From Hypomesus transpacificus (taxonomy: Eukaryota; Chordata; Actinopteri; Osmeriformes; Osmeridae): a DNA stretch of 64,000 nucleotides. A program made the translations under genes and the position numbers. This document shows, one piece after another, positions 1 through 64,000 of the stretch (positions within the stretch are counted from its first letter, which is position 1; each line of letters begins with the position of its first letter). The DNA lies in contig NC_061068.1 of assembly GCF_021917145.1 (NCBI RefSeq), positions 8,745,724-8,809,723 of the forward strand, in the 5' to 3' direction. The notes under the pieces were generated by a model. It did not search any database, was not told the origin of the DNA, and was given only the letters and a program-made list of their open reading frames with translations.

Positions 1-1461
1 CCGTACACCCTCACACTCACCAATCCCCCCACACACTGCCCTCCCCCAAGCATCTTGTCCTTGGGGCCCTGAAGACACTCCGAAACAGGAGGAGGGAAGG
101 AGACAGAGAAGCTGGAAGAAGCGAGAAAAACAGAGGAGGAGTCTGTAGGGAATCAGTTTACCCCTCTTTGATAGAGACGTCCCCCAAACCCGAGTTTTCA
201 TCCCAAACATTTCATCTCTCCGCTGTGAGTGAGGCGAGGATTCCCTGGAGCACCTGGTGGTACACAGAATCAACAATAGCCTCACAGGCCGGCGTGCTCA
301 CACACCTCCATTAGAAAACACTCTTCAGATCTGGGAGAACAAGACAGCAAAACACTCCAGCATTATTAAATACCGTTATGAATCGCTGCCCGCTTTCAAC
401 AAAGCCAAAAACAAAGTGTGCCGTCTCTTGCTGCTGACATGACATCTGGATAGGTAAAGAGAAAAACAAGCTTTAAAGCTGCAGCTCCTCTTAGTCTTTT
501 CGAAAAAAGACAGGCGAGTTTCGTTTTTCTGAGTGTATCGTTCCTCCTCTGCCATGTCTAGAAGCTAACAGCATGTCTCTATACATGAGCTGCCTATTCC
601 AGTACAGGCACTGGCTCTCATTCATGTTGCTTTAACAGTCATTGCAAACATACAGAGTCTAAGTTCTTTCTGTTTCTGGCTGCATACATTAGCCCTGCTT
701 CAGGATAGAGAAGGAGTAGGCTACAGGGGCAGCGAGGCTCTGTATCTCCCCAGAGAGAGCAGCGTGTTGCTGGGCACACTGCCGTCGAGGCCTTGGGGCC
801 CAGGGGAAAACTTCCACAGAAGCATGGAGCAAAGAAGGAGAGGAGGAGAGGTGTGCAAAACTATTAATAGACGCGGGATGGGGGGAGTGATGGAAAGAAG
901 GGAGGAGGATACATCTGCAAACAACCAGATAGATCATGAAGACACATTCCACTGTGTTGGGCCATCCACGCAGATTGAGCTGACACCAGTGACCAGGTGT
1001 ACAGGTTTTCAAGCAGTAGGACAGTTAACACAGTAGAAACTTGCTTTACTGATTTATAGTAAGGGAGTTCAGGAGTAGGTTACCTGGTTGTAGACCGAGG
1101 GAGGTAGAGCGAGTCCAGAAAGAGAAAAAGAATAGACAGTTGACAGAGACGCTTCATCGATACTGCTCTCTCTCCAGTCCTAATATCTTTTTTTCTTTCT
1201 TTCTCATCCTGTCCACAGTCTAGGTTCCTCATCAATAAATAAGATGAGTTATTCTCAATGTATTTCCTTTTTCTCTCGTTCCCCCCAAGGCCCGGTGCTG
1301 TCAGATTGATTCAGACCTGGGAACGGCTGTGTCTCTCTTTCACTGACTTTCATCTTCTCATCATTTCTCAAGGTCTCAAATGAAGACCCTTCATCAGTTA
1401 AATCTGCTGTCTTTTGACGAGTGTTGCACATGCCTTTAGAGAGATTACTCTGTTCTTCTTG

Positions 1462-1463
<2 letters not shown>

Positions 1464-1522
<59 letters not shown>
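1464..1522. repeat. (GT)n microsatellite, about 29 units
   Basis: Uninterrupted GT dinucleotides run through this interval and then degrade into GTGC/CG-rich Z-DNA-like alternating purine-pyrimidine sequence up to about 1,680. It has no coding meaning. The short frames across it read only Cys-Val or Thr-His repeats. Confidence 0.95.
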
Positions 1523-1527
<5 letters not shown>

Positions 1528-4524
1528 GTTCGCGCGTACAGCATCCGTGTACTCCATGCATGCTTCCGTTCCTGTCCGTAGACATGCTCTCATGCATGGA
1601 CATGTGTGTGACTGGAACCTGCAGCGTGTACAGGCATGAGAGCGCGTGCGTGCGTGTGTCTGTGTACGCGCGCGTGTTTATGTTCCTCCGCGCAGTCCAA
1701 GTCCTGATGCTGCACGGCTGACTGCGCTACCACACGCAGTCACCAGCTGTCCATGTGGTGACACAGTGACACGGCGAGACGCCTGCTGTCATTGGAGGCA
1801 GGCTGATAGAACACAGCCGGGGGATAAACAACACAAACAAATGGAACTCAGATGGAACACTGAAGCGTAACAAAGGATAAACTATTATCCTGTGTGTGGT
1901 GACACATTGTCGGATTAATGCGTGTGTGCTCTCCCCCCGCCGGAGACACCACTGGTGTCATCAACTTCAAAGTTGGTGTCAGAACTCAAGTCCTCTGCTT
2001 TTGACCGTATGGACCGGTCATTGTGTGAATGGAGGAACCCAAGCTGGTACAGTAGTAGCATCCTGGATCAGGACCTGACGTTCCCTCATGTCCTGAGACC
2101 TTAGATGAAGTGAGGGAGGCACTGGGATCTGTGATGGAGAGGGATGGTGTGAGGAGAGGGTCTGCGATCTCTGAAAGGACAACAGGATGGATCATTCCCC
2201 ATCAGAAGGACAGACCCTGTCGTTTCACAGATGAGTGGAGCGAGGGATCTAGCCTTCTACCAGACAAACAGAGGATCAGTTTGTCATTCCCATGACAATT
2301 CAGGCCACCAGGTAACTCAGAGGCCAAGCACTGATGCAAGAGTGTGAAATAGATTTATAATCCTTTCCTCAAGAATTCTAGACCTTGATTTCATTTATTC
2401 AGCTCTTTTCCACCCTTTCCCTCCCTCCATCCTTCCAAGCCTGTGTATAGGCTATGCATTATAAATGCTTTGGCTCGGTTGAGAGAAATGGTTTGCATGT
2501 GGCAAGCATTAATATCATTGTGCACAGATGTATCCACGCATGCATCGATGTACATGTGCAGGTGTGTGTGTGTAGGTCTGCGTGTGTGTGTATCTGTCTA
2601 AGTGTTTGCATGAGTGTCCATGTGCGTATGTGCAAAAACGTCTTTATTGGATGAAGTGTGTATCCACCTTCTCCACCATCTTAATCACATTAGGCCTGTG
2701 ATTTATGGCCAGATTACCGGCTGTAAAATGTATTATTTCCTTGTGGAGACAGTAGAGCGAAAGAGATCCATCACTGTGGATCGCACTGGCTTTGTGGATC
2801 ACTACATCATATCTGAACAGCAAGGTTAGCAGAGAGCGTCTTCAGCCATACACAATCATTGACTCTACATATTGCATTTTACTATCTGAACACACAGAGT
2901 TTGTTACAGTAAGGATGCAAACAAAGAAGAAAGCTGGGTACGGCTTGTTCTGTTTGACCTTATTACTGCCTCCCTTCCTTGGCAAAATAGCAATTGCCAC
3001 GGGTTGCCAGGTTTGCCGGCATTTATCAGACAGTATTAGACCTCCGCTAGTCTTCTATTAAACTTAATGAACATTTAAATCCTCTAATGGATTGAGCGGA
3101 ATTGAGAGCCACGATTTATCAGGCAGGCACTGCCCGCCGCTGTTGATAAAGACACTCACGAATTGACTGAGAGACACTTTTAAGAGACTTGCCATGTTTT
3201 CCCTCTCCACTCTCTCTGCATGAGTCTCTTTTGCTGTCTTTAAATGTATAAATATAAATACATATATATTCATATTTAGCTACTAATGTACTTTTTTCCC
3301 CAAAAATGCTTTCCCCCCATTTCTTTCTACTTTTAAGTGTTTCTTGCATTCAGGCGATGTGAGGTATTTTCCTCTCAGTGTTTTGTTATGAAACATAAGA
3401 CAAGTCAGTCTCTCCACAGCCTGATCTCAGTCATTCATCAGTCCCCATGAAGGGAACATCACAGTGATCCCACCAGGAGGGATGCGTTAACACAACCACT
3501 ACAGCAGCCCATTATGGAGCTGTCACAAACCGCCGCAAACCATCTCTCCGCCTCACTCTCCAACAGACAGAGTGAAACATCTCACAGCCCACAAGCTAGG
3601 TGGGCCAATAAATAAATTAACAACTGTACAGCACTATCAAGCAGCATTGGCTAGTATACCCAGGGCACAGGGCAGCTGAACTCAGCCCAACCTGGCCGCA
3701 GCCTCTGGTAATGGGGGAGATATCTCAGGAGAGTCCCAGGCTTCTTAGGCCCATCTGAATCAGGGGTAAACCACAGGTCTGGAAGATTTGAACACCTGCT
3801 TGTATTGATCTATTAGTTCTGGCATATTCTGACTGACAGTCCTTACAAGGCTGATCTGATCAGACCCATGCAGAGGAGGGAGAGGTACTCCAGCCAGCAC
3901 ACAGTAAGGTCACTTTATATGATACTATGCCAGACAATAATGCAGTAGCAAACAATTTACCCTCCTACATTTCTCATTAATTCTTTAATCTCTCATTTTA
4001 CTTTTGATGTGTTTTATCTCCATGTTTTCACCTAAATATACCTTGAAGTACATTTTCTTTAATGACGGACAACACAAAAGCTACAAGTTCAGACATGTTC
4101 ACGACAATCAGGAAAGTGGCAATGTCATTAGTCCACATGCTGTGACTAACACAAACATTGATGTTCCCAAGTACAAAATCTAGAAAGTCTTTGATTATTG
4201 TAAGGTAAAAACACCATTGTCTGGAAGTAGCATTAATGTTGCTTGCATATGGGTTTAGCTGATTTATCTCTGTGATATGAATGACCTCTTATTGTTCATA
4301 GATTAATCAAAAAATGCAGCACAACTTTGTTGAGTAACTGCAAATCTCCACACTCTTGTTATCTCATTATGGTAATTCTAGTTTAAACATATCCAGACTC
4401 TGCAGTTTACCAACAACTTCTCAGCGACTTTTTCCACTCCTGGGTGGTTCACTATGATAAGGTATTATTCCTGTGGTGTATCTTTGGCACACTTTACCAT
4501 GGGCTCCTATTATGCTCAGCCCAA

Positions 4525-4605
4525 GGCAGTGTGTATCGAGGGTTTCAATCCCACATTCCCCTCTATGTCTTTAGATAAAAAGCAATTGCTAAATGTATTG
4601 AGACT
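4525..4605 (+). mobile_element. Degenerate SINE-like remnant
   Basis: A tRNA B-box-like segment (GGTTTCAATCCC near 4540-4552) is followed about 30 bp later by GATAAAAAGCAATTGCTAAATG. That resembles the tail CTCTGGATAAGAGCGTCTGCTAAATG found throughout teleost genomes, seen almost intact at 63,526-63,570. Order and spacing suit an old tRNA-derived SINE, but the copy is badly eroded, so the family is not assigned. Confidence 0.4.
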
Positions 4606-6834
4606 AAAACACACAAACACACATCCACAAACACAGACTCTTGGGAAATGCAGTAATCCTATACTAATGAGTTACTAATGAGTGAGCCTCCTCATTAGGT
4701 ATGCCTTTCCTTCTCTACATGGTGTAGGTTGTGTCTCAGAGCACCGGGGCATGCAAGGAGAGTTCCCCGGCTCCAGGAGACAGAGCGGCACTCAGGGGTG
4801 GAATCAGGGACACCAGCAAACATGGGCCGTCAGAGAAAAGAGGACAGATCACATCCCGACTTCAACAAACTATGCATCAGTGCCAGTGGAAGATTTGTAA
4901 ATGAAAGGGACTTCAGTCTGGATTTTTGAAACCTGATACAAAGTAAACTTTTTGTACTTATTTTCTGTGTTAAACCAGAGTTGTCTAAAATGTAGTAGAT
5001 TGAATGTACTGCATACAAATGGAACATTAACAAGCTAATTAGCAACAGTAGATTATTAAAACCCTGTTTTAAGTCAATGTTTTCTTGTGGCAAATTTAGA
5101 TAATTGAGATAATATTAGCTAATAGCAATAAAGCTATTCTCAGCTGTTCTCATTTGTCAGCTGATCTGCTAAGACAGAACAAAGTGGTTTGATTATACTT
5201 GCCTCACAATTATTTTTCTTTTTTTTGCTTTCTGCAGATGAATGTAGATTTGTAGATTTTTTTAATATAAAACGATTATCTCACTATTTACAATTCCTCA
5301 GAGTTTGTCTTCATGTGATTTTGTTGTGGTTAAGATGTTACTTCTTGTAACGTTAGTACAACTTGGTGAAAGGTGGTTTCATTCCAAAACACTAGTACCA
5401 TGACATCAGTCTTCTACAGTTTTATATATGAACCATTTATTGTACACTGTCTGTGAGAGGAGGTAAAAAAGACAGAGGGAGAACGCAATAGAGAAAGACA
5501 GAGAGAGAAGCAGGGATATTCTACAATCATGTTGTGGTATTACTGTGTCTCCAGGGTGGAAGGGGATTTGTGCCTGGATTTCCAACATTGTTTCTGCTGT
5601 TAGAGAAGCATTCAAGTTGGATGTGTGCGCATAACATACTCTGACAGACGTCCAAAATGTGATGTGTCAGCACAGAGAAACACACAGCACAAGCACTGAC
5701 TGCTCAGCATTTCCTTAGGTTTTTATGTACATTTTAAGACATTTGTGGAGGATCTTCTTTACATTTTTACTTTGTTTATGACATAAAATGTTCAGTATGA
5801 CACTGAAAAACTTAAATTAAAAACGTTTTGAACTGAGCCCTTAAAAGATAATTAAGTAGATCATAACATTTTTCCCATAGTTAAATTGCAAATGATCCTT
5901 TTAACTACAGCAATTGGAACTGAGTTTGACCCAACAAATCAAACCAAACCGGCATTCACTGTTGCTTTTGGCCAAAGTGTTGGTGGTTGGAAGTGTTAGT
6001 TTGTGTTTGTGCCTGTGTGGATGTGTGTGTTAAGTAAGTATCACATTTGAGTTTCTCTTCGAGTCAGAGGGTTGAGTGAGGGGCGCCTGACTTCCCAGAG
6101 AGCCTACATTTTCTCCATATATTACATTTTCTTTTTTCGTCTAACTTTCCTTTCAAAGGTTATCTTCATTTCCATATACTTGTAATATTTGTAATTGCCC
6201 CCTAGCTAAACTAAAGCAAGAAGTGAAATTAATTTTGAGGAACAATTTTCTTTAGAAGCCACTTTGACATCCAACCAAAAGGGTTTTTAAAGATGAATTT
6301 TATAACAAAATTTAAGAGGACAAAACTGCTTTTTATTAATTTTGTATCATACAGTTTTTGTCATGCACAATTATTTTTAAATGGTACATGAAATAACTGA
6401 AAACATTCTTTTTTCATGGCAAGTATGAAATGTTTCACTGATGTAAGCTGTTAAAGGAATCCATTATCACTAATGGAAGCGTCTAAATGAATCCATTATA
6501 CATTTTATATATTGTAATTGAAAATGTGTAATTTACATTACTGCCACATGACAAGTCACATATCATAAAAAGGTAATTCAACTGAGCTGCTAAATAAGCA
6601 TAACTGTTTTTTTTTTTTTTTTATGATTTAAGGATTCCATCTTGAATGTAGATCAGAGCCCATTACAAACTTAAGTGACTACATTACTGTAATCTCTACG
6701 TTGAGCAGATGTTCATGTGTGCTTACAAATAACACACTTGTGTCTATGTCACGACATTAATATTTGACTCTGCGTGTGTCTGTGCTTGCTTATGTGTGTA
6801 ACCTCGCGTGTGAAGGAGCCTAGCCATCGTACTT

Positions 6835-6961
6835 GTTAGTATGTGTGTGTCAGACCACCATCCTGCTTGTGAGCATGTGTGTATCAGACCACCATCCTGC
6901 TTGTGAACAAGTGTGTGTCAGATCACCATCCTGCTTGTGAGCATGTGTGTATCAGACCATC
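6835..6961. repeat. 34-bp minisatellite, about 3.7 copies
   Basis: The core CAGACCACCATCCTGCTTG recurs at 6851, 6885, 6919 and 6953, an exact 34-bp period, joined by a TGTGAGCATGTGTGTAT-type linker. The third copy has a C-to-T change (CAGATCACC) and a changed linker. It lies in a GT-rich context and probably grew out of a GT microsatellite. Confidence 0.9.
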
Positions 6962-8313
6962 CGTTACAGGAGGGGGACCGCGGGTTGCGAGTTCAGCAGT
7001 AATGGCGATGTTTCAGACTAGATCATACACAGCAACATGAACTGTAGGAGCATGACATCTTATAATTTAACTTCTGAAAAGAGGCAATGAGAGAGGCAAC
7101 ACACACACTAAAGAATTCAATCGAAATGGCAAGTGGAATTAAGTGCGACATTTTGCCCCTCCCCTCCTGTCAGTACCTTTAGGGAGCCAGTACCTCCGGT
7201 CTCCCCCCCCCCCACAGCCCCTCCTGTCTCCCCCTCGTTGAGGTCTCTCTCTCTGGTGTTCAACTGATGCTGCCAGTGGGGCCAGAACTCTGGCAGCCGC
7301 ACCAACGATGACTCCACTATGAGTCTCAAGAGACAGGACCCACGACAAGGACTTGGACCCTGTCACTCACACTCACTCACACACACACCCTCACACAGCT
7401 CTCTAGAGGACAACAGGGCACAATGAGGATGAGTGACATTAGTTTACCATATGACAACAAGGCTGTTCTGTCACAGGGATGGCAGGATGGAGGACAAGAG
7501 AATGAGACGGAGAGACGTAAACAGAACCTTGTGTTTCTGAAGTGACCTCACTATGTTCAGGTTACACGATGATTCTGGTGTAATGCTTTTTTGAGTTTCC
7601 TCACACAAACGCATACACTTCTCAATGAGACAAGGGGCTGAAAGCGATTACCAACCAACTTGGATTGTTATTGGAGGATTGAGTGTGGTGTCTGTGTGGT
7701 GGTGTTCGGTCAGGCAGTAACCTCAGATCCTGTGCTGTCCTTGTTTGACTCGAGCTCTCCCAGGACACACCATTCAGCCTCTCTCCAAGCATTCAATGCC
7801 TAATTTTTAATGGTTATGGTGATCATTATTGTCAATTCATTGTTATAACCCGTGTGGTGAAGACTGGTGGGAGCTTTAAACTGTGGTAGAGGACAGATGC
7901 TCTGTCACACACGCAAACACGCGCACACACGCACACACACAGACAAACACACAGACAGACTGGCATGTATGCATGTACACACACACAAATGAAAGCACAC
8001 ACTCAGACACACACAAAAAATCTGAAAAAATTGTGACAGCATATGCAAGCAAACATAATCAACCAGTGTGGACATGAAACGCAGACTGAGATAACAGCTT
8101 TTTGTATCGGGGAGCAACTTTCAGTAGGCTTGTATCAAAATTAGTCTTTACATATGTTAATTCCTGCTGATGGCAAAATACACAAATAATTCATGCCTCT
8201 TTCATGCAAAGGAATTGTTATTCATTCACTCCGTTTTTTGACTGACAAACACACACACAAACTTATACACACACACTCAAACACACACAAACATGCACAC
8301 AATGTTACCTTAC

Positions 8314-8413
8314 CTTCATTGTTGTTGTTGTTGTTAGTTCCCGCGGTGGCCAGTGCTTGTAGTGATGTAGTCCATAGAAGCAGTAGAGCTGCAAGCCAAT
8401 GGTCAGAAGCCAT
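8314..8413 (-). CDS. First coding exon of a secreted or membrane protein (signal peptide, then an Asn run)
   Basis: On the minus strand an ATG at 8413 opens a 33-residue exon, MASDHWLAALLLLWTTSL and onwards. It has a short N-region, a strongly hydrophobic core (LAALLLLW) and a small-residue end (ALATAG) typical of an ER signal peptide. Six asparagines from a (GTT)n run on the plus strand follow. The exon ends at a very good donor, GAAG|GTAAGG, leaving one base of the next codon. No second exon is found at lower coordinates, so the gene continues off the window after a long first intron, as in many neuronal adhesion and receptor genes. CT and CA repeats lie upstream at 8420-8700. I do not recognise the protein. 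Synteny candidates, not tested, are nfasc or cntn2 (near TMCC2 in human 1q32) and mdga1, lrfn2 or grm4 (6p21). Confidence 0.55.
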
Positions 8414-8629
8414 GGTGCTGACTAACACACACACACACACTACCGATCCCTCTCTTCCTCTCTCCTCTCACTCCCTCACTCTCACTCTCCCGCTCTGCCT
8501 CTTGCTTCCTCTCTGCGTCCCAGTGTCTGAGCCGGCACAGAAAGCATGTGTGTGTGGAGGCGAGTGTGTGAGGGCTGCGAGCTCATTGGGCTAGAGTTAG
8601 AGACAGCCTCTGTGGCTCCCAGTCTGTCT

Positions 8630-8630
<1 letters not shown>

Positions 8631-8668
<38 letters not shown>
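8631..8668. repeat. (CT)n microsatellite, about 19 units
   Basis: A pure CT run lies about 220-255 bp upstream of the minus-strand ATG at 8413, so in that gene's sense it is a GA repeat in the promoter or 5' UTR. Confidence 0.9.
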
Positions 8669-8671
<3 letters not shown>

Positions 8672-8868
8672 GCACACACACGTAGACATACATGCACACT
8701 CACCAAGCAGCCAGGGGGAGGAACAACCCAGTCTATCACACTCCTCGCAGCCAATTAGAATGCACAATTTGGCAAGTCCTCTAACCAAATATTCTCATCA
8801 TAACACACCTGCTCATTCTCTCAATCTGTCTGACCAACACATTCTCTCTGAGTTCTAGCCCTGATAGA

Positions 8869-8896
8869 CCCCCCCCCCCCCTCTCTCTCTCTCTAG

Positions 8897-8928
<32 letters not shown>

Positions 8929-9020
8929 CTCTCTCTCTGTGTCTCTCTTTCTCTCTCTTTCTCTCTCTCATAATTCCCTCTCTCTCATCATTCCCTCTCT
9001 CTCTCATCCCTTATTTCTCT
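8869..9020. repeat. C13 tract followed by CT-rich microsatellite
   Basis: Thirteen cytosines (8869-8881) run directly into CT repeats that become interrupted (CTGT, CTTT, CATT) by about 9,020. It is a low-complexity pyrimidine tract with no coding content. Confidence 0.9.
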
Positions 9021-9858
9021 TTTAGTCTCCCAAAATATTTTCTCTACCATAATCTGTCTCTGTATATACAGTATGTGGGTATGCAAATCCGGGGTATTTA
9101 TGAGTCAACAGAGTAAACAATAAACACAAACTATAACAGTAAATGGGTTTATATTTCATGTACACATTGTTCAATACAATGTTCTCCATGGAGGTTATCT
9201 ATTCCAGTTTGTATCCTGGGGTGCTAATTGGTCTCTGAGACTTGGGGACAGCAATCAGCTATTGATTCCTGACAGTGTTGTACTGTACATCACAAACAAT
9301 ATATTTGCGTGAGTGTTTGAGAGAGTGTGTGTGTGTGTCTCATTCAAGGGCAACGATCAAGTATTGATTCCCCTCAAGAGAAGAAAACTTGGCCGAGCCG
9401 TCACACTGCGACTCATCTGACCAGACGGGTGTCTGATACCAGAGAACACGTCCGTTCGCCTGCAGACATAGAATCAGAATCAGAATCAGAATGAGCTGAA
9501 CTGCAGCTCAGGCATCCCAACATGCACGGCACGGGAGAAGGAATGCTAGGGTAATACTAGGGGCTTCTTGCAGAAACTTCAGGGTGCAGAGTCTCATCAT
9601 GTTCTGCTCTACTGAGTTGTGTATGCATTGGTCAGTCCTCACCTCACTCATCCCAACATCTGTCTGATGCTCTGATGACATCATGTGTGTATTGTGGTGC
9701 TGTTTGTTATTATTGTTTGTATTGTTTATACTGCTGCACAACCAATTGCCTCTTCGGGGACAATTACCGTTTTGCTTCACTTCATACACACAAAGTAAGG
9801 GACACCCGTTAGAGTATATGAAAACTCCAACAGTGTACCGTGTACATGCAGCTGGCCT

Positions 9859-9957
9859 GAGGAAGAGAGGGAGGATGAGAGGGAGGAAGAGAGGGAGGGT
9901 GGAAAGAGAGAGGGATAGAAACAGGGAGGGATGGAGAGAGAGATGGAGAAAGGGATG

Positions 9958-10014
<57 letters not shown>

Positions 10015-10041
10015 GGATGGAGAGAGATATGGAGAGAGAGA

Positions 10042-10097
<56 letters not shown>

Positions 10098-10131
10098 TGG
10101 ATGGATGGAAGGAGGGAGAGATGGAGAGAAA

Positions 10132-10182
<51 letters not shown>

Positions 10183-10240
10183 GGGATTGAGAGAGGGAGG
10201 GATGGAGAGAGAGATGGAGAGAGGGGAGAAGGAGAAGAGT
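9859..10240. repeat. Homopurine block: compound GA/GGGA/GGAT repeat with a G14 run
   Basis: For roughly 380 bp the plus strand is almost entirely A and G: GGGA/GAGG repeats, three pure GA arrays (near 9,960-10,010, 10,050-10,094 and 10,139-10,172) and a run of 14 G at 10,172-10,185. The long frames on both strands here (Arg-Glu on plus, Ser-Leu or Pro-Ser on minus) are products of the repeat and not genes. Homopurine mirror sequence of this length can form H-DNA. Confidence 0.9.
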
Positions 10241-11659
10241 TCGAATGCCAAATGCAAAGAGCGGTGCGCCTGCCAAACCCTTCCCCCCGTGCAGGGAACA
10301 CAGGGGGGGTCTGTGTGAGTATAATGGTCCCCCCTCATCATGTGCAGGGTGCCTAGTGCCTACGTGCAGCATCAGATTGCTAACACACACATATGAACAT
10401 CTTGAAGGAGAAATGGCCATTAGTCAAATGTGGTTCATCAGTCTTTGGGATTGTGTGGGTGTGCTGTCCTGTGAGGCTACTCATAAGGTAGCCACACATA
10501 CCCTCCTGTGTGTATGGGGGTTTTGTTGTTGTGTGTGTGTGTCATTTAAATGTTGCAGCAGAGCACTCTCCTCTCTGCCCTGCTGCCCTGGTTTTGTACT
10601 CTGCAAACCGAACGGGCAAAAACATTGCTGATCATTAGCAGTGATTTCAGTTTTTTGTGTTCCGCACAAGGCTCAGCCCGGTGAGAGAGACCCACAATCT
10701 GCCACTGCCACACAACCCATTATTCTCTCGGTGTCTTTCAGTTCCACAGTTTTCAACAGTATATGAGTTGGACGATTCCTCGCTTTGATAAACAAGCAGC
10801 GTGTCTTACGATAAGAGCAATAATGGTGCTGTTGTCATCCTGCACTAGCAAGTTGATGAGCGAAAGTGGGGGAGCCAAGATAGCTGCAATGGAAGAACTA
10901 TAAATAGCATGACTGGGATTCAGACTGAGGAAACATCTGATGGCGTGAGAGGTATCAGTTAGAATCAGAGTGTGCGTGTTTCTGCGTATGGCTGTGCATG
11001 GGAATGCGCGTGTACGTGTGTGTGTGTTCATGTGCACGTGCCGCAGCTCATTAAATCTTACTTTCCCAGCTCCAGCCTTTATGTTGGTGTGGTGTTGTTG
11101 ACAGGACATGGATAAAGTACACCCCGATATTCACCCCTGTGAAGTCTAATAAGGAAGAGTAGTGAGGAGAAGCAGAGGATGGATGGTGTGTTTGTGTGTG
11201 TGTGTGTGTGTGTATGCACAAGACAAACCCCCATGACAGGCATATAAATACGTGCACATGGACTCACCTGGGGGGGTCTGTAGGCAGCAGTTGGCATGGT
11301 AACCTTGAATGTGTGTGTGTGTGTGTGCGTGTGTGTGTGTGTGTGCGTGCGTGTGTGTGCGTGTAGGGGGCAGATGGAAGGGGTCAGTGTGTAGTCCTGT
11401 GTCGCTGGGCTTGCTGGTGTGTGTTGCTAAATATAACCCAGCAGAGACAGAGTTGTTATAGTCTTGTGACAGCTAAGGGGGCTGCACCAGTAATGCAACA
11501 TCAAATGACATACCACCTTGTTAATGTAGAACAAACACTGTACAGATTGTAGAGTACTGAACTTGCTGAGGCTCATAGTGAGAGAGAGGGTTAGTGAGTT
11601 GAGAAGATTTCTATCACTAGGGTCAACAATGTGCCACCTCACTGGAACAAGACTGTTGT
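10241..11659. other. Non-coding spacer with GT microsatellites
   Basis: No gene seen. It contains several GT/GTGC microsatellites (for example 11,190-11,213 and 11,310-11,362) between unique sequence. No reading frame here has coding character. Confidence 0.6.
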
Positions 11660-12500
11660 CCTCTCGTCCTCCCCTCTCGTCCCCTCTCCTCTTCTCTCCT
11701 CTCTTCTACTCTCCTTTACAGCTCCCTCTCCTTCCCTCCCCTCTCGTCCCCTCTCCTCTTCTCTCCTCTCTTCTACTCTCCTTTACAGCTCCCTCTCCTT
11801 CCCTCCCCTCTCGTCCCCTCTCCTCTTCTCTCCTCTCTTCTACTCTCCTTTACAGCTCCCTCTCCTTCCCTCCCCTCTCGTCCCCTCTCCTCTTCTCTCC
11901 TCTCTTCTACTCTCCTTTACAGCTCCCTCTCCTTCCCTCCCCTCTCGTCCCCTCTCCTCTTCTCTCCTCTCTTCTACTCTCCTTTACAGCTCCCTCTCCT
12001 TCCCTCCCCTCTCGTCCCCTCTCCTCTTCTCTCCTCTCTTCTACTCTCCTTTACAGCTCCCTCTCCTTCCCTCCCCTCTCGTCCCCTCTCCTCTTCTCTC
12101 CTCTCTTCTACTCTCCTTTACAGCTCCCTCTCCTTCCCTCCCCTCTCGTCCCCTCTCCTCTTCTCTCCTCTCTTCTACTCTCCTTTACAGCTCCCTCTCC
12201 TTCCCTCCCCTCTCGTCCCCTCTCCTCTTCTCTCCTCTCTTCTACTCTCCTTTACAGCTCCCTCCCCTCTCGTCCCCTCTCGTCCCCTCTCCTCTTCTCT
12301 CCTCTCTTCTACTCTCCTTTACAGCTCCCTCTCCTTCCCTCCCCTCTCGTCCCCTCTCCTCTTCTCTCCTCTCTTCTACTCTCCTTTACAGCTCCCTCTC
12401 CTTCCCTCCCCTCTCGTCCCCTCTCCTCTTCTCTCCTCTCTTCTACTCTCCTTTACAGCTCCCTCTCCTTCCCTCCCCTCTCGTCCCCTCTCCTCTCATC
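11660..12500. repeat. 67-bp pyrimidine-rich minisatellite, 12 near-identical copies
   Basis: The landmark TTTACAG recurs every 67 bp; its TTTACA ends at 11720, 11787, 11854 and so on, without a break, to 12457. That gives 12 copies. Units are nearly identical; one copy (about 12,257-12,290) swaps a CTCCTTCCCT block for CGTCCCCTCT without changing length. The plus strand is over 90% C+T. The frames of 357 and 290 residues across it (Ser-Leu-Pro-rich, repeating every 67 residues) arise because the unit lacks stop codons. Confidence 0.95.
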
Positions 12501-14693
<2,193 letters not shown>

Positions 14694-14699
14694 TCTCTC

Positions 14700-17280
14700 T
14701 GTCTCTGTCTCTTCATGTCTCTCTCTCTGTCTCTTTCCCTTTTCTCTTTTACATAAATTCTTTCTGTCTCTCCTCACTCTCTTCCTCTCTTCTCCCCCTC
14801 TCTCTCTCGATGATCCTTTTATCCCTGACAAGTCTCACACAAAAGTGTTTTTGAAAAACAGCAGCAGAGGGAGAGGAAGAGGAGAAGGAAAAGGTGAAAT
14901 AAAGATGCAGAGGAGGGAGAAAGAAAATGAAGGAGAGACAGAGGGGTGGGTTAAAAAGGGCCGTCACCAATCCACTGAACACTTTGTCACTTCGAGAAAG
15001 AGAGTAAAAAGTTCCCGGAAAGTGGGGGTTGAGGTATACATGTGTGTGTGCTTGTGTGTGTGAATCTGTCTATCTGTGTGTGTCTTGGGAGTGTGTTTGC
15101 GGGGGGTTCTACGACTAGGGGAATGTGAGAAACCGTGGGAGGCTCGTAGGAGGGTTGCATCATGGGAGGTGGGGTCAGGGAGAGTTCAATGTTGAGCCTA
15201 AAGACCCTGGAAAAATGCTCAGAATAAAACAAACACAAACAAACATGCACGCATGCACTCACAAACAGGACAGGGGATGAGTCCACAGTTTGGCATGTTT
15301 GATATGTGAGCACTGTGACACTGTAAATCCATTTGTGTTGTATGCATGCGTGTGTCTGTGTGTGTGTGTGTGATGTGTATCTGGGCTAGTGTATGTGCTT
15401 GGTCCAACACAATATATTCACATATAATATTCACAATGGTCTGAAATGTAATATCAATGTGATGAATCTCAGCATATCCACAGAACTCAAAATTGTCTGC
15501 AATGTGCAGAGTGATCACTGTTGTATTTTTTTCTGTCTAACATGCTTTATTCTAAAAACAAGTAAAATATAGGTTCACATCAGGACATAGTGTCCAACGA
15601 TCTTAAAACACGCAAGACTTTACCTCATACAGCATGAGCACAGAATCCCAAGCAATGTTCATTTATGTGTATGTGGATGAGTGTGTGTGTGTGGGTGTGT
15701 GTGTGGGTGTGCGTGTGTCTGCGTGTGTGTGCAGGGAGGAACAGTAGAGTAATGTTCTCTAGAACACAGCTGCTAAGTGACAACAAAAGGCCTGTCACTG
15801 TGATTAATGGCGAGGGAAGTCTCTGTGTGTATTTCATGTGTAGTACTGTACACAATGTGTGCGTGTGTGTTTGTGTCTGAATAAGTGTGTGTTTATCTGT
15901 GTGTGTGCGTGTATTTGTGTCTCTGAGAGAGACAGTTATTGATTTACGTTTCTGATGCTCACAACAGGAAGCTACCTAAAACTAGATGGGGTAAAATCAC
16001 CTCACCGATTGGTGCCTAAACAATGCTTCTAAGGTATGGGAAATCTATAGTACTGCAAAGCTGCGAAAAGGGAAGCAGCCCACCACAACAAAGCTAAAGA
16101 CTGCTAAAAACTTACAAAGTGAGAAAGTTTATCAAAGAGTTGTTTGTAATGTCTTGTCTGTAGGATGGATGTGGGCCATAGCTGCAATCATCAAGATTCT
16201 AATCATGAATACGTCATGTGAGCTCTCCTCAAACGGTGGCTCCCGAGAGTTAAAACGGGGTGGGTTGGTAGAGGGGGGGGGGGGGGAGGGTAGGGAGGGG
16301 ATGGGGCAACAAATTCAACCTGACACAGCAACGCAGGGCTCCAGTTCAGCTTTGGTAAGCGAGAGATGAACCTTCTCACTGTCCCTGCTGGACTCATTAT
16401 CTGCTGCTAATCCATATGATTAGGATGGGTCTCTCTCCTCCTTGTTCCTTTCCCTTCCACTGGCCCAGAACACAACAGTGCTCTGAGCTCCTGGTGCCAC
16501 ACTGATGAGGGGGGAACCAGCGCTCTGCCTCAAGGAGACAGGGAAGTCTTCTGGCTGTGGCAGGAACTGGGACACAGGACAGACCGTCTGACTTGGAAAT
16601 AAACAGGCCTTTCTAGCCCCTGTCTATATGGAAACGCACCTGCACGTCCACACAGACACACACACAGACAGGTGCACAAATCTATACACACACACACACC
16701 CGGATGTGATAGCAGACACACAAACACACACACAAATGTGCATACAATAGCAAACTTACACACACAGACACGCACAAACACACACGCCCACACACCACCA
16801 GAATAAAGACTGCATGAACAGGCATCCCTGTGGGTAGCGACAGTGATGGGGAAACAGACGTACATAATGAGGGCTGTTGTTGTGGACATTGACAGTCTGG
16901 AAGGCGCTGAACGTGCCATGAGTTGTGGTGGCTGAATGCAGTGTGTTACTTTAGATGAATGTGGTGTGTGTGTGTGTATGAGTGTGTTATTGTCGCTGAA
17001 TGTGGTGTGTGTGTTATTGTTTGAATCAGAAAGAGCATGGCGAGAAACACAACAGCCGTTCAGCCTCTCTATTGACTCCTCAGAACACAGGGGGGGGACT
17101 GGGCACAATTAAAACTACCCAGCTGCAATTATTAGCTGCTTCTCCCTTCCTTCAGCTCCTGCCCTCCTCTCTTCCCACTTTCTTCCCACTCGCTCTCATC
17201 CATCTAGAACAGAGAGATAAAGCCTGGCCCCCGATGACTATAATCTTGGGTCGGGGGTACTTTCACAAACAGAGAAATTG
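14700..17280. other. Non-coding spacer with CA/GT microsatellites
   Basis: No gene supported. GT/CA runs occur near 15,040-15,090, 15,350-15,375, 15,680-15,735 and 16,640-16,790. A run of 14 G lies at about 16,273-16,286. The rest is unique sequence without coding features. Confidence 0.5.
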
Positions 17281-17283
17281 CAG

Positions 17284-17494
17284 GAGGGAGAGAGGGAGGG
17301 ATGGGGGGAGGGAGGGAGGGAGGGATGGGGGGAGTGAGGGATGGAGGGATGGGGGGGAGGGAGGGAGGGATGGGGGGAGGGAGGGATGGGGGGAGGGATG
17401 GGGGGATGGAGGGAGGGAGGGAGGGAGGGAGGGAGGGAGGGAGGGAGGGAGGGAGGGAGGGAGGGAGGGAGGGAGGGAGGGAGGGAGGGAGGGA
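17284..17494. repeat. (GGGA)n / GGGATGGG array
   Basis: From 17,284 the plus strand is GGGA and GGGATGGG repeats, becoming a pure (GGGA)n array from about 17,408 to 17,494. Runs of three or more G every four bases satisfy the canonical G-quadruplex pattern many times over. The frames here are Gly-Arg-Glu or Pro-Ser repeats and not genes. Confidence 0.95.
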
Positions 17495-17970
17495 CTGGGA
17501 GTGTTTGACGTTGATTTCCGGGCAGACCAGAAGAGTGTTAGTGTGTGTATGCATGTGTGTGTGTGTGTGTGTGTGTGAGCATGATTGTGTGTGTGCCTGT
17601 GCACTAGGATGGTGGGTGTTCCTAATCTTAGCTAGCGGCGAGTGGCTCTGTCGATCTTGCAGCGTTTAGGAGAGGCTTATCTCTAACTCCAGCATAGGAG
17701 CAACAAGCACACACACGCATACACACACACACACACCTGTGTGTTTCCTTTCCCTGCACAGACTGGCATACACACACATACTCTCTGTGGTGACTACAAG
17801 GCTTGGTCAATATAAAGGAGAAATAAATTGAAAAAAATAACAATATAAATTCTGGACATGGTCTTACTCTGTATGGTAGGACTTTGAGATGGATGTACCA
17901 GAGAGTGCCAGTGTCCTGGAATATTCCTTCTGTTTTTCTTCTCTCTGTGTTCTCCCTGTGCCTGTCTATA

Positions 17971-18003
<33 letters not shown>

Positions 18004-18050
<47 letters not shown>

Positions 18051-18060
18051 TCTCTCTCTT
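18004..18060. repeat. (CT)n microsatellite after a (TCTG)n run
   Basis: TCTG repeats (about 17,970-17,997) pass into CT repeats ending near 18,060. Confidence 0.9.
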
Positions 18061-20059
18061 TCTATTTTTTATCACTCAAGAGATGAAAATATCTGGAGTG
18101 TGTCATAATTACTCATGTGGGTCATCATATTATACAGCTGGGTATTGGACTGAATCCTTAAACACACGTGTTACGAAAGCTCCAAACTCCATTACCAATT
18201 TAAGAGTTATCATACCCCCACACCCCAACACACCCAGACACACACAAATCCCTCACCCTATCCCGTCCCTGCATGGTATCTGCAGAGGGATTGGACCCAG
18301 TTCATTAGTTCAGCTTACATAAGTATGCTAACGAGGCAGTGATTTTATTGGCCTAATTACACCGGTGGGGATTTGGGGAGATAAAGCGAGCCTTATGTAA
18401 GAGAAGAGAGAACCAGGGTTTAACATCTGGCCCTGTGCGTTATTAACCCCACCAGCCAACAGCCACCATTACGGTTCTGTCCAACCCAGGGAGAGACAGC
18501 AAGAGAAGAAGAGAGGGAAGGACAGAGAGAGGAAGACAGAATTATTGGCCTAATTTGGTGTGTTTGCGTGTGTGTGGTGTTTGTTGCATTTTGTTTTGTC
18601 TGTTTCTGTGTGAGTGTTCTTTTGCCAAAGGAGCTTTCATGGCTCGGGCTGTGACTGTTCGAGGTGACTCGGAGTGCAAAGCTGAATTATTTCTGTTTTG
18701 TGTCTGATGAAAATGCCTTAGGATGCGGTTGTGTGCGCATGTGTGTGTATGTGTGTGTGTGTGTGTTAGCATAGACACATACAGTATATGTGTGTTGCAA
18801 TGTTTTGTGCCCCACAGCTTTCTGACAACTCACCAGAAAGTCACAGTTCCACCTAATCTCTTCAAACATCACTGTGAGACAGAAACATCAATCTGTCACT
18901 ACAAAATAGCATGACGTTGACTCTGCATATCCAAATGACATATTAAATGACCTGTAGATTAACTAAGATGAAGAGAGTGGGCAGCATCTCTAATTTGTTC
19001 AGTCTGTCCGGCTTTGTTTGCTGAGGTGCTGGGGGTAGCAAGCCTGAGGTAGTGAGCTTAATGACCTGAGGACGAAGGCTTTCTGCCAGACATACTGACC
19101 TTTTCACAGTCCACTTGTGAAGTCTGATGTGTTATAATCTAGGATTGAATGGGTTACTCAAGGGCTCAGACGATCTAGTGTGAAAGATGGACCAAGTGTG
19201 TGTACACCTTCACCGGCTTACACCAACAACATGGTCAAATGTGTTGTCCAATGAAGACAGTTAAGCAGTGAAACCTCAACAGTAAGTTTCTTTTCGACCT
19301 ACATTTATTAATGACCTAGCACCATCTGAATCCATGAGTTTAGTCCATTGTTGATAAACCAAGCAATGTAATGTACTGTTTGTGACACAGTGGTTTAAAT
19401 ACAGTATATAGCTAGCTACTTACTGGTGTTGATGTATAGGCATGTGGTGTGTCTGTTGGATATTTATCTAACCTGGATATTCATGATTGTTTTCATCACC
19501 CTGATAGCCTTTTAGCAGTTTTTTTCAGTTTACCATAAGTAAGCCCAGTTGTGCCCCAGATTTAGATATCTTGTTCTAGAATGTATCTTGTGTCTGTCTC
19601 CATCAGCAGGGTGCTGTCTGTTTGTTGACAGTGTTAGAACATGGCTCTGTCCTCACGCAGGGCAAGCCTCAACCAAGCTCCTCAGAGGCTCTGCAGAGCC
19701 CAGCACACAGACTGGGAAAAGAAACTGTTCCTCTACTGGATCTGACACGAATGGGATTACTCTGAAAGTTCTAAAAGTTCACTCTGGAAGGTTACTTGTA
19801 ATGTTTGCCTGTAGATGCATTTCATAAGTTTGGCCACAATATCACAGCAAGAAGAATGCCGTTCAAATGAGGATTCCCAATCACTGAGTGCAGAGGGTAA
19901 AGTCGAGGTGCCATTTGTGATGACTTTCAAGATGTCTGTGACCATCTACTAAATGTACTGTATAATGTCAAAAATACATTATCCTTGCACAATAATACTG
20001 TGTTTGTGTATGTGTGTGTGTGTGCATGTGTGCGTGCGTGTGTGTGTGTGCGTGAGAGA

Positions 20060-20093
<34 letters not shown>

Positions 20094-20923
20094 GTTAGGG
20101 GAAAAATTGTTATGCCGGTCTTAATTCTGTTCTCAGCCAAAGAACTGCACACAAACTGATGACAGACTGCACACACTGATAATAGACCTGAGGACTCCAC
20201 ACGGGCTACCATTCTGCAGCTATTCTATTAGGCCATAATACTCTAGTTTATGTATGAGTGTGTGTGTGTGTGTTTGTGAATGGCATGTTTCCAACGTTTT
20301 CAAGGAAGTCGTGCAAGCGTATGTTCATGCAATTTTTGTGTTTAAAATGTCTATGTATGTGAGTGAGTGATGTGTGAGTGTATGTGTGTGGTGCTAGCGT
20401 GAGTTAGAGTATGTGTCCTCAGTGCTTCCGTGACTGCCAGGGAGCCCCCTGCTGTGGAGCTGAGTGCCTCCCCTTCAGACGCATTAAAATAAGATGAGTG
20501 TGTGTGTGTGTGTGTGCGTGTGTGTGTCTGTGTTTGTGTTGGTTTGTATGAGAGAGAGTTAAAGAGATTGAGAGATTGTAAGCACAAATCGTGTGTGTGT
20601 GTGTGTGCGTGTGAGTGAGAGAAAGAGAGAGAGCACTGGTCCCTCAAGGCCATTAAAGTAAGATGAGTGCCATGTTCTCTGGTAGAAGGGGGATGGGGGA
20701 TGGAGGCAGATGAGGAGAGGAGAATTGGAGGAGGGGAGGAGCAGAATGAGGGGATGTGTACATGATGGGTAATTGGCTCTTAAGTGCAGCACGCGTCTTT
20801 ACCCAAGAGCCTCTTTTACACTGTTCTCATGGCTACTGCAAAATCCAGCCAAAGAGGTTGAATACATACACACACACACACACACACACACAGTCTCTCA
20901 CCACATCCATCCCTTCATCTGAC

Positions 20924-20968
<45 letters not shown>

Positions 20969-23465
20969 TGAATACACAGAGGGAGAAAGTGGAGCACTGA
21001 CAAGATACTTGAGAACCGGACTGAGAATGTGCTGCCATTTTAATTCATCTACTCAATGACATTGAGTCTGAGGGAGGAGACTAACTCAGGGGGACAGGGA
21101 ATGTTCACACTGATCCTCTGTTTTGCCAGCCTCTCTGGATGGCTGCTCCATTGTCTGGCGGACTGCTCTCCTTTTCATCCTCTCTTTCTCATTTTGTTAC
21201 CCTGTGTTCTCTACTATTGATGGTGAAAAATCTTACTATCAAACTCATTCTTGCATATTAAAACCTTGTTGCGGAAGACGTGATGTGGAGTGAGCGTCTT
21301 CTTTTGTTCTTGTTTTCGCTCTGATGCGATGTCTTCAGTTATGCCGTGAGTTCACATTCATGAGGCGGATGTTTGTAGTCACGGATGTGTGTGGAGCAGC
21401 CTTTACTACAAACGCACCTTGCAGCATCCCCACACACACACACACACACACACCTTGCCCAAATCACTCCAGCAAGGCACATGCAGGCACATACACACAC
21501 ATATACACACACGCACATACACTCATGCACAACCTAACCACCCACCCCCTGCTGTGGGCTTAGCAGGGCGCACACACACTTTCAGACACAGCAAAAGACC
21601 TCTGCACGCCAGACAAGCCAGCAAAATGTGGTCCTCACACAATCTTTGTACTCACACGCACATACTTCCTCTTTCTGAGAACCAAAAACACTGAAACAAT
21701 AACTTTTCAGGTTATCATTGTTGATCTGATCATGTGACTGTCCTACAAAATGACCTCCGTCTCTCAATGGGATAGGTCCACCAATGAGGGCAATGGTTTC
21801 TGTGTTTTAGAGCATTAACACAACCTGACTTAATCCAACACATAAGAGTCATCGCTAATTCAAAATATATCAGGTCTGACTTTGCACATGCATTTATTTT
21901 TCCTCACATGCAAACTCTCCAATCCTCCATTCCTACTTCCAGACAATACTAATGGCTGCAGTTACTGCTTACAGTCCTCACATTGAGTACAGATAAGCAG
22001 GGAAGGTTTTTGACTGTGCAATGAGAAACAGCTTCAGCTAAACATTCCTCAACAGTGTGAGAGAAAAGCTTATGCTTTTTATGATTTTTCAAAACAAGTT
22101 TATTTCTGACCTCTCGATAATCCGCAGAAATCCTTTCAATTAGAGAATAGCTGAGATTCCCCCATTACTGTGGTATCCACACAAACTGAGAGAGAGGGAG
22201 ATAATTGGCCAATAAATATGTAAATGAGGGAGCGGAGCCAACCAGTGTGTGATGTATAGGGGGGTTGGGATAATCCACTGTGACAAGTTCTGTTGGACTT
22301 TTTTTTATTTTACTTCTAATTGGATACTTGCAGATGCCTTTTCTGCACTAATACACTAATGCCATACACAGACATCCTTATAGAGAGAAGACAACAGTCG
22401 AGAGCAGCTCCAGCAAGGGCTGAAACAGTCTGAAACATAGAAGGCAACAGTCGGAAAAGACAGAATGTAACAGCCTGAAACACATTTGCCACTAGTTTAT
22501 GTGTGGAGCTTCCATTAAAGCGATAATCTTTCAAAGTATGCCCGTAATATCTGTAGACATTTACTTTGAATATAGATATATAGAAAGTAAACAGATAGAC
22601 TGTTCATTTCAACGAGAAACCTTGCTACTGTTGGTATTTTAGCTCTTTAAATGTGGATGAAAACTCACATAGAAAACATGACTGCTCTGACAGACATGCT
22701 GTACACAAAGGACAGAATGATCAACCATAGAAAACCATTCAGGTCAATAAGCAGATTCCTTTGTCTAAAGTGACTATGTGGTTAGGTGAATGGGCTGTCC
22801 ATCCCAATCATTGTTACTAAGCCCTCAATAAGCAGCCCCAGTATTAGAACATACACACATTATTTATTTCATGGTGGTTCCACAGTAATGTGCCATTGTT
22901 GCAGCCAAGTCTACTCCATGCCAGGACACCGAGCCAGACACCGCAGTAATCCTGGCAGACACACTAATGTTGCTGCATCCTCCATCCTTACCTACTCATG
23001 GTCACATGAGCACTGAGTCCCACCTCTCCTCCGTTCCTGACTGGGCTTCCAGAGCTAGGGCCGGGTGTTGTGATCGTGGAGTAGCATGGATTAACAGTGA
23101 GTTACAGCATACCTCATCCTGCAGTGCTTCAGCAAATCCTCTACACCACTCTCCCCACCAAACCTGATACACAAGCAGAAAAGCCCTGAACAATGCTTGC
23201 CTGAGGGACAGGACACACACATACACATATGCACATGCACGTTGCCTGTGGGGAGGCTGGGCTGGTGGGGTGCCAGTGAGCGGACAGTGTTCATCTCTCC
23301 ATTCCACCCCTCTCTCTGTGTTTTTCTGATCTGCCGTTCAGTGGAAGCCTCAGACCCCTGAGAAACACCTAACCTCAGGATGAACCTGCACCAACCCTCA
23401 AATATGACAGCTTTCACACCCCTCTCATCTCTCTCTGTCTCTATCTCACTCTCTCTGTCTCTCTC

Positions 23466-23515
<50 letters not shown>

Positions 23516-24042
23516 TCCAAACATACACACTTTTTCAATTCCTTTCTCATCCGGACAGCCCTTCATTTTCTCATCCAAACTCCCCCTGCTCTTTCTAACA
23601 CACACAGTGACTCAGAAGAACATTCAGAGGAACACTCCGGACACAGCATGAGAATGAAGAAAGGAGAAGTGTCAGGCCTTTGACACAGGGAGGGACTAGA
23701 GGAGAGGAAATGGCAGATCTGTCACTATGACCTTTGACTGTGACAAGTGGGAGACATTAAGCTGGCTTCTCTCCATTTCACCACTTCTCCATTTCCTCCA
23801 TATTTTGCCTTCACCTTTTTATACATCCCTCTTTCACTCGATGAGTTCTGATTCACACGAGTGTTTGACTGTTAACTTTATTTGTCCCCAGAGGGCAATT
23901 GGTTTTGCAGCAAGACATTGAAAACAGACATAGATGTATGGGCTGTGTGAACAAAGATATACTGTGTGTACTGAGCATGAGGCTGGATCACCAGGACCGA
24001 CAATGCTTTGATAGCTTTTCGCAACCTTCTGGATATGTGTAT

Positions 24043-24073
<31 letters not shown>

Positions 24074-26103
24074 AGTGTGTGTGCGTGTGTGTGTGTTTGC
24101 GTGTGTGAGTGCGTTATGATGATGGGTTTTCAATGATTTTGACACAATAACGATAATTAGCCTACAGCGCGTTTTGACTGGCTGTGATGTGTTGTGTTAT
24201 TTAAAGAATAAAGCTTGATAGAAACAGGAGTGTTTGGTGTTCTGTAATTGATGCTATACCTTGTCACCAATTAGTGTATCTTCAGCCATGTCTGCTGCCA
24301 AGAACCACTCCTTACAGTGATGCTTTCACTCTGGTTCTGGCTTTCACTTTCACTAAATCCCTCTCTTTTTATCTCTTCCTCCTCTGTCCATTTCTCCCCC
24401 TCCACTCTCCATCTTTTCCTTTCTTCCTCTCCCCTTCTCTCCTCTGTCCCTCTCCTCTCTTTAAGTCCCCCTCTTTCTCTTATTCTCTCTCCCTCTATCC
24501 CTTTCTCTCTCCTCTCCCTCTCTCTGTTCTCAGTGGTGTCGTGTGTCCCTCTCTGAAGGGGCCTGAGAGACATCTTTGATCCATTTCTCTTTCGAAACCC
24601 TCAGCACCATCGTACCTCACCCCTTCCTATTCCTCCCCCCACGACACCTGCCTTTTCTCCCCCCCTCCCACAGCCTTTCTGGGACCTATGGGAGTTAGGC
24701 CTGGCTATAATGCCCTCCTTGTGCTGGCCTGCTGGCTCTGAAGCCTGGGAATAGAGTTGAAGCCTCTTCCCACTCTGTGACACCTGCTCAGGCATACCTG
24801 TATGCAAGACAATCCCTAAGAATGTCCCGGTGGGTTGTTCAGACTGCTCTAATGTCCCTCCCAGCCTTCCCTTAAGATCCACAGCCCTTGCTGTGGGAGT
24901 ATTGGTTGATTACAAACACAGACACATAAGTAGAGAAATACATTTTTACGTGGAATGTTTTAGGTCCCTAGTGATTGTGGCCAGTGCTACATGGCCTGGT
25001 ATCGTATGCAGTGCTTGTTTGATCCCTCAAAGAGAGGGAAGGATTGTGATGGAGTGAGAGCTACGAGGGAAGGAAGGAGGGAGAAGGTTTGAGACTGTGT
25101 CTCCCCCAAGGATTCCTGTCAGCTTTATAAATACCACTAATCAATGTCTGGGCTAGCTCCACCCCCAGCACTAATTGCTTTAAGTGTTGCTTATGAACTT
25201 TTAGTCAAGCTTAACTTTCTTACAACTCAACTATTAAGATTTGTTTTGAGAACAAGGAGTCTTCGATGAGTTTGTGTATCTCTCTGTTTTGGGCTCAGTG
25301 GCCTTCCAGCTGAGGAGCTGTTAATAATTCTGTATTATTTCAAATATATTTTTCAGCATTTTTGTGCAAAAGTGCAAAACGCCATATTTAAAAACATTGA
25401 AAAGCATTATTTTTCTTTGAGAATAACAAGGTTTCATAAAAGCTTTATTATGTATCTACTCTTCCAGGGTGTGCACCTAAAATAGAGTGAGAGGAAGAAC
25501 AGAAAAAGGGAGAGGGATTGGGGGCAAAACTCTGCAATAAAAATGATGTATGAGATGTCAGTCAGTGATTGGTTCGATATATCACTCTCTTAGAGACATT
25601 CACACATACACGTTCACATACACACACACACACAAACACACACACACAAAGTTATCATAAACTACACAGTATAGTTATTGGATGAAATAAGTATAAATAC
25701 AGGGAAGCATTCTTCCTTTAATGCACTTATCCCAGCTCTATCAGAATAACACCCAAACACATTCTCACACACACACATACCACTTGAATATCCTACAGTA
25801 AGTGTAGCAGGAGGCAACAGTGACTTACTAGTAACTATGATAACAAGGTGTGCATGGTCAAGTTGATTGATGGGTCTGTTGGTGTTTACTGATGCTTGTT
25901 GACAGAAAATAAGTTCTCATTTAAGTTTTTGAGAATACCTTCCTTTACTCTCAAAGTATGATGGAGAGGTCCTATCCTGCCTAAACAGAATTATTTTGTT
26001 CCTGATGTAATTTCAGGAAAAAATAGATTGACTGACCAAAAAGCCATTTAATACAGCTTAAATTCTACAAGATAGTTGAATGTCACGGTTAATATTATTG
26101 CAA

Positions 26104-26144
<41 letters not shown>

Positions 26145-29100
26145 TGTGTGCACGCACACACGCACGTGTGTCACATTTTGACATTTAGATGACAAACATC
26201 CTGACAGGGTCATTGGACAGAGTGAACTCAGTGACACCACTCGACCCCTGAAAACATACACCACACAAATACTTTCAAACTAATTTTTTGATTCTGGAAT
26301 GGTGGCTTTTCTGGTTTACTGTAAGTAGCAAGAAAGCAATTAGCTACTCTGAGGAGAGAGAAGCAGCATTTTGGACTGGAATTGTTTATTCCTTTGAAGA
26401 TGAAGTGAATTCTGTGTGTATTTTTATTGAGGGAGGGAAAGTAGGGGAAAAAGTAGTTGGAGAAAGATTAGATAGGGACCGAGAAAATAACAAGTCATTC
26501 TCCTTCTCTCATTTCCTCTTTAACTTTGACCTACCTGTTCTGGTCTCCATGCAACCACATGCACATGTGTATAGAAGTACTCTCACATGGTTTTCATGAA
26601 CAGCAACCTTCTAATTACAAATACTGCAGGAGTACAGTATTTCATCCATTAAACTCTGAGATGCTGTGGTACTCAGTAGTCCTATCCAGGTATAGCCTCA
26701 TAAAGCTATGGAGCTGACAACTATCATAACATGATAAGGTACTTATGACATTTCCTTTAAGCCAGTCAAAGTGAGTATGCTAAGAACGTGAGCCTGCCAG
26801 AGTGTGTTGTGGCTGAGTGTGACAGCTTCACTGCAAGCCAACAATGAGACCTGTTATGTGGTCTGTACTACGAGAGAGTAATTATTATGGAAACTTAAAC
26901 TTTCTTCGAGACAAAGGTTGAGAATATATTGAAATACTCAACCTTGTCTAATATGTATACACTCTGGTCCCTAATTGTGTATTGTAATCCCCTCCCCAAA
27001 AATATTATAAAAGAATACAAAAAACATGCTACCTACACTAGCAAAAAACGTGGGGAATATGGGGATTAGGGTTTTATTCTATTTTACCTACGAGTTGCAC
27101 TTTAACTCACCTCACGTTTTCACCTCTCACAAATTGTAGGCTATCTACCAATAAGGCAGAGACCTTTACAGCTGAACATGCCATGCATGTGGCATGTCTC
27201 GCTCACTGAAATTGTAATTTCAAATTTGCACAGAGTTTGCATAGCTGTCTAGGAGCTGATTCCCAAAACCTCTCAGCCATGGTTCTTTAGTGCAACCACT
27301 ACCATTTTCTTTGACATCTCTGGATGCTTGAGATATGGTCCTGCTGGCTTGTGTTCTTCAACTACTTCACAGTGCTCTAATTTGACTTTGACTGTTCAGC
27401 AATTCTTTTTATAAAAGTTCAATTTTTATTGTACAAAAAATAAGAATTAAAAACATAGTCATATATAAAGAGAATTGTGATGGAGCCTATTTATTTATTT
27501 ATTTGAACATACTTTCTAATAATGTGCCGTAAAATAGATAATCCACACACAAACCAAGACGGCTTGTGTGTGCACAAGGGATGATTAAAATGAATAAATG
27601 TTCTAAAGTAAAAGCTTAAGTTAGATAAAAACAACTTTTTATGCAAGAATACTATTACTTAATGAAACCATTTTAAGGATAGGCACAAAGGGAGCTTATT
27701 TTTCAATGGGAAGATGATTACTAGTATGCACTTTGTCCTTCGATTACAATTAAATTGTGTAATGTCTGGAGTGTTATGACCAATTTGCTATTAAATTCTA
27801 AACATAAGGCACAAAACGATATAGTACATACTGTATATGTGTGTATACACATAGGTTACTTATAAAATATTTGTCTACAGCTTTTTGATGTGGTGCATTA
27901 TGATCCGATACAATTAATTGGAGATAAACATGGTCTCAGGCAGGGATTGTTACATTTAAGTACTGTGGAAGAATCTTTATCAATCATATACAACTTTGAG
28001 TAGACAACCATTATGGATGCAATATGCTCTAACCGGTTTTCAAGATGAGGGTTCTGGACAGTGTTTTATGGATGTCTAAGCAACCCTTCTAGATAAATTA
28101 ACAACAATTACAATTACAAGTTTAAAAAAATTCAGGTGATTTCCAAGATTTGAAGGCACATATTACATCATTACTCTAATGGAGTACTATACCTTGATAT
28201 GTTAGGTTGCATAGGGTAGTGGTTAGGAAAGTTTGGGTTTCGATTGTATTGTGTTCAGGTCTTTATGGTCAGAGATAATTGTTCCAATGTCACCACCTCA
28301 AGAACTAATGAGTAAAAAACATGCACTCACTCTCTCACACTAATACAGGACAGAGGTGCGTCTAGCTATGCAAAACAGACTTCCAAGACATAATTGTTGG
28401 ACATGTCCCATGCACAATTATGACATGAAGATGGTTCCATGATGCTGTCTCTATTCAGAAAATGAGCTGCCCTTGAGATCGACTGAGCAAGTTGAAGGGC
28501 TATGTATCTCTTACTGTTTGGTGTGGCATAGTATGTATGTCAGAGAGCCACCCTGTCCTCTCTTTCACCCCGAAAAAAACGGAACCGCTCCGCCTTTCTC
28601 TCTCCGTCTCTATCTCCCTCCACCCCCATCCCTCTTTGATCCACCCCTGCAGTTGCGCGGGAAAGATGACAGGGAGGAGGGAGAGCGAGAGGGAGATGAC
28701 AGCTCCTCAACAAGCGTGAAGCGAGGGAGGAGAGAGGATAGAAGGGAGAGGAAATAGGAATGATGCTCTGAGGTGCTCAACTTGGGTAGAGACATTTATA
28801 TGTGGGAACACCAATCAGTCTCGGAAACACTACACATCCTTCAGAATACAAGCACTCACACATGTATCCTTACTTACGCTTGCCAACAATCACACTTGTG
28901 CGGCATTAGCCAGTTAATCAGTCAAATAAAAGATAGGCATGCAGACAGACAGACACAATGCAGTGTGTGTCTCTGTGTGTGTGTATTACTAGTGTGTACT
29001 AGTGTGTATGGAGGTTCAGTCCTGTTTTCCTCCTTTCTACTAAACCTCTATCCACCTCTACTCAATACATATACATCCATCCCTACATCCCAGCAGTCTC

Positions 29101-32100
29101 AGCGACAGATGGAGCGATAACTCCTTTTCTCTGATCTACGTTCACACAGTCAAACAAACAAGCAGCCGTCCCCATTGGAGGTCCTCTTGAGAGGGACCCA
29201 ACCAGAAATGTGTATCTCGACTCACACACCTGGCTCACACCTGCTGTGTGAGTCTCTAACCAGGTGTGTACGTGTTCAGAGGAGTGTGTTTTGTTGTGAG
29301 GACACAGCATACATTGTAGCCAACTAAAGGTATTTGATTGGATTGTGCATTTTTCTTCACATTTGTTTTTAAATAAACTCCAACGTTGAAAGCTGTTCAG
29401 TCTCTGTCTGGCCTTCAACATGTGACACACAAGCATGATCCCTCTCTGTCTCTTTTACTCCCCCTGCTGTGGAGCCAGACAAGGTGGCAGATGAACACTG
29501 GCTAATACAGCGAGATTGGATGGTGTGTGTGTGTGTGTGTTTGTTCAATTAAACAAATGAGAAATACCTGGGTTTACAAGCAGGATTTTTTTTCACACCT
29601 CGTTGTGTGACTTTGGAAGGTGATGTTTGAAGTAAGGGTCAAGATGTGGTGTGACTGGTTGTTCTTACAGATAATAGTTTTCTATGAAAGGGAATGTAAA
29701 CCATTGTTCTCAAACGACTTTTTGTATTGTAATTGATTAATTAATTTCCAATCACATTTCAATACTATTTTTGCTCAAATTTAACCCACAGAGTCGAATA
29801 ATTGCAATTCCATTATATTTGGTTATCCACTGTCCAATTTACGTCAGTTTACCCCTCTTTCCTTTAGATCAAGGGGCATAGTTGTGGTTGTTTGGACAAT
29901 CTATTAACACCTACGATAACACCAACTGTAAACACACACATTCAGCAGCATATATTGAAACATTTAAACATACTGTATTTACACATTTAAACATTTGAGC
30001 ACTCCAAGTGTGTGGTTATTGGATAATGTCGTGATTGAGTCATGCAAATGAGCAAACTCCCACAATGAATGAACACGTTGTAAAAAAAGCAGTGCTCTCA
30101 TTGTTTCTCAATGTCCCACAGTTGAACTCCTGATACGGAAACTCACACTGTGCTGAGGGGAATCTGATCAAATACACTCTAACTCCCTACTGTTTCACTC
30201 CGTCTTTCTTCACACAAACATAAATGTACTCTCTCCCTCACACACACACGCCATATGGGCCGGTGGTTGAATATTAATAGTAGACTTATTTACAATTCAA
30301 GCCGAAAGACTTTCAGTATCTCAACTCAGACAGCGGATGGGGATTTCAGAAAACACTGCTCTTCTAGACCTTGTCGTTTCATTCAAATTGATGACATCGT
30401 GTAAAGGACACTTGCATCTGTGACAATAGTTCCACTTGAATGAATAATATAAACATAACTTAATGTTCCATTTTGTTGACAAATTTACAGTTATGAAGAG
30501 TGCATGCCCTGATGACTTCCACTGAGAGTTCTGTCTGTCTCATCTGCAATGGATATCAGGCACGCATTCCTACATCAGTCACAGCCACACAATCAGACAG
30601 GCTGTGCTCCTGCTGTGTGAGAGGACTACCTAAGCTATGGGCTCTGCATAGAGACCTGTCATTACCATTAGCAGGACTATGTAAACGTGCTCTACGCAAA
30701 GATCACTGCTGGGGCTCGTCTGGCACGTTGTAAAGAAGCCAAAAAATAAGTAGCTAAGCCAAAAACCCACAAAACAAGTGATTTGTTTAAGGTTTTAATC
30801 AGCCAATGAGCAAAATCAGCCAACAGCAGATTGATTTGGATTATCAGCATAGATAGATCTGTCAGCTATCAAAGCAGTTGCTTATTGAGCAGAAATATAA
30901 ACCTATGGAGCTCTCCAAAAACAGCTTATTTACTAATGGATTGTCACGTTAGTCCTCAAGTAAATTAAATAACTATTGATCAGGCAGAATGATGTGGTCA
31001 TCAAATGAAGCTATTTGAGAGTGTGTGTGTGTGTGTGTGTGTGTGTCTGTGTCTGTGTCTGTGTGTGTGTGTGTTTTTGTGTGTGGACTTGATAGGAGAC
31101 CACCTGGGAGGAGCAGCTGCTGTGGACTAGGTCATGTACAGAAGGAGCAAGTGCAGATTGATCAGGCATTTCATCACTTCCTGTTTTCAGACCCTTGATT
31201 CCTATACTTTGTTTACATGTCATGAGAGTGTGCGTTAAGCGCGTGTGTGTGTTTGTCTATGTACTGTTTGCGTGCTGCAGTGTTGTAACTTGCATGAGAT
31301 GTCAGCTGACGCTTCAACTGACCCATCTTTGGAAAAAATACAGATTTTAAAACTACTGGGTGACAGAAAGGAGGTCCCAACAAACTGCACTACAGCCATT
31401 ATATCTCCTTGGAATACAGTATCGTTTGTACATTATGGTTGGAATATTTCCAACCATAAGTCTTGCCTAGTCTTGTACTGCCCTCTTGTGTTTTTATAGT
31501 GATGCTTCATGGATATGGGGAACACTTCGGGAAAGGACCCTTCTTTCCCCATCTCACTGTGTCTGTTTCTGTATAGATGGTAAGTATTCTTTTTTTATTG
31601 ATTCTTGTCCTAATACATATGCCATCTAATGAATGGCATATGTAAATACTGTGGTATCATACTAATACCACTAGCTTGTGCAGTTAACTAGGATAACAAG
31701 TATGGTCAATATATCAACACAACAGTAAACAACAAAAAACAGGGATGCTCAGTATTCCATCTTCACATTATGTTGTATGGTGTGAAAATAACAATAAAAA
31801 AGTAAAAAGTGTGGAGCAGGCTTTTCTGATGCACATTTGAACCTATACGTGAGTTGAGACATGTTCAGGGGGTAGGGTGGTTAGTGGAGTTTTGGGGGAA
31901 GTTTGGTTACTCCGACTTTTTTCTGTTGGAATTCACAATAATGGGCCGTGTGATAAGTGTGGTCCTTTGGAAACTGTAAACTCAAGAGCATGTGTTGTGT
32001 AAGGCATGCAAGACCAAGTAGAGGGCCATACTCAGGGCTAGGATTAGTGGGTGTGGTCCTGAGTGGTCCACTAAAACAGGGGGTTATGGTAGGGAGATTT

Positions 32101-33200
32101 TCAGGCCTATTTTAAAATGGATTTAGGATATTGGGATGAGGGTCAGGGACAGGGTAGAGTAAGGAGTTTATAGTGCAGGCGTCCTGCCAGGAGTCAGGCC
32201 TTGTACTCCCGAACAGTAGATGGTGGACATGCACCTCTTTGTGTTGGTTGCCATACGCCGTTAAATCGGAAAAAAGAAGAAGATCTATTTTTTGTTTACA
32301 AAATAACCAATCACATGCAGTGGCGTATGACGTTTCCTACGGATTCCAACCGTAGGCCATTTCGGTTTGGTTCAGGGGAGGAGTGTAACGGTATAGCTAC
32401 CATAGTCTCCGGTATCGGTTTTACGGATTTACTGTAGCTATAGCCACAAACATTACGGTAAATTAAGAGCGAATTCTTGACTCAAATATAATTCTGCTAA
32501 TCCCATTTTGTCAACATTTGTTTGAACTGTTTTGTCTAAAAGAATCAAGTTCATCACAATAGTCAAAGTAGCCTAGTTAAAGCTAGCTAGCTCGTTTTTC
32601 TATGACTACTTGCTGGTTGAGCGAACTGGATCACAGCCATTTCAGAAAAGATCTGAGCTATATACCACATATAGCTACAGACTCTATTCTTTGGCATGCT
32701 ATTTTGTTATTCTGATGATGGATTAGGCCGGGATCGCAGTAATATAATATCTAACTAGCTAGCGATCTATTAGGTGCTTGCTAAATTAATAAAGTTGCTA
32801 AATGTAGGTCGTCTACTCACCCCAAGTCATTCGGGCCTTTCACCTGCCATTTTAATTGAATAACGCTACAATATTGATCATCTGCACCGATATTAACTGG
32901 GCCCAGATTGGGGTACACATACCTTCTGAAATGTGTCTGTGATTCTGCAGAACCAGGTCAAATAAGTGAAGCATTACAGCAATGCAGTTCCATGTGCTGT
33001 GCATTTCCACACATGATACACCTGTGAGTTCGAGCAGTAATCTGTACTGGCCCATTGTTGCCTAAATCAGCGAGTGAGGTGTCACATTTCTGCTTACTTG
33101 TTGTACACATCTAACTTTTAAAATGTGTGTTAATGTGTAAAATATCTCTGGATCAAAGCTGTATTTCTGTATAAAATGTAGATGTATGTTACCCACTATA
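18061..33200. other. 15-kb intergenic stretch, no gene found
   Basis: I find no frame with coding character, no RNA gene and no paired splice sites. The left half has many CA/GT arrays (for example 20,008-20,095, 20,870-20,891, 20,932-20,968, 24,048-24,105, 26,107-26,150 and 31,018-31,075) and CT-rich tracts (23,430-23,500 and 24,350-24,540). Bases 26,900-30,480 are AT-rich and largely repeat-free, with several TAATT-type homeodomain cores; this is where I would look first for distal enhancers of srsf3 or cdkn1a. That last point is inference only. Confidence 0.5.
32197..32285 (+). mobile_element. Fragment of a dispersed teleost repeat
   Basis: The order AGTAGATGGTGGACATGCACCTC, GTTGGTTGCCATACGCCGTTAAA, then AAAAAAGAAGAAGA resembles a dispersed sequence I know from fish genomes. 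Its hallmarks are a GTAGGTGGCGGTAATGCACC segment, GTTGCCAACCGCC and an AAGAAGAAG tail. The family name is not assigned from memory. Confidence 0.35.
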
Positions 33201-33330
33201 TCAATTGTTATATTGTGTAATGTGTGAAAATGTGGCCTACCTGAACATTTAAATGGACAACTCTTCTTTCAGTTTTTCTGTCGCATTTACGGAGTGTCAG
33301 TTTTTGTTTTGAAACTTGAGGCCTGTTGAA

Positions 33331-36300
33331 ATGGCAGGTAATTTCTCAATTTTCATACTTGCATGTCAGTACATTGTGTGCCTCAACGTTTTTAGCATAT
33401 TAACACACTAAAATAAGTTATACAATGACTCTCCCTATTGTTTGAAGTAACACCATCTATGTAGGTCTAACTGATTAGTCCTATTTAAAAAACATAATTA
33501 TTAGCATTGTTTGCATGTTGCTGTTAGTTGCATAGTTAGGGAAGATCTTTAGAGTATACATGACTTGCATATTTCTTAACCATGTTCACTTGTTAAACTA
33601 AGAAGGCAGCCTCAATCAACTGTCATCCTCAAAGCCAACTATACATTTTAGTGCATTTTGTATAACTTTTCAGATCCAGCCATGCACAGAGACTGTCCTC
33701 TTGACTGCAAGGTCTATGTGGGGAACCTGGGCAACAATGGCAACAAGACGGAGCTGGAGAGGGCGTTTGGCTACTACGGCCCCCTCCGCAGTGTCTGGGT
33801 GGCAAGAAACCCCCCAGGCTTTGCTTTTGTTGAATTTGAAGATCCCAGAGATGCTACCGATGCAGTGCGGGAGCTTGATGGAAGGTATTTATTTACCAGA
33901 ACAGATCATTAAGCTGTAAATCGCTAAATAAATAGGCATCAAGTCTCAAACGAGCCTATTGTGTTTCGATGGGCCTGTATTTTTTTAGTAGGCTGATAAA
34001 TCTGTTTCACTGAGTTTTTGGTTTGCTTTGGGAAATCCAATGTTTTGGTTCTTCTGCACAGGACATTGTGCGGTTGTCGTGTACGAGTTGAGCTATCCAA
34101 TGGAGAGAAACGCACCCGCAATCGTGGTCCTCCCCCCTCGTGGAGCAGACGCCCTCGAGACGACAACAGGCGTCGTAGTCCCCCGCCCAGACGCAGGTAA
34201 CCCCCTCCCCACACAGACCTGTAGGTTACCCACTCATCTTTTTACTCCATTTTCTAGTTTATAACTCTTATTTAAATTGTTGTTTCCCTTTGATGAACTG
34301 CATATCCTGTTTCGTTACCACATTTTATTAGTAGTCTAGCTGAGACTGAATGGCAACCCTTGGTTCCATGGTAATCTACGGTCAAGACTTTGTGACACTA
34401 ATGGCATGCAGTTGTCATTTTCATTACCATTTATAATCATTGGGGCTACTATAAGTTCCAGTGAACTGTATGTCCATGGGGGTGGTTGAAAAAACGTGCG
34501 TTTTGTATGCCAGATTAAGTGCACTTGATGCTACATGTTTCTCCAAATTTAGCTTACACGCCTTTCATTGTTCCTGCAGCGCCAAATGCATTTTGGAAGT
34601 GTAAAAATGCCATGTGTTCTTCTTAGATCATCTGATGCTTTAGCAGGTGTAAATATCACAACTAGCTCTTTTGAAGTAGGTTGCTTGTATGTCAAAGCTG
34701 TACCATTTAAGTACAAGAAGTGTTTTGGGGGGAGGGTATTTGATGATACTAGAAGGGTTGTGATGCCAGTTTTTTGTTTAAATTTGAGGTTGACTTTTTA
34801 TTTACCATCTATATTAATAAAAATGAACCCCCGTTGCAGAGTCACCACCATGCCTCTTCTCACCACCCTCTGAGTCAGTCAACTAGTCTTCTTTCAGCAT
34901 CATGTGACCGCTGACCAGCGTGCCCCAATCAGCTTGGCTGGTGTCGTGTCACATGACCCAGGCATGGCCAGTCGTCAGGTTGCACCAGCCCATTGGTTCC
35001 TGAGCATGCCGTTCTCAGCCTTCTCCTCCAACCTTAATCCAATCGGCAGTGACCCATCTCACATTTCCGGCCAATCAGCGTTTTACGCTCCCAAATGTCT
35101 ACACTACAACCTACCAGCAGCAGCCCTCGGCTAACCAATAAAAGCAGCAAAAAAGCCACAGCCAGCCCCCATCCGCCTGCCAACTAATCACCTTGCAGCA
35201 TCTGGCCAGTCCTATTCAGCCAATTCTGCCTACCTGGCCGACAGTCTGCTTCCCCTTCGTCATATCTAGCTTGTTGAAAACCAAAAAACTAGTAAGTTGT
35301 TCCTGCTTCATACAGTACACTGCTGATTACAGTTTAGAAAGTGAAGAGACAGCTGGTTTAAACAAAGGTTCTCCTTTTTTATCTGAATCGTAAGAGTTGC
35401 TTTTTTTCTCACTAATGTGCTGTTATTTATTGTTTCAAAGGGGAAAGGCTCAACATCCAGTGTCTAAGGCCATCACATTGACAGAATTGTGGATGATAGA
35501 TAACCAACGTGGTTTGTCTTGGGGTCTGATAAAAACTCTTAAGGAACTATTCCAATCAGTGCTTTCCCTTGGAAAGGTTAAGTCCCATCTTGGTCCCATC
35601 CTTTATGTGCTTTGCGGATGTTCTCCATTGGTACCTTTTGATATGTCTACATAAAAATCCCTTAGATTTGACCACAATTAATAATGCTGTTACAACCTTC
35701 CATTCCCTCAGCATCTCTCCCTGTTTGTGTAATTGCACTTCTCTCTCTCAAACCAGATTGTGCCACTTGCACAGGTGGCAGTATTAACCATGTCATCTTA
35801 AGGAATCAAGTCAACTAAATTGCCGATTTCAAATGCCCTCTTACAGTCTCCCATCCTGTCGAGATTAGTTCAGTTGCCCACTAAGAGGCTGTGTTAAGGG
35901 GGTGGGTGTTCACTTCAGGGGAGCACAGGAGATAGGACTGTGGTATCAATGGGCCACCAGGACCCCCTGCTCTCTGTGTGAAGCCCTCTGCTGTTCTTTC
36001 CTTCCTCAGATCCCCACGTAGGAGGAGCTTCAGTCGCAGTCGTAGCAGGTTAGTGGACTGCAACGTCCTTTAAAGTTTCCAAATTTGATCAATTGATATG
36101 TTGATAAAGGGCTTCATGGCCTAACACCATTTCCCTGTCTCTACAGGTCTCTTTCCAGAGACAGGAGGAGGGAGAGATCCTTGTCCCGAGACAGGAACCA
36201 CAAACCATCCAGGTCCTTCTCTAGATCCAGGAGGTAAAACATGCAGCCAATGGAAATTACCGACTAATCACTCAATGTTTCTAATTTTCACCATCCAAAG

Positions 36301-36430
36301 TATTGGCTGTATTTTGGCTGACTTTAAGTAAATTGTTCTCAATGATGAGTACTTGTTCGTAAAAATTCTAATGTCATGTCGGTGACTGTCTCTTTTTTAC
36401 AGCCGCTCCAGGTCTAATGAGAGAAAGTAA
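33331..36430 (+). CDS. srsf3: Serine/arginine-rich splicing factor 3 (SRp20)
   Basis: SRSF3 is a nuclear RNA-binding SR protein that acts in splice-site choice and mRNA export. Coding exons are 33331-33337, 33674-33884, 34062-34196, 36010-36048, 36147-36233 and 36403-36430, all with GT-AG borders. They join to 168 codons plus TAA. One RRM has RNP2 (VYVGNL, residues 16-21) and RNP1 (GFAFVEFE, 51-58), followed by an Arg/Ser-rich C-terminus ending in SRSRSNERK. The sequence is nearly identical to mammalian SRSF3 (164 residues). I start at the exon-1 ATG because ATGGCAG|ATCCAGCC joins in frame to give [14 protein letters not shown]. The second ATG, at 33682, would reproduce the shorter mammalian start. 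The neighbour is cdkn1a, as in human 6p21.2. Intron 3 holds a poison exon. Confidence 0.96.
34840..35291 (+). other. srsf3: srsf3 poison cassette exon (premature stop, NMD switch)
   Basis: Within the long intron 3, an acceptor (CCCCCGTTGCAG|AGTCACC) and a donor (AACTA|GTAAGT) bound a 452-nt exon. Spliced after exon 3, the frame continues for 11 codons ([11 protein letters not shown]) and then meets TGA at 34871-34873. This leaves an RRM-only protein and a transcript open to nonsense-mediated decay. In mammals SRSF3 limits its own level by including a cassette exon of very similar size (about 456 nt) at the same place. The exon carries at least five CCAAT/CCAATC motifs and an AATAAA near 35,139. 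The boundaries are seen here; the function is inferred from the family. Confidence 0.85.
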
Positions 36431-37272
36431 GAGGATGCATGGAGGTCATGTTTAAAGTCGCAGATGAATGAACGCTCATACTTATTGATTCATTTCATTT
36501 GATGGAGAGAAAAAATCAGTGAGTTTTTTTGTTTGTTTTAATCCATCAATAATTTTTTGGCGCTTTTGTTTTTAGCTTCTCTGTGACGTGCAAATTTCCT
36601 CTTTCTATATTTTGTAATTAAGTGTGAGTATATGTGTTGATGCTTGACCTCTGCCCTGTAGTCTTCTTGGTGCTGAAATACTGTTTTCCACGATTACTTT
36701 CTGCCTTCAATGTTGCCTGTTATCTGCTATTGTTTTTCCAAAGTTATTTTCTCGATTTGTCAATGAACCATTACAGGTGAGTCTAGCTCTGATAAAAAAT
36801 GGCACTGTGATGAAGGAATACATTAGACACACAGACATGCAGTAGTTCTAATCTTAACTATCTGAGTTTGTCTAAGATTTCACTTTCTTTCATTGATATT
36901 TGTACTGTTTGTAATGTTCTCTGAATTAAAAGAAAATTCAGAAAAGTTGTCTGTGAAGTCATCAAATCTGATAGAAAGAAATCTAGGTACCAAAAGGGGG
37001 TGCAATGGCTATACATTCATTTTTTCTAGACCTGTGCATGAGTGGTCTGGTCTCAACATTAACTCTCTCTCACATTAACTGATAAACTGATTACTAGGTA
37101 ATAGGACGTAATATATATATATATATATATATATATATTGATATGGCTACGACTAACAAAATACGAATTCTATGACTTCATTTCTGGCAAGGTGATTTAT
37201 TTGTATTTATTTTGAGGTGGGGAGGGTGCCAGGGTCACCCCAACATAACATTTTAAAACATTCTTCAATAAA
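36431..37272 (+). other. srsf3: srsf3 3' UTR with alternative poly(A) signals and an (AT)n repeat
   Basis: Non-coding sequence follows the TAA at 36428-36430. A weaker ATTAAA lies at 36925-36930 and an AATAAA at 37267-37272. Between them is an (AT)n microsatellite at about 37,111-37,138. Either signal could end the mRNA. Confidence 0.6.
37267..37272 (+). terminator. srsf3: Candidate srsf3 poly(A) signal AATAAA
   Basis: A canonical hexamer about 840 nt after the srsf3 stop codon, followed by T-rich sequence. Confidence 0.5.
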
Positions 37273-37949
37273 GTATTTTTTTATGAATGGAAAACAATTT
37301 ATCCAGTCTTTAAATTCACTTTTTTTGCGTATTTATCCCCATCCCACTCATTTAGAAGGTTGTAGGCCTAAATGAAGGCCAGGCTGTATTTGAACCCCAC
37401 CTTCCCGTGTCACCCACTCCACTGCATTCTCCAATTGCCTGAATTTAAATCCATCCATTACAGACAGACTCGCATCTTTTCACGCATACTATCCAGGTGA
37501 ACCGTTGCACGTGCAGTTTGTCTATTCAAGTGATCGCGCACTTTCACTCCAAGGAGGACTAGACCGCCTCTGACATCAGCACAGTCCTTGTGCCTTCCAC
37601 CGGTAATGCTAAATACAAGTGTATGGGGGTGACTGGGACAGTCGTTCAAAAAAGAGAACAATCCCCGAGACAGTTGGGAACACTCATCGCCAGATTCTCA
37701 TGGTCATCTTCTGTGCTGCTGGAGAGTGGATGGTCATGACGCCATCACCTGTGGATTCAGTTGGAGAAACCGCTCCCCTGCCAGATGGACCCAAGTGGAG
37801 ATACACAAACTCAAGCTCAAACTTCAAGATAACATGAACTAGGCGGGTAAATCTCAAATTTGGGCGGCCTGCTGACATGCTTGCACGTTGTTTATTTATA
37901 CCATGACCTCATACCATGACACTAGGTGTGTTCGACAGCCGGCTGCCTT

Positions 37950-38279
37950 GAAGCAGCCAATGGCATTCACTGCTTCAGTCAGCAGGCTGCAGAAATTCAC
38001 GTAGCTAGACCCCGCCTTGAACGGGAAACTATCGAACGTCATAAGTCCTCTCATTCATTCTTGAGAGAACACTTGGAGAATCTTTTCGTCAAGTAGGGTT
38101 ATAAGGGGATTCGTTTTTCTTTCTGCTTTATTTAACTTGACAGCATTTGAAAGCCAAGTAAAAGATAGTGCTTCAACAAAGGGATATTGGAAGATAAAGA
38201 AAGCAACGTTTTCGTTCTTGTGGGCGCCTACCAGTATTGGCTACTTTGATAGAAGTGCGTATTACTGGATTCCAATAAC
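37950..38279 (+). promoter_or_regulatory. cdkn1a: Possible distal promoter and alternative untranslated first exon of cdkn1a
   Basis: A CCAAT box (CAGCCAATGG near 37,955) is followed by roughly 300 bp of unique sequence ending in a strong donor, AATAAC|GTAAGTG, at 38,279/38,280. Nothing upstream of the donor codes for protein. The nearest plus-strand acceptor that suits it is the one before the cdkn1a ATG (39,737-39,738). Mammalian CDKN1A also uses alternative untranslated first exons. This is inference; it could equally be an unrelated non-coding transcript. Confidence 0.3.
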
Positions 38280-39228
38280 GTAAGTGAATTGACAAAGATT
38301 ATATTCTAAAACCATATAGTAGGCCTACCTTTTCTATGACCATTGTAGCCTACTACTTTTGCCTACAGTTCACAAATAATTATTGTCTTTCCTGGAGTTC
38401 AGCTATTTAATTTGTCTGAGAATATTATTTATGAATGCTGTATTAAAAAAAACGAAAACAATAGCTTACGTTTCAGACCAATTCTGTTTGACGCTCTAGT
38501 CATGGAAAGTATTTTGACATTGACATTTTGACAGCCCCCAGTTTGAACGGGCTCACATGAGTTTCAGATTCACGTGAAACGTAGTAAAGTGGGCTCGGTC
38601 TGAGCTGTACATGCTTTTCCACTCCTCAAGTCATCGGTTCGTCATCCCGCCACTTTATTGAATTTACCCTCCGGGCCCGCCTCCAACTGCCTTTGGCCTT
38701 GTGTCTGGTTGTCAAGCCCTTTTTCAGTGACAAATTTGTCACGCACTTTGACAATTAGGATACTTCTTCTTTCGTCCTACCTATTCTTTTTATCTTGTTT
38801 GTTCATGTTTTCTTAATCTAAGCATCAGCATGTTGAGTGAATGTGCCTCCAATAGTTTTTTTGTTCAGGTTGACAATGAGCATTTATTGAAAACCATTTT
38901 CAAAACGCCATCTTTCTGTAATAGGCCTACACATATTAGCCTAAATATCAGGAAATATTGGCGATTTCATAGCGTATGCCTACACTTTTAATACTGTTTG
39001 GGAAATGTGGAGTGAGTCAAGTCTTCAAATGGCAATTTTCTTGTTGTTGTGAAAAAAAAGACTTGTTACATGATGGTACATTTATTTTTCAATTCTTATT
39101 CTCATACAATGTTAACTTTCTCTCCAATTTACGTGACACAAAGATGCACTGTCATTCACACAATCCTAAAAATGGCCCCACACTGCCATCCGGTGGTTTC
39201 GACCAAAAGGCCTCCTTTACTTCAGACA

Positions 39229-39248
39229 GGACTAGTCTGTACATGTCG
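39229..39248 (+). promoter_or_regulatory. cdkn1a: Candidate p53 response element upstream of cdkn1a
   Basis: GGACTAGTCT matches the p53 half-site RRRCWWGYYY at 10/10. It is followed with no spacer by GTACATGTCG (8/10, CATG core intact), for 18/20 over the full element. A third half-site, AGGCATGTAT (9/10), follows at 39,265-39,274. The cluster sits about 90-115 bp upstream of a TATA-like TTTAAAA. CDKN1A is the classic p53 target, so location and match support each other. Confidence 0.6.
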
Positions 39249-39335
39249 CTGAGGTGGTTTGCCCAGGCATGTATTCCACAATATTGCCGTACAGAAAAGT
39301 ACGCCCCGATGAATCACAGTTGATTCTGTCTGGCC

Positions 39336-39423
39336 TTTAAAAGTGTCTCATTCTCAGCAGATCTCAGTTTCCCTTTAGCTCTGGTGGCGTGAAGAACTTA
39401 TTGTTAAGACTTTTGTAGTGATG
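39336..39423 (+). promoter_or_regulatory. cdkn1a: cdkn1a core promoter and untranslated exon 1
   Basis: A TATA-like TTTAAAA (39,336-39,342) lies about 25-30 bp before a plausible start region (TCTCAGTTTCCC, about 39,362). A non-coding exon of roughly 60 nt would end at the donor TGATG|GTGAGT (39,423/39,424). It would splice to the acceptor CTCCACAG|TG (39,737-39,738), nine bases before the ATG. An untranslated first exon and coding in exons 2 and 3 is the usual CDKN1A structure. The start site is inferred. Confidence 0.5.
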
Positions 39424-39747
39424 GTGAGTTTTGTAGCCTGGTAGGCTAGTGGTGTCATCAGTATTTTGTAATTTTGATAGATGTTCTTAAGAGATTGTAG
39501 AATTATTCATAATAACGTTGAGCTTGAGTTTGGGATACAATGGCATAATTTGATTTTGTGTGCTTCTATTTTATGATTGAGATGTAATCTGATGAATAGA
39601 CAAAGTGACGATAACTAATGGCTATTGTCATTATTTTTTTAAATTGCCATACAGCATTACTTGTCTACAGACAGTAATTTTTTTCTTTTTACTTGCTCAC
39701 CTAACCAGTGTTTCCCTCTGTTATTCTATTCTCCACAGTGTAAGACC

Positions 39748-40874
39748 ATGGCCTCTCGCAAGAGCATTCTAAGCTCCTTGGGTTGCGGTACTGCCCAGCG
39801 CAGCCTGTTTGGTCCAGTGGACCATGATCAGCTGCAGCAGGAGTACCAGCAAGCCCTTCGTAAAGACCTGGAGGATACCTCGCGACGCTGGGGCTTTGAC
39901 TTCCTGCTGGAGAAGCCCTTAAAGGGAGGCGACTTCCAGTGGGAGGGCGTTCCTTCCACTACGGTGCCGCTCGTCTACCGCCCAAATATGGTGGGCATGA
40001 ACCAGGTGGAGGGACAGAGGGGGGTGGGCTCTTACATAGAGGCCAGGGCAGGGCTCTCGCTCAGTGGGAAAGAGAATGTCCTGTACACCCCTGAGAGGGA
40101 TGGAGCTACCATCGTCCAAAACCTGGAGAAAACGCCAGGGAGGGCAGAGAGAGAAAGGCTGAAGAGAAAACAGACCAACATAACAGGTATGATGGGGGCA
40201 GCACTAGTGTGACCTGTACTTTCCCTGAATCCAGCCAGTTGCATAAACTTAGTGTAAGACTAGTCTTAGCCTTAGACTGTCTTAAATTGTCAGGTAAGAC
40301 TAGTCTAATTAAGCCTGTCTGTTGCATAAATAGTAAGACTGACTTAATTTGAGGTAGAAAAGTTAGCCACCTCTCCCCCTGGCTAAACCTTGCCGTAAGG
40401 GCTGAGTTGCTATGCCAACGATCTGTTTTAGTAGGCTACGTCATTATCTTAGCATAATGTATTACGAAAGGAATTAAGTGTTATTTGTAACTGCAGAAAA
40501 TGTTTACGGGGTTCTGCTTTTCCGCAGAATAAAATGTTTTATTAAACGAGTGAGTAGATGACAACATAACTCGCTTTATTGACGCTAGCACCAGCCATCT
40601 GCGTTGTTGTTGATAAATGGAAGTAGCGTTGGGGTTAAATTAAGAAACTTAAAAACGCATACACTATTTGTTAATAAGACAACTTTTTCAATACTGTATT
40701 CCTCCAACAGATATAGGTTTTCATAAGGTTTAAATGTATCAATCTTTCGCCGTTAAGTGTCGCTGTTTTGTCCGCCATCTTTTCTTTTTTCGCGAAGTGT
40801 CTTATTTTACCCATAACGCAGCGCGCAACAGGCTATCTAAGTCAGTCTTACGTTAGTCACTGATCTCCCCCCTG

Positions 40875-40907
<33 letters not shown>

Positions 40908-40977
40908 ACTGTCTCTTACAGACTTCTATGCTGCTAAAAGAAGAGTGGTGGGAACTCCTAGGAAATCCGGTCAGTGA
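39748..40977 (+). CDS. cdkn1a: Cyclin-dependent kinase inhibitor 1A (p21/Cip1)
   Basis: p21 binds cyclin-CDK complexes and PCNA in the nucleus to stop the cell cycle. Coding exons 39748-40186 and 40922-40977 join to 164 codons plus stop, the same length as human p21. The CDK-inhibitor domain shows the cyclin-binding Cy motif (RSLFG, residues 18-22) and the CDK-binding block DFQWEGV in the mid-60s. The C-terminus has a PCNA-binding PIP box, QTNITDFY (142-149). TD at 146-147 and a basic residue four places after the Tyr fit a CRL4-Cdt2 PIP degron. The second Cy motif of human p21 (KRRLIF) is KRRVVG here, so that site looks lost. The PIP box marks the gene as cdkn1a, not cdkn1b or cdkn1c. srsf3 upstream is conserved synteny. 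Confidence 0.96.
40876..40905 (+). repeat. 30-base poly(C) tract at the cdkn1a exon 3 acceptor
   Basis: Thirty consecutive C form most of the polypyrimidine tract of intron 2, ending 16 bases before the AG (40,920-40,921). The opposite strand is G30. Confidence 0.95.
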
Positions 40978-42277
40978 TTTTGAAGGTTCAGTCAGAAGTG
41001 AGAAACGCTAACAATCCAACAGAACCACAGACAACACCACTTCTCTCAGGAAACTCACTACAGAGACCTTAATATGCATACACTCTTACTCACCCAACCA
41101 AACAAACTGTCTAAAGCAATGGGAAAAGAAGAAGAGCCTCTGCTCATTATACTGTACTGAATTATTGCTCATGTGTGGTTTATTTGTGTAATGTATTACT
41201 GTCTAAAGCGCCCCCCTGTGGTATGGAATACATACTCTATTCAGCCAGTTCAGATCTAAATCAATCAGTGGACTTCCTCTCCCTTATCAGTGGCCAAATG
41301 CACTAAGGGCATTGAAACATTCACTGTCTGGATGCCTTTGTTTCAGTACATTCCACACCACTGTAATGGACTCACCACAATTCTGCCTCTGGGTTTACAC
41401 TTTGTAAGAAAGGCTGGCGGGTATCAGCCAATAAGAGACCGTCTTAGTAAATGTATCTGTTAGAATCAGTTCGAATCATAGAGAATGACGGTTGGGTTAC
41501 AGTAAATCCTCTTGGTAACATCATCAACATTAGACTGTATTACTGAGTAAGCCTTAAGTCTCTGAGACTTTAGATTCAAATATTCATTTATTTATTTTTA
41601 ATATTGTATATTACGTCACTACGCTGTATCATGAAGTTTGTGGAATGTTTTTTCATTAGCACTTAATTTCTGTCTTTTTTCTGTTAACTTGAATTTTGAA
41701 GTTTTGTGTATCTTGTGTACTCAAAGGAAACTACTTGAATCAGTACTTTGTTTGAATTCTATTTTATTATTGATAGCAATCTCAGTATGTGTCATCCCAC
41801 TCTGTTTGAGCTGTTGTCAACAGCTATGTTGGTTGCTCTTTCAAACCAAGACATACTTCAAACTTACAATCACATTTTTCTGAATGTTATTACATATGAC
41901 ATTATGCAAAGCTTTCTTGCAGAGTTGCACATTTGATGCAGCACATAGCTGGTGCATTCGACTTAAACAAAACTCATCTAAGCTACAACCGAGTATTTTG
42001 ATCATTTGTATTTTATTCATAGTACAGTGCATTTCAATATATGATAATAATATGCTGCTATAGATAATGGGTGTTTTTCCAACAAAATACTTTATTTGAT
42101 ATGCACCAAAAACAATGCTTAGTGAAAACATCACTAGCATTACTCATAACAATGCACTTGCCTTCATAGATATGTATTCACATGTCCTTTATAATATTTT
42201 ATGTAAAAAAAAAAAAAAGTACTCTATATTTATTGTAGGATAAGCTTTGTATGATTTGTAAATGGAATTGTAATAAA
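40978..42277 (+). other. cdkn1a: cdkn1a 3' UTR with AU-rich element
   Basis: About 1.3 kb of non-coding sequence runs from the stop to AATAAA at 42,272-42,277. Near 41,582-41,600 the run ATTCATTTATTTATTTTTAA contains overlapping ATTTA pentamers, an AU-rich element of the kind that controls p21 mRNA stability in mammals. A poly(A) run at 42,206-42,219 lies just before the end. Confidence 0.7.
42272..42277 (+). terminator. cdkn1a: cdkn1a poly(A) signal AATAAA
   Basis: A canonical hexamer in TTGTAATAAAGATG, followed within 40 bp by a TTGTGG-type downstream element. Confidence 0.7.
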
Positions 42278-43149
42278 GATGTATATTATTGAACTAGACT
42301 TGTGGTCATTGATGTATTTTGAGCACATTTTAGAACTGGGTGTGAACTTTTTTATATTTGTGTGGTCAGTGTCCTCAGTTACCAATGTTGCATTACAGTA
42401 TATAAAAATATTGAAGAAACATACCGTATTTTAATTCATAACAGTTTTGAATCTGAAACTGATGAGATCTTCCAGACAAGTATCAGCGTCATTTTTACCC
42501 TGGTGACCGACTTGTTGTCAGGCAGGTTGCTAGGAAGATGACGATAGCTTGTTTACATCCCCAATCATGGATCCCCAACCCCTCAGTCCTCTGTTCAGCA
42601 CTTGTCATACTGCATCCTACCCCACCCCTCAGACACACTGCACAGATGACTGCAAACATACACATATTGTTAATTAACAGTAACATGAAAAATCTAAATT
42701 GTGCTTTTTTTTCATTTACATTTATTGAAAATCCCCACACCAAGCACTTACGGAGCGATGCTTTATTTTTCTACATGAAAATATTGCATTCATGTTTTTT
42801 GCGCATGACTATAATGGTATGCGGAGGATATTCTAGTCATCTTTCTAGTCCTAATCTTCTCCACAGTTCTACATTCTTATAAAAATGCTGCAGCCCCTCC
42901 ATAAACATGTGTGGGTCTCAGTGTATTCAGGGTTTAAGGGATGAAGGGGCCATAATAGGCCCTGACACAAGCCCTGCTGTTCTCCCAGTCCCCCTCCCTC
43001 CCCCTGCTCCTCTTCCCCTGGCCTTGCCACAGAGGCACCTGCACGCGTGCGCTAAGCTCTCCCCCCTCCTCTCCTGCTCTCTGCCCCCTCCCCCTCTCCC
43101 CCTCCCTCCCTCCCTTCTTCCTCCATCATCTGTCCCTCAGCTCCCACAG

Positions 43150-43532
43150 CCGGGATAGAGCAGGACGGATTGCGTTTACGCTCAGACGGAGGAGAAAGAG
43201 AGAGAGAGAGAGGGGAATAGAGAGAGAGAGGGAGGGTGGGTGGATGAAAAAGAAAGACGCAGAGGCAAGCCGAGAGAGCATATGAAACAAAGGGGAAGAC
43301 AGAAAGAGGGAGATGGAGGATGATAGGGAGGCTGCAGACATCTTTGCTATCAACAATGGAGCATGAAGCTCCGGTGAGGCGATAGGCAGACATTGGGGAG
43401 GGGAGAGACGTTTGAAGAGGGGGCTCCTCTGTGGGCACAGGGGGGAGGGAGAAGGAGACCAAGGAGGAGGAGAAGGATGGGCCTCGAACACCGACCTGCA
43501 GTGTCACTGCCAGTCCGGGATTAAACAGTATG
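43150..43532 (+). promoter_or_regulatory. tmcc2: Putative tmcc2 promoter and first exon, ending in the start codon
   Basis: Pyrimidine-rich sequence to about 43,140 gives way to a purine-rich block (GAGAGAG, GGAGGAGAAG) typical of a long neural 5' UTR. The exon would end AAACAGTATG|GTAACG, so the final three bases (43,530-43,532) are ATG. Spliced to the acceptor at 44,936-44,937 this reads [11 protein letters not shown] in frame. Upstream in that frame is a TGA at 43,413 and no other ATG. At least three short uORFs precede it. A stronger donor, CACTG|GTATGT at 43,565, competes but would put TAA in the frame. Inference, medium to low certainty. Confidence 0.4.
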
Positions 43533-46500
43533 GTAACGTTCCCAAATTAATCTATCACCGCACTGGTATGTGTCTCATCCTCCTCATCCTCGTTCATCCA
43601 TGCTCGCTGCTGGCACTCATCATCCATTTCACCCATGTCGCAGTGCATGTCTGTCTCCACGTGTGAAGTCATGACAAGAGACATTTTCTCTTTCTTTTTC
43701 ATCCTAGCCATCTGCCATCCCCACCACCACCATCATCATCTTTAGGAGACTGGTTTACCCTGGAGCTTATCCTGAGTTTTCCCCTACTACCATTGGATTT
43801 CAGCATTGGCCATTGCTGTTTGTCTGTGTTGTTTGTGTTGTGCTTCTTCTAGAGATACATAAAAATTGTATATCCTCTTCGTTCTGTGTCTTACTATTCA
43901 AACATGCTATCAAAATGAAATAAATCTGAACGCAGGCTCTGTGGTGGTTCTGACTGCAGTCATTTGTTCAATCCAAAGCCCTGCATTAGCAGCTAACGTG
44001 ATTGTAACCTACTTTCTGAAAATGCCCTCTTTTCTGTTCGTCTAAAATAGAGGAGGTCATGCCTCTTTGGTTCATTTGATACTATTTTTCCAATGCAAGT
44101 CGAATGATGTTAGTATGTGGGTGACCAGCTGTAGTGAATTATAACTGGGATGAGAGATGTTAGATGAGAGGTGTCACATGCCTTAGAAGGCTACTATTGC
44201 TGCACTGGCACTGGTGACAATGTTGTGATGTCTGCCCCGGTAACCAGAGGGGGATGATTATACACAACACATCCACTTCTGCCCCAGCAACCTACAGCAT
44301 CTAAAGAAGGTTTCATGTGTCATGAGGAGTGGGCCCCATAATGATGGACCCACAGACAAGATGTTTGTTTGTCGGAGTCTATCATTAAAGGATTCAATCC
44401 CTGCTCTATTGTTTGTAAAGCTGTCACATTGTGACACAATGCAGAGGTGCTGACTTTGGTTTTTGGGCGTGTGTATGTGAAGAGATGTAGGGCAGGGAGG
44501 GGGGGGGGGGCACAGAGGGGGCCACACAGGGAGCTTATATTCATGGCCACACAGGGAGCCTCAATGGGTTAGAATTTAAGTAGCAATTGTACTGTTGTTA
44601 TTGTGCATGAGGCACAACTGGAATCACTTTCAAAGGACTTGTAATCGATGATGAAAGTCATACAAAAATGATTTTGTATGTTGAATTCAATAATGCTTTT
44701 TTATTTTCTATGGTGGTACAGAGTGCCAGGACAAGATTTTTATACTTAAGTGGGGCAATGTAAAAAAAAATACACAAATAATACACAATTATTTTTCCAC
44801 CATCAGTTCAACCACTTCTCTCTCTCTTTTTTCTCTCTCTCTCTGTCTCTCTCTGTCTGTCTCTCTCTCTCTGTCTCTCTCTCTCTCTGTCTCTCTCTCT
44901 CTCTGTCTCTCTGTCTCTCTCTCTCTGTCCCCCTTAGCTGGATAAAAGTGAGGTGACAACCCTCGGCCTGCCCCCTTCTACCAGCCATGGAGGCTCTGAC
45001 GGTAACATCAGTGTTGACGGAGCTGGGGCTGGGGCCGTGGCTGGGGCCGGGGCTGTGGCCGGGGGGGCTGATGGATCAGGGGTTGCCGAGCCCCAAAGAA
45101 TGCGAGCAGCTCTGGAGCACCTGCAGCAAAAGATCCTGAAGATCACCGAGCAGATCCGCGTGGAACAGGAGGCACGCGATGACAACGTAGCAGAGTACCT
45201 AAAGCTCGCCCACAACGCCGACAAGCAGCAGGCCTCACGCATCAAACAGGTGTTTGAGAAGAAGAACCAGAAGTCTGCACAGACCATTGCCCACTTACAC
45301 AAGAAGCTTGAGCACTACCACAAGAAGTTGAAGGAAATAGAACAGGTGATTGTCTTTGATTGTGTGTGTGAGAGAGAGTGTTTGTGGGTTTGCGGATGAG
45401 GTTCTACTCATTGGTTTATCCCTCATATAGACCCGATTAAGATTTCAGTTCAGAAAAAGGTCGCTAGGTTTGTCAAAGCTAAATACGTTCGTTTTCGGCA
45501 AATAAGCTTTCTCTGTTAAGAAAAATGTTCAACTTCTGACAAAGAGCATGTTCATCATCTGTATTTGCTCCCTTTTTAATTTCATGTCATCCTTTCTGTG
45601 TCTTCTAGAATGGTCCAGCCCGACAGCCAAAGGATGTCCTCCGGGACATGCAGCAGGGCCTGAAGGACGTGGGAGCCAACGTCCGAGCAGGCATCAGTGG
45701 GTTTGGCGGGGGAGTAGTGGAAGGGGTCAAAGGAGGGGTATCTGCCCTTACCCACACTGCCGTAGTCTCCAAGCCCCGGGAGTTCGCCAGCCTGATACGC
45801 AATAGGTTTGGCAGTGCAGACAACATCGCCCACCTTAAAGACACACTGGAAGACGGGGTGGGAGGACACTCGGAGGACACCCTCACCCCACGCGCCCTGA
45901 GCGGCAGTGCCACCCTGGTATCCAGCCCCAAGTACGGCAGTGACGACGAGTGCTCTAGCGCCACCTCGGGGTCAGCGGCCGGCAGTAACTCGGGTGGGGC
46001 CGGGGGAGGAGGGGGGATGTCCGGGCTGGGCCCAGGTTTGGGGAGCCCCAGGCTGGATGGCCACCATCACCACCACCATCACATCCACAGCTCCTGGGAC
46101 GCGTTGCTGGAGGGCCTGCAGGAGATCAAGGCCAGCCAGGCTCACATGGAGGACACCATCGAGGACATGAAGGGCCAGCTGCAGAGTGATTACTCCTACA
46201 TGACTCAGTGTCTGCAGGAGGAGAGATATAGGTACAGTAACCAACCCAGGCCAGGCCGACACTGAAACTGTGAACTTATGTTATTTTCCAACAATCCTCT
46301 TTGCCTTTATATATTTGTCTGGGGAAAAAAAACGGTATAAATACTTGCATTTCATCCAGTGGCATTCACATATTTGAAAAGCCACTATACTCAAAGGATA
46401 ATGAGATCAGAACTGGTATGAGATAGTCATCATATTCCTGGTCTTGAAACTATTGTAAATGTACACCCAGATTTTCCTCCCATGAAGCGTTGGATCATAC

Positions 46501-47154
46501 CAATAACCAAGTGTGTGTGTGTCTGTGTTCAGGTATGAACGACTAGAAGAGCAGCTGAATGACCTCACAGAGTTGCATCAGAATGAGATGACCAACCTGA
46601 AGCAGGAGCTGGCCAGCATGGAGGAAAAAGTGGCCTACCAGTCCTATGAGAGAGCCAGAGACATTCAGGTGAGAAAGACTCTTCTTCCCCAGAGGTCACA
46701 GTTGTGGGGGTACTGTTGAAGATTTGTTCTTCAACATAGCGGGGAGACTAAGGGAATTTCAGGAGAGGCACACAGACACTGATAATTAGATGCATACAGG
46801 ATTACAATGAAGGGGTTTCCCACTTATGTGTGTGTGTCCTTCCAGGAGGCAGTAGAGTCGTGCCTGACTCGCATCACCAAGTTGGAGCTGCAGCAGCAGC
46901 AGCAGCAGGTGGTGCAGCTGGAGGGCGTGGAGAACGCCAACGCCCGCGCCCTGCTGGGGAAGCTCATCAACGTCATCTTGGCCCTCATGGCCGTGCTGCT
47001 GGTGTTCGTCTCCACGCTGGCCAACTTCATCACCCCGCTGATGAAGACACGGGCACGGGTTGCTGCGACCGTCCTTCTGGCCCTGCTGCTCTTCATTCTC
47101 TGGAAGCACTGGGACTTCCTGGAGCACTGTCTCCTGTGGCTGCTGCCCAGCTGA
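43530..47154 (+). CDS. tmcc2: Transmembrane and coiled-coil domain protein 2
   Basis: TMCC proteins are ER membrane proteins; TMCC2 interacts with APP and apoE in mammals. Secure coding exons are 44938-45345, 45609-46231, 46533-46668 and 46846-47154, giving about 491 residues plus a start Met from exon 1. Coiled coils ([20 protein letters not shown] onward, and [19 protein letters not shown]) flank a central conserved block ([20 protein letters not shown]). Two C-terminal membrane segments end the protein (near [19 protein letters not shown] and [15 protein letters not shown]). [20 protein letters not shown] and the [18 protein letters not shown] region fit TMCC2 better than TMCC1 or TMCC3. 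Oddities are an Ala/Gly run near the N-terminus, seven consecutive His in exon 3, and no sign here of the roughly 220-residue N-terminal extension of long mammalian TMCC2. Confidence 0.92.
44817..44935 (+). repeat. (CT)n/(CTGT)n microsatellite forming the tmcc2 exon 2 polypyrimidine tract
   Basis: About 115 bp of CT with scattered G runs directly into CCCCCTTAG, the acceptor of the first long tmcc2 coding exon. The splice signal is thus largely microsatellite sequence. Confidence 0.9.
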
Positions 47155-47617
47155 GCGGCCCCCATGGCCGGGCAGGCAGACAGACAAAGCCCCCTGGGTT
47201 GGAGCCCAGGATATGTGTGGTGTGGGACCAGACTTATACCAGCGAGATGGACTGGAGACTGACCATGGGTGACTCAGAGATAAATAGACTGAATGAGATC
47301 CATTGCACTTTTGAGCGGAAATGTAGACAAACGCGATGCGGAGGGGGTTTTGTGGCCTACAATCCCACAATGGAGCTGCATGGAGAAGACTGCCTAAGAT
47401 GGTGGGAGGCAATCTGTTTGATTGATGGTACTGTTGGGTGTCTTATGGCGATTACCATGACAAGTAACATAGAGAACCTCCTGCCTAGCAACACTAGCAG
47501 CATATGTTCATGACCAATCAATTGGTGTTGAGCCACTATCGTACTATTTCACCAAAACGGAGTGTTCATTGTAAGTCCTTTGGACATGAAACATTTGAAA
47601 CGTTTTCTAATCATTTT

Positions 47618-47623
47618 AATAAA
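47618..47623 (+). terminator. tmcc2: tmcc2 poly(A) signal AATAAA
   Basis: The hexamer in TTTTAATAAACTAATC lies about 460 nt after the stop. A second AATAAA at 48,143-48,148 could serve a longer form. Confidence 0.55.
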
Positions 47624-47659
47624 CTAATCATTATAATGACTAGAGCAAATTACACTGTC

Positions 47660-50390
47660 TTTGATAGACCCTAAAATGTTGCTGTTTGTGTTGAGGCGGT
47701 TGTATATTTGGAGCACAAGGCCAAGCAAAAAGATTGCTAATTTGCTGAATGTTTGAGTATGTGGTCATGCATGTCCTCACATGTGCATTTGGACCAGGGA
47801 AAGATACAGTTAGTTAGCATGACGAACATTCCATCACCTAGTCAGACATGCTTTCTGCTGTTGACAAACATGTATCTCTTTTTTTCTCTAACAAAACAGA
47901 TAAAATTCCATCTAGACATTAGACAAGGTTTTGAGGGTATTATCCTTTTGTTTCTTATGTATGATACAAAGAACAATTTTGGAGGGCCAGAGATAACTAC
48001 AACTAATCTATTAATCTATTCTATTCATAGATATGCTATTTCATGACCACTGTTGTAGAGCAGCAAAGAATTGATGTAACGTCAAACTCACTGGCATGTC
48101 TTACCATCACCATGTTTATATCCAGTTTGCTGAATCCATCTTAATAAATCAAATCTAAAATTCAGTGGTATTAAGTATTCCAATGTGTTGGAGTGGCATG
48201 AATGGCCTGGTCTTAGCAGCCCCTCCCCTGCACTCGATCATTCTGGAGGGGAAACTGGAAATTGGCATCCCCTGTTGGAGTGGACAGGGCCATGTTATAC
48301 TTGTGTTCTACAGCTGACCAAAGGGCAAGAAAACCTTCCTAAATACTTCCAGCTCCTGCTCACCCACTAATCCTATGGATTACAGTACAGTATTATTTAC
48401 ACTTTACTGCTCTGCTTTCAAAGCTCCCATAAAACTCTTAATCCTCATATTTGGAAAGGTAATGGGTAGCTGTTAACATTTTAGTTTAATTAAGTTTACT
48501 TTTATTATATTTTAGTTACTAAGAGTTTCGATCTATACAAAAATAACTATTACAAATTAAGATTTACATTCAGACAGTTAACATCCTAATCAGTTTGAAG
48601 TTGGCATGACGTGCTCATACAGTTTCAGTTAACCTCCAATCCTGACCCCATCAGTTACAGGTCTTGGCCAATCAGACATTTTATGTAGACCCAACAGTAG
48701 GCATATATCATTGTGGTTTTGCGCTGTAAAAATGCAACCCTTGGTGTCAAAGTTTAAAATGTCTTGCTTTCAAATGCTGCAGAATTCTCTGGATACCTAG
48801 ATTGTTGTAGTAGGTATAGATATCTTCAGGTCATCATAAGACCTACATAAAGTATTTCAATTTGTTGTCTTTATTGTCAGGCCTACCCCATACAACCATT
48901 ACATTTATGACAGGTGCTCTTACAATACTGGACCAAACTGAAGAGCTCAAGGATCAGTGGCAAGGCCAAGGATTGACCCTCAAAAGTAAGACATTCATTG
49001 TCATTAGATTGTTCCAACCCTTTCAACAATTAAAACTAATTTCGCATTTGATTCTCTATCAAACACAGGGGTACAGTATTCATTGATTACCTAGCAAATT
49101 GGTTAAGACTTGTTTAAAAATGGCAGAGTACAAAAAAACATTGTATCACAAAGCTGAATAATTCCTGATTTGATCTTGATTTCCTGTCATGGTGTAACAG
49201 GTACATATATTGCTTCCAGTAAAAATGGGTACCTCCCTGTTTGAGCGGAAATCTCTGCACATTCTTGGAATTTATCGGTACATTATTAAGCCTTTTTTCC
49301 CCAACACGTCAACGCATCCCAAAATCCAAGAAAGATATGAAACCAATTCTACCATCCAGGCCCAAAACAAGCACTTCTATTTTAAGTGTGGGAAGAAGAG
49401 AGAGCTGCCATGTAAAACATACAGGAGTTACTATTGATCTAACAGATACAGTCAACAGCCATAGACCCTCCCCGAAAGGTGCAGCTTCGTGCCAATTGGC
49501 TCAATGCAGTCTGTCATTCTTTTAACAGTCTGCCTTTAGCCAACTCTAGGCCTTCAGTCAAAAGGTAGGGAAACATACACATACAAACACAGAGTTCTTA
49601 CTTGGTATCAGACCTGGGGCGGAATACTATTTGTTTTCAATTAGGTATCTGTGCTTAAATGCTTGTATCTGGTACAATGGAACCCACTATTCTGACACTT
49701 CAACCAACAATGATTTCAAATAGACTTTCGACCCAGGTCAGCTTGTTAACTCGTTATATACCTGTTCATTCATCATGTTCCATCCCAGCAGAAGACGCCC
49801 AGGTCTAAGATGAAGCCTGGTCTCCACAGCAGTAAAGAGAGGTCAGAGTAGTGACATACACATGATCATAGGAAGGAGTCTAAAATGCCCTTGGTTGACA
49901 TCTCATCAACATTAAAAATGTGCAACAAAAGGAAGCAGCATTGGCTCTTGAATGTGTGACAGAACCAGCAGGCTCACAGATCCTCCTGACTCGCTCTCGT
50001 CAATGGTCAGTCCATGCCAATACAATACAGTACTTTGGGACCTGATGAAAGGTGCTATAAAAAAAAACTAACATGTAATCCATGGTCATCCTCATTTGGA
50101 ACAACACATCCATGAAGCTTTAAAACATAAGGCCGCTGATGGCAACCACACATTTCAGAGTCAACAATGCCTCCCAATGTGGCATCAATGTTCAGTAGCT
50201 TTCACAGGGGTGCCTGGCTGATAGCCAGACATGGCAGACATAAACCTGGTGTGAGTGAACATCAGGATTCATAGGGAGTCCCCTGGTGGCCCTCAGTCCT
50301 CTGGTCCTGGACCATGACGGACTGATGATATGAGTTTATCAGATGGCTCTGGGCCCGAGGTTCAGGCAGGGTGGCGTTCGAGGGAAAGGC
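47660..50390. other. Convergent tmcc2/usp49 interval, mostly usp49 3' UTR
   Basis: The two genes converge here. A minus-strand AATAAA (48,875-48,870) would give usp49 a 3' UTR of about 1.5 kb, leaving about 1.2 kb between the transcripts. No coding frame with family features is seen in the interval. Confidence 0.5.
48870..48875 (-). terminator. usp49: Candidate usp49 poly(A) signal
   Basis: TTTATT on the plus strand reads AATAAA on the minus strand, about 1.5 kb after the usp49 stop codon. Confidence 0.4.
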
Positions 50391-50391
50391 T

Positions 50392-53300
50392 CTAGGCAGA
50401 CCTCTGGGTGTAGAAGAGAATGTAGGCCTGAGTGTTGCACACCTCCTCCACGTTGCACACGTTCATCTCAGAGTCATTACAGTGAACCCAGAAACCTGGG
50501 AGGGGAGCAGAAGACATGGGAGTTAAGAATCTGGAAAGACATGTGAGAGTTCACAAGTTCTCCAGGCGTCGTATAATCGCAGGTCAAAAACCCCATCGAT
50601 GGCACGTGGCAAGTTCAAAAGGCCATGCCCACGAGCAGGAAGAAAAACAGTGGTCAGACAAGCATCTGATGAACTGACAGATTGGCAGTCAATGGAGAAA
50701 CCCAAATGTTTCCCCCTTAACTCAGGAGCATAATCTCTCAAGATACCATCGCCTTGGGTATCGATACATCACAATCGACAGCACATGACAGCAATAAGAA
50801 GGTAGTAGCCATGTGTCAGAGCACACCTGGTAGCTCACCTCCTTCTGTATTGTAGCAGTATGCGGTGTAGTGCCCTGAGCCGAAGCCTTTCCCATGGTGC
50901 ATGACCACAGCAGACAGGTCGTAGGTGTAGCCCTCTCTATGGACGGTATGACCCGAGTCACTGCAGCAGTAGGGTTCTATATTCAGAACCTGGTCGAAGG
51001 CCACGTGGACGCCAATCTTTTCCCTGTGGTTCCGACCTGACCATCTGTTATACACACGGAGGATTGTAGTTAGCATGAAAGTGGATCCTCTGCACACGAG
51101 TTAGGCATCAAAGGCAATTTGTGCTGATCTGTCTGGCCGAGATATACACTTGAACTACCATGAGTCATTTTAAAAGCATGGGACAGTTCTGAACATTAGC
51201 CAATATATCAATATATTTACATACATTACCATTGGTTAATGTGTTAAAATAAACTTAAACATATCAGCTTGGATTGACAGGCATGATCTGGATTAATCAG
51301 TGATAGCAGGCTCCTCGACATGACTTCACTGACCTGAAGCGCTTGAGGTGCAGCCGTAGAACCTGAGGTAAGCGGTAGATCAGAAGCTGCTTACACGCTT
51401 CTGACAATACCAGGGGCTTGTGGGACGTCTTCCGTCTCCTCCCTGGCAGAGGAGGAAAACATTAGCTCCACGACTGACGTTTGCCTCTCAATGAATGGGA
51501 TGTTCTATTGACTTGTGTGGTCGATTTTAATCTAGGACCACTCTGCCACTCCAAAGAGGCCTTTGTAAATCTCCGTCTAAATACTCACTGTTGCAGTTGT
51601 TGCAGGCATAAATGCTTCCTTCTAGGGCCTCGGTCTCAGTAAACTTGGCCAGCATCTCTGTGAGGGAGCAGCTGCGCTGGAAGGCCATGGAGCTGGAGCC
51701 CTTCTGCATGCTGTGGTAGCGCTCAGGGAACTCCAGGGAGAGGTCCCAGAAGGGCTCCACTGTGTTGGACTTGTGCTTACACGACAGACACGTCACCTAA
51801 AACAAACAGCATGGGGACACCAGAGTAAGTAAAAGGCCAGAGCCGGAAACTCAAATGCATTTGTCATGCTCGGGGTGCGAGTTAGGGGAATAAATGAAAG
51901 AGGGGAGAAGTTAGGAAGGGGGAAAAGAGGGAAGGGGGAAAAGAGACGGACGTGAAAAATGGGAAGAAAGAAAAAAAGAGGCTCACCTGACTGAGTAGCT
52001 GCCCATGGAAGATGGTGTTGAGGACCTTGAGCACCTGCTTGGAGAGCTTCCTCTGGGTGATGGGGATGACGATCCTGCGCTTGGTGCCCTCCGACTCCAG
52101 CTCCTGCTGCACCTTGTCCAGCAGCTCGCACAGGAACTCCTGGGCGTCCTGCTGATCGTAGCCCCGGAACGCCGGGATCAGGTTCCACACAGAGTGCAGC
52201 ATGGCGAACGGCGACACCAGCGACCAGCGGCCCGACCACATGACCCTGAAGAGCGTGTGAAGCTCGTGACAGAGGGACATCTGCTGGCGGGTGGACGAGC
52301 GGGGCTCCTTGGGCTGGACCAGCTCTGCTGCGTTCAGGCAGGGAGGGGTGATCTTCTTGCTGCTCTCTGGTGAGCCACTGCTGCCCGTCTTGGCCAGAGG
52401 GCAGCCTAAACCCTGCGCCAGCGTGCCAGCGCTACCGCCTCCAACTACGGCACTTGCTACCTCCTTGATCCCCTGGGAGCTGTTGGTCTTAGCCAGCAGC
52501 TCCTCGGTCTCACACACGTCCAGTGTGAGAAAACACTCCCTGAATTTCTGCAGGTGGCTCAACACCTGTAAGATAGAGTTCATGTAGCACGTGTTGCCCA
52601 GGTTACGCAGACCAGTGACACCTGGGGCCAGTCTGCGACGTGTGGCAGTGTGGGAGTAGAACCTCCGCACTTTTGGAGTCCTACCATTACGAGAGGGCTT
52701 GCGAGAGAGCGCGATGGCGGGGGGCTTCCTGGGCTGAGGAGGTAGGCGCTCTGGAGGGTCCCGGAACTTGAGGGGAATGAGTGTGATGGTGGAGCGGGGC
52801 GTCCGGGTGAGGAGCCGCGCGCTCTTCCTGGGCGGCACGTTGGCCAGCTCACCCAGGAGCCTCCTCTTCACCTCCTTCCTCTGGCGTCTCAGCTCCTCCT
52901 TTTCCTCCTCCAGCTTCTGCTCCCGCTGGCGCTGCAGCTCCTGCTGCCTCCCCCTCCACCTCCGCATCACGCTCCCCAGGAGCATCTTCCTGCGGTGCCA
53001 CAGGGCCATCTGCATGGCAGGCTGCAGCTGCGGCCCCCCCTCCCCCACCCAGGGGGTACAGTCCCCGCTTGCCGAGGAGCGCAGGGAGCGTCGGCCGGGG
53101 CTGCGCACGGTGGACAGCGCCCCCCGGAGGAGTTTAAGGTCTCCTTCCGCATTGTCGTTGAGCACGTAGTCCCCGCAGGCGAAGCAGAAGACGTCCAGCT
53201 CACGCACCTCCATGGCCAGCGGGTGGCCCGACTCCTGAAAGTGTTTGAGCGAGTGCTCTTCGATGAAGCGGCCACAGGCCACATGGGAGCACTTGAGGCA

Positions 53301-53411
53301 TGCCCAGACTGACTCGGTGGTGCTGCAGTCCACACAGCTCCATTTCTGCGGGTTCAGGACTGAATGGTCATGGCCCAGGCGGAGGCGGCCCACGTGCTTA
53401 CAGCGATCCAT
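50392..53411 (-). CDS. usp49: Ubiquitin carboxyl-terminal hydrolase 49
   Basis: USP49 is a nuclear cysteine deubiquitinase; in mammals it removes ubiquitin from histone H2B and affects co-transcriptional splicing. Minus-strand exons 53411-51987, 51796-51589, 51442-51334, 51044-50839 and 50495-50392 join to 683 codons plus TAG (human: 688). An N-terminal zinc-finger UBP domain (about residues 4-80: C4, H6, C26, C29, C38, C41, C76, C79) precedes an Arg/Glu-rich coiled stretch (150-185) and the USP catalytic core. The Cys box is [13 protein letters not shown] with Cys275, and the His box is GSGHYTAY. The last exon ([20 protein letters not shown]) ends ILFYTQRSA, as in USP49 and unlike its paralogue USP44. 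med20 upstream on the same strand and bysl/ccnd3 beyond match the human 6p21.1 order. Confidence 0.95.
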
Positions 53412-53478
53412 CTCTCAAGATGCACATGTGCCTGTGGCGTCAGGACACACCCCCCTGAGCCAAGCAGCAGCTCATTCT
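53412..53478 (-). other. usp49: usp49 5' UTR part of the first coding exon
   Basis: A minus-strand acceptor, CCCTTTGTCAG|AATGAGC, sits at about 53,478, so some 67 nt of leader precede the ATG at 53,411. AATGAGCTGC contains a short upstream ATG in another frame. Confidence 0.55.
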
Positions 53479-53479
53479 G

Positions 53480-54935
53480 ACAAAGGGAAATGCCAAAGAA
53501 TAACTTATTTACAAGCTTTAATGAACCAATTAATTATTTATGACTGAATAACAATAAAAATTGGTTAAAATGGAAGTTACATGTGGAACGAAACCCTCCT
53601 GTTGGATGTCTGTTACTTACTGTTTTGATTCAGTTGATGTACTGTCAACATTACAACCGAACTGATCTTCATAACAGCATTTAACGACCTGCAATATCCA
53701 CTGTTTCACTGCAATGAAGAAATATAGGTTTCAAGTGAGTAGAAACGTATCAGCAATTTCAGGACTAAATAATAAATTAAGTAACCCACTGCCACTGGCC
53801 AACAATGACTAAGACTACTAAGACTGCTTGTCCCACAACATAGTAACACAGCACAAGTTGACGAATACGGCGAGCTAAACTCCTTTCTATAATCTCATCG
53901 CCAATATATTAAGTTCACAGGACACCAGTTCACAGGATACCAACACCCGTTTAGCCTGCAGTCGTCAGGTATCATAACTAGCTAGCTCCTTAGAAGGGAA
54001 ATCAGACAAACTCTGTAACAATGTCTAACTAAACAAAAACGAGTAGTATACAGACTGCTGCCATGGCTGTGGCTAGCAAGCTGGACTACCTACATAGTCC
54101 GCCTAACTTATCTACGATACTTACTCGAGACCGTCATGCAACCCAACAATTCCTCACTTCGTCTCATGTCAATGGTAAAAAATCTAAATGTAGAAGTATA
54201 TTTGATGCAACTGTCATTCATTCACCTCTTTGGTATTGTCCTTCTTTGTCAGTGTTTGGCCAGCATGCTAGCTAGTTTTCTATCCCCTTCCATTTTCAAG
54301 ACAATGCAATCGATGCTCATATAGCCAGATGGCTGACTAAACTGGCTAACGTTTGCTAGACTACTTCGGTCGCTAGTGTAGCTCAATTACCAGGCACCGT
54401 ACTTCTAGTACCAGACAGAACAAAGACCAGTCTCATATATATCCTCTGTCTTCTGAACACTGTCACAACATTTTCTGACGACTGCAATGGCTAACATTAT
54501 TAAACACTGCCAGACAGCACATCGTTTAAAGTGATATACCCTAGTCAAGTTAGCTAGCTCGCTAGCGATGTGTGAAGAACTTAACATAAATGTAGTTAGC
54601 ATACTGGACTAGCTAGCTAGCTTTATAACACCACGCTAGCAAGATGACTACAGCCGGTGGCTTGCTAGCTCCACCTTAAAATAGCTAGCTGACGTTAGCC
54701 AAGGCAAGAACAGCAGCAGGGAAGTCAACCACCGCCGGGATTTGTACTAGCCTGCAAGCTAGCTAGCCCTAATCAGTGAAGTAGCTAAATACCTAGCTTG
54801 CTAGGCTGATAGTTACTGTAGCACTGCAACTACTATACTAGCTACTTTACCAAGACAATTTCACTTGACAAATGACATTTGGTACTCATCCGAAAAAACA
54901 ACCCCATAAAATGTAAACATTTCTGAAACATTTAC
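53480..54935 (-). other. usp49: usp49 intron 1, GCTAGC-rich
   Basis: A non-coding 1.45-kb interval between the putative leader exon and the coding exon. Short frames on either strand show no domain. It is dense in GCTAGC/CTAGCT words (see findings). Confidence 0.5.
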
Positions 54936-55070
54936 CGCATGCTGTTGTCAGTCAGAAACCCCGAGACAACCGAACTCTTTCTTTCTGATCCGGGCTGGCT
55001 TTTCAACCGTGCGGGAACAAATCTCTAACGTTAGCTAATAGTAGTAGTAGCTAGCTAGCTAGTCCCTTCA
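54936..55070 (-). promoter_or_regulatory. usp49: usp49 promoter and untranslated exon 1
   Basis: On the minus strand a leader ending ACAGCATGCG|GTAAAT (54,936) would splice to the 53,478 acceptor. The upstream sequence holds CTTTCTTTCTG and GTTGTCTCGGGG segments and the teleost promoter-like word TAACGTTAGCTAA (55,026-55,038). The TSS is not determined. Confidence 0.4.
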
Positions 55071-55231
55071 CACACCGTTCTACGTTGACTCGCATCGATT
55101 GGCACACAGGATGTGGCATTCATTCCTTCAACTCGGAGCCGAGCCAAGCGTATCGTTGGCAGTTTTATGTTCTGATCATAATTTACGTTATTCAATATGC
55201 AAGTTAAGCAAGACAAAATATAAAAAAGGTT

Positions 55232-55237
55232 TTTATT
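55232..55237 (-). terminator. med20: med20 poly(A) signal
   Basis: Plus-strand TTTATT reads AATAAA on the minus strand, about 470 nt after the med20 stop. A second copy at 55,351-55,356 could be used as well. Confidence 0.55.
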
Positions 55238-55701
55238 GATTGGAAAAACAAGTTTAAGAAAACAATACAAACTTCTCACATTATTAGCCAGAAACATCAA
55301 ACCAATGCACACATCCCAATGGCATGAAATAGGTTTTGATATTCCATTACTTTATTTAAATCTAAATATGCAAAGTCAGATGATACGTGTGTTTTGCATT
55401 CCTGGCTATTATACAATAAGTCCACTGTGGTCTACAGTTGTTAAAGGCCCCACAGGGACTTGCATTCCTTGTATTTCAGATCTCTGCTATAGCCTTTTTT
55501 TGCATACAAACAAGGATTTGAAAACACAGATGTTCCCTAAATCTGGTCATTTGACATGTCATGACTGAATCCCAGATCTGATTGGAAATAAGTGATTAGT
55601 GATTCATTAGTGAACTGGAATAGAAGTCTTTTCATAAATTGGGTCCATTACAAAGGTTGAGAAACAGTTGAGGAATATTCCTTTTCTCTTTCCTGGAGAC
55701 C

Positions 55702-56847
55702 TCAGCGTCCAGTACCCCCTGGAATTACCTGCTGTTTACGTAGTTTGCTGAATAACTCCAGATACTGAGTCATGGTGTCAACACAGTCCGCTGGGGCATA
55801 TAGACCCTCAGGTTTGGTGGCAAAGACTGAAGGTAGCTCAGGGATGCTAGGGCCCAGGAATGTCTGCATATACTCTTTCATCAAGTTCCAGCAGTCCCCT
55901 GGGATCACGCAGGGACAATACTCCACCTTGACAAACACAAACAGGTTACAAATGGTACTGATAACACATCCGATTTAGTAGTGGACTTTCAATACCTCAC
56001 CTCTACTGAAATGCCCCTTGCACTAGAGCTCATTGTGACAGCTCCAACTTTGATCAGGAAATCACAATAGCGGAAGCGAGTGCCCCGACTCTCCACCTTG
56101 TGCCCCTTGGCATTCTGAAAGTGGCTCTTCAGCTTTATCATGAGCACATCAAAATTTCCATCTGCAGTGAGACAGGGCCCCCCTTCAAATAGAGCTAGGC
56201 AGCTCAGGGGAGTCTCAGAGTTGTGCATCACATACAGAAGCTTTGAAGGCTGACCTGTGATGGAAACAAACAAACAAACAGTTTTCATTGATGTGAGTTT
56301 GCCATGAGTTTGGTATTGGAAAGCGTTGTCAATTTCATAATTAGGATTATAATTAAGTTGACTAGAATTGTGTGCAGATCAGTGCAAAAATTGAAGTGAC
56401 ATTAATTGTAAAATTGAAGTGACATTAATTGTACCGCTGGTGTTTCCTGTGGCATGGTACGTCTCACAGTCCACGTAAAAGCTTCCATGCTTTACAGCGC
56501 CAAGCTGTTCCAGCTTTTTGTGCAGAATGTCTATTGTTTGCTGCACACTCTTCCCCTCTGCAATGGGCACCTGACACACACTGAAGCATAACACAACGTT
56601 GGCATTATACTTACATATATGCCACACAAAGGTTTAATCTTGAATAAGGTTGTGAAGACATACAGAGCATATCGAAAAAGGAACAGTAAAATGTATTGTG
56701 AGTCAACAAGTATAATTTACTTAAAATTGCGGACGATAAGCAACCAGGCTTAATAAATAATCTCGAAGTAATATGGTTTTTATCAGTTTTAATCTTGGCA
56801 GAAAATACAGCAAATAAACTACCCCAATCTCACCAAGTCACCCCCAT
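55702..56847 (-). CDS. med20: Mediator complex subunit 20
   Basis: MED20 (TRFP) is a head-module subunit of Mediator, pairing with MED18 to link activators to RNA polymerase II. Minus-strand exons 56847-56834, 56580-56435, 56254-56001 and 55926-55702 join to exactly 212 codons plus TGA, the human length. Exon 1 codes for only MGVT plus two bases of Cys. I placed its acceptor at GCTTCAG|TGTGTGTCAG because it restores [19 protein letters not shown], matching human [19 protein letters not shown]. Conserved blocks are [64 protein letters not shown] and the [13 protein letters not shown] junction. It is head to head with bysl. Confidence 0.95.
56387..56432. repeat. 23-bp perfect tandem duplication at the start of med20 intron 2
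   Basis: Two exact, abutting copies (56,387-56,409 and 56,410-56,432) of a 23-bp unit beginning AAAATTGAAGTGACATT, directly next to the donor of med20 exon 2 (56,435). Confidence 0.9.
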
Positions 56848-57229
56848 TGTGCCAGCAGTTAGCTTGTCCCGAAAATCTACGCGCAAACACACCATCAACG
56901 TCCGGCGTAAGAGGAAATGATGCAATTATTGGTGCTGACAAATCCTTAATGTGCATTACATTCATACATTCTATATATTAGCGTAACCAGTATTCGATTA
57001 TAGGTTCACTAAATGTGTTCAAAAATAAATAAATGAATCTGTAAAAGCTGATGAAATGTGCTTTCTAAAATGTACGGAAATGTAGTTTAGCGTCACTTCC
57101 TCTGTAGCAGTGCACGTGTGGGTTGAAAACAAGTCTACGCAAGCTAACATTAATGTTAGAATACTTTTGCCAAATCTTTGGTTGAATAGGAACAACAATT
57201 AAGTAGGGCCACTTTACAGAGCCTTACCA
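56848..57229. promoter_or_regulatory. Bidirectional med20/bysl promoter interval
   Basis: Only 382 bp separate the two divergent start codons. Visible sites include a perfect E-box, CACGTG, at 57,113-57,118 and ETS-type CACTTCCTC at about 57,093-57,101. No TATA box is well placed for either gene. CACGTG fits MYC control of ribosome-assembly genes, but occupancy is inferred. Confidence 0.6.
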
Positions 57230-59537
57230 ATGCCTAAAGTGAAGAAATCCAGAGGCGGAGGGGTTGAAAAGAGCGGTGGAACGTTGGCGTTGGCTGATCA
57301 GATTCTACAAGGGGACATGGTAAGAGTCCCAGGCAGAGTAAAGAGCAGAGACACGAGGGAAGATGAAGAAGATGAGTACGTGGACGAGCGTCTGTCACGG
57401 AAAATCTTGGAACAGGCTCGAATTCAGCAAGAGGAACTACAGACAGAATATGGCTTGGAACCGGAGGTCAAGAAAAAACCAGCCACCGTTTTAGGTGACG
57501 TTGCACGCTAGCTACTGAAGTAATACAAGTTGTACTTGATGACATCCCCGTTCATAAGTCAGCCTACTACTAATACTTTAAGCCTTGCTTATGGAATATA
57601 AATATTTTTTGATGAACTAGTGGGTAAAATATTATGTTATTGTGATGTTTGTTTTATCCCCTGGACGATTGTTGTCATACTGTTATTTCTCCTGTAGGCC
57701 CTCACACCAAGGATGAAGACTCAGATGAGGAGTGGCCGGCTCTTGGAGAAGCAGGAGCAGGAGAGGGGGATGATGCTGGTTGTGCAACTGAAGTGGTGGT
57801 GGATGCAGAGGATGAGAAAGCCATTGAAACTTTCATGAATAAAAATCCTCCAATGAGGTAAGCTAAAACAAAAGGCTGGACTCCGAATCAAGCCTGGGTA
57901 TCACTTTCCATCCTAACACATAATACAAGTTATACATGATACCCACTTCTTATTGTAGACGGACACTAGCTGACATCATCATGGAGAAGATCACAGAGAA
58001 ACAGACAGAAGTGGGAACCGTGATGTCAGAGATTTCAGGAAGACCAATGCCACAGCTGGACCCAAGGGTCATTGAAGTCTACAGAGGAGTAAACAAGGTG
58101 ACAAGTTATGTTGGATATATTTTAACAGCTGTGGATCATAGCAGGTAAATATCTTGCTGAGAACAGTTGTTTTACTTGTCTGAATGCCGTTTTAGGTCTT
58201 GTCTAGATACAGAAGTGGTAAGCTCCCCAAGGCTTTCAAGATCATTCCGGCATTATCAAACTGGGAGCAGGTACTGTACCTGACTGAGCCTGAGACCTGG
58301 ACAGCTGCTGCTATGTACCAGGCAACAAGGTATGTTGGAACTATAGACATGCAGTTGATCTGTGGGTCAATTTCCAAGGATATGTCATATCTAATTTGGA
58401 CAGTGGCTGACAATAAAGCTTCCGTTTATTGCAGAATCTTCTCTTCCAATCTGAAAGAGCGAATGGCCCAAAGGTTCTACAATTTGGTGCTGCTGCCCAG
58501 AATAAGAGATGACATAGCAGAGTACAAAAAACTCAACTTCCACCTTTACAACGCATTGAAGAAAGCCCTCTTCAAACCTGGGGCATGGTTTAAAGGTGAG
58601 ATACTTGAATAGAAATGAGTTTATTCAGCAGTAGGGCACCCCAGAGGCTCACCGGTCAATTGTGCATACCACAGAAACGGAGGCAGTACCGCAAGGGCAA
58701 GTTATGTTTCTGTGTAGTTGCCAAAATGTGCAGGTGTTAGTTAATCACAATAGTCTTTCTTGTAAAAGACTTGTACAGTAAGCTTGCTGTACATGATCCC
58801 TTAGATGTCAGTATGCTATTTGCTAAAACAGTGATCAATTATCCAGTTTTATTTTATGCTCATTTGTTTCCCTCAGGTATTCTGATCCCTCTCTGTGAAT
58901 CTGGAACATGCACTCTTAGAGAAGCCATCATCATCGGAAGCATACTTACCAAGTGCTCGATACCTGTACTCCACTCCAGGTAAGGTAGGGGTCCTCCCTT
59001 AAGGAGGTACGATGGTATAATCTTACCTAGTCTAATCAAAGGAGACCTTTATCATCCAAATATCAACCATCTGTTAACACACTATTTTTTACCTTGATTG
59101 TATACACACTTACAGTTGTGACACCTTTCAAACTAAGAAGACAGTAAGTGGGAATATTGACTGGAAATTTCCCTTTAACCCTCAGCGCTGCCATGCTGAA
59201 ACTCGCAGAGATGGAGTACAATGGTGCCAACAGCATCTTTCTGCGCCTGTTACTGGACAAGAAATATGCCGTGCCATTCCGTGTCCTGGATGCCTTGGTC
59301 GCACACTTCCTGTCTTTCCGCAGTGAGAAACGTGTCCTTCCTGTGCTGTGGCATCAAAGCCTGCTCACCCTGACACAGCGCTACAAGGCTGACCTGGCTT
59401 CTGAACAGAAGGGAGCACTGCTCGAGCTACTCAAGATTCAAACACACCCTCAGATCTCTGCAGAGATCCGACGAGAGCTGCAAAACTCTGAATCCCGGGA
59501 TCTTGAAACGGCAATGCCAGTCATGATGATGGACTGA
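57230..59537 (+). CDS. bysl: Bystin (ENP1 homologue), 40S ribosome assembly factor
   Basis: Bystin works in the nucleolus on pre-40S particles and 20S/18S rRNA maturation; the yeast homologue is Enp1. Exons 57230-57494, 57698-57857, 57959-58097, 58196-58329, 58435-58595, 58877-58979 and 59186-59537 join with GT-AG borders to 437 codons plus TGA, equal to the human protein. A basic, charged N-terminus ([10 protein letters not shown], then acidic EDEEDEY) leads to the bystin domain from about residue 130: [73 protein letters not shown] and [12 protein letters not shown]. It is followed in the same direction by ccnd3, as in human. Confidence 0.97.
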
Positions 59538-59950
59538 GTGTGGGCAGGGCATGCTCCCACTATCTTTTGCTCCATGATGCCATCATAGTTAATATTGTAC
59601 ACTGAAAATGGGCAAGGGCTGCAATTGTAGGTGTGTCAGACCATGCAGTCCCTGGATTCGATATACATATTGATTGTGCAATTGTTTTGTGAATGCTAAA
59701 TGAAAAACCTCACACTTCAGGCCACATTGAGTATGTGTTCACAAAATTACATGAACATGCACATTTAGTGTTTAAATACTGTCTTCAACAATTGTTGAAA
59801 AGGTTCGTTTCCCAAATAATAATTTAATATGGACCTTCACCAATCACCCTTGGAATTTCACCCTCACCCATACCTGCATTAACCACATCGGACAACAATG
59901 GACTGATCAATTTAAAAAGTAAATAATCCAAACAATCTTTGTAAAGGTTT

Positions 59951-59956
59951 AATAAA
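59951..59956 (+). terminator. bysl: bysl poly(A) signal AATAAA
   Basis: The hexamer in GGTTTAATAAATTAAC lies about 410 nt after the stop and about 300 nt before the ccnd3 ATG. Confidence 0.6.
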
Positions 59957-60262
59957 TTAACTTTTTGAGAGTTATATAGCTATATGTTTGATCAGTGTGA
60001 AAATTCAGATTTATGAAGATTAGGTTTCCATATAACTACTCAAGGCACCACGTTTGGTGCTGGCTGCCTAGCAGTCCCCGTTGTGGAATGCTGCGCGAAA
60101 ACAGCGGATTTGAGATTGAGGAAACCACCTTCAGAATATCTGCTTTTGTTGACCCTCCTAGTTTTGCTAGCAATTGACAGATTTCTTCAGATTAGCCTCG
60201 ATTGTAGCAAAGTAGCTATCTGACAAAAATAACGGCGGTAACACATTAATTTGTTTCGTCGA

Positions 60263-62518
60263 ATGGAGTTGACATGTCATGAAGATGGAGGATTCATAAC
60301 TACATCAAACTGTACCACCCAATCTGCTGAGGTCATGGCTATCCGGGCCTGCAAAGACCCTGTCCTGACAACGGACTATCGGATTTGGCAAAATCTCTTA
60401 GCCATAGAGAAGACAAACCAAGTTATGCCATCCTACTTTGGCACAGTTCAGACAGATATTCAGCCCTACATGAGGAGAATATTGGCTGTATGGATGCTGC
60501 AGGTAATTGAGCTAATGTTGCATAACGTTAGATTTTATTAGCTTCCCTGGATACAGTAATAACACTCAACATCAGGCTGTTTTCCAAGCTGTACACCACA
60601 GAGTTTCGTGGTGTCAGGATAGATCTAATATTTGAAAGTGTTGTTCAACACCCCCATATAACGTTTCTCTGACAGGTTTGTGAGGAGCAGAAGTGTGAAG
60701 AGGAGGTGTTCCCTTTAGCGATCCACTACCTAGATCGTTATTTGAGTCGTGTTTTCGTTCAGAGGACAAACCTGCAGCTTCTAGGAGCTGTTTGCATGTT
60801 CCTATCTTCCAAGCTACGAGAAACAGTTCCCCTGAGTGCCAGAAGGCTTTGTATCTACACAGACAATGCCATTTCGGTCTCTGATCTCCTGGTAAATACA
60901 AGATTTGACATATATTACAATAGGTGACATGACACAGTAGCCTACACACATTTAAATGGTGGATGATTGAAAGACGTCATGAAAGATTAATACAAATGTT
61001 TCATCTTCAAATATGTGGATGTAATGTATGTAAACTGTGTGTTGGTGTGCTGTGTTTGGTCCACAGCAGTGGGAGCTGCCAGTAGTAGCTGGGTTAGAAT
61101 GGAATCTTGGCTCTGTGCTTCCCTCTGACTTCCTGGAACCCATTCTTCATGAAATACCAATAATCCCTCTTAACCTCCATGCCTTGCGCAGACATGTCCA
61201 CTCCTACATCGCCCTTGCAGCAACAGGTATGGGTATTTTGTCTAATGGAGTTAGCTGTTTCAGTGACATCTGCTGTTTTTCTTATTCAATTAAATCAGGC
61301 ACCTCTGTGTTTGATGAACAATGGGCACACAGTAGCCATAACTTCATTTTCACTTCATTGCAGAGATGAACCACTGACACTGAGTTTGTGTAATCCTGTA
61401 TTGCGGTATGAAAGACCTATGTCCGTCCTTTCAGTTGCCCAATTTCCCACGAATCTCCCATGAGGTTGCCTGAGGCAACCCATAACTTTGATTTCGATGT
61501 GTCAGCAGTTCATTGCAGAGATAGGGATGAGTTTGTGTAATCCTGTATTGTGTGGTATGAAAGACCCACGTCTGTCCTTTCAGTTGCCTAATTTCCCACG
61601 AATCTCCCGTGAGGTTGCCTGAGGCAACCAGTCACAGGGATATAGTATTTTGCATTGAATTTGACCTTGCATCTCTATAGTTTCAGTAAAAGATTACTTT
61701 AAATGGTTTGTTAGTCACACCAGCCTAATAGCTTAAAGACAATCAGCTTTTGGGAATGGCATTTTAGAACTTAGTTTTTGTGTCATGGTGTGTATGAGAG
61801 ACAGGGATTTTATCGATTTCCTCCTGACTACAAATTTACCAACAGCATTTCCTCCAGCACTCTGGTATTTTGCCCTGCATTAACTGCCATCCACAAGTTA
61901 ATAATAAGCTGCTACTAACCTAAAAATATACTTGTTTTGTACATCCATTTTCCTATTCTCTGTTTCCAGAATATACATTTTCAGTCTTCCTGCCCTCAAC
62001 AATCGCTTGTGCCAGTGTGGCAGCTGCCATCCGCAGACTCAGTCTTCTTGATGGAGGGCTCTCCACTGATTCACTCATGCAGCTTCTGGCTAATATTTTG
62101 GCCATTGATCTAGTAAGGCTAAACTGTATAACCTAATATTCTGCTGATTCAATATATTCTGTCTCAAACTCAAGCCTGCCTTGCAGTTCACCATGGTAGG
62201 GTAAAGGTTTAAAGTTAGCTTAACTGTTTCAGGATGAATCCTAAGCACACTTGTTATTGGGTGATGCTTGGGCCAACAAAATATGTTGTGCATCTGTAAC
62301 CTGACCCTTGATAACTGGTGACTTATATGTTTTGCTCTGTACCTTAACAGGACTCCCTCAGCTCCTGTTATAGTCAGTTGGAAAATATGCTTGACCTCAA
62401 CCTTCCCTCGTGCTCCCAATCCACAGCTGTCAGCAGGCCAGGAACGCCTGCTCTTGAGCATAGCTCCACCCCCACTGACGTGCAGGACGTACATTTGTCC
62501 CCCCTGGTCTACAAATGA
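60263..62518 (+). CDS. ccnd3: G1/S-specific cyclin D3
   Basis: Cyclin D3 activates CDK4/6 to phosphorylate RB. Exons 60263-60502, 60676-60891, 61067-61226, 61970-62112 and 62351-62518 join to 308 codons plus TGA; human is 292 and the extra length is mostly at the N-terminus. I use the ATG that gives MELTCHE, an intact LxCxE RB-binding motif at residues 3-7. The cyclin box follows ([50 protein letters not shown]). The C-terminus keeps the STPTDV phosphodegron, with Thr293-Pro294 equivalent to human Thr283. Downstream position after bysl matches human 6p21.1, and the 160-nt exon 3 is typical of D-type cyclins. The motifs and synteny favour D3 over D1 or D2. Confidence 0.93.
61354..61629. repeat. 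Two diverged direct repeats of about 120 bp in ccnd3 intron 3
   Basis: Copies at 61,354-61,480 and 61,509-61,629 share TTCATTGCAGAGAT, TGAGTTTGTGTAATCCTGTA, CAATTTCCCACGAATCTCCC-type sequence and the end GAGGTTGCCTGAGGCAACC, with about a dozen changes and one indel. Each ends in a perfect hairpin, GGTTGCC-TGA-GGCAACC. It is either a local tandem duplication or two copies of an unnamed element. Confidence 0.85.
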
Positions 62519-63525
62519 TGTACACAACTTCACTTTAACTAGTCTCAGGAGCGATTGGTAGTTTATTTATGTAATAATTCAAGTGAGACCAGAGCAATAG
62601 CTAATGGCAGTGTGCAACACTGTAGAGTGGTACAAGCACATTATCTCTGTACTAAGATTGTCCGTGATATCTTGAAGTTCCTCGCACACTTGGTGTTTCA
62701 CACATAATTAATTAAAGGGATGTCCTTTTGGGACATTATGTAATGGTTCCCTGCTATTAGACAGTCTATTTAAGAGTTCAGTGTTGTTGTTTGGCGGTTG
62801 CTTCTAACATTTAAAAAAATGCTTTGTTTCTTTATCTTGCTTTAGTATACAGTTGCAATAGTATTCCTATTTGGTTGGTGACGTTTGTTTTCACTTCAGA
62901 CATGCTATTTGTCACACTTGCCTGACATTTTTCACTTGATGTTAATGTTAGCTTGGTGAGTCATGCTTTCAATGCATACAATATGAATTATCATAAAACA
63001 TTTCTTATCCTATCTATTAAGTGTATTCAGTCCTTATTGATTCTGAAGTGACATTTCTCGATTCCTAACAATGTGCTGAGATAGACCTCTAGTAAGGTTG
63101 CGTGATAAGTGCTGATAAACAGTCTTCTGTATCACACTACAGTAATAGGTTAACCACAACTACCATAAACATTTATTACTAGGTCACACAGAACAAAAGA
63201 TATTCATTTATTTTTTATTTTTTATAATTCACTATGCCAGATCAGTGAAAGCACAAAGTCACACAGATAAGGCTGGCATTGTGGCCAATATAAATGTGGT
63301 CCAAAAAAAAAAAAGCTTCTGAAGAATCCAGTGTTTCCATTTTCATGACACATTTGACATAATTATGTGCAAGTGGATGACTAGACAAAATCCACACTTT
63401 CCTGTTTAACACAAACAAAATCCCAACAAGAAATGTATACAATTACATTTGAAAAGCAATATCCTCAGTATTTGTTGTTAGTGATATTGCTGCTTTAGTC
63501 TAATGTCTTTACTACCACTGAATAT

Positions 63526-63570
63526 GCGACTGTAAGTCGCTCTGGATAAGAGCGTCTGCTAAAAGACTAT
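63526..63570 (+). mobile_element. Teleost SINE tail motif
   Basis: GCGACTGTAAGTCGCTCTGG continuing into ATAAGAGCGTCTGCTAAA is an almost intact copy of a tail segment found very widely in fish SINE-type repeats. The upstream head is not recognisable, so it is a fragment or a very old copy. Confidence 0.6.
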
Positions 63571-63844
63571 TAAAAATATGTTTATGGATTGCTGCTGCTG
63601 ACATTCAGAGCTCCAAATACAAATTTGATACAAATTTCCCTCTAAATCCAATTTGTCTTAAGCATATTCCAGTCATTGGCAAGCAACTTGATGCTGAATA
63701 GGCCACCATCTCTTGTGCAATTAGAAATGGTGTATTTATTCAACATTCATGTGAGTGGCCATATTAAACAGCCAAATAGTTTGATGAATTGCATAAATCC
63801 TAATCATATACAAGACATACTGTACATTGACTTAACAGCACAGC

Positions 63845-63850
63845 AATAAA
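63845..63850 (+). terminator. ccnd3: Candidate ccnd3 poly(A) signal AATAAA
   Basis: The hexamer in CAGCAATAAAATCTC lies about 1.33 kb after the stop codon. Confidence 0.4.
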
Positions 63851-64000
63851 ATCTCACTCCGAACACCTGCTGTTATGATTACAGGGCAACCAAACTCACC
63901 TTTAGACTTTTTCTCATAAAGCAATCAACCCATGGACAAAGGCTTCATGGCATTTTTCAGTTCCTTAAAAGGATTACATATTAACTTAATCAGTACTACA

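Follow-up and report, generated by a model that had tools for sequence, protein, structure and literature searches.

The cassette at 34840–35291 on the forward strand of the window (the whole 64,000-nt stretch of Hypomesus transpacificus DNA analyzed here) is very probably, with a rough probability of 0.93, orthologous to SRSF3 exon 4, a poison exon with an autoregulatory role whose inclusion is promoted by Srsf3 and leads to nonsense-mediated decay (NMD). For human and mouse, passages in three reports (PMC4586487, PMC10321290, PMC10957711) state that SRSF3 promotes exon 4 inclusion and that transcripts containing the exon are targeted by NMD. By analogy with that system, plentiful Srsf3 in this fish would promote the inclusion of its own exon; the included message would stop at the TGA at 34871–34873, 418 nt before a splice junction, and would be degraded by NMD, lowering Srsf3; and skipping of the exon would allow full-length Srsf3 to be made. 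The exon is a known, deeply conserved element and is not called new here, because a passage of PMC10321290 already reports the conservation of exon 4 as far as a fish. Among the literature matches listed, none described a teleost SRSF3 poison exon in its title or in the start of its abstract.

The forward strand of the 64-kb window carries one srsf3 gene, with a product of 168 aa from the joined coding exons. The coding part of exon 1 (ATGGCAG, 33331–33337) is putative, its assignment resting on its being in frame with exon 2. It is followed by exon 2 (33674–33884), which encodes the RRM and lies in a joined translation that matches human SRSF3, and then, as placed by the joined gene model, by exon 3 (34062–34196, ending in phase 2), exon 5 (36010–36048), exon 6 (36147–36233) and the coding end of exon 7 with its TAA stop (36403–36430). 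Residues 6–168 of the product correspond to residues 1–164 of human SRSF3 (PDB 9asq chain H, E 1.1e-98), and an RRM_1 domain is recognized by Pfam (E 6e-19). The ATG of exon 1, in the stretch 33331–33690, would put MADPA ahead of the MHRD start of the human protein.

The cassette lies between the end of exon 3 (34196) and the start of exon 5 (36010), with AG before it and GTAAGT after it; the coordinates within intron 3, the length of 452 nt and the flanking bases were all borne out as originally predicted. It is entered in phase 2, and the TGA comes after a split codon (AG/A) plus 10 codons, so that the predicted count of 11 extra codons is right. If the cassette is skipped the product has 168 aa, and if it is included the product has 128 aa, an RRM-plus-stub form that is 40 aa shorter. 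The position of the stop, 418 nt ahead of the next splice junction, is by the known rule a strong NMD setting.

As had been claimed, the place and the frame effect of the mammalian exon are kept: like SRSF3 (SRp20) exon 4 of human and mouse, the cassette belongs to the same gene and the same intron, lies between coding exons 3 and 5, has the same phase and an early TGA, and gives a tail of the same shape. The accompanying claim that size is preserved is close rather than exact, since the fish exon has 452 nt and exon 4 has 456 nt in both human and mouse (a passage of PMC10321290, which also gives the human products as 164 and 124 aa). The truncated forms, 128 of 168 aa in the fish and 124 of 164 aa in human, are both 40 aa shorter than the full-length proteins. 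Further differences from the mammalian gene are the N-terminal MADPA extension, the product length of 168 as against 164 aa, and the absence of TTTCT from the exon examined here. Poison exons of SRSF5, SRSF6 and other SR genes are likewise cassettes with an early stop and a link to NMD, and those of different SR genes occupy non-homologous positions, according to passages of Lareau and Brenner (PMC4379411).

Nine human SRSF3 oligos were compared with the window (oGJH65, oGJH66, oGJH211, oGJH761 and oGJH765 were left out), and two of them find clear counterparts in the cassette. The human SRSF3-PTC reverse primer (listed in a passage of PMC11193772) matches at 24 of 25 bases at 34849–34873 and ends on the same TGA, the next best match in the 64 kb being 17/25. 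Similarly, oGJH759 (from a passage of PMC4586487) matches at 23 of 24 bases at 34932–34955, with a next best of 16/24. The best matches found anywhere for six other exonic oligos are 17/23, 15/21, 19/26, 18/25, 16/24 and 19/29, and that of oGJH46, which was kept apart from the exonic set, is 17/26. The human-fish comparison of exon 4 therefore covers two published oligos, 49 nt in all, over which the sequence is near-identical; no further exon-4 oligo appears in the portions of PMC10957711, PMC6163301, PMC6885243 and PMC5862586 that were covered. Judged by these base matches, at the two oligo places the noncoding exon resembles its human counterpart more closely than do the coding exons. Among vertebrates more widely, the identity of exon 4 is given in a passage of PMC10321290 as 100% between human and mouse, >97% with birds and 91.92% with coelacanth.

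A DNA search of the genome (437 Mb, 376 contigs) with the exon gave matches at two srsf3 loci only, and among the matches listed in a protein search (the best candidates) identity above 90% was likewise found at two srsf3 loci only. Weaker protein matches elsewhere in the genome have 74–75% identity, and these loci are probably srsf7, although this is a guess. The second srsf3 gene is on the same contig, 2.6 Mb off and inverted (G000:C9:6139000–6148999, locus L003), and comprises exons 2 to 7 plus a candidate exon 1. Where the gene in the window has PAMHRDC, the second gene has PALNRDC, and the human-type ATG is missing, from which we infer that the second gene starts upstream of that position. 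Its poison exon, of 461 nt (L003:4513–4973 on G000:C9, minus strand), has the same place, phase and tail length, the same architecture, and a near-identical 3' splice-site region. It differs from the exon in the window in that four of the six CCAAT/ATTGG words and the AATAAA are changed, and in holding one TTTCT.

The two poison exons are identical at 362 of 450 aligned bases (80%), with 13 gap columns. When the window from 32000 to 38500 was compared with the second gene by blastn (E 1e-3), only exons and short flanks aligned; the match of the poison exon extends 43 nt upstream and 10 nt downstream, and no other intron sequence aligns between the two genes at this threshold. Together with the human oligos and the shape of the product, the second gene gives good support to the mammalian SRSF3 poison-exon architecture named in the original prediction. 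In the prokaryote and virus collections, a pattern made from the conserved core had, as would be expected of such collections, 0 matches (genome_contigs and viral_contigs, respectively).

The remainder of the window contains several other features. A CDKN1A-like reading frame (39643–40209; Pfam CDI, E 1.8e-18) begins about 3 kb past srsf3; CDKN1A is the neighbour of SRSF3 in human as well. Beyond it are a frame of the Tmemb_cc2 (transmembrane and coiled-coil) family at 45609–46262 (E 5.3e-44), and, on the minus strand at 51885–53414, a 510-aa open frame for a ubiquitin hydrolase (domains zf-UBP and UCH). A tblastn search of 40 kb around the second srsf3 gene gave no match to the cdkn1a-, tmcc2- or USP-like frames of the window, while the first 60 lines of a tblastx comparison all pair 1533–8309 of the window with one short stretch of locus L006 and look like simple repeats. 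An Rfam scan at gathering scores gave no match at 34840–35291, and its only match in the window is a UnaL2 LINE 3' element at 63519–63572 (RF00436, 62.6 bits).

Rather than being spread over the whole exon, the identity between the two srsf3 genes is concentrated in a core at 34817–35014, where 189 of 198 bases are the same (95%). The 5' part of the exon within this core (34840–35014) is near-invariant, with 167 of 175 bases identical; by segment, the counts are 32/34 for 34840–34873 and 135/141 for 34874–35014, but only 195/277 for 35015–35291, the 3' 60% of the exon. Coding exons 2 and 3 together are 79% identical, with changes by codon position of 11/4/57, and coding exons 5–7 are 83% identical (4/1/22), so that a stretch of some 200 nt surrounding the 3' splice site of the cassette is held more tightly than the coding exons of the same gene. 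Changes over 34841–35082 are spread evenly over the three phases (5/9/8). This lack of codon-phase bias indicates selection on nucleic acid and not on protein, and the constraint on the first half of the exon acts on RNA or DNA and is centred on the acceptor side.

The earlier description of the cassette's splice sites as good holds for one of the two only. The 5' site (CTA/GTAAGT) is indeed ordinary, with a score of 79 as compared to 75 to 91 for the other sites of the gene (Shapiro-Senapathy scale, approximate base frequencies), and the region that contains it (GTAAGTTGTT, 35292–35301) is identical at 10 of 10 bases in the second gene. The 3' site, however, is poor in pyrimidines, with 8 of 17 (3 of them T) at −20 to −4, where the gene's five remaining acceptors have 12–15 of 17. 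In the two srsf3 genes the cassette acceptors have 8 and 7 of 17, and the other ten acceptors of both have 10–16. The end of the intron ahead of the cassette (34817–34839, ending in ..AATGAACCCCCGTTGCAG), though it lacks a pyrimidine tract, is conserved, being identical at 22 of 23 bases. Since the tract is missing from both fish copies, we infer an acceptor that is weak by design and would depend on activators bound to the exon.

A possible RNA hairpin at 34900–34956, with a 9-bp outer stem (TCATGTGAC/GTCACATGA), has the lowest z (−3.36) of 395 60-nt windows spanning the gene, and a 57-mer of equal stability was seen in 3 of 150 exon shuffles. On a 70-nt frame the z of this region is −2.19; among 500 shuffles of the exon, 24 contain a perfect 9-bp inverted repeat. 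Taken as a whole, the 273-nt core is no more stable than its shuffles (z −0.72, 43/200 as stable). The second gene gives z −1.41 at the same place on one frame and −2.19 (7th of 232 windows) on another, and its most stable 57-mer (9/150 shuffles) is a different stretch. Three substitutions fall on the pairs of the hairpin, the first changing G-C to G-U, which is kept, the second C-G to C-A, which is broken, and the third being a human change at 34948, whose partner in the 5' arm lies outside the human sequence compared; no compensatory change in the stem was seen in the second srsf3 gene. The hairpin is a possible lead only. A fuller reading, regarded as unlikely, takes the core at 34817–35014 as a composite switch, made of the tract-less acceptor and the hairpin shortly after the start of the exon. 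Inclusion would then need Srsf3 bound on or close to the hairpin, what remains of the exon would serve teleosts only as exchangeable spacer, and repressor sites would be split between the copies (TTTCT in one).

The exon had also been described as rich in CCAAT words, six in number, that might form a clustered platform for SRSF3. Six is correct only if both orientations are counted: on the RNA strand there are five CCAAT (34925, 35039, 35071, 35135 and 35220), and the ATTGG at 34992 is a different word. The raw count exceeds expectation (5 vs 1.06, reached by 5 of 2000 dinucleotide shuffles), and no other part of the window, at equal length, is as dense in CCAAT/ATTGG, with 6 in the exon as compared to 5 at the next two places. 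The word was picked after the sequence had been looked at, however, and with word choice taken into account the excess loses its significance: in 2050 of 4000 shuffles one 5-mer or another is equally or more extreme on a Poisson measure, a correction that may be somewhat too harsh in that CCAAT has a Poisson value (0.0047) less extreme than the shuffle result of 5/2000. CCAAT is fourth among the 5-mers of the exon; the most over-represented is TGACC, with 4 vs 0.23 expected before any multiple-word correction. The exon of the second gene shows no excess of CCAAT (2 vs 1.52 expected), and only two of the six words are kept there, in the form of CCAATCAGC at 34925 and 35071.

Motif counting covered 15 patterns in 4 stretches, and no SRSF3 motif was found to be strongly enriched in the exon, including WCWWC, CNNC and CTCKTCY, which we take to be motifs of this protein. 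CATC (4 vs 4.53 expected), TCATC (0 vs 1.17) and WCWWC (6 vs 5.57) show no enrichment, and the figures are not strong for CNNC (63 vs 57, 240/2000 shuffles; in the second gene 69 vs 59, 42/2000), CTCKTCY (1 vs 0.26, 484/2000) or CTTC (5 vs 3.35, 485/2000). As none of the words known for SRSF3 shows clear enrichment, no motif pinpoints where Srsf3 would act in the exon. The word in the solved SRSF3 complex is CAUC, and CUCUUC is also given (a passage of PMC10321290). The idea of a CCAAT cluster as an SRSF3 platform is accordingly not upheld, given that the second gene has changes in four of the six words, the excess is lost after the correction for word choice, the word is CCAAT and not CAUC, and CATC is at the level of chance; the single conserved CCAAT words at 34925 and 35071 could still be bound. 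In mammals, PTBP1/2 oppose the inclusion of exon 4 through a UUUCU exonic silencer (passages of PMC10321290 and PMC4586487). This is a regulatory site mapped in mammals and not a defining feature of exon 4; TTTCT occurs 0 times in the exon of the window and once in that of the second gene, near its 3' end.

Of the other explanations, the one closest to the poison exon, and compatible with it, is that the exon chiefly yields a stable truncated Srsf3 (RRM plus stub) that has its own function, NMD being secondary. Such a protein is made in human DUX4-expressing cells, where NMD is impaired, and its tail peptide is PRRRVTIMSLLTTL (a passage of PMC10592454); the 10-aa tail is nearly alike in human and both fish genes. 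The conservation of the core, however, runs about 140 nt beyond the stop (135/141) with no codon-phase signal and so is not explained by the tail, and the stop is 418 nt before a junction, which together make this reading quite improbable. A use of the segment as an alternative last exon would draw on the AATAAA at 35137–35142, which is present as predicted and has ATTAAA as its counterpart in the second gene. One or more such hexamers (AATAAA or ATTAAA) nevertheless turn up in 202 of 2000 exon shuffles, the 5' splice-site region is kept at 10 of 10 bases, and the 40 nt downstream contain 4 T and 5 G and thus lack a U/GU-rich element, which makes the hexamer poor as a poly(A) site. The proposed poly(A)-based off switch is not supported, and a last exon is very unlikely.

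The conservation could alternatively reflect an element at the DNA level, with CCAAT boxes serving as NF-Y sites in an intragenic enhancer or promoter. NF-Y binds CCAAT, six CCAAT/ATTGG words within 300 bp form the densest group for that length in the window, and CCAATCAGC is kept at both of its positions; but four of the six boxes differ in the second gene, the excess is gone after allowing for word choice (2050/4000 shuffles), and it is at the acceptor and the 5' splice site that the conservation is focused, with the reading phase and the TGA kept, so this reading too is very unlikely. Pairs of AG and GT that enclose an early stop are common, and a chance pseudo-exon might be suspected; the close agreement with two human oligos, and the conservation of the exon in the second srsf3 gene, leave this with a practically negligible probability. 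The orthologue of SRSF3 exon 4, acting as a poison exon, is the preferred reading, although the looser identity of its 3' part, the missing TTTCT and the want of clearly enriched SRSF3 words count against it.

Some reports on other teleosts touch on the same gene, without the exon or the kind of event being named in the passages concerned. Zebrafish smg9 mutants show raised srsf3a RNA (PMC11133409), as do mutants of one or both of the EJC genes rbm8a and magoh, in a study that classes srsf3a as a 3'UTR-intron gene (PMC7310861). Altered splicing is reported for srsf3a in at least two of three teleosts exposed to a change of salinity (PMC8869236), and for srsf3 in tilapia under cold (PMC7093569).

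Overall, this fish genome has kept a self-limiting exon in both of the srsf3 genes found. As the exon is 100% identical between human and mouse (a passage of PMC10321290), a comparison of these mammals cannot dissect it. The two fish copies divide it into a core and a periphery, a split that suggests where in the exon the sequence essential for its regulation may be found and provides a narrowed target for testing.
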